Source of the DNA: Polytrichum commune
Lineage: Eukaryota; Streptophyta; Polytrichopsida; Polytrichales; Polytrichaceae
NCBI GenBank assembly: GCA_950295325.1
Contig: OX485805.1
Coordinates: 9,920,501-9,984,500 of the forward strand
Reading direction: 5' to 3'
Length of the DNA: 64,000 nt
Shown here: positions 1 to 64,000 of the stretch, in pieces
Numbering within the stretch: position 1 is the stretch's first letter
Layout of the letters: every line of letters starts with the position of its first letter
Notes under the pieces: model-generated
Told to the model about the DNA's origin: nothing
What the model saw: the letters and a program-made list of their open reading frames with translations, nothing else
Databases searched by the model: none
Translations under genes and position numbers: made by a program

Positions 1-2549
1 TGTTTGTTCGTAAGCTCCCACACTTTCTCTTGATAAGTTTTATTGTCACCATCATTATCTTCATCCCAGTCAAAATCATCGAGGGATTCATTTTTTATTT
101 TTTTTCTTAGTATGAAGATTTGACGATATGTCCTGATGATGATGAACTTGTTGAGATGGATGATTTTGAGTTGAATGCATTGTGGAATCATCATCAGTAG
201 AAATAAGAGTCTTTCTCTCCAAATCCATTGATTGGTCCTAAAACAAACGAAATAAGTTTCATAAATATTTCTAAAACCAGTAGCAACACATTAGCAATAA
301 CATTACAAAAATAATAGCAATAGCAACAACAATAAGAATAGAATACCAAGAACACAAGGAAGAATGACAAAAATTATTGTAGACACTGCCATTTGTATCT
401 TTTAAATATTGTACGATTAGGGTGGCCGCTCACCCAAAAATTACAAGGGCAGACCCTGTGCGATAACGCACAGGGTCTGTGTGTCCAACTACAGGTCTAC
501 CAAAGTTCGACGCGAGGTTTGGGTCCAACGACCCAAACTGTCCACGCGGTTTCGATCGAGCGACCCAAACCGCCTACAGCCAGTTTGGGTCGAACGACCC
601 AAACTTTCTGCGCAAGGTTTGGGTCGCTCTATCCAAACTAGGCAAACAGTTTGGGTCGTTCGACCCAAACTAGGCAGACATTTTGGGTTGTTCGACCCAA
701 ATCATGCTCACAGTTTGGGTCGTTCGACCCAAATTAGGCACACAGTTTGGATCGTTCGACCCAAACTAGGCAAACAGTTTGGGTCGTTCCAAACTAGGCA
801 AATAGTTTGCGTCGTTCGACCCAAACTGTCCGAAATTTACGCCTGATTATGCGCAATTATCCCGTCATCACGAAAGTGCAAACAAACCTTGTACTGCACC
901 TGTAGATGAGAAAGCTTGCAGCGACGAGCTCAGGTCCGACAGATGAGAGAAAAAAGACTGAATGCTTTGGGGGTGTGGCAATTTATACTACTCGTCCCTG
1001 CAGCCATATTTAGCGTGGCTCTTCGTGGCCCCGCTTAGCCGCTAGAAAGTTGCCAGCGTAGACCCTGTGCGTTAACGCACAGGGTCTACTTGCTCAACTT
1101 TGCGAAGCCTCTAGCTAGGCAAGTAGACCCTGTGCGTTAACGCACAGGGTCCGCGCTAGCAACTTTGAGGCCACTGTGCGTTAGCGCATACACCCTGTGC
1201 GTTAACGCACAAGGCCGAGACATGAATTTTTTTTTTAAGTCTGGAATTCGTACATTTGCCAAAACTTGTAAAATCTAAAAAAAATGCTAATGTGGTCCAA
1301 AATAAAATAAAATAAATGCTATATTATCTAAATCTCCGTAGCTACAAATGCTTCTTATATTTTATTTTGGTTTGAAATCGTTTTCTTTTCTCATTCTTCT
1401 ATCTATTTCCTTGTTTTGGGCCACCTCGTAGATTTTGGGTTTCAGGGCAAAAAAAAAATTATGCTATTTTGTGTCATTTTCTAGCTGCTATAACGTATTG
1501 CATAAATACTTGAGTAGACATATTTCTCATTTCTTGCATTCTAATCCCGTTTTGAATAGTTTTTTTGCTACTACGCTCTAAACATCGATTTAAATTCATA
1601 CAATAGATATTTGTTGTACTTTTAGGCTCTCCTAGTCGTTTTACCTCCTAACTTTTGGCCTTCCTAAGTTGCTATTACAAACCCTGTGCGTTAACGCACA
1701 GGGTTTTAGCTCCCAACTTTTGGCCTCCCTAAGTTGCTTGTTTAAACCTTGTGCGTTAACGTACAGGGTTTTACCTCCCAACTTTTTGCCTCCTAAGTTG
1801 CTCTTACAAACCCTGTGCGTTAACACACAGGGTTTGACCTCCCAACTTTGGCCTTTCTAAGTTGCGCTTACAAACCCTGTGCGTTAACGCATAGGATTTT
1901 TCCTCCCAACTTTGGCCTTCCTAAGTTGCGCTTACAAACCCTGTGCGTTAACGCACCGGGTTTTAGCTCCCAACTTTTGGCCTCCCTAAGTTGCTCATAT
2001 AAACCCTGTGCGTTAACGCACAGGGTTTTACCTCTCAACTTCTCGCCTCCTAAATTGCTCTTATAAACCCTGTGCGTTCTCCTCCTGACTTCTAGCCTTC
2101 CTAAATTTCTGTTATATATCATGTGCATTAACGTATAGGGTTTCTCCTCTCCAATTTATAACGTCTATAAATTACTATTACATGACATGTGAGTGAACGT
2201 ACAAGGTTCTCCGTCCTAACTTACAACTTATGCACTATCAAATTATGTGAACGTTGAACTAACTTACCTTTTTGTTTGTCGTCTTCTTTGAACCCGTCTT
2301 CAATTCGGACTCTGATATACGATCGTTTACATCTTCTTTGCTCTTTGAACCTTCATTATCCTCCATCGCATCAAAATCCAGTGTCTTCACAGTTTCTTCT
2401 ACCGTATTCAACAAGTTTCTTTTCCCTTCCTTATTTGCACTCTTCTTTCCCACATTCAGTCTGAACCTCTTTTTCTCGGAAGTGAAATACAAAGTTTTCC
2501 TACGTCTTCTCTTCGGCCTCACAGGTGTTCTCTCTACATCGTCCACCAT
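1..2549 (-). CDS. Probable two-exon gene (partial), unknown product, with a palindrome-filled intron
   Basis: I do not recognise the product. Exon A (2549 to 2271) starts at an ATG just after an in-frame stop. It encodes about 93 residues rich in Lys, Arg, Glu and Asp, and ends at a strong donor, AAG|GTAAGT. Exon B (237 to 1) follows an acceptor ending TTGTTTTAG at 238. Both exons are phase 0, so the frame carries straight through into a His/Gln/Ser/Asp-rich stretch. Exon B hits a TGA near 94 right after an A-rich run (about 95-109). One base further the frame is open again and acidic (residues such as DDFDWDEDND) to the window edge, so there is a frameshift, a sequencing slip or another splice. 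The intron of about 2 kb holds the palindrome arrays at 451-828, 1058-1215 and 1640-2215. Composition suggests a hydrophilic, perhaps nuclear protein; that is a guess. The exon pairing is inferred. Confidence 0.38.
451..828. repeat. Cluster of P1 palindromes (arm GTTTGGGTCG) plus one P2 palindrome
   Basis: 451-478 is a P2 palindrome (arm ACCCTGTGCG, central ATAA). From 517 to about 828 there are roughly ten P1 units, each made of arm GTTTGGGTCG, a 2-nt spacer (TT, AA or CA) and the reverse-complement arm. They are spaced 30-45 bp apart with linkers such as aggcaaaca. Some are damaged, for example 777-800 where one arm is shortened. The cluster lies in the inferred intron of the minus-strand gene. 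Confidence 0.9.
1058..1215. repeat. Cluster of P2 palindromes (arm ACCCTGTGCG, centre TTAA)
   Basis: 1058-1089 is a perfect 32-bp palindrome with the core arms ACCCTGTGCG and CGCACAGGGT around TTAA. A second copy sits at about 1123-1152 and two degenerate copies at about 1170-1215. The core equals that of the 64-bp tandem array at 1640-2215. The rest of 829-1640 is AT-rich with no gene that I can see. A minus-strand TATAAA-like string lies near 985. Confidence 0.85.
1640..2215. repeat. Tandem array, about 64-bp unit, each with a P2 palindrome
   Basis: Eight to nine units repeat every 64-65 bp. Each has a linker (tcccaacttttggcctccct and variants) and one P2 palindrome. Palindromes start near 1681, 1745, 1809, 1873, 1937, 2002, 2067, 2119 and 2182. 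Units decay toward the right-hand end, and the last two have lost most of the symmetry. Short reading frames through the array only reflect the repeat. Confidence 0.9.
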
Positions 2550-3044
2550 CGTTGGTGTCTATGATATGTTTTCTATCAGGTACTATCATTTATTCTTCCA
2601 ATGTATCTATCTCATAAAATCCGGCGTATATTACGATCACATGTTATAATTGGCGTTCAATAAACGAGATATTTCGACGCGTTTGTCAATATGTGTTTAT
2701 TTTTGTTATATCCGCCAAAATTTTCTGACACCTACTTTGTTCTATTCATAATGATCAATAATTTATTTTTCCAACCAATTTTAATTCTTTCTACATCTAC
2801 GTCAGTCCACACATATATATTCTTAATTTCTACCAATACTTTTAGTATTTGACGCCATTTTGTGTATATCATGCTCGTAAATATTCTCTGACTATTATTG
2901 TATTATGTCCACTTCTGGAGTATTAGATTTTATGTATCACACGCTTTCATCTCCATCCATTATTATATCACACGTTTTCATTTCCATTCATTTCCTCACA
3001 CAACTCTATACAAAAGCAACATTCATCCCAATTTTTGTGATGTG
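2550..3044. other. AT-rich stretch, nothing recognised
   Basis: No coding frame, RNA gene or repeat was recognised. It lies upstream of the inferred minus-strand start at 2549 and could hold that gene's promoter, but no convincing motif stands out. Confidence 0.5.
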
Positions 3045-3600
3045 TCGCTAATAATGTGAGCCCAAAATTGATGCCCACATTGGTTGTTAACACTTGTAAA
3101 ACATTACAAGTGGTGTTTTGGTGATTTATGATTATTCACAAAAATATAAAAAGAGTGAAGCTTGAAGAAAAACTTAGTTTGAAGCATTAGGCTTTTGTGG
3201 AGTGGATTTAAGTAGGAGAAGGACAAACCTTGGTAAAGTGTGGTAGGTAGAAAGCCAAGGTTAGTTAAATGTTTGAATTATGATCCTTGTTGATCATTTG
3301 AGGGAGGAAGGCTTAGGAGATAGGATAAGAGCCTACAAAGTAGGAGGAAATCTCGAGGGCTTATCGTGAGCCTTGAGGGTGCTCACCCCCTCAAACTCAC
3401 TATATAATCCCTCATTCTTCCCTCACTCATCCTCTCTTTCCTTCGTGCTCCTTGGCACTCCACGTGTTATAAATGTGGGTGCGTGGGAAGCAAGATAGGA
3501 GCACGTGTGTGTGCATGGATGTAAGGTTAGGAGCCAAGGCTAGTTGGCCTTGAAGAGGGCTTGACCTCTTATTAGTAATAGTTGGGCGTGAATGATTTAA
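3045..3600 (+). mobile_element. Relic LTR related to the gypsy element at 49.8-60.3 kb
   Basis: Starting at TGAGCCCAAAA, the sequence follows the reverse complement of the gypsy LTR (about 50,760-51,120 and its twin at 59,470-59,830) at a diverged level. Shared blocks include gtgctcaccccctcaa, the TATA-like tatataatccctcattcttc and the segment ending gaagagggcttgacctctt. The TATA-like box is at 3400-3408. No internal coding region follows, so this is a solo or truncated LTR. It is clearly older than the gypsy copy in this window. Confidence 0.75.
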
Positions 3601-3707
3601 AGTTTAATTTATGGCTTTGTTTGAATACTTGGATTTACATTGATTAGCCTTATACTTATGCGGATGTGCAAAGTCTCTTATTGAAGCATTTAGTTTTGTT
3701 GGACTTC

Positions 3708-3960
3708 ATATGAATTTTTGAGAGCCAAAAAACCGAGACTATGTCCAAAGTTCCAAAAACTAGTGAAAAAATGTAGGTTCAAAGGGAACAGCGTAGAATT
3801 GCGACCATATACTTTGTGGCAGTAAAAATATTATTGCATATTAATGTAGAGGACTTCATTACCTATCCATGGATACCAAGAACTCATTTTTTGGACTTCA
3901 TATGAATTTTTGAGAGCCAAAAAACCGAGACTATGTCCAAACTTCCAAACTTCCAAACTT
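3708..3960. repeat. Direct repeat of about 57 bp separated by about 185 bp
   Basis: The string beginning ggacttcatatgaatttttg and running through gagactatgtccaaa occurs at about 3710-3765 and again at 3895-3950, almost unchanged. The second copy ends in a small triplication of acttccaa. The repeat lies between the LTR relic and the first SWIM/Mutator-like copy. Its origin is unknown. Confidence 0.8.
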
Positions 3961-4149
3961 CGAGATTAAGGAGTGTAAGAAGACATAGTATAGACTTGGG
4001 TAAGTTGCGTATATTCCAACGATAGATTGGAATCATACATTGTGTTACAAAGAGAGAAATCTCTACATGTCATTATAAACTTCTCCATTCGGGCTAGGAC
4101 GAAATTGAAGGGTGGAGGCTTTTTGGTGACAATGGTCTTTTGATTTTCT

Positions 4150-7100
4150 ATGGCTACCATTAGAGCTCATGGATCTTTTGTTCCCTTCATCTTGCCACTC
4201 CAAGATGATGGTCATGTGAGTGTTTCAGAGGATTTATTTAGTTTGAGATTCAACCTCCAGATAGGAACCATGTATTTAGAGTATGAGATGTACTCTGCAG
4301 ATGGAGAGGTGTATGAAACGATTTTGGTTCCAAAAAATAGAACTGATGTTGGTTTATATGGATCTTAGGACCTGGTTCATTTAGGGTGATAGGACTTTTT
4401 GAGTCTAAGATGCAAGCTTCAACTGTCATTTTGACAAACGAATCCGGTTCATCCACAGTTCAAATTCCCTCTATCGCACCTGTTAAGGTAGAACCCCTTG
4501 ATGATAGTGTGTTTGTGCTATCAGATTCAGAAGATGACATTTGTACATCTGTTGATCTTTCAAACACATCGCCATTTCCATTTAGAAGTGTTCATTCTAC
4601 TCCTTCCCAACTTCCTATACATGTAGCCAAATTCCCTTGCGGTCTTATGTACAAGAAGGTGGTTTCCCAAATCTCACCTTCTCAACGTCCTCCACTACAC
4701 CCTTCACCTTCATCTACATGGTTGACTATGGTTGATGCCTTGAAGCTGACAAAGTCAAGAAAAAAATCAAAGTCCGATCTTGCATCCATTGATTTTGACA
4801 GTATAGATGTTCGTGCAGTCAAGTACTTACCATCTTCTTTTAATGGTGATGTTTTGTTTCTCTTGCCTCCTGTGGCACTCAAAGCTCCAAGTACGTATGG
4901 TCGCTCAATGGACGGCATGGACAAGATGTGTGACGGTCACCCTTGGTGCACCACCAAAACCACGAATATCCAAAATGACTTTGGACTATTCTTCCGGCGC
5001 TCTAATTGTGCTGGTCATCTCCAATGTCATAATGACTACTGTGATTACATGAATCGCAATGGGGGCCTCTGGAACAACACTGAATGGGCCGGTTCAACTA
5101 CTATCCCATTTGTTGTGGGTGTTGTTCCTCCTACTAAGTCCACTGTCGAGTGTAAGGTTTGTCGTTCCACACCTGTGTGCATTGCTTTGTGTAATGCTCG
5201 AATCATATACATCCACTCCATATCCGTTGGAATATCCAGGGTTTGCATTCATCTTGGTGTACATGATCACCCTTTGGCCAATGGCACATGCCGTGAATCA
5301 TTGGACATGACATACCAATGCGTTGCAAATGAAGTATTGAAAACACCCACAGCAAAAAATTCAGCCATAGTTATGGCGGCGAGCAAACAATTCTTGGCCG
5401 ATTACCTTCTCAAATCTCTCGCAAATGTCGAAGGCCATCACTTGGTTGGTTCATCCCTAGAGGTCGTCATGGACTAATTCAGCACTCTTGCGTCTCCAAA
5501 TTGTCGTAACTTTGTATTTGGATCAAAGAATTTTTTGTGTAGTGGAATGAGAATTATAGATAGTATTATGGCGTTCAAAGACCACTCTGCTTTCAAATTC
5601 GTCCATGGTAGTCAAAGGACAAAGTGTTTGTTTTCAAGATGTCTGTAGACCTTCTAGGTAGTGGTGTGGAGCTTGTGAAGAGGATGCAAGTCGGTGGGGA
5701 TATGGAGAATTCATGGATTATGTTTGACCATGTCAAACGTTTGAAGGACTGGACGACCATGGCTTGCCATCTGTACGACAGTCGATACTGTAAAGTGTTG
5801 ACTATTGCGTGTTGTGACATGCAATTTGAAGATGGTGCAGCACAAATTCTCTTTTGAGAAAATTTGAATGTTGTCATGGCAAAAAATGGTGTACCAAACG
5901 TAAACTTCAAAGGGTTTATGACTGATAGTGCTCAAGCTAATTGGAATGCGGTGAGGGCGATTTACGGGGATGGTGATCCAAGTCTACCCATGGTTGCATG
6001 TGAGCGTACATGTCTTTTCCATTGGTCCGCAAGCTTGGATAAGATGACCCAAAAGTATATCAAACCATCCTTGCAATTTCAACACAAACAAATATGCAAG
6101 GATTACAAAGACGCGAAAACAATGGACGACGCTGAGACCAAGTACCATATGATTCGTTCTTGGTGGTTGTCATCTAAAGCTGCCCCCGTAGAAGGCATCC
6201 TTGGCCTTTCAAAGTGGTTGGGATTTTGGCACTTTCGTTACAGACAATGGGGTGGCCATATGCTACTTGTAAGTACATATCAAACTTCATTATTCAATGT
6301 AATATATCTTATGTTTTTCTTATCTTTGTCTTTCTGTGTTGTTCATAGGATATGACAATAGAAGAGCGTGCGAGAATGCCAACATGCAACCTTGCAGAGA
6401 CTGTACACAACAAACAACAAATAGTTTGGGTCGTTCGACCCAAACCTTGTAGGCAATTTGGGTCGTTCGACCCAAACGTGGCAGCCATTTTGGGTCGAAC
6501 GACCCAAACCTAGATATATAATCTATCTTATGTTTGTTTTATCCTTGTATTTGTGTGTTGTTCATAGGATATGACAATAGAAGAGCGTGCGGAAATGCCA
6601 ACATGCAACCTTGAAGAGACTGTACACAACAAATGGCTCCAACTGTCCGGCAACAAGATGACTTGTTTATATGAAGCTACAGTGGACGACATGATCCGTG
6701 CCTTCATGCAAATTGCAAATTACCGGACATGGTTGAAAAGGGGGTCTGATGGTAAAGGTCCTGATTCGGCATCCTTGAAACTCAAAGCAGCTGCCAGGTG
6801 TGGAGATCCAAAAATGTTGGCCGATGCCATGAAGTCTTATCTAGGGGCAGAAGACGTCAACACTACAAATTGTGCATTGGAAGGGTCAGAGCTCTTTGGT
6901 TCCACCAAACGCAAACTCAACCTACCACCGGGTGCTAATTGTGACTCTCATCGACCCGACAAAGTGAACTATTCCATTCCTCGTCCCAACACCCGAGCAA
7001 CTCGTCAACGCATAGAGGAATCGTTGAGTTCTGCAATTCATGGTGTGGCTCATACTACATCCGTGTTAGAGACAGATTGTCTTGCTTCCAAGTGGCACAT

Positions 7101-7934
7101 TGCAAGATTACCACCCAACTCAGCCAAACGATGTTGGGCACTGCAGGCCATCACAGGGACTATGTGCAATGCCAAAGTCGGGACTGGGAAACATGGCACA
7201 CCTGCTCCAACATACAAAGGGCTCAGGAAGGAATTTCGCTCTCCCAACAATGTGGAGTATGAATTTTGGTTTTGCCTTGACGACATCAAACTTTATGTGA
7301 GTGGCAGTAAGAAGAAATATGTGTTGGACTGGCCTATAGTACCCAACACGTGGCCGGTGAAGATAGGTACCAATCTATCGCGAGAGGAGGTTTTGGCACT
7401 TGAAGATGCTGGATTTCAACTACAACAGAGGGAGGCATTGTCCCCTCGTCGTAGGCTTCAACAATCGCAACTCTCCCCATCCCTCGCTCGCATTTTTCTA
7501 TGCCACCAAACCCGGACGCCCACCCTACATTTAGGTTTGGGAAGACAGTGCGTCGTAATCCAACAGCACCGCTAGCGGATCACAAAAATAAATGGGAGAG
7601 TGCCGGGCTCATGGAGGGTTACTATGTGGTTGGGGTCACTGCCATTCCATATCCGGGCTTTGGAGTGATAATCAACATTGTCTCCAAGCACGATATCACA
7701 TATCATGTCACAATTGGCGACATCCCGCATTGCACATGCCCGGATTTCACAAAAATGTCCTCTCATGCATTGGGAAAGAAAGGTAAATGGGTGTATTGTA
7801 AACATCTTTATTATGTGTTTAGATTTTTGTGCAAGGTGGATTACGAGAGTGACAAGTTCATTCATGCACCTACATATACCTATAACGAGGTCATGCGACT
7901 ACTTGAACTTGCTGGTATTGTAGAGTGTGAGTAG
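4150..7934 (+). pseudogene. Mutator-like transposase with C-terminal SWIM zinc finger, copy 1 (decayed)
   Basis: Its close relative lies at 30,690-34,032, and the comparison reveals the breaks. The product would be a nuclear DNA transposase. Order: N-terminal region (4150-4368), an acidic/Ser-rich stretch (SDSEDD), a Cys/His-rich block (4910-5330, GRSMDGMDK and C-x2-C patterns), a DDE-like core with MTDSAQANW (5920-5945) and C-x3-H at 6011-6025, and a SWIM finger (CTC ... CKH, 7734-7808). One intron begins GTAAGT at 6269 and ends at acceptor 6347 or 6567. Defects: frameshift near 4368, frame breakdown 5477-5620, TGA at 5855 where copy 2 has Trp, frameshift near 7500. Family assignment rests on the DDE-like core plus SWIM finger; terminal inverted repeats were not identified. 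It is not expected to be active. Confidence 0.75.
6303..6632 (+). repeat. 110-bp duplication (intron end plus exon start) flanking three P1 palindromes
   Basis: 6303-6412 and 6523-6632 are copies about 90% alike, each holding the 3' intron end (ttgttcatag) and the exon start GATATGACAATAGAAG. Between them, about 6424-6512, sit three P1 palindromes with spacers TT, TT and AA. The second copy continues into the long exon. The transposase gene therefore carries two alternative splice acceptors. Confidence 0.9.
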
Positions 7935-8620
7935 TATTGCAAATGGTCTATTAAGTACCATATATTTGAATGTCAAAATATGACATGTTTTGGTTTGGAT
8001 TTTTATAATAAAAATCAGCAATGGGCTGGAAGTATTTCAAATGATTCAGTACGACCCAACCGTGAGCAGTTTGATTGATTGACATGGATAAATAATAACA
8101 AGTTTCTAAAAATAAAAAATAATTGATAAGATTCTACGCACATCCGCGTAGTAACGTCTTCTTGGTATCCGCCTATAGATTATTCCTACTTTATCACTAG
8201 CTCAATTTGGGATAGCACCAGTCAATGTAACCAACCGGATTTGAACCCGGGTTGATACAGACCTAATACCAGTCTCTTACACAACTCGCATCCACAGGCG
8301 GATGTCTCAAAACCTAGTAGTTACCTACATATTGACTATTTCTAATATCTAATTTCCTTTCATTTGTAGATTTTGGGCCTTAATTCAACCCGTGAGCAGT
8401 TTGAGTGGCTCACAATTATGGCACCTACATGTACGTATAATGAGGTTATGCACCTACTTGAACTTGCTGGTGTTGTGGAATGTGAGTAGTTGTGCAAGTG
8501 TTGGTTGTAACTACATGTATAAGGATGTCAATAAATGACATGTATTGGTTTGGATTATTATAATAAAAATCAGCAATGAATTGAAAGTGTTTTAAATGAT
8601 CCATGGAAATAGGGCCCTTT
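7935..8620 (+). repeat. Second, partial copy of the transposase 3' end
   Basis: 8412-8600 repeats the last codons and 3' flank of copy 1. The frame reads APTCTYNEV then LLELAGVVECE and a stop, followed by the same ataataaaaatcagcaatg string as at about 8005-8025. A direct repeat (gtgagcagtttga) occurs at about 8061 and 8391, bracketing the SINE-like patch. This is either a tandem duplication or two overlapping relics. Confidence 0.75.
8120..8325 (-). mobile_element. Possible tRNA-derived SINE
   Basis: On the minus strand the string GGTTCAAATCC (about 8240) fits the RNA polymerase III B box. A loose A-box-like stretch (gttgtgtaagagactgg) lies about 45 bp upstream of it. An A/T-rich tail follows at about 8095-8120. 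The cloverleaf does not fold, so this is not a working tRNA gene. The SINE call rests on the B box and the setting only. Confidence 0.35.
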
Positions 8621-8734
8621 CACTTGTGCTTCATTTAAAATATTGGCAATTTACAATTAAAAATATGCAATTAATTTGTCAAAATTTTGGTTGTGTACCC
8701 TAAACCCGTGTGTCTTTACTAAATTTGGAATCAT

Positions 8735-8830
8735 TGCTCATATGTTACTGCTCATTGCTCATATGTTACTGCTCATTGCTCATGTGTTACTGCTCACCGC
8801 TCACCGCTCACTGCTCATCGCTCATAAGAT
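8735..8830. repeat. Short minisatellite (gctcatatgttactgctcatt)
   Basis: About three copies of a 21-bp unit are followed by decayed gctca motifs (accgctcaccgctcactgctcatcgctca). There is no gene here. Confidence 0.8.
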
Positions 8831-10183
8831 AGCTTCCCTCAGGTAGATGAGGCCAATTCGGTTAGCTTTCTTAATCGGACACCTATTTTTGGCTCCTAAT
8901 CGGCATTACAATCGCTCTAGTTCGGTGGGTGAGTAATACATGTTGATTAAGTTGTCACCTTGATGGTATTTGAGCTAGTCATCTTTGCGAAAATCAAACT
9001 ACAACCATCATCCTCCATAATTAGGAGTGCTATCCACCAAGCTATGATATGCTTGATTTTTGTGAGTGAGGTGGGCAAATTAGGAGGTGGCAACTTGGAC
9101 AAATTAGGAAGCAGTATGTGGTTGTGAGGTGCCAAACAACTTGTATTGTGGGTTTTTTATGATGAAAAGCTAGTTTGGCAACATTTTATCTTACCCATGA
9201 CCACTTTAGAGACATGATACAATCAATATTGGCATTAAACTTGGTCTTCATTGACAAATGACCCATGTAGAATTTGCTACTAATGTCATCCACTTACACA
9301 ACATTGAATGATGGAATAGTTTCCCCCTATAACACCAAAATGGAAGCATAGTACCTTTGATTTTAGAACCTAGATCAAGACCTTCCTCAACTCCACTTTC
9401 AACAATTTCAAATTCTTTCGTCCTCATTCACAATTGCTAACATGCTCAAACTTCTAATGCTCAAATCCATTGGTTTGATGATTCCACATTGATGGAGGTG
9501 TCCACATTAGCTTCATCTACCTTAACCAAAATTGTGCGTCATCGCAATATGTTTAAAGCCTCTCCACCACACCCCTACTCCATTGCCCAAACCTACCCAT
9601 ATTACCATGGTAGGTTCAAACACATGACATGTCAATATGGAACTCTCATTTTTTGCCACATTTTCTTCTGGTTGGATGTGAGACCCATTTATTATATTTG
9701 AGAAAATCATTTTACTTTAATTTATTGGACACCACTAGAAAATGAATTGTAATCCTAGAGATAAGCATGAAACCCTAGCTTGACCCTCGTTTCTAGTATT
9801 TTTGTATCCATGACTAGCCAAGATTTATACCTCGCAACTTGGAATGCATCGTCACTTAACACGGCCATGCCTTCCATCCAAGACCTTGTTACAAACACAC
9901 AAACATCCCCAACAATCATCTTTATACAAAAAGCCAAATAAACAAACACTAAATCCATGAAACATAAACAAAGATTATTTCCACATCATAAATTATTTTA
10001 AAACAATACATATGATATCACATGGATCATGCATCAAAAATGACATACAAAGGCCATAAAGGAGGTCTACTTGCACAAACTCACAACAATTATACATTCC
10101 TTGGTAATATTTCCAAAATACCCAGTCTAGCCAACATACCACCATTTCTCCACATAATCTGAATTGCGAACCAACCATTTCAA

Positions 10184-10185
<2 letters not shown>
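8831..10185. other. Unassigned AT-rich stretch
   Basis: No convincing gene. Short open frames on both strands (for example 9489-9701 plus and 9755-9958 minus) show no recognisable motif and are not supported. The region may include the 5' part of the LINE that becomes readable from about 10.37 kb. Confidence 0.4.

Positions 10186-10256
<71 letters not shown>
10186..10256. repeat. Compound microsatellite (TA)n-(GA)n
   Basis: An uninterrupted TA run (about 10,186-10,214) is followed by a GA run (about 10,219-10,256). Confidence 0.95.
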
Positions 10257-10259
<3 letters not shown>

Positions 10260-10369
10260 ACCATCACATAAGGAAGACCTACCCCTCATATCTATCATAC
10301 AAATCACCATAATATATTAAAAAAGTACTCACCTTGATCACACATCTATATGAAAAGGAAACTTCAATT

Positions 10370-12013
10370 GCGATATAACTTCAAATGATAGACAAAATGA
10401 CCAACACACACCACCACAAATTGAAGATTACCAATGGAGAACATTCATAGAAAAATTTGAACTTTTATACATCCCAACAAATGCGAATATCTCAAGGCAA
10501 GGTGGACATAGCTACACACGAAATGCCTAATTGATGGTTTCTTCATCAAAACTTCCACTATGTGTTAGCCACAAACATCAATACTAACCTCAATTTAGAC
10601 CACATGCCAATACACCTCTACATCCCACCAAACACATTGCTTGCAAGGACAACCCCCCACCACCCGACCCTAAACCCTAAAATATTCAATCACGTACCAA
10701 AAAAATCCTTGAAACCTTCCACATACAATTCTTTGATGCAAATTCGACACCCATAAATGAATATCACAACAATTAAAAAACGATGATGACCTCACATTAG
10801 AACAATGGCAAATAACATATCCATCCTTAGACTCTATTGTTTACAACATTTTAGCCACAGTCCAAGAAACATGCAGAGCACCCCAAAACATAATAGCCAA
10901 CAAGGTGGATATACTTGGAGAATACACCTCACAACATGCTACATAATTATGAAAACTATATATATAATACAAAATATCCAAAATTGGATAAGCCATCCCA
11001 TACTACAAAAAATATGTACACATATCCAAACAATCATACCACCACCCCCAATTATTGTTGAAGGTAGAACATTAGATTGCTCGTAGTCGATAGAAATGTA
11101 ATACAAGAAGGAATAAGGTTGTTGTAGAAGGTAGAGCTTTAGATTGCTCGTAGTCATTAGTAATGTAATGGAATAGGCATGAGAAACAATAAGGTTAGAA
11201 TAAGGCTACAACGCTAGTCCGAGAGGGATAAGAGTTATCCCATATTGTTTGTATGAATCAAGGGAAAAAAGAAAAGCAATAAAAGGCAAAGCAAGGAGAG
11301 CATGAGACAAATTATATACCAACAACTATACAATAAAAGCCCTTAAAAACAATGAGGTACTCCCACTAGATTGCCTAAAACAAAGACACAATAATATACT
11401 CACAAACCTATAAGATATTGCAAAATAAATCCATGTGCAACAATCAATTAGCAGTAGACTAACGGTCCCAACATGTCACTACCAACCTGACCACCCATAA
11501 CACTGCATTTGTGGTGTCAAACAATACCCACGGCACAATTTGGAAGGATATGCCACAAAGAAAAGAGGGAACCCACTAACCCCACTCCATACTTGCCTCG
11601 ACTAAACAACATACGATATTTGCCTCAAAATCCAGCCAATTTTAACTCTATGACCAGACAAAATCCCTAACTCCATATTAAAAACATGCCACCTTGTTTT
11701 CATAAACTCCCTCTTTTATTCTTCACACATCGTTATAAACTAGATTAAATTTCCACATGTTGGAAAACAAGGCACACCGTACTTCTATAGAAGAAGGATA
11801 ACTCTTATTACCTCACCAACCATAAGCCAATAGCCCTCGCTAACACAATATACAGACTATTCACTAGCACAATTACTAGGATTTTCTCTACCTATGACGA
11901 ACGGCACCACATCCTACATGATAGCCTAGAAGGGTTAAGAGCGGCAAAATGCACATCAAACCAATTACAAACCCAAATAAGGGCATTGGAAGATGCTAGA
12001 TTCACAAACATGT
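10370..12013 (+). mobile_element. Degraded LINE (non-LTR retrotransposon) ORF2 fragment
   Basis: Pieces of LINE ORF2 in different frames are still readable in order. A possible endonuclease end reads NLDHMPIHLYIPPN (about 10,590-10,633). A linker region has fragments like YPSLDSIVYNILATVQETC (about 10,820-10,876). The start of reverse transcriptase (about 11,800-12,013) reads NHKPIALANTIYRLFTS, then HHILHDSLEGLR and ALEDARFTN. Many frameshifts and stops intervene, and the palm motif with the catalytic aspartates is missing because the element stops at about 12,013, where receptor-kinase sequence starts. The order endonuclease then reverse transcriptase is typical of LINE ORF2. It is a dead 3'-truncated copy. 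Confidence 0.65.
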
Positions 12014-13110
12014 TCTGCTAGCTCAAAGTCCAATGTGGGTGCCATTGCGGGAGGTGTGGCTGGAGGCATTCTTGTCATTGTGATCATTATGATGTTGATT
12101 AATTTATTGCCTTTGCTTGAAGAAAAAAACTCTTTCGTATAGCAAACCCTCCCAACCACATGGAGGTATTCAAATTTTCATAGCCACTAAAAACTCCTTC
12201 ATGAGATGATTTGGACCATAGTGATATGTAGTTCTGGTGGCTAACATTCACAAATGTTTTAGTGCATTTTCGAATTATTCATGGACACATATATTTACTA
12301 ACTGATGGTTTGAGTGGATAGATGAAGAAGAGGCATCCTCATGCCTTAGTTCCAATGGAACCAAGTACACATTTGCACAGGTCAATGCATGAACAAATAA
12401 CAATGCAAGACTCCTTGACAGAGGAAGATTCGGTCCGGTGTATTATGGAAAATTACCTAGTGGACAAGAAGTAGCTGTTAAAGTTTCTGCCAAAGGGTCT
12501 CCCCAAGGGACTCACGAGTTTCTCAATGAGGTAGGTCTATTTTCTTGAACAATGAATGTAATAGGTAGACCATTTGTGACTGTTGAGGTTAGTGCTTGGT
12601 TTTCCTAGATCTCAACCAACTCTTCTAAACCTTGTTTAGAGTAAGTTTTTTCCTTTAAGTGTACAAACTGGGATAGTTGAAGGTTATAGAGATTTTCGCT
12701 GGGAGACTTTTAGTTGTTATAAAATGGCATTCCCACATCCCAGCCAGAGTTCATCGATGCATAGAGATATATTATAATTGAACTCGCAAGGTGCCTTGTG
12801 TCATTGGAGAACATTCCTTTCTTCCGACTACCGTTTTGGTAGAGGGCATTGACCTTCCACGTGAAGAGGTCTTGAGTTACATCATAACCTTTAGATGTGT
12901 ATCCTTGTTGTAGATTTTTGAAATTTTTGGTTGAAAACCTTTGTTGATGAGCAGAGAGTTGTTGTGTAGATTGAGCTCTTAACCATAATTCATTATAAGA
13001 ATTTGGTGTCTTTGATGGGCTACTGTCAAGAAGGTGACTGTCTCATTTTGTTTTAGGAGTATATGCCTAATGGCAAAGTACATGAACATCTTACGGTACA
13101 TATGATAAAT
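11999..13110 (+). pseudogene. Receptor-like kinase pseudogene (transmembrane helix and N-lobe only)
   Basis: The frame from 11,999 reads through NVGAIAGGVAGG and a hydrophobic run (ILVIVIIMML), a typical single-pass helix of plant receptor kinases. A stop follows near 12,140. Kinase subdomain I-II follows at about 12,355-12,531: GRFGPVYYGKLPSGQEVAVK then QGTHEFLNEV, ending at donor GAG|GTAGGT. After an intron, about 12,975-13,098 encodes LVSLMGYCQEGD and EYMPNGKVHEHL, with a TAG where Val or Tyr normally precedes EYMPNG. A TGA also interrupts the stretch before the Gly loop. The catalytic loop and the extracellular domain are absent. Family knowledge places it among plant LRR-type kinases. 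It is a non-functional fragment. Confidence 0.8.
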
Positions 13111-13362
13111 TCCTTCAAATTCCCATAAGTTAACATGATGGATGTGTATCCTGCTCTCCCCGAGGATCAATGAAGACTTGATCAATGGGTAGGTTTATCA
13201 TTTTCTGAGGCAACTTCTGACATTCCTAATAATCGGCACTTGCACCAATATACAAGTCTAAAGGCTTTCACGAGACAAGCGTGTTTGAAATTTGGTGGTT
13301 AGGGTTTAGGGTTTATGAAATTAATGGTTCTGATTCTTTTAAGTATCCTTAGAGCACCATCA
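13111..13362. other. Spacer with a short telomere-like motif
   Basis: There is no gene. About 13,295-13,312 contains TTAGGGTTTAGGG, the plant telomere unit in two partial copies. Confidence 0.5.
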
Positions 13363-14741
13363 CTAGGGACACACCAAATGGGCCTCTATTGTTGGCTTTT
13401 CTAGCCTAATGGGGCAAGATGGAATGCTTATTTCACCATTTATTTATATATTCTTCACTGATCACCGATTATGGCGTAGAGGAGAGGTCTTAAGAAACCT
13501 ACGACTTTTGAAAAAACCTGGCATTTGGTGTGTAAAAGGACTTTGAAGACCTCTCCCCATGTTCGCAACTCCCGTATTATATGGTCCTTATTATAATTAC
13601 TTATAATGCATTTCACAGTTTCACTCCAATCTCGAGTGATATAATTTGTTTTAATGTAGGAAACTCTTGTAGCCCTTCTAACAAGAAATTCAAAAATGTA
13701 ATTATATATAGGAAACGAATATTCCTTGAAGCATATAATTGCATAAAAAACTAATTATATGAGTTTTTAATATAGGTACCATAGGCCAAACTACCCAACT
13801 CTTTGGGATTTTTAATTTTTAAAATTAATATTTTAAAATTATAAATAAAGCATTGCCAATGAATTTTAATATTCCTTGGAGGTAACTACTCGTGTGGATC
13901 TTTTAGAATTAGACGCTTTACATGGTTTTCTTTATATACGTTGTGGAGAATTTTTTGTTATTAAATATGCAACCCAACTTTTTCTACATCTCATTTTATT
14001 TAATTTGGTCGTCACCCAACGTTTTGATCCTTTTATTTTTGTATATTTTGATATAATTTTTACAAAACTTGACCTCTAAGCCGTTTTAATGCTGATGCCC
14101 CTTGCGTATAATATGGGAGTTGCGTACCCAAGTTGGTATTACGAAGGATAAGTCATCTAGAAGCTGGGAGCTTCGCTGATCCTGGACCTCTCCCATGCCA
14201 TAATGAATGGCCAATGCACATCTGTTTGAATACAAAGGAAGACCTATAGGTGGTGGTGGTAGTGGTGATAGTGGTGAGGTTGTCACTTTGCCATTCCCTA
14301 CCGTTATTGCCAAAACAAATAGCTTTACAATAAAATAAAAATAAAAATGTCACATGCTAAAGATTCCTCTCCAAATAAACACGTAACAATGAAAAAGAGA
14401 AATAGAGGTGGAAAGGTGGAAAGGTGGAGGGACTACGAGTGCAGAAGATGGGTATGGTGGGGGGAATCCGGGGGAGGTCATGGGCATGAAATCAAGGTGA
14501 CAACCATGGCATGGACATATGTGTACATGCATTTGGCGGGTATGCATGGGCATGGAGGACATATGATTGCATGGGCTTAGGGGGTTGGGGTGGCATGGGA
14601 TATTAATTTAAATGCACATGTTCAATGGATTGGGACAACATGGATCATAGCTATTTTTGGAGACATGCAGTGAGACAAACATTCCGCCTTGCCCCATAAA
14701 GCTAGAAAGCCGATGATGGAGGCATGTTTGGTGTGATCTAG
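13363..14741. mobile_element. Putative DNA transposon with long terminal inverted repeats, no recognisable transposase
   Basis: About 75 bp at 13,363-13,440 (ctagggacacaccaaatggg ... tggggcaagatggaatg) matches, inverted, 14,660-14,741 (read on minus: ctagatcacaccaaacatgc ... tggggcaaggcggaatg). I judge the arms roughly 75-80% alike by eye. The inside (about 1.2 kb) is AT-rich and has no recognisable protein; small frames at 13,876-14,079 and 14,086-14,353 show no motif. No target-site duplication was identified with confidence. It is best read as a non-autonomous TIR element whose superfamily cannot be assigned. Confidence 0.6.
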
Positions 14742-14801
14742 GTGGGGGACATTCTCACATGTAATGTTATGCACCTCTCATATGAGGTCCCATATGAGGT
14801 A

Positions 14802-16342
14802 CAGTCTAACCTCGTTAGTAGGACACTCGTTTATAGGACACCCTCGATATTGCGACACACTTTTGCGCGACCAAACTTTCTAGTTCAAAACTCCCTCTAT
14901 ACGACTACGACACTCAATAATACGACATTCAAAATCCCCATTTTGTTATATTAAAGAGGTAATTGATGCTAAAATTCCTTTCATCTATTTTATGTACATC
15001 TAAAATACATCGATTTTCACTTGGGAACTACTTGGGAACTTCATTTATCATTGGGAACTCAATGATAATTAGGGTTACTAGTGTAGAATGGACTTGGTTA
15101 GGGTTAGAGTGGCCTCCTTCCTACTCTTTTGTCATATTATGAGCTTGAAGATGTTTATAACATGGATGAGATTGGATTGTATTTTAGAGCACATCCTAAT
15201 AAAACATTAGCACAAGGGAAGGTTAAGGGTCGGAAGTTACTGAAGGAGCGTGTAACACTTACTCTTGTTGTTAATTCAACTGGGACTGTTAAGTTGAAGT
15301 TACTTGTGATTTATATGTCTAAGCAACCACAATATTTTGGAAGGTGGCAACCTCATGAATATGTTCGGTGGCACTCAAGTAAAACAACTTGGATGAAGGG
15401 GGATATAGTTGAAGCTTGGATTTTGCAACTCAACAATCAATTCAAAGGCCAAAATCGAAATGTGATTATGATTTTGGATAATGCATCTTCATATGTTGTT
15501 AGCTCTTCCAAATTTGGTAAGTCTCGTGGTTTTACAACCTTGGAAATGAGCAACTTGACTTTGGTATTCTTTCCTCCCAATGTTACAAGCGTAGTTCAAC
15601 CTTTGGATCAAGGTATAATAACATCTTTCAAAATTCACTACAAGAATAAACTTTTGCAGTGGGTTTTATCAGAGTATGATGATGCTACATTGAAGGACTT
15701 GAAGAAGGTGGTGCCCAACATCAGACATGCTATCATGTGGAGTTATGAAGTATGAAACAAATAGTCAAGAATTGTTAGAGGATGGCGTGTATATTACTTG
15801 CAACATGGAATGTTGATTTTCCCCTAGTTGATGAAAGGGAGAAGAATAAAATGCAAGACGAATCAGATGAACTTGGTGCTCTGATTTCAAAGTTGCGATT
15901 GGGTGATGATGAGGTGTCAATCGAGACTTACATTCAAATGGAAAGGGAAGAAATTACCGAGCTAGAATTGATTACTGATGAGTTGATGGATGCTACTTTG
16001 GGAATAAATTGTGCTTTATAAATAAACAAAGCTTTGATCTTAATGTTGATCTACATTCAGTAGATGTGGATGATGTTGCTCCACCTACAGTTAAGCTTAG
16101 TGATGCTAAACGTCATGCATTATTGTTAACACTATATTCGTTAATTTGGGAATTTTTCAGCATTTTGAGACATTTACAAACAGAAGAACATGGATAAAAT
16201 CACAAAGATGTTGGAGAATGTTGTGAGATACAAATACTTTGAAGCGGACATTCATGTCAAGAACCCAATTAAGAACTCGTATCAAGATGATTTAGATAGG
16301 ACAATCCAAACATTAGACCATATTGAAAGGAAAATCATATAA
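14802..16342 (+). mobile_element. pogo/Tigger-like (Tc1/mariner superfamily) transposon, decayed
   Basis: The left end, from 14,802 beside a TA, reads CAGTCTAACCTCGTTAG and then ggacactcgtttatag, which resembles pogo/Tigger terminal sequence. The transposase core (15,129-15,755) has the three acidic residues of a DDD-type DDE_1 endonuclease in context: YNMDEIGLYF, VIMILDNASSY and VVQPLDQGIITSFK. The frame breaks near 15,750, has a TAG at about 15,777, and resumes (WNVDFPLVDE ... IQMEREEITELE) to 16,018. After another shift it ends in a coiled-coil-like tail (to TAA at 16,342). The CENP-B-type DNA-binding half before 15,129 and the right terminal repeat were not found. It is an inactive relic. 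Confidence 0.8.
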
Positions 16343-18124
16343 CAATCATAATATTGCAAATAGAATATACAACGTATGGCATGTAAATTAAATAGCATGC
16401 TAACGCCACACATTCATTGGATAGTGCGACCTAAAATCATGATCATGTCTATGGCCCAAACCCCTACGCCTACGATGGCCTATCTAGCTTTGGAGACCGC
16501 ATCTTTTTCTTTTGCCGCCGATTCTTTTGCTCACATGGCTTCAACATTCTTGAAAATCTCTTCCCCGTGACTATAGCCAAGGTCAAGGCCGGGGCCCACC
16601 ATAACACATTTTGGAGTCTGTTGACCGCCCGAATTATACAACGAAGAATTCGAATACGATGAAGTGGATTGTCTTGCATTTATGGGCATGGCGTACAAAC
16701 ACTCCAACTCGATGGACGCATTGGACCGCGGAGGTTTAGGGTTGGACGCAACCTGCAACGCATTAGACCAAGAAAACATATGTTAGTTTGAGGAGAAAGA
16801 CTTAAATATGTTACACGCTCCTTTTAGGATGGAAGGACTGTAATGTGTGGTTTAGCCATGGGCGGGGGGTCACCTTGGCACAAGGGGCGCTCGCGTCCGA
16901 GTTGGCGAGGAGGGACAAAGTGTTCCGCAAAGGAGTAGGGAGGGGTCCACTCTTTGCACGCCGAGCGTCCATCCGTAGCTGCCGTTGAGGTGTAATACTG
17001 CCGTGGGGCCGAGAGGGGGACGCCCGGACGCAGTTGCGCTCTATGCCCTTGAGTGGTGACAGAGACGGAGATTGTTGAAATATTTGCTTGGGTGGGGGGG
17101 CTATCGACGACGCCGACATCAAGAGGCTCCTTGGAGTAGTCAATGGTAGACGCTGCATTGTAAACGGTCTTACAAAAAGAAGTTTTCCAAGTTTGAGTCA
17201 CTGACGATCTATAGCGAGGGCTCCAAACGATGATGCCAATATAAAAACAAAAAAAAAACAAAGGGAAGGGGAGAGGGAGCATGTGAAAATCGATATACAT
17301 TTGAAGTGAATTTATTATATTTTGCGTGAGTGTACAACTCTTTGTACATATAGTCCCTCGGATCCATGTATCTCTTGTCTATTGGATTACAACTTAGGAA
17401 TTGGGGCATAGGTAGTCCGCTCCCCACGAGTGTCTGAAGGTATTTAATGAGGTCAAACAAAAAGCGGTCTTGGACCTTCCCAACCGTCCATGTAGGGCAA
17501 ACTATGAAGTTGGAGGTCGGGTTCAAAATGTTTTTGGAAGCGCCGTCATCCACCATTAGCGGGTTGTCATGGGTGGGGCGAAAGTCGTAGGGACAACTGA
17601 CCATAGAGGGACGCTGGTCCCATATAATTGGCTTCAAGACCTTAAGATATTGATTTATCGCGGGGTTGTTGAGCTTCTTAACAACCCTGATGTCGAGGGT
17701 GTATACTCTTACAGGGGCTCTTGTCCTATGACCAAGCAAGGGGGTTGGAGGCCCTTAAAGATGAATTCCACAACTACATGGGTGTTCTTGGACTTCATGG
17801 AGTTCCACACGATCACCCGCCATTTCAATAGGGCGATCTGCAGGAAGCTCCGAAGACATGGCCGGAGGTACACAAACTTGCTTTTGATATACATGAGGGG
17901 GGAGGGGCATCGTAGTTCGCGTCCTCAGGCTTGCACAAATGCATTGTGGGGACCCTGGGACAATGCACACATTGGACAAGGACCCCATTGAGGTCTAACA
18001 CCAAGAATCGGGTCTTAGGCGGCAAAGGTGGCGCAGGTAAAATCGGGTGGGGGGGGGGGCACCACATTGTCCTCCACGCTTCTGGGAGCGGAGCAGTGGG
18101 AGCCGCAACACTATGCTCCAAGCC
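16343..18124 (-). pseudogene. FCP1-like (HAD superfamily) phosphatase-domain pseudogene, copy 1
   Basis: The main exon starts at 18,124 after acceptor CTCCGTAG. The FCP1-type core begins RFLVLDLNGVLVQ: the nucleophile Asp is present but the second Asp of the DxD signature is Asn, as in some plant relatives. It continues LRPCLRSFLQ, VIVWNSMKSKN and, further on, MVDDGASKNILNP, the second HAD Asp pair. Two frameshifts, near 17,900 (a C-rich run; copy 2 at 61.6 kb has the intact frame) and near 17,725, place these blocks in three frames, so the gene is broken. Downstream are Pro/Ser-rich frames and one clear acceptor (GCGTTGCAG, about 16,750) before a last exon. The family dephosphorylates proteins such as the RNA polymerase II tail. 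This copy is probably dead. Confidence 0.7.
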
Positions 18125-19690
18125 CTACGGAGACGATTGAGAGAAATGGGGGGACGGCTATGTCATGCTATGTCCACATGAAGCATTACAAATTTTTTTG
18201 GTGCAAATACAAAAACAATTGAACCAATGGTGGCAACAAAAATATACGAGGGGAAAAAACACACAAGATGCATTTGAACACAAAAGCAAACATACATGGA
18301 CCAAATATAATGATTTTATTTAACAATGCTCTTTGTACAATTTGCATGGGGGGATCCACGTTGAACGAGCCATTCACACTTTCCTAATTGTACATCTACA
18401 AAATTGCTTGTGTGCCGCCAAGATTGAGCATAGTCAAGCGCATGGCGACATAGGGATCGGTGGGGATGAAGGGCGCAAGTGCAGGCATGGGTGGGGGTGG
18501 GGGGCAATTCCTCCTAGCTAAGGGGACATGACCACGCCAACAAGACAATGACCCAGGGAGTTTGGGTCGATCAACCCAAACTGGGAGGTCAACATATTAC
18601 CTCATCCTGGTCATGCCTGGACGTTGTGGAAGCCTCCACCGTCCCCACTGCCCCACCTCTCTTGTCACCGCCTTCTCCGACGACGTCAACAACCTGCTCC
18701 TGCAAAGACTCAGTATCAGGCCTTTGTCCTAACCCAACCTTCGCATGTGCATCATGCATGGGTTCATCAATTTGGTTAGGAGCAGAAATATCACCAGACT
18801 TTTGCGGGCCTTCAACATTTGACATGGTTGTGTCTCTTTGACACCCATGTTGGTCAAGGGGAGACTGAACTGCAACGGGGTTTGGGTCACCCGACCCAAA
18901 CTCTCCCGCATCAGGGGAGTCGTCTTGGGGCACTGCAGGGGCGGCTGGGTTTGGGTTGGGCGACCCAAACATCTTGGGGTTGTCATGTTGATGGGGTGGG
19001 GACATCACTGTGGGCGGCCGAAGTGGTGGGGGGGGGGGGGGCAAAGGGGAGGAAACCCTGGGGATGCACCAGAGGTTGGGGTTGTCCACTTGTTGGACCG
19101 GGGCGTACGGACGGTTGTGGGGCCGCATCATGTGCTGGAAGGTGAATGACGGCTACAAGACGGACTACTAAGGGATGTTTTGCACAGGGAAACCGGGGGG
19201 AAAGTGTGGAAAAGAGCTCAAGGGAGCCACCCCAAAACCTTGAGCCCACATTCCTTGTATCACCTGTGAGATCAAGTCCGCACTGGACGGGGGTTGCGCC
19301 ATCGCCCTTTGTCACTCCTGCTCCAACAGGAAAACCCTCAACTCTGCAACTTCGTTTCATACCGAGGGTTATTATGCGGAAACCCTCTACAAGCGGACGC
19401 GTTGCTCTTCGTCCCTCATCATCTTCTCATTAGCCTCTTGCACAGTGAGGACTTTGGGTTTCACCCTCACCATGCCTGCGAACACTATAGGGGAGGATGA
19501 TCCGACCTAAGCCGTTTGGTGAGCTCCATGTCGCCCTCGTCCTCGTTGCTTGTGGCAATGGTCTTTTCCATTGCATAGTCGCCGTAGAGTTTTTTCCCCT
19601 TTAGCCTCCTCCTCTCCCTAAACGTGGCAGTCGCGTCCCTTGAGTACATATCCTTCGCATTGTCCACCGTGAGGACGGGTCACCAGCTTG

Positions 19691-21440
19691 TATGAGCCCA
19701 AAATGGTTGCTCATATTTGTTTTATGCTTAGAATTTACTTAGAATTGCATTTGAAGTTGTTATTGAAACAATCAAAAGTATAAAAAGAGTGAGGCTTGGT
19801 GTGGATTTATGTTTAGGCCTTAAGCTTATTTTGTGTGGTTAGTTAGAAGCTTAGTGGCATTAGGGATTGCTTTGGTTAAGTGAGTGGTGTTTGAGAGGCA
19901 AGGGGAAGGGCCTTGGATTTAAATGTTTGAATTAAAACATGTTCTTGTTGGTTTAGGGGGTGAGGGTTTAGTGGATAGGATAAGGTCCTACTAAGTAGGA
20001 GAGGGTTAAGGAGCTTGTGGTTTTGGGAGCCTCTCCCCTTTTTCTCTTCTCTCTCCTTTTTTTTTTTTCCCTTCCTCTCCTCTCTCTTTCTCTCCTCTCG
20101 AGGTTCTTGAGCTCTTAGAGCTAGAAATATGTGTGAATCAGGTAAGGAGGTTTTAGGGGAATTAGTGAAATTAAGTAAGGAAATTAGGTAGGGGGTTTGG
20201 GAAATTAGTGGAATTAGGTAGGAGCTTAGTGGGATTTACTAGGAAGCTGGTCATTAGACGGCCAAGGTGTTGGTTAGACTGCCGAGGTTACTACTGGAGA
20301 TGCCCAAAGTGCTGGTTAGACTGCCGAGGTTACTGCTGGAGCTGCCCAAGGTGCTGGTGATTAGATGGCCAAGGTGCTGGTTAGACTGCCAAGGTTACTA
20401 CTGGATACGCCCAAGGCTGCTGGTCATTAGACGCCCAAGGTGCTGGTTAGACTGCCGAGGTTACTATTGGATACGCCCAAGGCTGCTGGTCATTAGACGG
20501 CCGAGGTTACTGCTAGAGCTGCCCAAGGTGCTGGTCATTAGACGCCCAAGGTGTTGGTTAGACTGCCGAGGTTACTGCTGGAGCTGCCCAAGGTGTTGGT
20601 CATTAGACGGCCGAGGTGCTGGTTAGACTGCCGAGGTTACTACTGGAGATGCCCAAAGTGCTGGTTAGACTGCCAAGGTTACTGCTGGAGCTGCCCAAGG
20701 TGCTGGTGATTAGATGGCCAAGGTGTTGGTTAGACTGCCAAGGTTACTACTGGATACGCCCAAGGCTGCTGGTCATTAGACGCCCAAGGTGCTGGTTAGA
20801 CTGCCGAGGTTACTACTGGATACGCCCAAGGCTGCTGGTCATTAGACGGCCGAGGTTACTGCTGGAGCTGCCCAAGGTGCTGGTCATTAGACGGCCGAGG
20901 TGCTGGTTAGACTGCCGCGGTTACTGCTGGAGCTACCCAAGGTGCTGGTTAGACTACCGAGGTTACTACTGGAGCTGCCCAAGGCTGCTGGTCATTAGAC
21001 GGCCAAGTTGTTGGTTAGACTGCCGAGGTACTACTGGAGCTGCTCAAAGCCTACAAGGTGAATTTGGGGGCGGCTTCAAGGCTTAAGGCTCGTCATTGAG
21101 GGATTTAAGTAGATGGCTTAAGGGGGACCAAGGTGATATAGAGGGGGAAGCCGTGGTGCTACCTTAGGCTCGGGGATAGTTAGTTAATTAGGTTATTGCT
21201 TAATATTAGTTTAGATAATTAGCTCATTAGCAAGCTAGGAGAATGCTATGATTGTGATGATAGAGAAGAGCGTTTGTTAACGCTTGTAATATTATCGTGG
21301 AATGGATTGGTGTGCGAGATTTGATGGGAAATGTAATGGATTCTCACGAAGTTGGTAAGATGGAGTTATGGGAACACGAATGTGATATCCATTCCCTCAC
21401 CCGGACTAGGACGCTTAAGGGTGTGTGGTTTGGCCTCATA
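19691..21440 (+). mobile_element. Solo LTR (1750 bp) of the gypsy family, with 5-bp target duplication
   Basis: It begins TATGAGCCCAAAA and ends GGTTTGGCCTCATA, matching in reversed orientation the ends of the gypsy LTRs at 49.8-51.6 and 58.85-60.35 kb (block gacgcttaagggtg). The flanking GCTTG at 19,686-19,690 and 21,441-21,445 is a 5-bp target-site duplication. Joining the flanks restores a continuous exon region of gene A, so the insertion is later than that gene. There is no internal coding part, so the two LTRs have recombined. A large minisatellite fills its middle (20,267-21,060). Confidence 0.88.
20240..21065. repeat. Minisatellite inside the solo LTR
   Basis: Short units built from ggttagactgccgaggttac, tactggagctgcccaagg and tgctggtcattagacggcc repeat many times. 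A higher-order period of 349 bp is visible (20,267 matches 20,616). Long open frames through it (LVRLPRLLLE...) are products of the repeat. The intact gypsy LTRs carry a different minisatellite at a comparable place. Confidence 0.92.
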
Positions 21441-22778
21441 GCTTGCTTTGCGGGGTTGCCACCCACATAACTTTCTTCCGTTGAGGGACTTTGGATTCCT
21501 GCGTGAATCCCGTTGCCCCTTCCTCCACCTTGCCACTTGCTGCCTGGGATAGATTGCTCGGATGCAATCCGACCAGAGGTTCGAGAATTTGGACTGTGGC
21601 CCTCATGGCCATTTCTTTTGAGTTGATTCTCCTTGCCATATCCAGCGGGTCTTCACCCCCTTGAATTGTCTCTTCGACGTAGCTTCCCAGGATCCTGTCG
21701 AGGATGTCCATCTTCTTCACGAGTGATCTCTGGGTCTTGTAGAATTGAACATCAACATCCTCTATATAGGTGTATATGTTCAACCCCAAAATTTGCACAT
21801 TCCCATATCAATAATATAAGAATTATGCCAAAAAAAAGAAGAAAAAAGAAATAGGACAAGAAAACCAAAACAAAGGGACCCATCTAACAAAAAAAGAATG
21901 CCTAGTTTGGGTCGGTTGACCCAAACCAACACAACACCTAGTTTGGGTCAATTGACCCAAAGCGTGAACCAACTATTTAAAGTTACTTACCATGGTAGCA
22001 TAGACGGATTTGGAGTCCCCAAAGATGTTGAAGTTGCCGTCCCCTCTCCTAGTTAGAGTCCTCATCATCCGTAATTCATCTGCATGATAGTTTCCGTATT
22101 TGGCCTCGTTGTAGAGGCATTTGTTGGCACCCAACCTTTCTAGAACTCGGAAGAGTTTGTCCATCCAGGTTATAGGGTGGTTCTGCACCCTCGAGTCTGC
22201 ACCTTCAGCAACTCTGCTTTGTGCACAAAGTACAAACACAAGACGTTGGCGACCTTGGTTTTATTGTTCTTCAACGTAGTGTACGGCCCCTTTGCCGGTG
22301 CAGCAATGTAATGAGATTTCAAAGCTACAAAATTTTGCTGTACATTCTGCACAATCTCGTACACCTGCTCCGCCCTCATATCCTTGACTATCCACAACCA
22401 TATATAGAATTCCCTAAATTTGAGGTTCGCATAGTCGATGAACTTAGACATGAAGTTCTCATAGAACGGGGTGCTCATGGTGCTTTCAAATTAGCTTTCA
22501 GGAATGTTCCTGAAGTCTATCATTTCAAAGAGAAATCGGTCCTTTGCTTTTGTCCTTATCGCCATTCTGGCATCAACGCTAGGCCAGCCCTAGATATTCA
22601 AAGGCTCGAAGGTGATAAGGTTGAAATGCGCATCCCCTTCAAAACGGACAATCTTCTTCTCCTTTATGAAGTTGGAAAAAACACGCGTTGTATAATCTAG
22701 AAACGCCCGGTTCTTCTCACCGTTGACCAATTTGGACCTCATGAAGTCTTCCCCTGCCTCCCTAATCACAACCATCAT

Positions 22779-24890
22779 GGATGCACTGGTGAATGTGTAC
22801 TCATCTACATTTCAAATCTTGGTCAACTTTCTATCAACTACATGCACTCACACTCACATGACATTATATCTTGCAAACAACATCAACATTAAGCTTGTTG
22901 CTCGTCTTATTATTCCTCTTCGCTGCTGGTGATGTGAACGAGGAAACTTCTATCACTAATCAATCTAACTACTCTAACTAATCAAGTGACTAATCTTGAA
23001 CTAAGTAACCAATGTGAAACTCACTGACTCCAATACTTATGCCCCCTCCCCACCTGGCTTTAGCTATGCCTAAAAGTTGGTTCTAAAAACATGGCCTTCA
23101 CACCATTGACATTATCTAGTGCCCAACATAGTTGGCAAATGATGTGGCATGGTTTAAAAGTGGAGGTTTTAAGCCTCAAGCACCGACCCTCCCATCGGTA
23201 CCTAGACATGAGGCAAGAATATATGTCGCAACCCTTGCTAGGTCCCTTAATAATCTTGCCAATTTTCAATTCTAGCAAAGGTTACGAGTCGCTAACCCTT
23301 CGCATTCCGCCATGCTAATGGATAGCTCCTCTTACCCCGGACCAATAGTTCATAGGAGGGAACCAACCCTCCTACTTTGCTTTCGGGACTCACCCCTTAA
23401 TCGGTAACCCATTTCCCCAATGTGGACTTCCATCCATGGAAGTCCAATCCTATGTTGATCATCGCGTTGCCGGAGCAACACTACAACAACCCGAACCATA
23501 CTAGGCAACTATGGCCTCACAATAGGCCAAAGCCCATGGAGGCCTTGCCGTTCGGCCTCGGGTGGGTGAGGCCACACCACCTCACCCATATAAGCCTCTA
23601 GGACTCTACGCGGGGCCCCTACCCCACCGTCAACCAACCTCTTGTCTCTCTACCAAGAGTTGGGGCCAAGTGGACATTTTCCTTTAGCTGCTGGGCCTAG
23701 AACCCCCCAGCAGCTTCAGACCATCATAACTTCCTTGTATGATGTCTGATTCCAGAAACCAACCACTCCATCTTCATCTACGCTTCACGTAGATGCCGAT
23801 GGACTCCTCACTTGCCCCATTCGGGCAAGTGGTGAGGAAGTTATGCCTGTTTGAACCTTTGCAGTCCCGGGAATCACTCCCAGGCACTGCTGTAGCAGGG
23901 CGCTGTCCCGGGACAGCGCCCCACTCAAATGGCCATAACTCCTAGCTCACACCTCCGATTGAGGTGTTCTTGAGCTTTCTAGAATCACCACGCCATGAGC
24001 TACGCATAGCTCATGGCCTTACCCTTGTGCCTCCTAGTCTTCGTGGGTGGGAGGCGTTCCCAACGCCCGGGGCCCTCACCCACACTAGGATCACTTGGGC
24101 CCTCTCACCAACGGCGCCACAAGTCCCGGGTGTCACTCCGGGGTCCCCCTTGTGCCCATGGTGTTTCGGGCACTCCTCATGGAGAGGTGCGCGACAATAT
24201 AGGACCTTTAAAAGTGTCGCCTCCCGCCCTTGTGATTGGTTGCTTTTAGTCTTAGCTATGAGGGCACGAGGAGCTTCATTAACAAGAACCGATGGTAAGA
24301 TAGATGAGCAGTAAGGCATTTGGGGATGGGACAAAAACTACCCAACATTCATTGCTTGGTAGATGACACAATGAACATGTGTGAAAACTATTTATTAACT
24401 AAAACCTACTCAAAAATCTCCGGAGCAAGTTCTTGTAGGTGCATTGGGAGAGCCGGATGCCTCCGCTATAACCGAGGGAGCTTTATCTGGTTCTTAGGGA
24501 AAGACTTTGGTTATTTGGTAAAGTCAGGTGAGGAGGGGTCATTATTTATTCATTTATTTATATTTTTTGAGACAGAAGGCCAACATGCCAACGCCAAAGC
24601 ACATGAGGCAGATGACCACCTCGCCAGTTATACTGTCAAGTAGAGAGCTTGGGGGGTGCACCTTTCATTAAAACCTAGAATCACGTGCGTTCACTGCATA
24701 CTCTAAAAACCCCCTATATACAAGTTATTTTTTGTGAAATGAAGTAATACACATACAATTGCAACAATAAATATACAAGTGACAATATGTATACACAAAA
24801 AAACATCCATTCATATATAGTCATTAACATAAGTATACAAATATACTTTTGAACAATAATCAACCTCTATAATATGTATAACAAAATATC
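22779..24890. other. Dispersed repeat sequence, no gene; contains a 24-bp GC-rich palindrome
   Basis: 23,690-23,890 matches, inverted, the segments at 36,945-37,150 and 37,432-37,640 inside the satellite (shared strings include acaggcataacttcct and gtccatcggcatctac). So a dispersed repeat, perhaps an LTR, is present here. 23,898-23,921 is a perfect 24-bp palindrome (arm GGGCGCTGTCCC). No coding frame was recognised. From 24,660 on the sequence is AT-rich spacer. Confidence 0.55.
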
Positions 24891-26242
24891 CTAGCTTTCA
24901 TCAGCAAAGTCGTTGAAAACTTTTTCATCTCTCGGATGTAACTCATAAACATTTGATTCACCAATATATGTCATTGTAGCCAATGCAATTATTGTCTCTA
25001 AGTCTACCATCAAATGATCAATAAGATCATATGTCCACTTGTTGTTAGCCCCTTTTTGATACCAACATAAACCAATCTCCACGTTTGATGGACGGTCCAT
25101 CAAGTCAATTGGATCCCTATACTCCACCCAACGATTACCAAACTTCCTCCGCATCCTATAAACTCTCCCAACAAACCAAACCTTAACTTGAGTAGATTTT
25201 TTTGGCCTACCTCGTTTTTTCACAGTTTTAGCTTCAGGTGTGTTCAAAAAACACACACCACAGTCACAACCAAGCTTTAACAAAGTGCCATGGTTTCTAG
25301 CACTCAGGAGTTTAGGCTTCATATATAATATGCCAGCTCTAATTCGAGTCAACCGATCTTTAGACAAAGAAGGATTGCCATTCAATTGATTAACAAATGT
25401 ACTTTTAAAAATTCTAGACTCCCCTACCATTACATAAGCCACAGCTGACTTTGCATTTGATAGAGAGGGAATTTCAGCACCTTCATGTTCATCAACAAGA
25501 ACATCTAAAGTATATATGTCGAAGTTGACTCTCCAACTCAACATCTTCATTTATGTCATCTTCAGCCAATGACTGCAACCCTTCAGCCTCTATGAAAGCA
25601 TCCTTGCATGAATTTGAATTGCCTCCTTCAATACCACAATCTTCCTTTTCACCACCCTGTGTAATAGGATCATCAATGAATATGTGATCATAATCACATA
25701 TATCTTCCTCCATACTTCCAAACAAATGAGCTTCAATTTTTTTTTTCATGTATCCATAGTTCTACCCACCAACTGCCATCTCTCACAACATTGGGTTTCA
25801 TACCCAATTCAGCACACATTTCTTGAGCCTCTTGAAATCCCAACTTCAAAGCTAAGACAATGAGATCATCATTTTCCACACATGAATAATCTCTCAAATC
25901 TGCAGCTTCTCATGTAGAATTCTTCTCCAACTCATTCCATATGTGAGTTTGTTTCTTGTGAGCCCTCACAAAACGTGGATCAATAGGATCGGCCTCAAAT
26001 TCCGCAATGCGTGCTCATGCTCCTGCACTTTCCACAAGATCAATCCCATCATAGCTTCTCTCATTTGAAATCATACCACCGACTTTACTAAATTTTTTTT
26101 CACAAAAATCTGATCCAAGCAAGCCAAATGGAACTTCTAAGTGGTTGTACTTATCCTTGAACAACTTGATAAGCAACACAATATAATGACACGAAATCTG
26201 CATATCTAAATAAGCTTGAGGACTAATAAAATTTGTCTTCAA
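24891..26242 (-). pseudogene. Transposon-like gene of unrecognised family, C-terminal half, decayed
   Basis: Three frames follow one another on minus. 26,242-26,015 has YLDMQISCHYIVLLIKLF, GLLGSDFCEKKFSKVGGM and NERSYDG. About 26,014-25,750 has RFVRAHKKQTHIWNELEK and later ALKLGFQEAQEMCAELGMKP, with stops. 25,749-25,492 and 25,550-24,891 have FKSTFVNQLNGNP, LSKDRLTRIR, a Cys cluster (GCDCGVCF) and a basic KKRGRPKKS patch. The stretch around FCEKKFSKVGG followed by a basic domain recalls the end region of some eukaryotic transposases, but I cannot name the superfamily. Frame changes at about 25,520 and 26,014 and internal stops suggest a dead copy, or unrecognised introns. Confidence 0.45.
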
Positions 26243-26249
26243 AGAACAC

Positions 26250-26312
26250 TATATTCGTTAAATTGAGACTTTCTCTAGTCTCAAATTAATATATGGATCA
26301 AACAACATTCCG
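26250..26312. repeat. 63-bp repeat with hairpin, copy 1
   Basis: The string aacactatattcgttaaatt, then gagactttctctagtctc, then aaattaatatatggatcaaac recurs at 48,005-48,078 with about one change. The middle forms a 6-bp hairpin (gagact/agtctc). A shorter match (aacactatattcgttaat) lies at 16,127. It may be the end of a small DNA element. The rest of 26,313-26,776 is AT-rich with no gene. Confidence 0.75.
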
Positions 26313-26776
26313 TGTTCCGAAACTATATTGAGAACGATCTCAAATATATTATATGTTCTAATATCCCAAGTCTATTATGTGTGGACATAAGCACATGTGG
26401 TAGAGCACTCAACACCAACTTCATCTACAAAAACACTTTGGGTAGAGCACTCCAAACTAGTTTCACCCAAGAAACATATAAAATAATTTCTATTATTAGC
26501 ATGGTCAATAAAATATAGACATTGCAACATACAAAGTGCATGCAATAAATGCATTTTTCTTCAATGGAAAATTTAGTCCCAAACTTAATAAAAAAAATGA
26601 ACTTCACAACTGTATTGAAATATAGTAAATGGATATTCATCCAACCCCAAACAATATAGCATTCGCAAGTTCTACCCAAACTTTGCCCCAAGTTTGAGGA
26701 GCACACATATGAGTAATATATATTCGTCGAATTACAGTTTACACTATAATCATGCTAATACAATCCTACCAACTTC

Positions 26777-29525
26777 TCATTCAACGTGGGTTGCTTCTTC
26801 TGCGATCCGAGCAAGGTTGTCTTTTGCAAAAGTTATGTACTTTTGAGGGATGGACACTGATCCACTATGATTTTTCCGTGGTTTCCATGCTATGAATATG
26901 GAATCTGTATCTACCCAAGATGGACCATGCTCAGAATCCACCTTCCACCGAAAGTTAGGGTTTGTATCCCAGCCTGTATAATGCCGAACAACATCTTCAT
27001 TCCGTGCTGTCGGTCGGTAGTACTCTACTTGTATTTGTCGAAAATGAGGGCTGGAAGTTACAAAATTTGGTTTGGACAAAGCTCTTGCCACCCACACTGG
27101 CTTTGCATATGTCTCATCTCCAGGACCCAAAATGAGCATATAACCTTCATGACAATCCACTGCAATGCGGAAAGATGGTGGCGGACGACTACTAGCAGGC
27201 CCCACGTAATGGTCGTCCACATCAAACTCCTCTTGAACCTCTCCATTTCCCAAAAGACTAGCCTCCGAAGCTTGTACATTGACACGTGTTTGTGGCCAAA
27301 ACCCATGCCTTAAAGTAAGGGGTGTATCTTGATGAAGGTTTGCCAAAGCGCCACGAACACGTGTCCAATATTGTATCCAACTTCCGTAACGAAGCCAACA
27401 CGATCCACCAACATCCGCTACCCTCAAACTCTCCCAATATTGTATGAAGCCTGATATGCCTTTACAAATGTCCTCCAAATTCTTCATGGGTATTGGTTTG
27501 CAAGGCTTAGGCTCTCCGTCAGGCAACATCGTCCTTCCTTCCCCATCAACACTCCATACAAGGAGACCCTCCGGCGGGCTCCAGTCTTGTGATGTGCACA
27601 ACAACTTGTATTGCATGGCGGGGACACCATCGTCACGCACGTAGAACCGAAATTGTTGTGCCTTCGTATGCCCGATCAATCGGTGAGCTCCGCTTCGAAT
27701 ATACGGTTCTATAAATGCCTTGAAGTCTGGAACCTCCTCGATCATATGGGGGATGACGGGAATGTTCTCCAAATTCATGTACGACTTCATCAACAATGGG
27801 ATTGTTGGAAAATCCTCCTCGCGCAACTTCATGCTCCACCGCCCAAAGGACGCATCAATATCATCGTGCGTATGGCCTACCAATAGAAAGGACACAAAAA
27901 CCTCCTTGAAAATGCCTTTCGCAACCAACAACGACCAATATGCAAAAACATATCTACTTTTATTGTCCTTCGCACAATTGTCCAATTGGACACGCAGAGT
28001 TGGGGGCAACTTCTTGGCAATCACATCTTCACTTGGTGGCTCCGGCAATGAGTGCACGCATACATCTCTTCCATCCAAGACCGCTTCATATAGAGGTGTT
28101 GATCCCGAGTTTTCAAATAACAATCTTGATGAATAGGACGGCGGTTTCTCCAAATCACGTAAAAGCTTTGCAAATGACCCTATCGTGTGGTTTGAATCCG
28201 CCGGATACAAATCAAGAGCATAATGAGCATATTTGACATCACCATGCCCATGTGCAATCATTCCTGCAAAGGCAACCCAATGGTTTAATATTCAACTATA
28301 ACACCAAAAAATTCACATGGTGTACATGTATGGCCCCAAGTACAAACCTAAACGCACAAATTTGTGTTTAGGTAATGCAATGCAATTGTTATCAAAATCA
28401 CCTGTAACCGAAACAGGAAGCTTAAAAAGGCCGTCCGTGGCTTTGATTCGATTTGCAAAACATGGTGAGGCTGTTTTGGCATGGTCCATCTTGTCATGGA
28501 TGATTGTAAGGACTTCCAAAGGCCTGGAGATGGACAAAGCTCTATTTGTGTAGTAATCATTACGGTGTGCCTCTTGCATGTTCACATGCTTGAAATAGTT
28601 CATTTGATGTGCGGCATAGGACTCTGTCCCCATCGTGTGTGCATCTCGAAGGCGTTTCAACTTCTCGCATTTGGAACAATGGGCAAATTTGTCGCCTCGT
28701 CTTTTTGTGATGTATTCGCTAAAGTGAGATTTTTTGATAGCACTCAGTTTCGACAACGAAATTGGGTCCAACCCGGCCTTCTCGCCAACTGCGTTTACGT
28801 CCAACAATATGTCTTTCCATTTCGTGCCTGTAGGAAGAACCTTCTCCACAACCTTTTCACCGGTTGCGAGTGTGCGTGTTTTGTGCGGCATTGCATCGGC
28901 AAGGGGGACAATGATGGTTGCCAAAGTGGCTGTTGCTTGTCTCGTTGCTTCTCTTGGTTTCTTTAAGCCCATGTTCCCATGGTGACGGGCACGGCGGCCT
29001 TCATTGGCATACGCGGCTTGTCTATAAAATTCCGCTTTCGACACACCATGAATGGTGTACCATGCCGTACAACACACGTCTATGCTCTCAAGGGTGATGA
29101 CCTTGCGACCCGCTCCGTTCACATGTATCGCCCTATGGACATCAAGTTTTTTGGTGGATCTTAGACGGAAATCTCCAAGCCACATTTCTTCACGGATGGC
29201 CTTCAATTTATCTCTTGGGAACAATTGGCAACAACGATGTACACAACAATCCTTCGTAGCAACTTCTCTAATAGACTCCTCACAGAGCAACCTTTGACGT
29301 TTACACTTATTTGCAGACGGAGTAGGACGTGTCAATGTTTCGTACTTCCGAAGGCCTTTGCGTGGCCGAATGTTTGCTTGGAGCTCCTGTTGGATTTGGA
29401 CATGTCGTCGCTCATGGTCGCGCAAGCTAACCCCCTCAATTGTCACATTCCTCAACGGCCACCTTCGCAACGAGAACCTATGAATTGGATTGACTTCCGA
29501 ATGGACGACACTTGTATGTGAGCGT

Positions 29526-29584
<59 letters not shown>

Positions 29585-29740
29585 TTTGGAGAGCGGAGAG
29601 CGTAGAGGAAATAAAAATAGTAAACTTGTCAGACTAAAATTAGGATATTCCAAAATAGCCAAGAATATACCAAGAATATTCCAGAATTTGACAATAATAG
29701 TAAAAAAATTGGACCTATTTCCGTGGGATGTATAGGTCAT
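26777..29740 (-). CDS. DUF7869-type protein (transposase-derived?), two exons, open reading frame
   Basis: Exon 1 (29,740-28,348) ends TTAG|GTTTGT. Exon 2 (28,263-26,777) follows acceptor TTTGCAG, giving an 84-nt intron. The joined frame is 960 codons with no break. Exon 1 has a Cys-rich block (DCCVHRCC), a region near HGNMGLKKPREATRQAT, then C-x2-C (HCSKCEKLKRLRDAH). The junction creates RLGMIAHGHG. Exon 2 carries LDNCAKDNKSRYVFAYWSLL and LLVGHTHDDIDASFGRW, the core I associate with DUF7869, a widespread domain often taken as a degenerate or unclassified DDE nuclease. The C-terminal half (DCHEGYMLILGPGDE...) may be an added chromatin-binding-like module; that is a guess. The true start is uncertain: the first 70-100 codons include a 7-bp CTCTCCG repeat giving SPLSALR runs, so a start downstream of about 29,520 is likelier. 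Confidence 0.7.
29523..29610. repeat. 7-bp tandem repeat (agcggag)
   Basis: About ten copies of a 7-bp unit lie at the 5' part of the DUF7869-like gene. On minus, three units encode a 7-residue repeat (SPLSALR). A related stretch in opposite orientation occurs at 45,588-45,632, with some shared flank (ctctacgctcacata). Confidence 0.9.
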
Positions 29741-30060
29741 AAAATAAAATAAAAACCCTGAATTTGAAATGGTCTCATTAAGTTTGGAAACCGTGAGGTG
29801 GTTGAATTATTAAAACCAATGATGACTACAAAAAAAATCAATGAAAATGGATTTTTTGAGATTGGTATAATTGAAGAATGAGTCAATCAATATACAAAGG
29901 AATCAAAATAATAAACTTGCTTGGTTTTTATTCATCACTTTTCTCTTTGTCTTATATGTGAGTCTATTCTATAGCTTGGACTTTAGCAATTATCGTTTGT
30001 GGCCGAATAGATTATAAATTGGACTCATACCCAACATAATTGTATATACAGTTGCACACA
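29741..30060. promoter_or_regulatory. Intergenic region between divergent genes, TATA-like box at about 30,011
   Basis: An AT-rich spacer between the minus-strand DUF7869-like gene and the plus-strand gene at 30,061. ATTATAAATTGG at about 30,010-30,021 lies about 45 bp before the plus-strand ATG and may be its TATA box. Confidence 0.35.
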
Positions 30061-30528
30061 ATGGGAGATGAGAGAGACATGTTTGCTGGATTAGGATGGG
30101 AGAAGGAAATTAGAAGTCTAGGAGATCCTCATATTCCATTTAATCCATCGCCGGAATTTGAGTTTGCTGCTGGAAATCAAAGTAGTGATGACTATGAGCT
30201 GACTCCATTTTCGCAGTCTACACAAGCATGGAGGTGGAGGGTGCAGGAGGAGCAAAAACAATATGAGAAAAAGGAAAAAAGGCAGGAAGATGTGCCGGAG
30301 AAGGATGTTGATTTAGATGAAGACAAATCGAACGAAACGGAGGAGGAGGTGAAGGTGGAAGGGGAATCTTCGAAGTCTCTTTCATTTCGCGAACGGATGA
30401 GAGGAATGACGCCGCATCATCTTCCGCTGAAGGATCGAAAGAGAGATAAGACAATTTCTTATATGGATTTGCTTCGACCGGGTCCACCTCCCTCGCAATC
30501 ATCTAAGAAGTATGCAAAACGGAAATAG
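30061..30528 (+). CDS. Small hydrophilic protein of unknown function (155 aa)
   Basis: I do not recognise it. The single open frame starts MGDERDMFAGLGWEKEIRSL; an in-frame ATG 21 nt earlier would add MYIQLHT and is less likely. The N-terminal third is mixed and could fold. The middle is highly charged (KKEKRQEDVPEKDVDLDEDK). The C-terminal part is basic with Pro runs (GPPPSQSSKKYAKRK). There is no signal peptide, membrane helix or zinc finger. A possible TATA box lies about 45 bp upstream and AATAAAAATAAT at about 30,573 could be a poly(A) signal. It sits between two transposase-like genes and has codon-like composition without stops. Expression is unproven. Confidence 0.5.
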   Translation: MGDERDMFAGLGWEKEIRSLGDPHIPFNPSPEFEFAAGNQSSDDYELTPFSQSTQAWRWRVQEEQKQYEKKEKRQEDVPEKDVDLDEDKSNETEEEVKVEGESSKSLSFRERMRGMTPHHLPLKDRKRDKTISYMDLLRPGPPPSQSSKKYAKRK

Positions 30529-30689
30529 AGTTGATAGACATAGGAAGCATTGTAATACAAAATTTTGAAGCAAATAAAAATAATCATTGAGATTATACCT
30601 TTATTATATCAATCAATTATTGCTTCACAAGAGGTCCAGAAATGGACACATATATCATAGCCCAAAGTACTGCTAGGCTGAGATAAATC

Positions 30690-33600
30690 CTAAGAAGTAG
30701 ACTTTGTCAAAAGACCCCCTTCGAAGATGAGTTTGACTTCGTTGAAGCTAAATGTCGGGGCGTGAATGAACAAATTCACTTCCGCATCCAAATTAGAAAC
30801 CTTGATGAAAATGTAATACAAATGCTTACAATTCAAATAAGAATTTCGTTTGCGGCTGAACTTGGAAATCATATCCAAGAAAAATGCGCAGTTGCACTCT
30901 GTAAGAGAACTGACTGTCACTTGGTAGATCGGTGGTTGGGGTTCTGATTTGGACTGCAGTGTGATAATGCAACCAAATCCCGGTTGAGGGATCATAGTTA
31001 ACTTCATAACGGTACCATGCATAGCTTCAGCAGAGGCCACCATCTGCCTCTGCTTTGCCGAAGGTGCGCTACTGGATCGCCGAACAAGCTTGGACAATCT
31101 TGTCGGAGGGATCATGTCGGGGTTTTCTGGAACACGGATTCCAGACATATCCAGTGGGGGAGCAGAGTTGGTGAAGAGTTGAGTCGGTGTGATGCGCTCC
31201 TTTGGTGGGAGTTGAAAACCTGCGTTCTCAAGGGCGAAGATATCCGAGCGGGTGAGGTTGGTACCAATCTTCACGGGCCAGATTGGGGGAATAGGAGGCT
31301 TCTGGTCATGAGCAGAGAACGGCATGACCCATTTCCGACGAGGGCCCTTCACGCAACGCTCAATGTCGTCGGGGCAAAAGACAAAGTCCGTGTGCTTCAT
31401 AGATTGGAGTTTGTAATGATGCCACATACCGGTGTAGGTCGGCGCAGGGACGCTCTTATTATTAGTGACGATTCTTGCGGTGCACTTCTTCTTCGTGCCC
31501 GCATGATTAGCCCAACAAGACTTCCCAGACGTATAGGGTATGCGGGCAATATGCCAAAGAGAGACATCTACTTTGGTTTCTTGCACGGCAGTGACACGCT
31601 GGAAACCAAGTCCTGCAGGTGAAGGCACTTGAACCTCTTGTACAGAGGGGGAAGACTCCTCAATGATAGTGGGTAGTGTTTCTGGTTGAGATCGAGTGAC
31701 ACGCTTACCGGGGGGAGGACGAGAGAAGTTCACGGTATCGGGGCGGTGGGTCTCGCCATCATCACCAATTGGAGTGTCTGATCTTCGCTTCTGCGATCCA
31801 AACACCTCGGCGCCCTCAAGGTGTGGATCGCGAGTGCAAAATTCTTCCCCACCGGACATGTCAAGCAAGACCTTCTGCAACACTGTGGGGTCGCCAGTAC
31901 GCTGAGCTCGACGTTGAGCACCCCTGAGCTTTAGTTCTTCTTTGCTTGGACCATCTCCGCCAATTCCACCTTTAAGGAACTGGTAGTATGCAACAACTTG
32001 TAAGAAGGCGCGAATGTAGTCGTCAACCGTAGCCACGTATAGATCTCCACCCTTGTTGCCGGAGGCTTGAAGCCATTTGTTGTGGATGGACTCCGCAAGA
32101 TTGCACGACGGCATCTCGGCCAATTGGTCTTGGATTAAAACCTTTTCCTGATTGGAGAAATCAAGTATTAATATAAATGTACAGAGAGAGGAAATCGAAT
32201 CCAAGAAAAACCAATAATGAATTATGAAGGAGATGTACCAGTTCCATGAAACCACCCCATTGAAGGTAGCGGAAGTGCCAAAAAGCAAGCCAGAGCTGAA
32301 GATGCTTGATACCGTCCTCACTTGTACAATTCGATGACGCCCACCAAGCCTTGATAGCTAGGTACCTAGTCTCAGCCTCTTCCATAGATGACGCATTTCG
32401 ATATTGAAGGCAAAGATGTCTATGTTGGTCTTGTAACTCATGCTTTATATACGATTTCGTATGTTTTTCGAGCGATTGTTTCCAATGGAAAAAACAAGTG
32501 CGCTCACGACCCTCCATTGGAACTTTGGGATCCCCCGAACCATATACAATGCGAACAGCGTTCCAATTGGCTTGGGCACTGTCCGCCATGAAGCCTATAA
32601 AGTTTGGATGTGGGATACCGTGTCGGGCCATGACGTGGTTGAGGTTCTGCCAGAAGAGAACTTGGGCATCCTTATCCTCCGATTGGAAATCACAACATGA
32701 AATGGTCATGACCCGTTGATAAGTCCCATCGTACACATGAGCGGCCATGGTGGTCCACCCTTTGACCCGCTTCACGTGATCGGACATCATCCACGCGTTC
32801 TCCAGGTCCCCACCCGGTTGCATCCGACGAACCAAATCCACTCCACTTCCAGGACCAACCTCCGACATCTTGAAGACGAACACCTTGTCTGTATCGTCAC
32901 CTTGTCCTGGGAATTGGTTCCGTTGGACGTAGGCCCAATTGCTAACGCCTCGGAGCTTTGCGATGCCATCCATAACACCAAACCTCCGCAAATATTTGAA
33001 AGAGGTAACCTTAGAGCAAAGGTTTGGGGAATTCAACTCTCTACAGCTCTCAAAAACAGGTTCAAGCTCTTTTAAAGAGAAGAGACGGTGTGTGTCATTA
33101 TCGCCAGAAAGGAGAAACTCACCAACAATGTCCTTGCTAGCTTCAAGGACGATCTTGCTGTGGGTGGCTTGAGGCGTACGTTCAACGTGCTCCTCAAGAA
33201 GTGCATTGATACGCTTCCGACTGTCTCTGCAGTCTCCAACCTTCACTGGATGTTGATGAGAACCGAGATGAATGCAGGCTCTTTGGGATGACTCCTTCCC
33301 ATGGACGTAGAAGATTTTGGCCTCGCATAGTGCAATGCATTTGGGAGGCTCTTTACAGATCCTGCAGACAAGAGTAGATCCGGATGGCACAATGCCAGAG
33401 AGACGGAAAGGATCTTTAGTGAAACCTTCAAATTCTGTGTCATTGACCTTAGAGGTACGATGGGCGCGTTGAAGGTAATCACAACTCGGGTTTTGGCATT
33501 GGAGATGGCCAACACAGGTAGAGGAACGAAATGCAAGGCCAACGTCGTTTGTAATGTTGGTGGTTTGAGTCTTAGTCCAAACATGGCCATCATATTGCTT

Positions 33601-34032
33601 GTCCATGCCGTCCAACGACTTGGCCCTGGTTTGAGATGAAGAGACTTCTGCTGCAGGGAGGACAAATAACTAGGTGCCATCGAAACGAGGGGGAAGGTGA
33701 TTAACTTCTTGGATTTTGATTTTATCGTAATCTATTTTCTTGAGGACGTTCTTACTACCGGGCATAGAGCCAAGACGACGAAGACATTGAACAATAGTTT
33801 GAGGAGGTTTAGATGTAGGGACCGAAGGAGTTGAAGGGACAAAGCTAGATGGAGAAGGCGTTATGTAGGATGCAAAGGGAAACAAATGAGGGGAATCATG
33901 GACAGCAACCTTATACACTGGTACATCTTCACTCGAAGAATCAGACAAGTCTATAACGTTGTCTACACCAGGCTCGGTCTTGACGCTTATTACGGGGGGT
34001 GTGCTAAAGGCAACAGTGGATATCATGTGCAC
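30690..34032 (-). pseudogene. Mutator-like transposase with SWIM zinc finger, copy 2 (one nonsense codon)
   Basis: It is better preserved than copy 1 at 4150-7934. Exon 1 runs 34,032-32,239 and exon 2 32,147-30,690, around a 91-nt phase-0 intron (CTG|GTACAT ... CAATCAG). The start region is acidic (DLSDSSSED). A TAG at about 33,671 interrupts the frame where copy 1 reads Val; otherwise both exons are open. Features: Cys/His block after SLDGMDKQYDG, DDE-like core with MADSAQANWNAV, then C-x3-H (CFFHWKQ), and a C-terminal SWIM finger (CNCAFF ... LNCKHLYY). The N-terminal domain seen in copy 1 is missing: the satellite at 34.08 kb starts right there. Readthrough or a downstream start at 33,615 could still give a long protein. 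Terminal inverted repeats were not found. Confidence 0.75.
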
Positions 34033-36077
34033 ATCATGTTGCTCTCGGCCTTGTCTCGTTTTGTGTAGTGCACAAGAACGAGCTAGGGCAAGAGGCCTCG
34101 GATCCGAGGCCTCATATTTGTGTAAGTTTGAGTATGTGAGAGGTAGGGTTTTGAGGGAGGTGAGGTTCTTGATTTCTCAACCTAATAGAATGTCAACTTT
34201 CTTGCTTTCTTGATTCCTTGCTCTCGGCCATTTCTTCTATTGTGTAGTGCATAAGTGGGAGCCATAGGAAGAGGCCTCGGATCCGAGGCCTCTTATTTGT
34301 GGGTAGGTTTGTGCTTGAAAAATCAAAATGTTATGTGCACATCAATTGCTCTCGGCCTTGTCTTGTTTTGTGTAGTGCATAAGAAGGAGCTAGGGGAAGA
34401 GGCCTCGGATCCGAGGCCTCTTATTTGTGTAAGTTTGAGTATGTGAGAGGTAGGGTTTTGAGAGAGGCGAGGTTCTTGATTTCTCAAACTAATGGAATGT
34501 CAACTTTCTTGCTTTCTTGATTCCTTGCTCTCGGCCATTTCTTCTATTGTGTAGTGCATAAGTGGGAGCCATAGGAAGAGGCCTCGGATCCGAGGCCTCT
34601 TATTTGTGGGTAGGTTTGTGCTTGAAAAATCAAAATGTTATGTGCACATCCATTGCTCTCGGCCTTGTCTTGTTTTGTGTAGTGCATAAGAAGGAGCTAG
34701 GGGAAGAGGCCTCGGATCCGAGGCCTCTTATTTGTGTAAGTTTGAGTATGTGAGAGGTAGGGTTTTGAGAGAGGTGAGGTTCTTGATTTCTCAAACTAAT
34801 GGAATGTCAACTTTCTTGCTTTCTTGATTCCTTGCTCTCGGCCATTTCTTCTATTGTGTAGTGCATAAGTGGGAGCCATAGGAAGAGGCCTCGGATCCGA
34901 GGCCTCTTATTTGTGGGTAGGTTTGTGCTTGAAAAATCAAAATGTTTTGTCCACATCGATTGCTCTCGGCCTTGTCTCGTTTTGTGTAGTGCATAAGAAG
35001 GAGCTAGGGGAAGAGGCCTCGGATCCGAGGCCTCTTATTTGTGTAAGTTTGAGTATGTGAGAGGTAGGGTTTTGAGAGAGGCGAGGTTCTTGATTTCTCA
35101 AACTAATGGAATGTCAACTTTCTTGCTTTCTTGATTCCTTGCTCTCGGCCATTTCTTCTATTGTGTAGTGCATAAGTGGGAGCCATAGGAAGAGGCCTCG
35201 GATCCGAGGCCTCTTATTTGTGGGTAGGTTTGTGCTTGAAAAATCAAAATGTTTTGTCCACATCGATTGCTCTCGGCCTTGTCTCGTTTTGTGTAGTGCA
35301 TAAGAAGGAGCTAGGGGAAGAGGCCTCGGATCCGAGGCCTCTTATTTGTGTAAGTTTGAGTATGTGAGAGGTAGGGTTTTGAGAGAGGCGAGGTTCTTGA
35401 TTTCTCAAACTAATGGAATGTCAACTTTCTTGCTTTCTTGATTCCTTGCTCTCGGCCATTTCTTCTATTGTGTAGTGCATAAGTGGGAGCCATAGGAAGA
35501 GGCCTCGGATCCGAGGCCTCTTATTTGTGGGTAGGTTTGTGCTTGAAAAATCAAAATGTTATGTGCACATCAATTGCTCTCGGCCTTGTCTTGTTTTGTG
35601 TAGTGCATAAGAAGGAGCTAGGGGAAGAGGCCTCGGATCCGAGGCCTCTTATTTGTGTAAGTTTGAGTATGTGAGAGGTAGGGTTTTGAGAGAGGCGAGG
35701 TTCTTGATTTCTCAAACTAATGGAATGTCAACTTTCTTGCTTTCTTGATTCCTTGCTCTCGGCCATTTCTTCTATTGTGTAGTGCATAAGTGGGAGCCAT
35801 AGGAAGAGGCCTCGGATCCGAGGCCTCTTATTTGTGGGTAGGTTTGTGCTTGAAAAATCAAAATGTTATGTGCACATCAATTGCTCTCGGCCTTGTCTTG
35901 TTTTGTGTAGTGCACAAGAACGAGCTAGGGCAAGAGGCCTCGGATCCGAGGCCTCATATTTGTGTAAGTTTGAGTATGTGAGAGGTAGGGTTTTGAGAGA
36001 GGCGAGGTTCTTGATTTCTCAAACTAATGGAATGTCAACTTTCTTCCATTTTTGATTCCTTGCTCTCTGCCTTGTGC

Positions 36078-39000
36078 CCCACGGGCGAACGCCCGTGGGC
36101 CATGTAACAAGTAACTTGGTTAGGCATGTCTTTATGAGGCACTTTGGTTGGTTCTGAGTATGTAAACTAGTTTGTGTGTGAGGCCTCGGATCCGAGGCCT
36201 CTCGGCCGAGGCCACTTGAGGTTTTTTGATTCAAAGTATAACTTGTATGAATGAGGCACTTTGCTTGTTTTTGAGGATGTAAACTAGTTTGTGAATGAGG
36301 CCTCGGATCCGAGGCCTCTTTTATGTGTTCCAAAACAAGTGTAGAGAAGAGGCACTTTGGTTGGTTTTGAGTATGTAAACTAGTTTGTGAATGAGGCCTC
36401 GGATCCGAGGCCTCTTTTATGTGTTCCAAAACAAGTGTACGGAAGAGGCACTTTGGTTGGTTTTGAGTATGTAAACTAGTTTGTGTGTAAGGCCTCGGAT
36501 CCGAGGCCTCTCGGCCGAGGCCACTTGAGGTTTTTTGATTCAAAGTATAACTTGTATGAATGAGGCACTTTGCTTGTTTTTGAGGATGTAAACTAGTTTG
36601 TGAATGAGGCCTCGGATCCGAGGCCTCTTTTATGTGTTCCAAAACATGTGTACGGATGAGGCACCTTGGTTTGTTTTGAGTATGTAAACTAGTTTGTGAA
36701 TGAGGCCTCGGATCCGAGGCCTCTCTTATGTGTTCCAAAACAAGTGTACGGAAGAGGCACTTTGGTTGGTTTTGAGTATGTAAACTAGTTTGTGTGTAAG
36801 GCCTCGGATCCGAGGCCTCTCGGCCGAGGCCACTTGAGGTTTTTTGATTCAACGTATAGCTTGTATGAATGAGGCACTTTGCTTGTTTTTGAGTATGTAA
36901 ACTAGTTTGAAAATGAGGCCTCGGATCCGAGGCCTCCTTTTAGTGCCCTCGATCAGCAGTCCCCAGGGAGTGGCTCCCGGGACTCCGAATGTTCAAACAG
37001 GCATAACTTCCTTGATTTTTGCCCAAATGGGGCAAGTGAGGTGTCCATCGGCATCTACATTTCACGTAGATGACGATAGAGTGGTTGATTGTTAGATTCG
37101 GAGACCACACGTGGAAGATATGGAGGTCTGAAGCTGCCGGGGGGGGGGAAATGTGTTTTGTTAAGTGCATATGTAGAAGCTAGGAGAAGAGGCCTCGGAT
37201 CCGAGGCCTCTTTTATGTGTTCCAAAACTAGTGTACGGATGAGGCACTATGGTTGGTTTGGAGTACGTAAATTACTTTGTGTGTGAGCCCTCGGATCCGA
37301 GGCCTCTCAGCCGAGGCCACTTGAGGTTTTTTGATTCAACGTATAGCTTGTATGAATGAGGCACTTTGCTTGTTTTTGAGTATGTACACTAGTTTGAAAA
37401 TGAGGCCTCGGATCCGAGGCCTCCTTTTAGTGCCCTCGATCAGCAGTCCCCTGGGAGTGGCTCCCGGGACTGCGAATGTTTAAACAGGCATAACTTCCTT
37501 GATTTTTGCCCAAATGGGGCAAGTGAGGTGTCCATCGGCATCTACATTTCACGTAGATGACGATAGAGTGGTTGATTGTTAGATTTGGAGACCACACGTG
37601 GAAGATATGGAGGTCTGAAGCTGCGGGGGGGAGGGAAATGTGTTTTGTTAAGTGCATAAGTAGGAGCTTTGGGAAGAGGCCTCGGATCCGAGGCCTCTTT
37701 TTTGTGTCAAGGTTTGTGCTTGAAAAATCAAAATGTTAGGTTCATTTTTGAATTCTCTCGGCCATTTTCTGTAGTATGTATTTCATAAGGAGGGGCATTC
37801 GGAAGAGGCCTCGGATCCGAGGCCTCATTTTTGTGTCAAGGTATGTGCTTGAAAAATGAAAATCTTATGTTCATTTTTGAATGCTCTTGGCCTTCTTGTT
37901 TTGGGTAGTGCATAAGTAGGTACTTTGTGAAGAGGCCTCGGATCCGAGGCCTCATTTTTGTGTCAAGGTATGTGCTTGAAAAATGAAAATCTTATGTTCA
38001 TTTTTGAATGCTCTTGGCCTTCTTGTTTTGGGTAGTGCATAAGTAGGTACTTTGTGAAGAGGCCTCGGATCCGAGGCCTCATTTTTGTGTCAAGGTATGT
38101 GCTTGAAAAATGAAAATCTCATGTTCATTTTTGAATGCTCTTGGCCTTCTTGTTTTGGGTAGTGAATAAGTATGTGTTTTGGGAAGAGGCCTCGGATCCG
38201 AGGCCTCATGTTTGAATCAATTTTATTTAAGAAAAATCAAAATGTTATGTTCGTGTAAGATTACTCTCGGCCTTCTTGTTTTGGGTACTACATGAGTAGG
38301 AGGTTTGTGAAGAGGCCTCGGATCCGAGGCCTCTTGTTTGTGTAAGTTTGAGTATGTGAGAGGTAGGGTTTTGAGAGAGGCGAGGTTCTTGATTTCTCAA
38401 ACTAATGGAATGTCAACTTTCTTGCTTTCTTGATTCCTTGCTATCGGCCATTTCTTCTATTGTGTAGTGCATAAGTGGGAGCCATAGGAAAAGGCCTCGG
38501 ATCCGAGGCCTCTTATTTGTGGGTAGGTTTGTGCTTGAAAAATCAAAATGTTATGTGCACATCAATTGCTCTCGGCCTTGTCTTGTTTTGTGTAGTGCAT
38601 AAGAAGCAGCTAGGGGAAGAGGCCTCGGATCCGAGGCCTCATATTTGTGTAAGTTTGAGTATGTGAGAGGTAGGGTTTTGAGAGAGGCGAGGTTCTTGAT
38701 TTCTCAAACTAATGGAATGTCAACTTTCTTGCTTTCTTGATTCCTTGCTATCGGCCATTTCTTCTATTGTGTAGTGCATAAGTGGGAGCCATAGGAAGAG
38801 GCCTCGGATCCGAGGCCTCTTATTTGTGGGTAGGTTTGTGCTTGAAAAATCAAAATGTTATGTGCACATCAATTGCTCTCGGTCTTGTCTTGTTTTCTGT
38901 AGTGCATAAGAACCAGCTAGGGGAAGAGGCCTCGGATCCGAAGCCTCCTATTTGTGTAAGTTTGAGTATGTGAAAGGTAGGGTTTTGAGAGAGGTGAGGT

Positions 39001-39554
39001 TCTTGATTTCTCAAACTAATAGAATGTCAACTTTCCTGCTTTTTTGGTTCCTTGCTCTCTGCCTTGTGCCCCACGGGTGAACACCCGTGGGCCATGTAAC
39101 AAGTAATTTGGTTAGGTTTTAACATCATCAAATGTGTGCCCCACGGGTGAACACCCGTGGGCCATGTAACAGGTAACTTGGGTAGGATTTAGCATCATCA
39201 CGGGGAGATGTCTCCATGTCAAATATTTTTAAAAATTATGATTTTTTTTCTCTATATTCATAACTATTGATTATATCTTTTGTATATTTTTTTGAAATTT
39301 TTTGTCATCTTCATTTTTCTAGTAATTGTTTTAGTTGAATTCTGCGTCATTCTAGGTAGAAATGGTATGTTTTCTAGAAAAATATGGTCATCAAATTTGG
39401 TCATGATATTTTAGTCCGTAATAGATATCATGTATATCTACGTCCCAAAAAAATTTGAGAAAATTTTGACCCATTTTGGTGATGCAACTTGGCAATGGAG
39501 TGACCTCCCCTGGAACATCATCAAATGTGAACCTCACGGGTGAACACCCGTGAG
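36078..39554. repeat. P4 palindromes (arm CCCACGGGYG, spacer AA), four dispersed copies
   Basis: Copies at 36,078-36,099, 39,070-39,091, 39,140-39,161 and 39,533-39,554. Arms are CCCACGGGCG, CCCACGGGTG, CCCACGGGTG and CTCACGGGTG, and in each the partner arm carries the matching change. All are followed by catgtaaca(a/g)gtaa. 39,200-39,520 is an AT-rich insert with no gene. Confidence 0.92.
36945..37640 (+). repeat. Captured dispersed-repeat fragment, two copies in the satellite
   Basis: About 200 bp at 36,945-37,150 and again at 37,432-37,640 match, inverted, 23,690-23,890. They are almost identical to each other and 487 bp apart, so the fragment entered once and was amplified with the satellite. 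Each starts with an imperfect palindrome (cagtccc ... gggactg). Confidence 0.85.
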
Positions 39555-40440
39555 CCATGTAACAAGTAAATTGGTTAGGTTTTAAAATCATCAAGGAGGG
39601 GCATTTGGAAGAGGCCTCGGATCCGAGGCCTCATTTTTGAGTCAGGTTGTGTGCTTGAAAAATGAAAATGTTAGGTTCATTTTTTAATTCTCTCGGCCAT
39701 TTTCTGTAGTATGTATTTCATAAGGAGGGGCATTCGGAAGAGGCCTCGGATCCGAGGCCTCATTTTTGTGTCAAGGTATGTGCATGAAAAGTTAAAATGT
39801 TATGTTCATTTTTGAATGCGCTTGGCCCTCTTGTTTTGGGTAGTGCATAAGTAGGTACTTTGTGAAGAGGCCTCGGATCCGAGGCCTCATTTTTGTGTCA
39901 AGGTATGTGCTTGAAAAATGAAAATCTTATGTTCATTTTCGAATCCTCTCGGCCTTCTTGTTTTGGGAAGTGAATAAGTATGTGTTTTGGGAAGAGGCCT
40001 CGGATCCGAGGCCTCATGTTTGTGTCAATTTTATGCTAGAAAAATCAAAATGTTATGTTCGTGTAAGATTGCTCTCGGCCTTCTTGTTTTGGGTACTACA
40101 TGAGTAGGAGGTTTGTGAAGAGGCCTCGGATCCGAGGCCTCATTTTGGAGACAATGTATGTGCTTGAAAAGTCAAACTGCTATGTTCACATAAGATTTCT
40201 CTCGGCCTTTTTCTTTTGGGTAGTGCATAAGGAGGAGGTAGGAAAAGAGGCCTCGGATCCGAGGCCTCTCATTCGTAGGTAGGTTAGTGCTAGAGTTGAG
40301 CACTTGACTTAGCATTCGGCCATTTCCATTTGTAGTTTGCTCTCGGCCTTGTATTGTTTTTGTGAGGATTTGTTTCTTTATAGTTACGAAGTTATTGACT
40401 TTTCTTTGTGAAATTCTCAATTTCTCCATGTTCTTAGGAT

Positions 40441-43400
40441 ATGGACTCTTCACAGGTTGCGCAATCGCAACCCCAATCTGGAGAGGATGTTGTTCTTGCG
40501 GCCCCCGCGGTTGAAGTTGAAGCTGTGCAGGTTGAGAGTCTCAATTCGCAGGGCCCATTACAAGTAGAGGTGAGTTGGATAGTTGTTGAATAATTTGTTA
40601 AGCAAGTTTTTTGAGTTCTAGCTTTCTAAGCATGGTTTTATTGTTTGTGTTTTTGTTAGGCTCTCGCAATGAGCGAAGATGCCGTTCAAGCAGTTGCCGA
40701 CACGGATCCCGTGGTGTGTGAGCTTGAGCTTCGGAAATCACAAAAGGAGGACTCCATTGGTGTTATCCAACGCCTTCGGATTAAGCCAACATGTAAGTCC
40801 CGCTTATCCATTCCTTTATGCCGCTTGAGAGCCCTCTCTCTCGTCCGTCCTATCAGTGAGGTTGAGGTGCAGCGCTTGGAATGTGAATTTGTAATGGGAT
40901 ACCGAGAGGGTGATCGGGTTCTTTACGTGTCTTCTTTCAACGACGTTCCCGTGGACCTCCCCATTCCCCCTGGCATTATGGCCTCTTGGAGCCCTCTCTG
41001 GCAAGAGGCCTCCGCAGAATTTGACGCCAAGCTCAAGGAGGATCCGGATCTTGCACATTTCGCCGGGAAGATGTTCTTCGTCTGGGAAGGCAATCATCGT
41101 CTCACCGCTTGGTGGAGACACATCAATAACCACCACGCCGATGACAAGAGTTGGCATATCTCGGTGGATTGCATTGTTGTTGACCCTAGAGGATACACCG
41201 GTATATTCCTCAATGCCATGAGCGACATTAATTGGTAAGCTCACTCATTTTTTTCATTCATTTTTCATTTTTGTTTCAATTCTTTTCCATTCTTTTCAGC
41301 TCACGTTCCTCACATATTTTTTCTCAGGTCAACCGAGCATGATTATGTCAAGGCAAACATTCCGGCCAAGCTCCTTCGAATCCGCACTTTTGGGAGGTTA
41401 GAGTTGTCCACCTTCAAGGATCTTATATCGCCATCTGACTACAAAGCATGCGAGAAGATAAAGGAGAGTCGCCCAACTTGGTACACCTTGACCGCGGATG
41501 TGTTCGTTAAGTTTCTTTACAAGGTATGGTTTTATGCATTCAATCATTTAGAGCTTCCAACATAGATAATTTCCATACCGATTATATGAACTCACAAGGT
41601 CATTTCTTGCAGAGAGACATTTCGGCTCAAGCAGACCTTGCAGTGAGGCATTACCGTGAGACCACACCCGTTGCGGAGAGGTCGGCCACTGAGATTTGGA
41701 ATGTTATGACCAAGGCCCAGGAGAGGATAATCAAAAGTATTCGGGCCCGTTCTTTTGAGAAGTACATATCCGTTGCACACCCTGACAATGGAGAGGATTT
41801 CTTTCATGAGGTACTCTTTTGAACTCAAATCACTCTTGAACGCAATTCATCCAAATCACTCTTCAACTCTATTACTCTTTTGAACTCAAATCATTTTTAT
41901 TTTGTGCACAGATTGACCGTCATTTTAATGAGTTCTCTTCGACGGACATGACAATTAAAAAATTGCAAAAAATTGTCACATGCCCGGTCGAAGCTTCGTT
42001 CAAAGCTAAGTGGCTTCACTGGTGGAACGCCCCCCTTCGTGAAAGGTTAGATAACAAGTTCCCCGTCGACAAGCCTATGAGGGAGAGGGCTTTGGACGAC
42101 TGGCTACACAAGGCGTCCTTCTGGGCTCAAGTAAATCCATTCCTCGGCCTTCTTCATTTTCATTTTCCTCTATTCCATTTATTTCATATCTAATCATCTC
42201 CTTCTCTGCAGTTGGAGAAAGAAGTCGCGGTTGAAATTGAGACCTTAGAGGAGAGCCTCTCCGTCGACATTGATTGGGACGCATCAGAAACTATCTTGCG
42301 CCCTCGTGAGTACGTTGATCATTGGCGGATTGTCCTTTGGGACAAGGCCTTCAAGCCTTATCTCGGCGATAAGCCTGACATCGCATTTGCCAAAGGTGAT
42401 AATCTCTTGGAGTTCGAGGAGGGGGCTCTCGCTATCAAGCGTGTAGCCTATCGGTAATACATCTATCCTCCACTTTGCACCTCTCCTTAATGTCATTTCT
42501 TGCTCGTTTTGTTGGTTTTCTTACATTCTTGTTTTGTCATGTAGGTATATCATGAGAGAATTGGTTGTGAAGAATGCATTGGCCTCATCTTCCTTGCCGG
42601 ACTACCTCTCGGACTGGGTGAATATTTTTTCTAGCCTCTGCGTGTATACGACCGCGCAAACAAACAAGTTTTCCGAATTGCACTTGCAGGGTGGTGGATG
42701 GTACTTGGATTGTGCTGCAGGATTTGTCCCCGGGGAAGAGAAGGCTTTGTTTGCTAGCCTTGTGGGTAGTGCTCTGGATAATAACATTGTTACCTTGGAG
42801 GACCCTGACATTGTTGAGCTTCCCCCTCCTCCTCCTAAGGCACCAAGGAGAAAGGGCAGAGCAAAGAAGACCGCCACTCAAGCATCTACCCAAATTCTCA
42901 CTCGGTCTGCTTCTAAGACCCCGGTTGAGCCACCCACCCTTCCACACAGTCCATCTATCGCTCCCTCCGTTGCTCCCTCTCTTGCCCCTTCTGTTACTCC
43001 ATCTGCATTTCATCCACAATCTCTTGCCACTCCATCTCATAGTGGCACTTCTCTCCTCTCTTTGCCTCGCAAGAGGAAGGCCGCTCTCTTGGATACCAGT
43101 GCCACCTCTTCGGATGCCACTAACACGCTTACCCTCATCGAAAATGTGGACATGGTTCAACTAATGCTGGATTCCGAGGTTGCCGGAGGTCCCCTCCCCG
43201 CATATACCCGCATCCAAGAGTTCATTGCCAAGGTTTGTATACTTGCCTTCGTCAATTCTCAATTTTTTTTCCTTTGCTTTGTTTATTTCTTTCCTTCTTA
43301 TTTTCTCATGAAGTTTCAATTGCAGGTTGGGGCAGGTCGTTCCCGTGTGAACACCTCGACTACAACTCACAAGGGCCTCGATTTGCTCTTCGCCGACATT

Positions 43401-44641
43401 CCCGAAAATTTGCCGGTGCCGAACATCTCCACCGATGTTCCTGCTTGGAACAAGCTCCATGAATCATACTATGAGTGTCTTTTTGCATTTGCGAAATCTA
43501 ACCTCTATGATCATGGTGTCCTTGTTCTTGCCCATTGTGCGAGTGCCAGTGTTTTTAGGAGTATTTTCGATTGGGCACACACTTATGACTTCTACGTCGC
43601 GGAAGATTGGTTTGGAATGAATGATTTAGACCTCCAATCTCCCGTTGTTCCCTCTGGAGTGGTAAGCAAGTCTCCCTCTCTTCCCCTTCCGTATTGCTTA
43701 TCATTTCAATTTCAATTCAATTTCAATTCCATTTCATTTCAATTCAATTTCATTTTCATTGTTGCAGACTCGGAAGTTCAACATCAAAGTTCTTGTTCGT
43801 GTTAACTCCGTTCTTAGAGTGCGGGAGGAGGCCATACAAGAGTATGGTTACAACCTCCAACGAGATGGATGGTTGAATACCTTCACCGATGAGAAGAGCC
43901 AGACGATGCGCAGTGATGGGGTACCTTGGCGAGGTACCCATGAGAAGCATCCTGTTTTTTTTTCCATCCTTCTCGCTACTCTCACCGACAAGAATGATGT
44001 TATTATGGACTGGCAGTGTGGTATAGGTACGCCTTCTTTTTCAACTTCATCCTTACTTTGAATTTTCCATTATTTTTCCTTGACTAGTTTTCATACTAAC
44101 ATTTTACCTCTCTTTGCTTTAGGTGGTTCGATTACAGCATGTCGCTCCCTTGAGCGGCATATTGTGGCCCTTGAGAGTGACCCCGTCATTTTCAATTCAC
44201 TCCTACTCCCCATGCGCGATCCCCAGCCTGCGCGTATATCTCGCTCAGTTGCCGCACCGTCTACATCTATCTTTGATCCTCCTCAAAAGATGACCAAGAG
44301 GGCATTCGGATTTCTTTGTGCGTAAGTTTGCTTTCTATATTTTGCCATGTTTGCTTTGATTTCAAATTCTCATTTTCTAGTGTCATCATGTTTCTAATCC
44401 TTTTGCTTGGGTGTTTAGAGAGCCAGCGGAGGTCGCAGTCATTCGTCGAGACATGTTTTCAAGTCCTCCGAAGCCGTTTGAGCTTCCCCCGTATGCTAGT
44501 GCAATGGCGGATTGTTTTGCGAAGGCGGAGTCCCCATCTCCTCCTCGCGTTCGTCATTTCTCGCGTGGAACACGAAATCTTTTCTTGTTAGAAGCAAATG
44601 AGGGTGAGGAGAGTGATAGGGAATGTTCTCCAAGCCCTTAG
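40441..44641 (+). CDS. ParB-like and beta-class DNA methyltransferase-like fusion protein, 11 exons
   Basis: Exons: 40441-40569, 40660-41234, 41328-41523, 41613-41810, 41912-42130, 42212-42453, 42545-43232, 43326-43661, 43768-44026, 44123-44321, 44419-44641. All junctions are GT-AG and keep phase, giving 1087 codons. The start ATG follows a possible 5'-UTR acceptor (TTCTTAG, 40,437). Residues about 90-250 resemble a ParB/sulfiredoxin-type fold, with VWEGNHRLTAWW at 184-195. Residues about 610-700 are a basic, Pro/Ser-rich linker. The C-terminal part has methyltransferase motifs in beta-class order: IV-like LLFADIPE (769-776; canonical DPPY changed), X-like THEKHP (918-923), I-like DVIMDWQCGIGGS (938-950) and an acidic loop ALESDP (963-968). 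Catalysis is doubtful without DPPY. In bacteria and phages ParB-like and methylase domains are often joined. AATAAA lies at 44,697. Confidence 0.75.
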
Positions 44642-44696
44642 TTTATCATTTTGGTTTTGGAGATTATAACTCCGTTTGTTGTTGTTATCCGGCTTT

Positions 44697-44702
44697 AATA
44701 AA
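44697..44702 (+). terminator. Poly(A) signal AATAAA
   Basis: A canonical hexamer 56 nt after the stop codon of the methyltransferase-like gene, in a T-rich context. Confidence 0.6.
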
Positions 44703-45470
44703 AGTTGTGTGTTGGTTTTATTTTTGATATCCGGCGCAAGTTTCATTCTTTCTTTCCATTATTTCATATTCATATGTCAACCCGCATTGCATTCTTTATT
44801 TTTTCTTCATCGTTCGGATCTCTTAACTTCTAGTCACAAAACAATCTAGCTCTCGGCTCTTAGTGTGAGATCTTAGTTATAGGGGGACCATACTTTCTAT
44901 TAGTGTGGATGGTTTATTTTATGGTTGTGCACACTAATCACATTGGCCGTCTTCCAATCCCAATTGCTATATAGCAATTGGAAGTTTTGTTTGGCACGCG
45001 AACATAACCTCGTCAAACTTTTTAAATTGAAATTCATGTTGTTCTCAAAGAGCCGGCACGTCACCTCAAAAATTTCCAAGAGGATTCTAAGGTTGGACTT
45101 GGGGGATTTGTCTTTGAGGTCTTTGGCTAAGCTAAGGACTGAATTGGAAGGCTGTTATGGTGCGACGGAGTTTTATGGCATGTTCTTTGGATCATTTTAC
45201 CCATATTGGACATGCCCGGCAGATAGGGTGTAGATGGCCCTAAACTAGAGTATATAGTTATTTTAACTAACTACCCATTTTTGTAAGTCTTGAGGTTGGC
45301 TACATTTTGTTGACCAATAAAATATTTTGTGTATGGTATTTTGATTTCAATTTGGTGACGTCAGCCCTAATTTAATATGATACATTTGAAAACATATACT
45401 ATAAGATGTTTGATAACAAATGCAATCTTCCACGCCTATAGGATCCGTTGGTTTCTCAAACAATTCTGGG
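44703..45470. other. Spacer, no gene recognised
   Basis: A frame at 44,925-45,233 is open but has no recognisable motif and a poor start, so I do not call it. 44,965-44,985 holds a small inverted repeat (ccaattgctatatagcaattgg). Confidence 0.4.
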
Positions 45471-46023
45471 TTATTATGTCCACGGGAATGGGGGTACCTT
45501 TCCAAATATAGAATTCAAACTATCTCTAATTCCACGGAAATAGGCACTGCTTCTCCTAAAATTACCCAACAAAATCTAAATTTTCCGCTCTCCAATCTCC
45601 GCTCTCCGCTCTCTGCTCTCCGCTCTACGCTCACATACTTGAGTTTCCCACTTCCGAATGTACGAGTGATTCTAATATAACAACTCCAACGTCCTCGGTG
45701 CCAAGGGGGTGTTCATCAATGCAATCTTGTGGATGTGTGTTACGACAAATACCCTCCGCCACAGTAACTCCACTGTCATTAACAAGTACCACATCCAAAT
45801 TCACCCATGAAGCTCGTGAAAGCCCCGCACATTCCACAATGGGGCAAAAAGGGTCAGATGGCGAAGGACTCCCCAAATGACCTTCATCTGCACTGTCATC
45901 AAAACTATCCTCCCCGACAATGTCTAGCTCATCCCCAGACAGAGATTGGGTGCTGCCCATGTCTTCAGAGAAGGAATCCCCTCTTCCACCAACTCCCTCC
46001 ATTACGCCTACACACATGCACAT
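45471..46023 (-). CDS. Possible exon of a transposon-related gene (partial)
   Basis: On minus, 46,023-45,631 is open for 130 codons with an acidic N-terminal half (SGDELDIVGEDSFDDSADEG) and a more structured end (WVNLDVVLVNDSGVTVAEGI, HPLGTEDVGVVI). The end resembles small C-terminal domains found in plant CACTA-type gene products, but the match is weak. The adjoining 45,530-45,655 carries, on plus, sequence like the 5' end of the DUF7869-like gene (tccacggaaatagg, CTCTCCG repeat, ctctacgctcacata). So this is a patchwork of transposon pieces. Start, splice sites and function are unknown. Confidence 0.3.
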
Positions 46024-46197
46024 GAAACCTCAACAAACATGGACACAACGTAAGGGTCCAAAAGAATCAAATATTGGAAAATGCAAAACATCACGATGAA
46101 TGGGGACACTGAGGATCAAGACATTTGCAACACAAATGCAATGTGAGCTCCCAATACTGTGCGCCAGTCCACAAAATGTTCCACAAAATATTTTGGG

Positions 46198-47275
46198 TGG
46201 GAGTTTGGGTCGGCCGACCTAAACCCTGTGGCACCAGGGATTGAGGGCCATCCCCACCTTGCCCGTGGGATAGGGTCGGGTTCCGGTCGACCGACTCAAA
46301 CCTTGTACAATGATGGGTTGAGGGCCATTTAGAATTCCATCACACTGTGGGGAAAACTTTGGGTCGACCGACCCAATCCTTGTCATGGTCAACTACAACC
46401 GCCGAAACTGGGGAAGGGGTTTGGGTCGACCGACCCAAACTTTCACAGGGTAAACCCACCCACACTCAGAAGGGGTTTGGGTCGGTCGACCCAAACTTTC
46501 ACAGGGTAAGTCCACCCACACCGGGAAAGGGTTTGGGTCGGTCGACCCAAACTTTCGCAGTGTAAATCCACCCACACTGGGATGAGGTTTGGGTCGCTCG
46601 ACCCAAACATTACATATGATGGGATAAGGTTCCTACTCTGTCCGTCCAAACCTTCTGAGTACCTTGGGTAAGGGCCATTAACAATTCGTTCACGATGTGC
46701 GAAAAAGTTTGGGTCGACCGACCCAAACCTTCTAAAAGGTTTTACGATAAACGCCCACAGTGGGGTAGGGGTTTGGGTCGACCGACCCAAACCTCACAAG
46801 GGTCAGAGTAGACCCCCCCCCAACACTAGTGAAGGGGTTTGGGTCGACCGACCCAAACCTCACAAGGGTCAGAGTAGACCCCCCCCCCAACACTAGTGAA
46901 GGGGTTTGGGTCGACCGACCCAAACCTCACAAGGGTCAGAGTAGACCCCCCCCCAACACTAGTGAAGGGGTTTGGGTCGACCGACCCAAACCTCACAAGG
47001 GTCAGAGTAGACCCCCCCCCCAACACTAGTGAAGGGGTTTGGGTCGACCGACCCAAACCTCACAAGGGTCAGAGTAGACCCCCCCCCCAACACTAGTGAA
47101 GGGGTTTGGGTCGACCGACCCAAACCTCACAAGGATCAGAGTAGACCCCCCCCCCCAACACTAGTGAAGGGGTTTGGGTCGACCGACCCAAACCTCACAA
47201 GGGTGAGACTAGAACCCGCCCACACTACTAGAGGGGTTTGGGTCGACCGACCCAAACCTCACAAGGGTCAGACTG
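46198..47275. repeat. P1 palindrome array, partly a 67-bp tandem repeat
   Basis: 46,198-46,745 holds about eight diverged P1 units. 46,770-47,275 holds about eight tandem copies of a 66-67-bp unit: one P1 palindrome (spacer AC), ctcacaagggtcagagtaga, a C run that varies from 7 to 10, and aacactagtgaagggg. Frames through it read FGSTDPN on both strands. A cut-off palindrome half lies at 47,293. Confidence 0.93.
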
Positions 47276-49809
47276 GAACCCGCCAACACTAGTGTCGACC
47301 GACGTATAATACAGCGTATAATGCGGCGTATAATGCAGCGGATATTGAGAGGTGTGTGGAATTTCAGCTCATTGCAAAGTTCACTGCGCACTTGCATGCT
47401 GTGGATAGGTCCTCATGAACAGCAGCGTGAACGAACCTCGAAGTACAGCTCCGACTAAGAGTTCTCTCTACGAATTCAGGAGTGGGAGAAGAGCAAAAAG
47501 AAACCAACTTTTGGGGGGTGCGCCCCTTTATACTATCCACCTCCACTTGCCCGACTTCCTCATTGGATGCCTTTCCCGCCTTGTTATTTCAAACCTCCTG
47601 ACAGAATTCCCCGTTTTCTGTTTATTGTAGAAAATGTGCATCTTTCAATGCCCCTCTCATACCCCAGCCGTCATATGATTTAGTCTATGATATTTAATTT
47701 TTTTTTGGTTTTGTGTGTATATGACATACGACATTGGGAGGAAGGGTGGCGGCCACATTAATTTTTTCAAGTGTCACAACGGTATATTTTAACCAATATG
47801 TATACCCAACCACAACTCCATTCAATGCTTTCAAGTGCAAACCTATTTCGGTGGGGTTGGGGCCATTTGGAGGCTGCAATTATGAGAGAGTTTCCAAGGC
47901 TTGAGGCCATTGTCATGATGAATAAAATTATTTATTTGTCTCCCCTAAACCCTAAACCCTAGAACATTGCTCTATTATCTCGCATGGAAGTGTGGCAATG
48001 ATAAACGTATGTAACACTATATTCGTTAAATTCAGACTTTCTCTAGTCTCAAATTAATATATGGATCAAACAAAAACTTCTACAATGTCACCCTAATGCA
48101 TCATATACATATTAAATGATGATATTGATTTACTTTAATTCAAACATTACGGTATGGCATTAACCAATATGTAGACAAAAGAAGTCTAAACATTGTGTAA
48201 CGCCTTATGGTAAGAGTCACTAAATACAATAGTTAAAGTGGTTATGAAGATCCTCGCAAGGGGAATTATTAATTTTGAAATCAAATTATGTCATGACAAA
48301 GTTCATTTATTGTTCCAAATCTGAATTTGCAACAATGCAAGTGACAAGAGCTTTTATATATAATATGTTGTCATCCCTAAACCCTAAACCCTACAATATT
48401 GTCCTCTTCTCTCGCATGCAAGTGTGGCAATGACGAATGTATGTGGACGTCGATAAAGGGATACTAACTACCAATGTCGCTTTTTAGTTCAATATTTCCA
48501 TGCTAATTGAATCCATCCTCAAGTTCACTTCAAGCTTACTAATGTGTGTGAACAAAACATCCAAAGTTGAACCCTAAACCCTTATAACATCCACAACATG
48601 AAATTATACGTATTGACTAAACCATACACCAATTAGTATATCATGTTTAGACGTTCCAAATAACATATTCACATGATCAAGATTGTGGTCACTATAACCT
48701 TCCTATTAGATTCTTCTTAATATATAAACAACATTTCTTATATCTTTCTCCATTATCTAATATACGTGGAGGGAACAATGAACAACAACACGATTGCTTG
48801 CATGGCTTCATTTGATGTTGTGCTTAACCGATTTACGTTTATATCACATTCCATATATTAAATACATCACGAACCATAGTTTATTGGCGACTATGTGATT
48901 CATCAAAGGGAGCAAAACATCCAAAGTTAGACCCCTAAGTCCTAATAACATCCACAACATGAAATGCTATTTGAATAAACACAAGACCAATTAGTATATC
49001 ACGTTTAAACGTCCCAAATAACAACTTAACATACTCAACATCATCTTTACTATAACCTTCCTATAAGACTCTTCTCACCAGTAAGTCAATGTTGTACGTT
49101 AATATTGGATAGATTAATATGTTATAACCATGACTCCTAAACCCTAAACCCTAAACCCTAAACCCCAAATCTTGTAGTTGTTCAGTGCTACCTCCATATA
49201 CAAACAACATCAAGTTTGTCTTGCGCCATTATCTAATATACTTGGAGCGAACCTTCAATAACAACATGATTGCTTGAAGGGCTTCATATGATGTTGTGGT
49301 TCTCCGATTTGCTTTTATATCACATTCCAAATACATATATCACGATCCATGGTTTATTGGCGACTATGTGATTCATCAAAGTGAATATCTAGGGGATACC
49401 CTATAAAACTTGAGCATGTTAGCATTTTGAAATAAAGATCATGCAATTCCAAACCCTCACAATATGCACTTGGGGAAGGTATTCATTTAGGCTCCACATT
49501 CAAATATCCTCAATTTCCGAATTTCATGTTGGGGGGTGGGGATTGTCTTTTTTATTCATTGCATATTGTGTGAGTTGTTGGCATCAATGGTAAAGTCTAT
49601 TGTATTTGGCACGTAATTGTATTTTTTTTATAACGTGCTCAAACAAACGAGAAACCAATGACTTCAACTTGTTTGGAAAATTTAGTTAATGGTGTCATGT
49701 AAGTAGGAATTAAGTATTAGTGTTAGCATAAAGTTGCGTTGTAAAGATGTATTAGTTGTATAAATGGTTTAGTTTTTTAGAATACCTCATTTGATGTATA
49801 CCTTAGGCT
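47276..49809. other. AT-rich spacer with telomere-like motifs and a second 63-bp repeat copy
   Basis: No supported gene. 47,302-47,335 has a tandem gtataatgcggc-like repeat. A minus-strand TATAAA-like string lies near 47,530. AAACCCT motifs occur at 47,943-47,962, 48,374-48,393 and 49,136-49,166 (about four units). 48,005-48,078 is the second copy of the hairpin repeat at 26,250. A diverged internal duplication links 48,540-48,900 with 48,905-49,370 (aacaaaacatccaaagtt/agcaaaacatccaaagtt; gattcatcaaag twice). Confidence 0.55.
49136..49166. repeat. Interstitial telomere-type repeat (AAACCCT)
   Basis: Four consecutive plant-type telomere units. They are short, so this is an internal site and not a chromosome end. 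Confidence 0.85.
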
Positions 49810-51639
49810 TGTGAGGCCAAACCCCCCACCCTTAAGCGTCCGTAGTCCGAGTAGTGGGTTTGGGCTCACATTCCTCCGCGGTATTGGATTTGGACTTGGA
49901 TGAGTCCATGGTGCAATGTTCACCCTTCAAGTGGTCTTGGATTTAACTTTGGTCTTTGCTTCCTTTGTCTTGCCATCGCGAGAGTGCTCCACATTCTCCA
50001 TTAAGTTGTGCACGTGGTTTATTTTTAAAGAGAGGATGCAAGTGTTAAAAAAAACACTATTCTCTATAGTCAATCTCAAATACATTTACTTGTGAAAGCC
50101 ACACATAACACTAACTAGCATAATGTAACTAACTACTTGTCTATGAGCTAATTAGGTAGGCTATCTACTAAGCTCCTTCATGAACCCATCTCTTTACTTT
50201 CTAATTACATAAACCTAGCTCCTTCATAAACCCAGCTCCTTCATAAACCCAGCTTCTTAGCTTCTAACTAAACAAACCCAGCTCCTTCATAAACCCAGCT
50301 CCTTCATGAACCCAGCTCCTTAGCTTCTAACTAAACAAACCCAGGTCCTTCATAAACCCAGCTCTTTACTTTCTAACTAAACAAACCCAGCTCCTTCATA
50401 AACCCAGCTCCTTCATGAACCCACAACTTTGTAGTTGTAATCCCCAACTACCTCACTAATTATTCAAGCCCTTAACTAATCTTCCTACCTAATTTCCCTA
50501 ATTCTACTAACAACCCCTTTCTAATCACGCAATTCTTCTCTAATCTTAAAATCCTAAAATCCTAGAGAGGAGAGGGGGAGAGAGAATTTCCTAACTTCAC
50601 TAAGACTAACTAATCCACACAAGTATATTTTTGCACTCATCACAACATCAAGTGCTCAACTCTTAAACATGGAACTTGCAACCACGTGTATTCAAAACAT
50701 GAACTTTAAGTACCACAAATTGGAATCATGAATTAACTTTAAAATCCTTCACGTCAACACTAATTCTACCAAGAGGTCAAGCCCTCTTCAAGGCTAACAA
50801 GCCTTGGCTCTCAAACTAAAAACTAAGCACACACATGTGCTCCAATATGGCTTCCCACACCCACACTTATAACTCGTGGGGTGCCTTGGAGCACAAAGGA
50901 AAGAGAGGATGAGTGAGGGAAGAATGAGGGATTATATAGTAAGCTTGAGGGGGTGAGCACCCTCAAGGCTTACGATAAGCCCTTGAGATTTCCTCCTACT
51001 TAGTAGGCGCCAATCCTATCTTCTAAGCCTTCCTCCTTCAAATGATCAACAAGGATCCTAATTCGAACATTTAACTAGCCTTGGCTTTCTACCTACCACA
51101 CTTTACCAAACTTGGGATGCTTCAACCCAAACTTAGCCTCCTTCGCTTTCCGCCGCCATAACTTTCTCCCCTTACTTTCCCAAATCGTCGCTCACCACTT
51201 AATTCAAACCACGATGCTTAACTTGTGATTTGATTGGTGCTTTGAGAATTTGCTTATCCTCCACCTTGCATTCTTCCTTGGGCCTTCCCCATTAAGTGGC
51301 CATGATGAGGTGGTCCACTTGTGCGCTCCATGTGATCCTCCATTCATCCCAATTCGAATGCACTTGCCTCTTGAGTCACTTTGGTTGTCTCCATCCATTT
51401 GTACTAGCCTACTCACTAACTACTCAATCCAAGTTCTCCTTACCTATCCTCATTCACTCAAATCCTTCCGAAGGTAAAAACACAATAACAACTCACATCC
51501 TAGCCTCTTACAACATGGTACTTCTAAGACTAACATTTCACTTTTTTTATATTTTTGTGAAGTAACATGCTACTTCAAAGTGCATCAACTAACGTTTCAA
51601 GGGTCTAAGACTAAATATGGGCACCCTTTTGGACTCACA
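49810..51639 (-). repeat. 3' LTR of the gypsy element
   Basis: 1830 bp. 50,215-50,430 is a minisatellite of cccagctccttcataaa units. On minus, a TATA-like CTATATAA lies at about 50,932-50,939. The spacer between the LTR and the stop codon of gag-pol is only about 60 bp and shows no clear polypurine tract on minus. Confidence 0.9.
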
Positions 51640-51700
51640 TAATTGGCGACCATCGGGGGATGAATCCAAACATCTCTTGCTCCAAGGGTAAGTTGCCTAG

Positions 51701-54700
51701 TCAAGCTCGGTACTCCTTACATCTACTTCCCGATGTACGGGTAGGAAAGAGCTCACCATTCAACGTTTCCAATTGAATTGAATTATTAGGAAAGACCTCA
51801 TAGACAAGGTAAGGTCCTAACCATACCGCATTGAATTTCGCCGGAAATTCAAGCTTTCGTGCGTCTTGAATCATGACCATCATTCCCGGTGTTAGGGCCC
51901 TTCTCTTATGTCGTTTGTCGAAAGTAATCTTTCTCCTTCTTTGGATTGCCTCAATATGTTGAGCCGCCATTCTCCTCCCTTCGTCAAGTGCTTCCAAATC
52001 GGTTAGTCGATTTCGTAAGGATTGACTTTCGGTAAGTCTCGTACTCACGGCCACCCTAAGTGACTCGACTTCATATTCGATTGGTAGTGTCGCTTCAAGA
52101 CCATAGACTAAGGAAAATGGTGTAGCACGTGTAGTTACCTTATAGGTTGTACGGTATGCCCAAAGTGCCGCCGTTAGTTTCGTATCCCAATCCCGCTTCG
52201 AGTCTATAACCGTCTTGCGTAGTATACTCACCAAAATTCCGTTAACCCTTTCCGTTTGTCCATTGGTTTGTGGGTGGTAGGGAGTAGTCTTCCGGTGATC
52301 AATTTTAAATTTCTCTGTCATCTCTCGAATCAAGTCATTCAAAAAGTGAGTACCCCTATCGCTTACTAGGATCTTCGGCACCCCGAACCGCGAAATTATG
52401 TTTTCGTACATAAATGTTGCCGCGTGTTCCGCCGTGTCGGTCTTCACCGCTTTGGCTTCCGCCCACTTGGTGAGGTACTCGGTTGCCACCACAATATATT
52501 TCATTCCTTTTGAAGATTGGGGATGGACCTCACCCACATAGTCGATGCCCCATTTTTCGAAAGGAATTAAGGGTAATGATACATGTAAAGGCATCTCCAT
52601 TCTAAGGTCGTTTCGGGCATACCGTTGGCAAGCGTCGCATTTCCTTACATAGTCATGGGCGTCCTTAAATAGTGTAGGCCAAAAGTAGCCCGCTCTAAGT
52701 ATTTTTTGCCCGGTGAGTTGACCCGAGAAGTGACCGCCGCAAGCGCTATCGTGGCAAGCGATTAAAATCGCTTCAACCTCCGTTTTTGACACGCATCGTC
52801 GTAAAATACCATCGGACCCCCTTCTAAACAACCTATGGCCCACTACAACAAATTGCCTACTATTTACCCTCACCTTCCTTCTCTCTTCTTTTGTCCACTC
52901 TTTGGGCAACTTGTGGGTTGTTAGAAATTCCACTATGCCCGCATACCACTCCGGTGTAGAAGTGACCACAAAGAGGCTATCATCTACTAACATATCATTT
53001 ACCGGATTTTTTCCTATCTCCTCCGACAACCTAGACAAGTGGTCCGCTTGTAAATGCATACGACCCGGTTTATATTCCACCGTGTAGTCGAATTCTTCTA
53101 ATAACAAAACCCACCTAGCTAACCTACCACTTAACTCCGCCTTGTTAATTAGATACTTGATAGCCATGTGGTCAACAAAAAATACAACCGGGTTGCACAT
53201 GAGGTAATGCCTAAACTTTTTAACGGAAAACACCATGGCTAGGCACTCCCTGTCCGTTGTAGAGTAGTTTCTTTCGGCGGGGGTCAATTGCTTACTCGCA
53301 TAAGCTATAGGTTGATCCTTCTCTTTTTCTCCCGTTGCTTGACAAAGCGCACTCCCTATTGCCACATTACTAGCATCACAATAGACGTGAAAAGGTTTAC
53401 CCCAATTGGGTGGTATCAACACCGGATAGGTGCTCAACCTATCCCGCAATTCCTCAAAGGCTTTTTGACAAGCATCCGTCCACTCGAATTTGACATCCTT
53501 TTTGAGCAAATGGGTAATGGGCACCGCTATCTTTGAAAAATTAGGAATAAGTTCCCGGTACCATCCCACATGTCCTAACAACTTAGAGATCCCCTTGGAA
53601 TTGGTTGGAGTTGCCAAGTCGCTTATGGCCGCAATCTTATCCGGATCGGGTTCTCTACCTTTCTCACTAACAACATAACCCAACAACACTCCCTTATTCA
53701 CTCCCAAAAATGTCTTATCCGGGTTCAATGCTAACCTCATCTTCCTACACCTAACCAATGCCTCCCTAACACAATGTAGGTGATCATTCACATTACTTTG
53801 TGTGCTAAAATCGTCCACAAAGACGGTCATGGATTTGAACAACAAGTCGGTGAAGATATACATTACTAATCGTTGGAAAGTAGCCGGGGCATTACATAAC
53901 CCAAATGGCATCACTACCCACACAAAAGTACCCCAAGGTGTAGTAAAAGCCGTTTTATGGATATCTTGGAGGGCTATGGAAATTTGATTATAACCCGCAT
54001 ACCCATCCATAAAGGTATATCGCGAATGACCTCCAACCTCCTCAAGCAACAAGGTGATAAAAGGTAAGGGGAAGTGATCCTTTTGTGTGCACGAATTCAA
54101 TTTCCTATAGTCGACACAAACCCTTAATTTCCCATTTTTTTTCTTTACTAAGACCATAGGAGAAACCCAATCCGTGATTTCCACCGGCTTGATAAACCCG
54201 GCCTTCAATAACCTTTCCAATTCCGCTTTCACCAACAATTGCAATTGAGGATTCATCCTCCTCTCCTTTTGTCTAATTGGCCTCGCCCCCGGAATTAAAG
54301 GAATCCGGTGCTCTACCATTTCCCTAGGAATTCCCTTAAGCTCATCGTAGGACCATGCAAAAGTATCACTAAACTCATCCACCAAATTGCTATACTCCCT
54401 AACCTCTTTCTCCCCCAATTTGGAGCCCATCTTCATTTGTCGGGTTTTTCCATTCTTTAATTTCACATCCACGTACCGCCAATCCGCTTCCGACACATGT
54501 GCTTGTTCCTCTTTGTTCCGATACCAATCGGAAGGCACATTGGGGTAATCTTTCACATCTTGACCTACAACTATCCCCGTAGACGTGGTCTTGAAATGTA
54601 AAGGCTCCTCCAATTTCGATGACTCAATAATCACATCCTCCTCTTGAGTCCCATCTACATGAATTAAACTAACCTCACCCTCTTCCACGTCATCTACCCA

Positions 54701-57700
54701 AGGTGTTAACCCACCGCTAACCCACTCTTCCTCGGTGAGCACCTCACATGGCTCCAACAATGAGCCCTCTCCTAAACTAACACTAGGAAATTCACTCCCT
54801 AAGCCTACTTGGTGAAATGTAACCATTACATCAACCTCGGACTCGGGGTACTCCCTTAGCCATTGGGCATAATCCCCATTATCCCCATAATTGTAAAAAT
54901 TAGGACCTAGACTTCCCGAGCCCGAATCTATAACAACCCTTTGACCTTCGGGATGGACGACTCCCACCAATGCCTTGCCAATCTCATTCTCGTTTAAGTC
55001 ATCAATTTCCTTCTCCAATGGCAAATACATCTCCTTCTTCATCCATCCTTCTAATGAACCAATGGACACTATGACCCTATTACCCTCCGGACCATAAGTG
55101 ATGGATGGTTTAGGTCCACCCCAATTGACCATAGCATTCGCCATCCGCAACCAAGGCCTACCTAGCAAAATGGGGAAGGTGTCCTTGTTGGAGTGCATTC
55201 TAATGACATGGAAGGTGACCAAGTACTCCTCACCTCCCGTAGTCATTCTACAATCCTTGATCATCCCCAAAGGCGTAGTCGAACTTTGATTTGCCATATT
55301 TATGACCAAAGGTGAAGGCCCCGTGAGTCCAAGTCCCAATTTTTTCATAGTATCCTCCGGTAGTATATTTAGACTACTCCCTCCGTCGACTAGCACATTA
55401 GGAACCACCTTATCTACTATAACAACTTCTATTTCTATAGCTTTCACGTCTCTTCCACCTTGTGATTGGATCCTAGCGGCTATTTTAGCTTTCACCTTCC
55501 TCATCCTCTTGTGTACCGGCATTCCCTCCTTTAATGTTTTCCTTGCCGTGGGTGAAATTTCCAATAGTTGGCCGAAAGTAATATCCGCCTTGAGTGTACT
55601 AAGGTCCGCCCACAAGTCGTACCCGGTAGATCTTTCCACCTTAGAATTACCCACTACGTCGAATTCGTCTACGGGAACCCCCGGTCCTTCCCATTCACCC
55701 ACATCGCTATTATCCAAGTCATGTACCGCATTAGTCCTCTCCCTATCTTGTAAAATTATATTTTCCCTCTCCACATCCTTAGTAGCTCTTCTAGCTACCC
55801 TATCCAACTCGGAGAGATTAATCTCTTCATCCGAAGAGTAATTTCCTTGCTCTCCTATTCCTACCTCCAACGGGGCATCCCCTCTCCTAGCCCTAGTAGT
55901 TACCGCTAGTGCAGGTGCTTCTTCAACCACACCCTTACCCTTCACTAACTCATATGTAATAGCATTGGTGTGAGGAGGCCATTGACTTTGCTCCTCTCCA
56001 ATTCTCGTTGGGAGAGGAAGCATGTCATCACATGTGGCCTCCAACACTCCATCCATGAACCTAACATCTTGGGAGTTAGATGGTCCCGGATCCGTTGGAG
56101 GCGCTTGTCTCCCGTTACTACCATTAGGTGGAACTCCTTGTCTATTTTGTATTGGAATGTAACCGGTTGTAGTTTGCAAGCCCGCCGGTGGATGAAAAGT
56201 TTGCCTAGCATTACTATGGTCATAGTATAAGTTAGGTGGCCTAAGTTCATTGGCCGGTACTCCTTGTGGCCTAGCACCTCGCATATTATCCCTTGCTTGT
56301 TGTTGTGGATTAGCCACCGGGTAAGGGACATTAATTATTTTGTCCGGTTGGCGACACGTATCCGAGGGATGACTTCCTCCACAATTGCTACAATTAAACT
56401 CTTGACCTTCGGACCAACATTGTCCTTGAGCGTGCCACCTTCCACAAAAGGGATGAAATTCCTTCTTCTCTAAATTTTGGCCACCTTGCCCTCTAGGTTG
56501 TGGTCCTCTATTGCTTCCATTTCCATAGTGAGGTGGCGCTTGACCTCGTTGATTTTGTTGAGGTGGGTTACCGTTTCCTCTTTGGTCACGGTTTTGTCCA
56601 CTTCTACAAAATTGACGCGTGTGGCCCGGTTGGCCACATTGGACACACCATAATCCGGAAGAATGCCTACCCGACTCAACCGGGGGTGGAGGCCCCGGTT
56701 GTTGACTCCGGATCATTAATGACATTTGATCCGTGAGGCTTTGCATTTGTTTTATCATAGCCTCTTGGAATCCTAGTTGGCTAGCACCTAGTCTTCTCTC
56801 AACCTCCTCCAAGTGTGGATCCGTTCTAGGGGCCGGTAGTGCCAAAAGAGGTGCCGGTTCCCTAACCGCTAAAGGTCGGGGACCGGTGTCCACAATGGCA
56901 TATGGAATTTGGTTCTCATACTTAGCGGGTTCTACCGCTACCACCCTAGGGCGTATGGGGATGAATTGTGGGATCAATTCATCCTCCCTTCTCCATAGCC
57001 TTTCGTGATCTTTATCCAAGTTTTCAATATCTCTAGCCGCACGCTTGGCATCCGCCAAGGTCAAGGGATTCCTTTCTAGAACACCCCTAATAGTTCCGGA
57101 CTTAAAAAACCCTTGAATGAAAAATTGCTTTAGCGTGTCGTCGTTGAGCATGGTACCCACAAATCTAGTGCACACTAAATCAAACCTCCTAATGTAAGCC
57201 GAAATTTCTTCCTCCCTTCCTTGCTTCAATGACGACAATGCCCTTAATGCGGTACTTTGACCCACTTCCGGCCTAAATTCGTTAAGAAACTCCCTTTGTA
57301 ATTGTTCCCATCCCCTAAAATGTCCCTCGGCATGATCCCGATACCATTCATAGGCTTCCCCCTCTAGAGTGGTAGGAAACCACACTAACCAATAACCCGG
57401 GTCGGTTATGAGGAAGCTAGCCAACCGTTCGATATACCGTTCCATGTGCCGAGAGGGGTCCTCATCCTTGGTCCCATAAAATTTAGGGAGATGAGATGGC
57501 ATATCCATCGCCGCTAAATTTTGTGGAACCACAATTGGTAGGCCTCTTGGCCTAACCAATGGGTCTATTGGAGGTATAGGAGGTATGGGCGGAATTGGGG
57601 GTATGGGTGGTGGATCCATCCCCCGTTCCTCGGCCATGGTGACCGGTGAACTATTCAACAATCCCCTATCAACTTCTACCGGGAATTCTTCTCTAAGTGT

Positions 57701-57940
57701 GTAATTTTCCGAAGAAGTTTCACCACTCAATTTGGAGGGAGTGATCTCCTCTTCAAGTTGAGCTCCAAGTTCTAAGGTGTCTAGAATTGACCTAGTCCTA
57801 GGTTCGACGTTCAAACAACTCTCTATTCTAACATTATCTTGTTCTAATCTATCACTGATTTTAGAGGACCGCCTCTTTCGAGTAGATTTCTCTAGTCCTA
57901 CTATCAAACTTGGTTTTTGTGAGCGAGTCCTACCTTGCAT
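51701..57940 (-). CDS. Gag-Pol polyprotein of Ty3/gypsy retrotransposon (2079 aa)
   Basis: A single uninterrupted frame. Gag domain at residues 150-310 (LPKFYGTKDEDP ... ISAYIRRFDLVC); CCHC zinc knuckle 432-445 (CVQCGQPGHTRQFC) and a second Cys/His patch at about 498-529; aspartic protease 835-950 with active-site DGGSS at 852; reverse transcriptase 1240-1400 with catalytic FVDD at 1374-1377; RNase H 1515-1635 (HVYCDASNVAIGSAL); integrase with HHCC finger (H1730, H1737, C1768, C1771) and D1800, D1861, E1897, a D,D35E core. A GPY/F-like module (LGPYLVYEV) lies near 2041, with no chromodomain after it. The order protease-RT-RNaseH-integrase defines Ty3/gypsy; the lack of a chromodomain argues against chromoviruses. 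Gag and Pol are in one frame. All key residues are present, so it may be active. Confidence 0.97.
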   Translation of the reverse strand: MQGRTRSQKPSLIVGLEKSTRKRRSSKISDRLEQDNVRIESCLNVEPRTRSILDTLELGAQLEEEITPSKLSGETSSENYTLREEFPVEVDRGLLNSSPVTMAEERGMDPPPIPPIPPIPPIPPIDPLVRPRGLPIVVPQNLAAMDMPSHLPKFYGTKDEDPSRHMERYIERLASFLITDPGYWLVWFPTTLEGEAYEWYRDHAEGHFRGWEQLQREFLNEFRPEVGQSTALRALSSLKQGREEEISAYIRRFDLVCTRFVGTMLNDDTLKQFFIQGFFKSGTIRGVLERNPLTLADAKRAARDIENLDKDHERLWRREDELIPQFIPIRPRVVAVEPAKYENQIPYAIVDTGPRPLAVREPAPLLALPAPRTDPHLEEVERRLGASQLGFQEAMIKQMQSLTDQMSLMIRSQQPGPPPPVESGRHSSGLWCVQCGQPGHTRQFCRSGQNRDQRGNGNPPQQNQRGQAPPHYGNGSNRGPQPRGQGGQNLEKKEFHPFCGRWHAQGQCWSEGQEFNCSNCGGSHPSDTCRQPDKIINVPYPVANPQQQARDNMRGARPQGVPANELRPPNLYYDHSNARQTFHPPAGLQTTTGYIPIQNRQGVPPNGSNGRQAPPTDPGPSNSQDVRFMDGVLEATCDDMLPLPTRIGEEQSQWPPHTNAITYELVKGKGVVEEAPALAVTTRARRGDAPLEVGIGEQGNYSSDEEINLSELDRVARRATKDVERENIILQDRERTNAVHDLDNSDVGEWEGPGVPVDEFDVVGNSKVERSTGYDLWADLSTLKADITFGQLLEISPTARKTLKEGMPVHKRMRKVKAKIAARIQSQGGRDVKAIEIEVVIVDKVVPNVLVDGGSSLNILPEDTMKKLGLGLTGPSPLVINMANQSSTTPLGMIKDCRMTTGGEEYLVTFHVIRMHSNKDTFPILLGRPWLRMANAMVNWGGPKPSITYGPEGNRVIVSIGSLEGWMKKEMYLPLEKEIDDLNENEIGKALVGVVHPEGQRVVIDSGSGSLGPNFYNYGDNGDYAQWLREYPESEVDVMVTFHQVGLGSEFPSVSLGEGSLLEPCEVLTEEEWVSGGLTPWVDDVEEGEVSLIHVDGTQEEDVIIESSKLEEPLHFKTTSTGIVVGQDVKDYPNVPSDWYRNKEEQAHVSEADWRYVDVKLKNGKTRQMKMGSKLGEKEVREYSNLVDEFSDTFAWSYDELKGIPREMVEHRIPLIPGARPIRQKERRMNPQLQLLVKAELERLLKAGFIKPVEITDWVSPMVLVKKKNGKLRVCVDYRKLNSCTQKDHFPLPFITLLLEEVGGHSRYTFMDGYAGYNQISIALQDIHKTAFTTPWGTFVWVVMPFGLCNAPATFQRLVMYIFTDLLFKSMTVFVDDFSTQSNVNDHLHCVREALVRCRKMRLALNPDKTFLGVNKGVLLGYVVSEKGREPDPDKIAAISDLATPTNSKGISKLLGHVGWYRELIPNFSKIAVPITHLLKKDVKFEWTDACQKAFEELRDRLSTYPVLIPPNWGKPFHVYCDASNVAIGSALCQATGEKEKDQPIAYASKQLTPAERNYSTTDRECLAMVFSVKKFRHYLMCNPVVFFVDHMAIKYLINKAELSGRLARWVLLLEEFDYTVEYKPGRMHLQADHLSRLSEEIGKNPVNDMLVDDSLFVVTSTPEWYAGIVEFLTTHKLPKEWTKEERRKVRVNSRQFVVVGHRLFRRGSDGILRRCVSKTEVEAILIACHDSACGGHFSGQLTGQKILRAGYFWPTLFKDAHDYVRKCDACQRYARNDLRMEMPLHVSLPLIPFEKWGIDYVGEVHPQSSKGMKYIVVATEYLTKWAEAKAVKTDTAEHAATFMYENIISRFGVPKILVSDRGTHFLNDLIREMTEKFKIDHRKTTPYHPQTNGQTERVNGILVSILRKTVIDSKRDWDTKLTAALWAYRTTYKVTTRATPFSLVYGLEATLPIEYEVESLRVAVSTRLTESQSLRNRLTDLEALDEGRRMAAQHIEAIQRRRKITFDKRHKRRALTPGMMVMIQDARKLEFPAKFNAVWLGPYLVYEVFPNNSIQLETLNGELFPTRTSGSRCKEYRA

Positions 57941-58850
57941 TCCATAAGAATCGATCGACCCTCACTTGACCACACATAATCCTAGCAATTCCCCTCTTAA
58001 TATTTTCACTTGTCTTGGTGTGGTTATAATTTTTTTAGGAGGTGAGGAAAAGAACCTGCAAGCCCACTTAGGTGAAAGAATCCCAATAGGGGATAGGCAT
58101 GTTCATGTTAATTTTTTGGTTAAGTCGGAGCATCATCTCCGCACCTTCCCGCAAATTAACACTCACCACAATACCGATTGTGAGGGGGTGACCTTCCGAG
58201 TAGATTATGTTAAAAGTCGAGGCTTCACCCTTCAACTTCTCACACCATCCACAATTCGGGAATTACCCTCTACAACGGATAACAACAATCACGAGTACAA
58301 AAGGCATTCCTTAATTAGTTAATGAGTTCACTTTGAAGAAATAAACATACCTTGAGCAATCGCATCCCCCTGTGAGTTAGCACTCCCCTCAATCATGACT
58401 CAATGTAACAACACCATAAACTTTGTGAAATATTAATTTAATCTAGAGCATGAAATGACAACTCCCAAAACTTTGAGACTCACCCCGAGGTGAGTGTCAA
58501 AGTTCAATGTCCTAAGGTGAATTTACCCTCTAATGTTTTAATGAGCTACTCGGTTATAGGTTCCTTTAAAGTTCTTAGCAAATCCCCAAAAAGGTTGAGG
58601 ACGTACCTTCGCCGCGCTCCTTCCTCAAAAATAAATTTGCGTAATTGACAATGCAATTCATTCCAAGGAATAGTTGAAATACAATGAATTCAAATGTAAC
58701 CCAAAGAGAGAATACTTACCGAGTTTCGGGTGCTCCTTCCCTTCTCTCAAGTTTGTGTCTCCAATTTTTCCTAGTTGCCTCCAAGTCTCCTAGTCGCCTC
58801 CAAGTCTTGTAACTACCTTCCGCTTCGCTCCCGGCGGACGCACCAATTAC
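57941..58850 (-). promoter_or_regulatory. Gypsy 5' leader with primer-binding-site-like sequence
   Basis: Untranslated leader between the 5' LTR and gag. Directly inside the LTR, minus strand about 58,848-58,825 begins AATTGGTGCGTCCGCC, a position and TGG start typical of a tRNA primer-binding site; the tRNA was not determined. A small plus-strand frame (57,966-58,322) is not supported. Confidence 0.55.
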
Positions 58851-60348
58851 GTGAGGCCAAACCCCCCACCCTTAAGCGTCCGTAGTCCGAGTAGTGGGTT
58901 TGGGCTCACATTCCTCCGCGGTATTGGATTTGGACTTGGATGAGTCCATGGTGCAATGTTCACCCTTCAAGTGGTCTTGGATTTAACTAGCTCCTTCATA
59001 AACCCAGCTCCTTCATAAACCCAGCTTCTTAGCTTCTAACTAAACAAACTCAGCTCCTTCATAAACCCAGCTCTTTACTTTCTAACTAAACAAACCCAGC
59101 TCCTTCATAAACCCAGCTCCTTCATGAACCCACAACTTTGTAGTTGTAATCCCCAACTACCTCACTAATTATTCAAGCCCTTAACTAATCTTCCTACCTA
59201 ATTTCCCTAATTCTACTAACAACCCCTTTCTAATCACACAATTCTTCTCTAATCCTAAAATCCTAAAATCCTAGAGAGGAGAGGGGGAGAGAGAATTTCC
59301 TAACTTCACTAAGACTAACTAATCCACACAAGTATATTTTTGCACTCATCACAACATCAAGTGCTCAACTCTTAAACATGGAACTTGCAACCACGTGTAT
59401 TCAAAACATGAACTTTAAGTACCACAAATTGGAATCATGAATTAACTTTAAAATCCTTCACGTCAACACTAATTCTACCAAGAGGTCAAGCCCTCTTCAA
59501 GGCTAACAAGCCTTGGCTCTCAAACTAAAAACTAAGCACACACATGTGCTCCAATATGGCTTCCCACACCCACACTTATAACTCGTGGGGTGCCTTGGAG
59601 CACAAAGGAAAGAGAGGATGAGTGAGGGAAGAATGAGGGATTATATAGTAAGCTTGAGGGGGTGAGCACCCTCAAGGCTTACGATAAGCCCTTGAGATTT
59701 CCTCCTACTTAGTAGGCGCCAATCCTATCTTCTAAGCCTTCCTCCTTCAAATGATCAACAAGGATCCTAATTCGAACATTTAACTAGCCTTGGCTTTCTA
59801 CCTACCACACTTTACCAAACTTGGGATGCTTCAACCCAAACTTAGCCTCCTTCGCTTTCCGCCGCCATAACTTTCTCCCCTTACTTTCCCAAATCGTCGC
59901 TCACCACTTAATTCAAACCACGATGCTTAACTTGTGATTTGATTGGTGCTTTGAGAATTTGCTTATCCTCCACCTTGCATTCTTCCTTGGGCCTTCCCCA
60001 TTAAGTGGCCATGATGAGGTGGTCCACTTGTGCGCTCCATGTGATCCTCCATTCATCCCAATTCGAATGCACTTGCCTCTTGAGTCACTTTGGTTGTCTC
60101 CATCCATTTGTACTAGCCTACTCACTAACTACTCAATCCAAGTTCTCCTTACCTATCCTCATTCACTCAAATCCTTCCGAAGGTAAAAACACAATAACAA
60201 CTCACATCCTAGCCTCTTACAACATGGTACTTCTAAGACTAACATTTCACTTTTTTTATATTTTTGTGAAGTAACATGCTACTTCAAAGTGCATCAACTA
60301 ACGTTTCAAGGGTCTAAGACTAAATGTGGGCACCCTTTTGGGCTCACA
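58851..60348 (-). repeat. 5' LTR of the gypsy element
   Basis: 1498 bp, nearly identical to the 3' LTR except for a deletion after ggatttaact (58,988) and fewer minisatellite units. TATA-like CTATATAA on minus is at 59,648-59,641 and should drive gag-pol. Confidence 0.92.
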
Positions 60349-61715
60349 GGCTCCATCCAGCTCGTTTCCGCACTTGCCCCCCGGTTTCCCAGCGCAGAGC
60401 ATCCCTCAGCACCCAGTGTCGCAAGGGTCATTCAGCTTCCAGCACATGATGCGGCCGCCCCATGTTCCGTACGCGCCGGTCCAACAAGTGGACGATCCCA
60501 ACATCTGGCGCGTATCTGGAGCCTCCTCCCCGTTGGGCCCTCCACCACTACGACCCCCCATAGTGATGGCGCCCCCTCACCAGCCGGACGATCCCAGGAT
60601 GTTTGGGTCGACCGACCCAAACCCACCCTCGACTGTAGTGCCCCAAGGCGCCTCCCCCGATGCAGGACAGTTTGGGTCGCCCGACCCAAACCCCGGAGCA
60701 GCTCAGTCCTCCCTTGACGAACTTGTGTCTCAAAGAGACACAACCATGTTAGATGTTGAAGGCCTCCAAGGGCCTGGTGATACCTCTAATCCTAACCAAA
60801 TCGATGAACCCATGCATGATGCATATGCGGAGATTGGTTTAGGACAAGGGCCTGATGCTCAACCTTTGCTGGACAAGGTCCCTGACGTAGGCGGAGAAGG
60901 CGGTGGCGAGAGAGGTGGGGCACCGGGGACGGTGGAGGCATCCACATCGTCGAGACATGACCAGGGCGAGGTAACACACTGAGCCCTCCCAGTTTGGGTC
61001 GACCGACCCAAACCTCCTTGGTCATTGTCTTGTTGGCGTGGTCTTGTCCCCCCTAGCTATGAGGAACTACACCCCCCCGACGCACCCAACAACGTGCTCC
61101 CCCCGCGATCCCCTTCGTCTCACCTCACTCGACTACGCTCAACCTTGGCGGCGCGCAACCAATTTTGTAGATGTACAATTAGGATAGTGTGAATGCCCTC
61201 GTTCACCGCGCCCCCCCCCTCAAATTGTACATAGAGATTTGTAACAATAAAATTATTATTTTTGGCGCCCATATGTTAGCATCCGTGTCCCAATGTATGT
61301 TGTTCCCCTTGTATGTTTTTGTTGCCACCAATGGTCCAATTCTTCTTGTGTTTGCACAAAATTTCTGTTCTGCTTGAATTAAACATAGCATAACATAGTC
61401 CTCGCCGCCTTCTCTCGCTCGTCGCCGCAGGGATCGGAGCATAGCGTCGTGGCTCCCCACCGGTCCTCCCCGAGGAGCGTGGAGGACAGCGCGGTGGTCC
61501 CCCCGATTTTGCCCTCCCCGTCTCCGCCGCCCAAGACACGGTTCCTGGTGCTAGACCTCAACGGGGTCCTCGTCCAGTGCGTGCACTGTCCCAAGGTCCC
61601 CACGGTGCCTTTCTGCAAGCCCGAGGACGCCAACTACGATGGTCCCCCCGCGTACATCAAAAGCAAGCTAGTGTACCTCCGCCCGTGGCTTCGGCGCTTC
61701 CTGCAGGTCGCAACT
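60349..61715 (+). pseudogene. Second copy of gene A 3' part plus FCP1-like 5' part, truncated at both ends
   Basis: It matches 18,124-19,230 and the FCP1-like start on the minus strand. The gene A exon 60,436-60,969 (HMMRPPHVPYAPVQQVDDPN ... NQIDEPMHDAYAEIGLGQ) ends at GAG|GTAACA. A probable terminal exon ends NFVDVQLG and a stop near 61,193, with AATAAA at about 61,247. An FCP1-like exon starts at 61,432 after CGCCGCAG and encodes TRFLVLDLNGVLVQ and KSKLVYLRPWLRRFLQ in one frame, unlike copy 1. Homology stops at about 61,715, before the second HAD Asp motif, so no active phosphatase can be made. The left end stops exactly at the gypsy LTR. P1 palindromes at 60,600 and 60,671 lie in frame (FGSTDPNP, FGSPDPNP), and one at 60,993 lies in the intron. 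Confidence 0.75.
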
Positions 61716-63045
61716 ATGTATAGTGGTTTCGTTTATTTGCACAAACATAGATAAGATAGAAGTTAAGGTAGAAGTTAGCACCGTGTTTTAAGAACATAAA
61801 ATGTTCATAGTAAACCAACCCATCAAAAACTAACTAGTTGGTCGCGAATTGTCGAAAGGGCAAAAGAATGCTAGTTTACTAGTTGACGTCAAATTTGTCC
61901 CTAATGCAATTAGTTGTTAAAACGTCCACTAATTGGTTTTTTACTGTTTTACTACTGAGCAATTTATTCAGTAGTAGTAATTATTTGGTGTTAATAATTT
62001 AGTTGGTCAGATAATGACTTGTTGGTCCAAAGTTATTAAATAGCATTGCATTTCTGTGACTAGTTGATCATTTTTTATGACCTCAGTATGCCAGTTGGTC
62101 ATGTATTGGACAAAGGGCAAAAACGCGTGAGGACAGCTAGTTGCAGTGTTTTGACAGGGTGGTAACCTACCAAGTTGACCCACCTAGTAGGTAGTTGTTT
62201 TGAGGTATATAAAGATTGTCCTAGAACCTTTTGGCTCTCTTAGTACACATATGTGAAGATAGCTTAGACTCTTAGAGAAGGTGTGTATGCTTGTAAGTTT
62301 AGACCTAGAAATGTGAGGCAGTCCAGACGGACAACAGTCTTGGAAAACAAGCAACAAAGTGTTGAAAGAGGGATTTGAAGAGTAGATTCATTGTTGGCAT
62401 TCTCCTATTACTACTCTCCTTCTAAGATAACATAGTCCTTAGTGTTGGCAAGACAAAGGTGTTGAAGGTGTTATTGAAAATGTGCATTGGACAACTTGTC
62501 ATGTAGGAACAAAGAATGTATTAGAAAGTAGAGAGGGTGGGTATGCGCGAACGTGACACTCATAGGAGACGTCTAGAGCAAGTAGTTAGAATGACTTGAA
62601 AAATGTACCATAGGTTGGTTGAAGCTTAGAAACGTTGGATCTGGATTCGGTTTGCGAAAACCACCTTTGACCAAAAACGTCAGCTAGTCATAAGGACCCG
62701 AAAACTCCACTATAGGTTGTAGAAGGTTAGAGATGCCAGCTCTAAGCTTATATTATGGAAACAACATCTAAAAGTTGGCCATTCAGACAAAAAACGTGAG
62801 CTCGTAGGTAGCGTCCAAGACATATTTTTTAGCCTTAAACATAAGTTTAAGGCGATCATACGTCAAAGGAGTTTTCTAGAGATGCACTAGGTTGGGAGGT
62901 GCTTTTGCAAGGCTTGGAAATGACTAGCAACAAAAGAATTAATGTAGCAAAGAAGGACTGCAAACACCCATTAACAATGGTCTTTCATATATACGTACTC
63001 CTATTCGCTATTGATTATTGTAGCACGGGGGTGGTGCACATTTTC
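61716..63045. other. Non-coding stretch with a TATA-like box
   Basis: No gene or known repeat was recognised. TATATAAAG at 62,206-62,214 followed by a C/T-rich stretch resembles a promoter, perhaps of an LTR, but no LTR ends or partner were found. Several tagttggtc-like words recur between 61,840 and 62,110. Confidence 0.4.
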
Positions 63046-63049
63046 ATTG

Positions 63050-64000
63050 TATGTAGCCAAGGTTTATGAGCGTGCATTCGTAAACATGCAGCCCTTGGTT
63101 ATTACGCCGAAGTTCACAATTGCATGTTCGTAAATATGCAACCTTTGTTGTTGGCCAAGGTTTACAACCGCGCATTTGTAAATACTCGTCGAGGTTTACG
63201 AACGCAAGTTCGTAACAGTGCAACACTTGGTTGATGAGCAGAAGTTTACGAAAATGTGGGCCGAAGTTTACGAACGCCCGTTCGTAAAAATCGGCGCACA
63301 TTTAAAAACTATGCAGCACTTGGTTGCTGCGTAGAAGTTTACGAAAATGTGGGCCGAGGTTTACGAACGCCCGTTCGTAAATGTGGCGGAGATTTACGAA
63401 CACCCGTTCGTAAATGTGGGCCGAGGTTTACGAACGCCCGTTCGTAAAAGTCGGCGCACATTTACTAACTATGCAGCACTTGGTAGCTGCGCAAAATTTT
63501 ACGAAAATGTGGGCCGAAGTTTACGAACGCACGTTCGTAAATGTAAGCCGAGATTTACGAACGCCCGTTCGTAAAAGTCGGCGCACATTTACTAACTATG
63601 CAGCACTTGGTTGTTGCGCAAAATTTTACGAAAATGTGGGCCGAGGTTTACGAACGCACGTTCGTAAATGTGGGCCGAGATTTACGAACGCCCGTTCGTA
63701 AATGTGGGCCGAGGTTTACGAACGCCCGTTCGTAAAAGTCGGCGCACATTTACTAACTATGCAGCACTTGGTTGCTGCGCAGAATTTTACGAAAATGTGG
63801 GCCGAGGTTTACGAACGCACGTTCGTAAATGTGGGCCGAGATTTACGAACGCCCGTTCGTAAACGTGAGCCGACGTTTACGAACGCACGTTCGTAAAAGT
63901 CGGCGCACATTTACTAACTATGCAGCACTTGGTTGTTGCGCAGAATTTTACGAAAATGTGGGCCGAGGTTTACGAACGCACGTTCGTAAATGTGGGCCGA
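63050..64000. repeat. P5 palindrome array (arm TTTACGAACG), continues beyond the window
   Basis: About fifteen copies of arm TTTACGAACG, spacer CC or CA, and the reverse-complement arm. They are arranged in units of about 34 bp (linker tgtgggccgag) and larger blocks that include gtcggcgcacatttactaac and tatgcagcacttggttg. Copies at 63,060-63,230 are degenerate, those right of 63,260 nearly exact. Open frames through it (VYERPFVNV) come from the repeat. Confidence 0.93.

Follow-up and report, generated by a model that had tools for sequence, protein, structure and literature searches.

A ParB-like/methyltransferase-like gene carried by a multi-copy DNA transposon of Polytrichum commune, and a palindrome array as its candidate target

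What does an intron-rich plant gene do whose product joins a ParB-like to a methyltransferase-like domain? The question is raised by a locus in 64,000 nucleotides of the genome of Polytrichum commune (the whole stretch analysed, here called the window), for which a preliminary description had proposed a single plant gene of eleven exons giving 1087 codons in frame. The join was reproduced, all ten introns read GT..AG, and on re-reading the motifs were found at the same positions of the protein, GNHRL at 187-191, DIPE at 773 and WQCGIGG at 943. The gene and its motifs had been described correctly; what had been overlooked is the transposon context and the palindrome arrays, which hint at a function. 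The features of the locus are collected in Table 1.

Table 1. Features of the locus, in positions of the window
Feature	Position	Strand	Description or basis
Second transposase	4347-7931		38-59% identical to first; sequence comparison
Target-site duplication ACTTCCGAAT, left copy	29493..29502		Flank comparison
DNA transposon carrying the gene	29503..45649		16,147 bp; right end: match of 3 sister copies ends exactly at 45649; left end: comparison with C4 copy
Left terminal repeat with GAGCGGA 7-bp repeats	29503..29607	+	55-base stretch, 52 bases match reverse complement of right end
Small open reading frame	30040..30525	+	Similar frame at same place in el16 (by eye)
Transposase gene	30690..34021	-	N-terminus deleted, one in-frame TAG, one predicted intron (~32148-32238), SWIM-like C-terminus
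Junction of ~1.8 kb deletion	34021..34025		7919-9697 of L032 unmatched in window except array repeats
Array of 38 palindromes, core CCTCGGATCCGAGG	34092..40269		20-26 bp each, tandem repeats of several unit lengths, between transposase and ParB-like gene
ParB-like/methyltransferase-like gene	40441..44641	+	11 exons, 1087 codons + stop
Exons 1-11 of this gene	40441-40569, 40660-41234, 41328-41523, 41613-41810, 41912-42130, 42212-42453, 42545-43232, 43326-43661, 43768-44026, 44123-44321, 44419-44641	+	In-frame join
ParB/sulfiredoxin-fold domain	40795..41232	+	Predicted fold; residues 89-234, GNHRL 187-191
Beta-class methyltransferase-like domain	43326..44321	+	Exons 8-10, residues 750-1014; D[IV]PEN motif IV, WQCG[VIL]G motif I, profile matches
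Right terminal repeat, inverted	45584..45649	-	Match to left end
Target-site duplication ACTTCCGAAT, right copy	45650..45659		Flank comparison

The many matches of exon 7 and the element ends replace the reading as a single plant gene by that of an accessory gene of a multi-copy DNA transposon, of which we are almost certain. In a search of its own genome (408 Mb) exon 7 has at least 150 matches, a few of them pieces of one copy, and 18 among the matches listed are at least 98% identical, the window copy counted. A sister copy on C4 (C4:43981442-43999566, 18,125 bp) is flanked by a 10-bp target duplication of its own, TGTTTTATGC, and a duplication of this length was found in both of the copies with both ends known. 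Target duplications of MULEs are about 8-11 bp, a range that includes the 10 bp of the two copies, which suggests that the transposon is Mutator-like. This filing is not firm since the transposase is unrecognised by Pfam, where the transposases in the window had no match to MULE transposases; a SWIM finger in the transposase homologue at 7455-7931 (E 0.015) was below cut-off. Long inverted repeats at 17833-19252 and 60323-61711 at first resembled the ends of a 43-kb element.

In the C4 copy the order is transposase (minus), gene B (plus), palindrome array and ParB-like gene (plus), gene B being basic with a GRGRGRG stretch. Both long transposase frames are open in the sister copy L032, which at the site of the deletion holds the transposase N-terminus and the basic, AT-hook-like gene B. 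As about 1.8 kb with these two parts has been lost and the transposase carries one stop, the ParB-like gene is the intact one in the window copy. The order transposase (minus), array, ParB-like gene (plus) is found in the window, L013 (only three sites), el16 and el27; el16, inspected by eye, also has a frame resembling gene B. A divergent version of the transposase and ParB-like arrangement, with its own palindromes, lies at the left edge of the window, where the second transposase is faced by an apparently decayed homologue of the ParB-like gene (in L033; 27-40% identity, E 3e-47 against the window protein) in which the GNHRL position reads differently. The palindromes in between are ACCCTGTGCGTTAACGCACAGGGT (411 genome-wide, control 0) and GTTTGGGTCGNNCGACCCAAAC.

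That the gene is more than a chance reading follows from the exon-7 matches together with exon-2 homologues in the protein database and low dN/dS against paralogues. With the exon-2 alignment as query, 398 homologues were found at E <= 10 (best 1.3e-110); the whole protein as query had no match at E <= 10 in the protein database, and neither it nor the exon-2 members had any match in Pfam. Against the paralogue L013 (85% identical) the Nei-Gojobori method gave an overall dN/dS of 0.122, with 0.062 for exon 2, 0.089 for the compared part of the methyltransferase-like domain (151 codons) and 0.314 for the linker; dN/dS was 0.147 against L014, 0.214 against L012 and 0.159-0.170 against L015-L019. 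For the three paralogues L012, L013 and L014, 82-85% identical to the window protein, the values span 0.12-0.21, and together with the eleven-exon join they bear out the earlier picture of an intron-rich gene with an intact frame. Purifying selection among homologues, on which that picture had been made to depend, is present. Near-identical copies gave dN/dS of 0.54-0.80 on few changes, so that constraint of recent date is unsupported. For L003, L008 and L010 the dN/dS of the methyltransferase part was set aside as inflated, probably by alignment through non-exon sequence. Motif changes occur in some copies (DILEN in L012, YIPEN in L016 and GNHWL in L019).

Structure prediction gives the exon-2 region a ParB/Srx fold, in agreement with the earlier ParB-like reading of the GNHRL region, and we consider this predicted fold very probable. 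ParB/Srx proteins have a glycine-arginine nucleotide motif at a strand-helix turn, GxxR, or GCHR in Srx. Here GNHR follows strand 125-129 and precedes helix 131-144 (numbering of the predicted model), and in an alignment of the window with 78 homologues the G is kept in 78/79, N and H in 79/79 and R in 70/79. The fold search of the predicted structure against PDB gave best matches that were all weaker than E 0.001, and a PDB profile search with exon 2 a single meaningless match (E 0.62). The profile search against ParB families, proposed in the preliminary description, found nothing: Pfam gave no ParB match, and the hhalign score of the ParB region against 35 ParB-methyltransferase fusions was no better than that of shuffled columns. 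A single-sequence fold of exon 2 was thrown out for its pLDDT of 39.5.

The C-terminal half appears methyltransferase-like by its sequence. The beta-class motif order (IV then X/I) claimed earlier can be followed by eye in the aligned members, as D[IV]P[EK]N at 773, WQCG.G at 943 and AL[EK]SD at 963-967. A profile search against methylases, also proposed before, gave matches of uneven strength: the methyltransferase family PHROG 18293 was matched by seven of seven members (best E 5.5e-5), but Pfam PF01555 by three of the seven, all below cut-off (best E 0.052), and the PDB match for this part was DpnA with an E of 0.016. In hhalign it ran in register with the ParB-methyltransferase fusions, yet 11 of 60 shuffles were equally good. 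At the catalytic position, where [DNS]PP[YFW] would be expected of an active enzyme, six of the seven aligned rows have D[IV]PEN and one DVPKN, and the alteration noted in the preliminary description is seen across the family. An enzyme with changed chemistry that methylates or otherwise modifies the palindromes, and so marks or shields the element, would accord with the low dN/dS of this half against L013, with the largely conserved D[IV]PEN and WQCG.G and with the PHROG matches in all members. The aromatic residue of DPPY is needed in N-methyltransferases, however, and is here replaced by Glu in six rows and Lys in one, while FxGxG is changed too, and we regard an active enzyme as very improbable.

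The palindromes of the array are of type GAGGCCTCGGATCCGAGGCCTC; in the whole genome this exact 22-mer was counted 1903 times and its reversed control not once. Between 34000 and 40300 there are 42 perfect palindromes of any kind, against an average of 0.0 for Markov sequences (50 runs). Relatives have other sites, mostly palindromic, that share the core TCGGNNCCGA; such sites, 3 to 49 per locus, were found in the window and in 18 of 20 10-kb loci, L018 and L021 having none in their 10 kb. In the window array the bases beside the core are conserved at 0.99 versus 0.63 in the flanks (40 sites), and in all 13 loci examined the six bases that adjoin the core at either end have a mean conservation of 0.87-0.99 versus 0.55-0.86 flanking (13 of 21 loci were taken; L018, L021, the near-identical L009-L011, and L012, L013 and L028 with few sites were left out). 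The site of one relative, CACCCTCTCGGTTCCGAGAGGGTG, occurs 325+335 times genome-wide (control 0), and its 100 sites among the matches listed form three clusters, each with a gene copy among those listed. For window-type sites, 20 of the 50 among the matches listed lie within 10 kb of a gene copy among the copies listed, 29 are in one cluster at C1:2.25 Mb without a gene copy among those listed, and one is alone. In el16 and el27 intron 6 of the gene contains further sites, and in L022 two sites are window-like and ten are of its own type. Wherever the core occurs, the site contains two symmetric CpGs, and methylation might thus affect binding.

Site and protein vary together. In a Mantel comparison of site and protein distances over 14 loci, residues 50-440 gave r 0.868, reached by none of 5000 permutations (14 of 21 loci; L009-L011, near-identical to the window, L012 and L020 without an exon-2 row, and L018 and L021 without sites were left out). 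By segment r was 0.867 for residues 50-235, 0.845 for 236-440, 0.685 for 441-600, 0.084 for 620-740 and 0.031 for 745-860, with 0, 0, 6, 763 and 1447 of the 5000 permutations reaching it, respectively. The divergence of the site follows the N-terminal part of the protein and not the linker or the methyltransferase-like part. A recombinant origin is suggested for L015, L016, L017 and L019, and for L020 by its residues 236-440: they combine the N-terminal half of another clade with the linker and C-terminal half of the window's clade, and their sites agree in type with the N-terminal half; L016 is 66% like the window protein in residues 50-235, 65% in 236-440, 55% in 441-600 and 94% in 745-860. 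This group may stem from one exchange. Exceptions are L012, which is window-like in residues 441-600 with a different site type (its N-terminus was not found), and L022 with its two window-like sites.

Linkage alone could yield such co-variation, and may contribute to it because the array adjoins exons 1-6 and in relatives sits in intron 6. The palindromes might then be repeats that form hairpins or cruciforms, follow dynamics of their own and are merely linked to the gene, as the tandem expansion of the arrays would allow. Two observations speak against such passengers, which we hold to be highly unlikely: in L012, L023, L025 and L028 the sites are palindromic at the core only, the outer arms having 6/12 mismatches while the core dyad is kept, and in el16 the site and the N-terminal half differ from those of the window whereas the transposase across the array stays 92-93% identical. 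Comparison of the sequences makes it likely that the palindromes are the target of the ParB-like protein.

The locus may be explained as follows. In a Mutator-like transposon the transposase would have as its neighbour the gene for a sequence-specific DNA-binding protein, with the palindromic target of that protein arrayed between the two. A dimer of the ParB-like protein would bind the palindromes through its N-terminal half, as the co-variation suggests, the GNHR pocket perhaps holding CTP or another nucleotide, and the methyltransferase-like half would probably bind SAM or DNA while bases are not N-methylated. By analogy with VANC, binding at the array would spread over the element and prevent or undo its silencing, so that the transposase and the accessory gene stay expressed. 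As a whole, a transposon protein that binds its own palindrome array and acts in anti-silencing is the best explanation at hand, and our confidence in it is evenly balanced; that anti-silencing is the main role is an analogy which we hold more tentatively. Rather unlikely is the bolder version of a nuclear ParB-parS-type machine, in which a nucleotide-switched clamp loads at parS-like arrays and slides over the element, a tethered pseudo-methyltransferase fends off host DNA methylation from all of it, and families escape one another by swapping N-terminal half and array together.

Two other roles for a palindrome-binding protein are each considered unlikely. A transposition co-factor would bind the palindromes and fold the element or recruit the transposase in the manner of En/Spm TnpA, which acts at subterminal motifs; the presumed array-binding protein is indeed encoded next to the transposase and the arrays have many sites, but they are internal (between the genes, and in intron 6 in el16 and el27), the element ends having GAGCGGA repeats instead. 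An autoregulator that simply represses or activates the promoters of the element would suit the window array, which is directly upstream of the ParB-like gene and abuts the transposase frame. In the complete copy L032, however, gene B stands between transposase and array, for which reason the array as a simple two-way promoter was dropped, and 30-40 sites together with the intron copies are more than a switch needs.

If the palindromes are the target, a transposon of a eukaryote encodes an array-binding protein of ParB fold, and many natural pairs of protein and palindrome have already diverged. Sequence-specific anti-silencing could then be tested with a second protein architecture, clamp spreading would be a possible reason why such systems reach whole elements, and natural specificity swaps would be available for chromatin targeting in plants. 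No report of such a protein was found in a literature search by titles and abstract openings, a scope that leaves aside most subscription papers and all bioRxiv preprints.

Among known systems, bacterial ParB, Noc and KorB likewise have palindromic parS-type sites, but their sequence profiles are unmatched and the gene described here is intron-rich and part of a eukaryotic transposon. The ParB-methyltransferase fusions of bacteria and phages (e.g. L047 ORF, P0001-P0120) share the ParB N-terminal and beta-class methyltransferase C-terminal parts; they have about 443 aa with DPP and PF.GSG, as against 1087 aa with D[IV]PEN and WQCG.G, and hhalign against 35 fusions gave no profile support for common descent. 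VirB of Shigella is a ParB-superfamily protein that binds CTP and acts as an anti-silencer in bacteria (PMC10653881). It resembles the present protein as a ParB-superfamily transcriptional anti-silencer with a palindromic site, and differs in being bacterial and in offsetting H-NS silencing. VirB is not known to have a methyltransferase-like domain. VirB is a precedent for an anti-silencer of the ParB superfamily and is for that reason used here beside the VANC analogy. Upstream of VANA21 and within introns, VANC21 of Arabidopsis binds arrays of its motif, and the arrays differ between families (PMC5735166); the motif is the 9-base YAGTATTAY in one orientation (PMC5735166, PMC10398659). The VANDAL transposons and the present element are alike in that the transposon encodes an accessory protein, that tandem target arrays lie outside coding sequence, in introns and upstream of the transposase gene, and that targets differ between related families while protein and target evolve together. 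Here the sites are mostly palindromic, 20-26 bp long and built on a fixed core, and the protein is ParB-fold and methyltransferase-like. An accessory protein with its own motif arrays in non-coding parts is common to both systems in anatomy and co-variation only.

Window positions 1-8000, together with locus L033, hold another transposon-like pair of the same kind as the main transposase-ParB/methyltransferase pair (features are collected in the table below). Its palindromes are unlike those of the main array, and lie between both genes as well as inside the transposase intron.

Features in the window and at other loci
Feature	Location	Strand	Remarks
Transposase of left-edge pair	window 4347-7931	+	
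Its intron	window 6424-6509		with palindromes
ParB/methyltransferase homologue of left-edge pair	L033	-	apparently decayed
DDE_1 transposase fragment	window 15108-15752		E 3.9e-27
Long inverted repeats	window 17833-19252 and 60323-61711		
973-bp repeat	window 23224-24196		palindromes GGACTTCCATCCATGGAAGTCC and GGGCGCTGTCCCGGGACAGCGCCC
DUF7869 reading frame	window 26780-28291		E 3.6e-42
High-copy repeat	window 45650-49810		
Ty3/Gypsy-type retrotransposon	window 50280-60348		
Its gag-pol frame	window 51704-57961		
TTTACGAACGNNCGTTCGTAAA palindrome array	window 63252-64000 and L034 1-3520		separate palindrome family
Bacterial-type ParB-methyltransferase fusion	L047 202-1533		small contig C12

Palindromes also occur in other repeats. 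The high-copy repeat, in which no gene content was identified and whose main matches are at 92-99% (31 candidates scored, the window among them), contains GTTTGGGTCGNNCGACCCAAAC palindrome arrays at 46.4-47.3 kb. The 973-bp repeat is inserted in a sister copy of the transposon (L029) too, and its palindromes are present also in loci L021 and L026. No homologue of the ParB/methyltransferase gene was found in L034, the locus continuing the TTTACGAACGNNCGTTCGTAAA array. The long inverted repeats are 77% identical and 41 kb apart, the right one carrying GTTTGGGTCG-type palindromes.

Judged from its repeats (50280-51639 and 58989-60348), which share 99.4% identity, the Ty3/Gypsy-type element is a young insertion. 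The DUF7869 frame perhaps belongs to another transposon.

Outside the window, PF01555 matches just over the cut-off were found at two places on large contigs (G000 C4:44111740 and C1:9662150), each within a 577-aa open frame. The bacterial-type fusion in L047 probably derives from an associated bacterium; a search of the protein database gave 479 relatives with E <= 1e-10.
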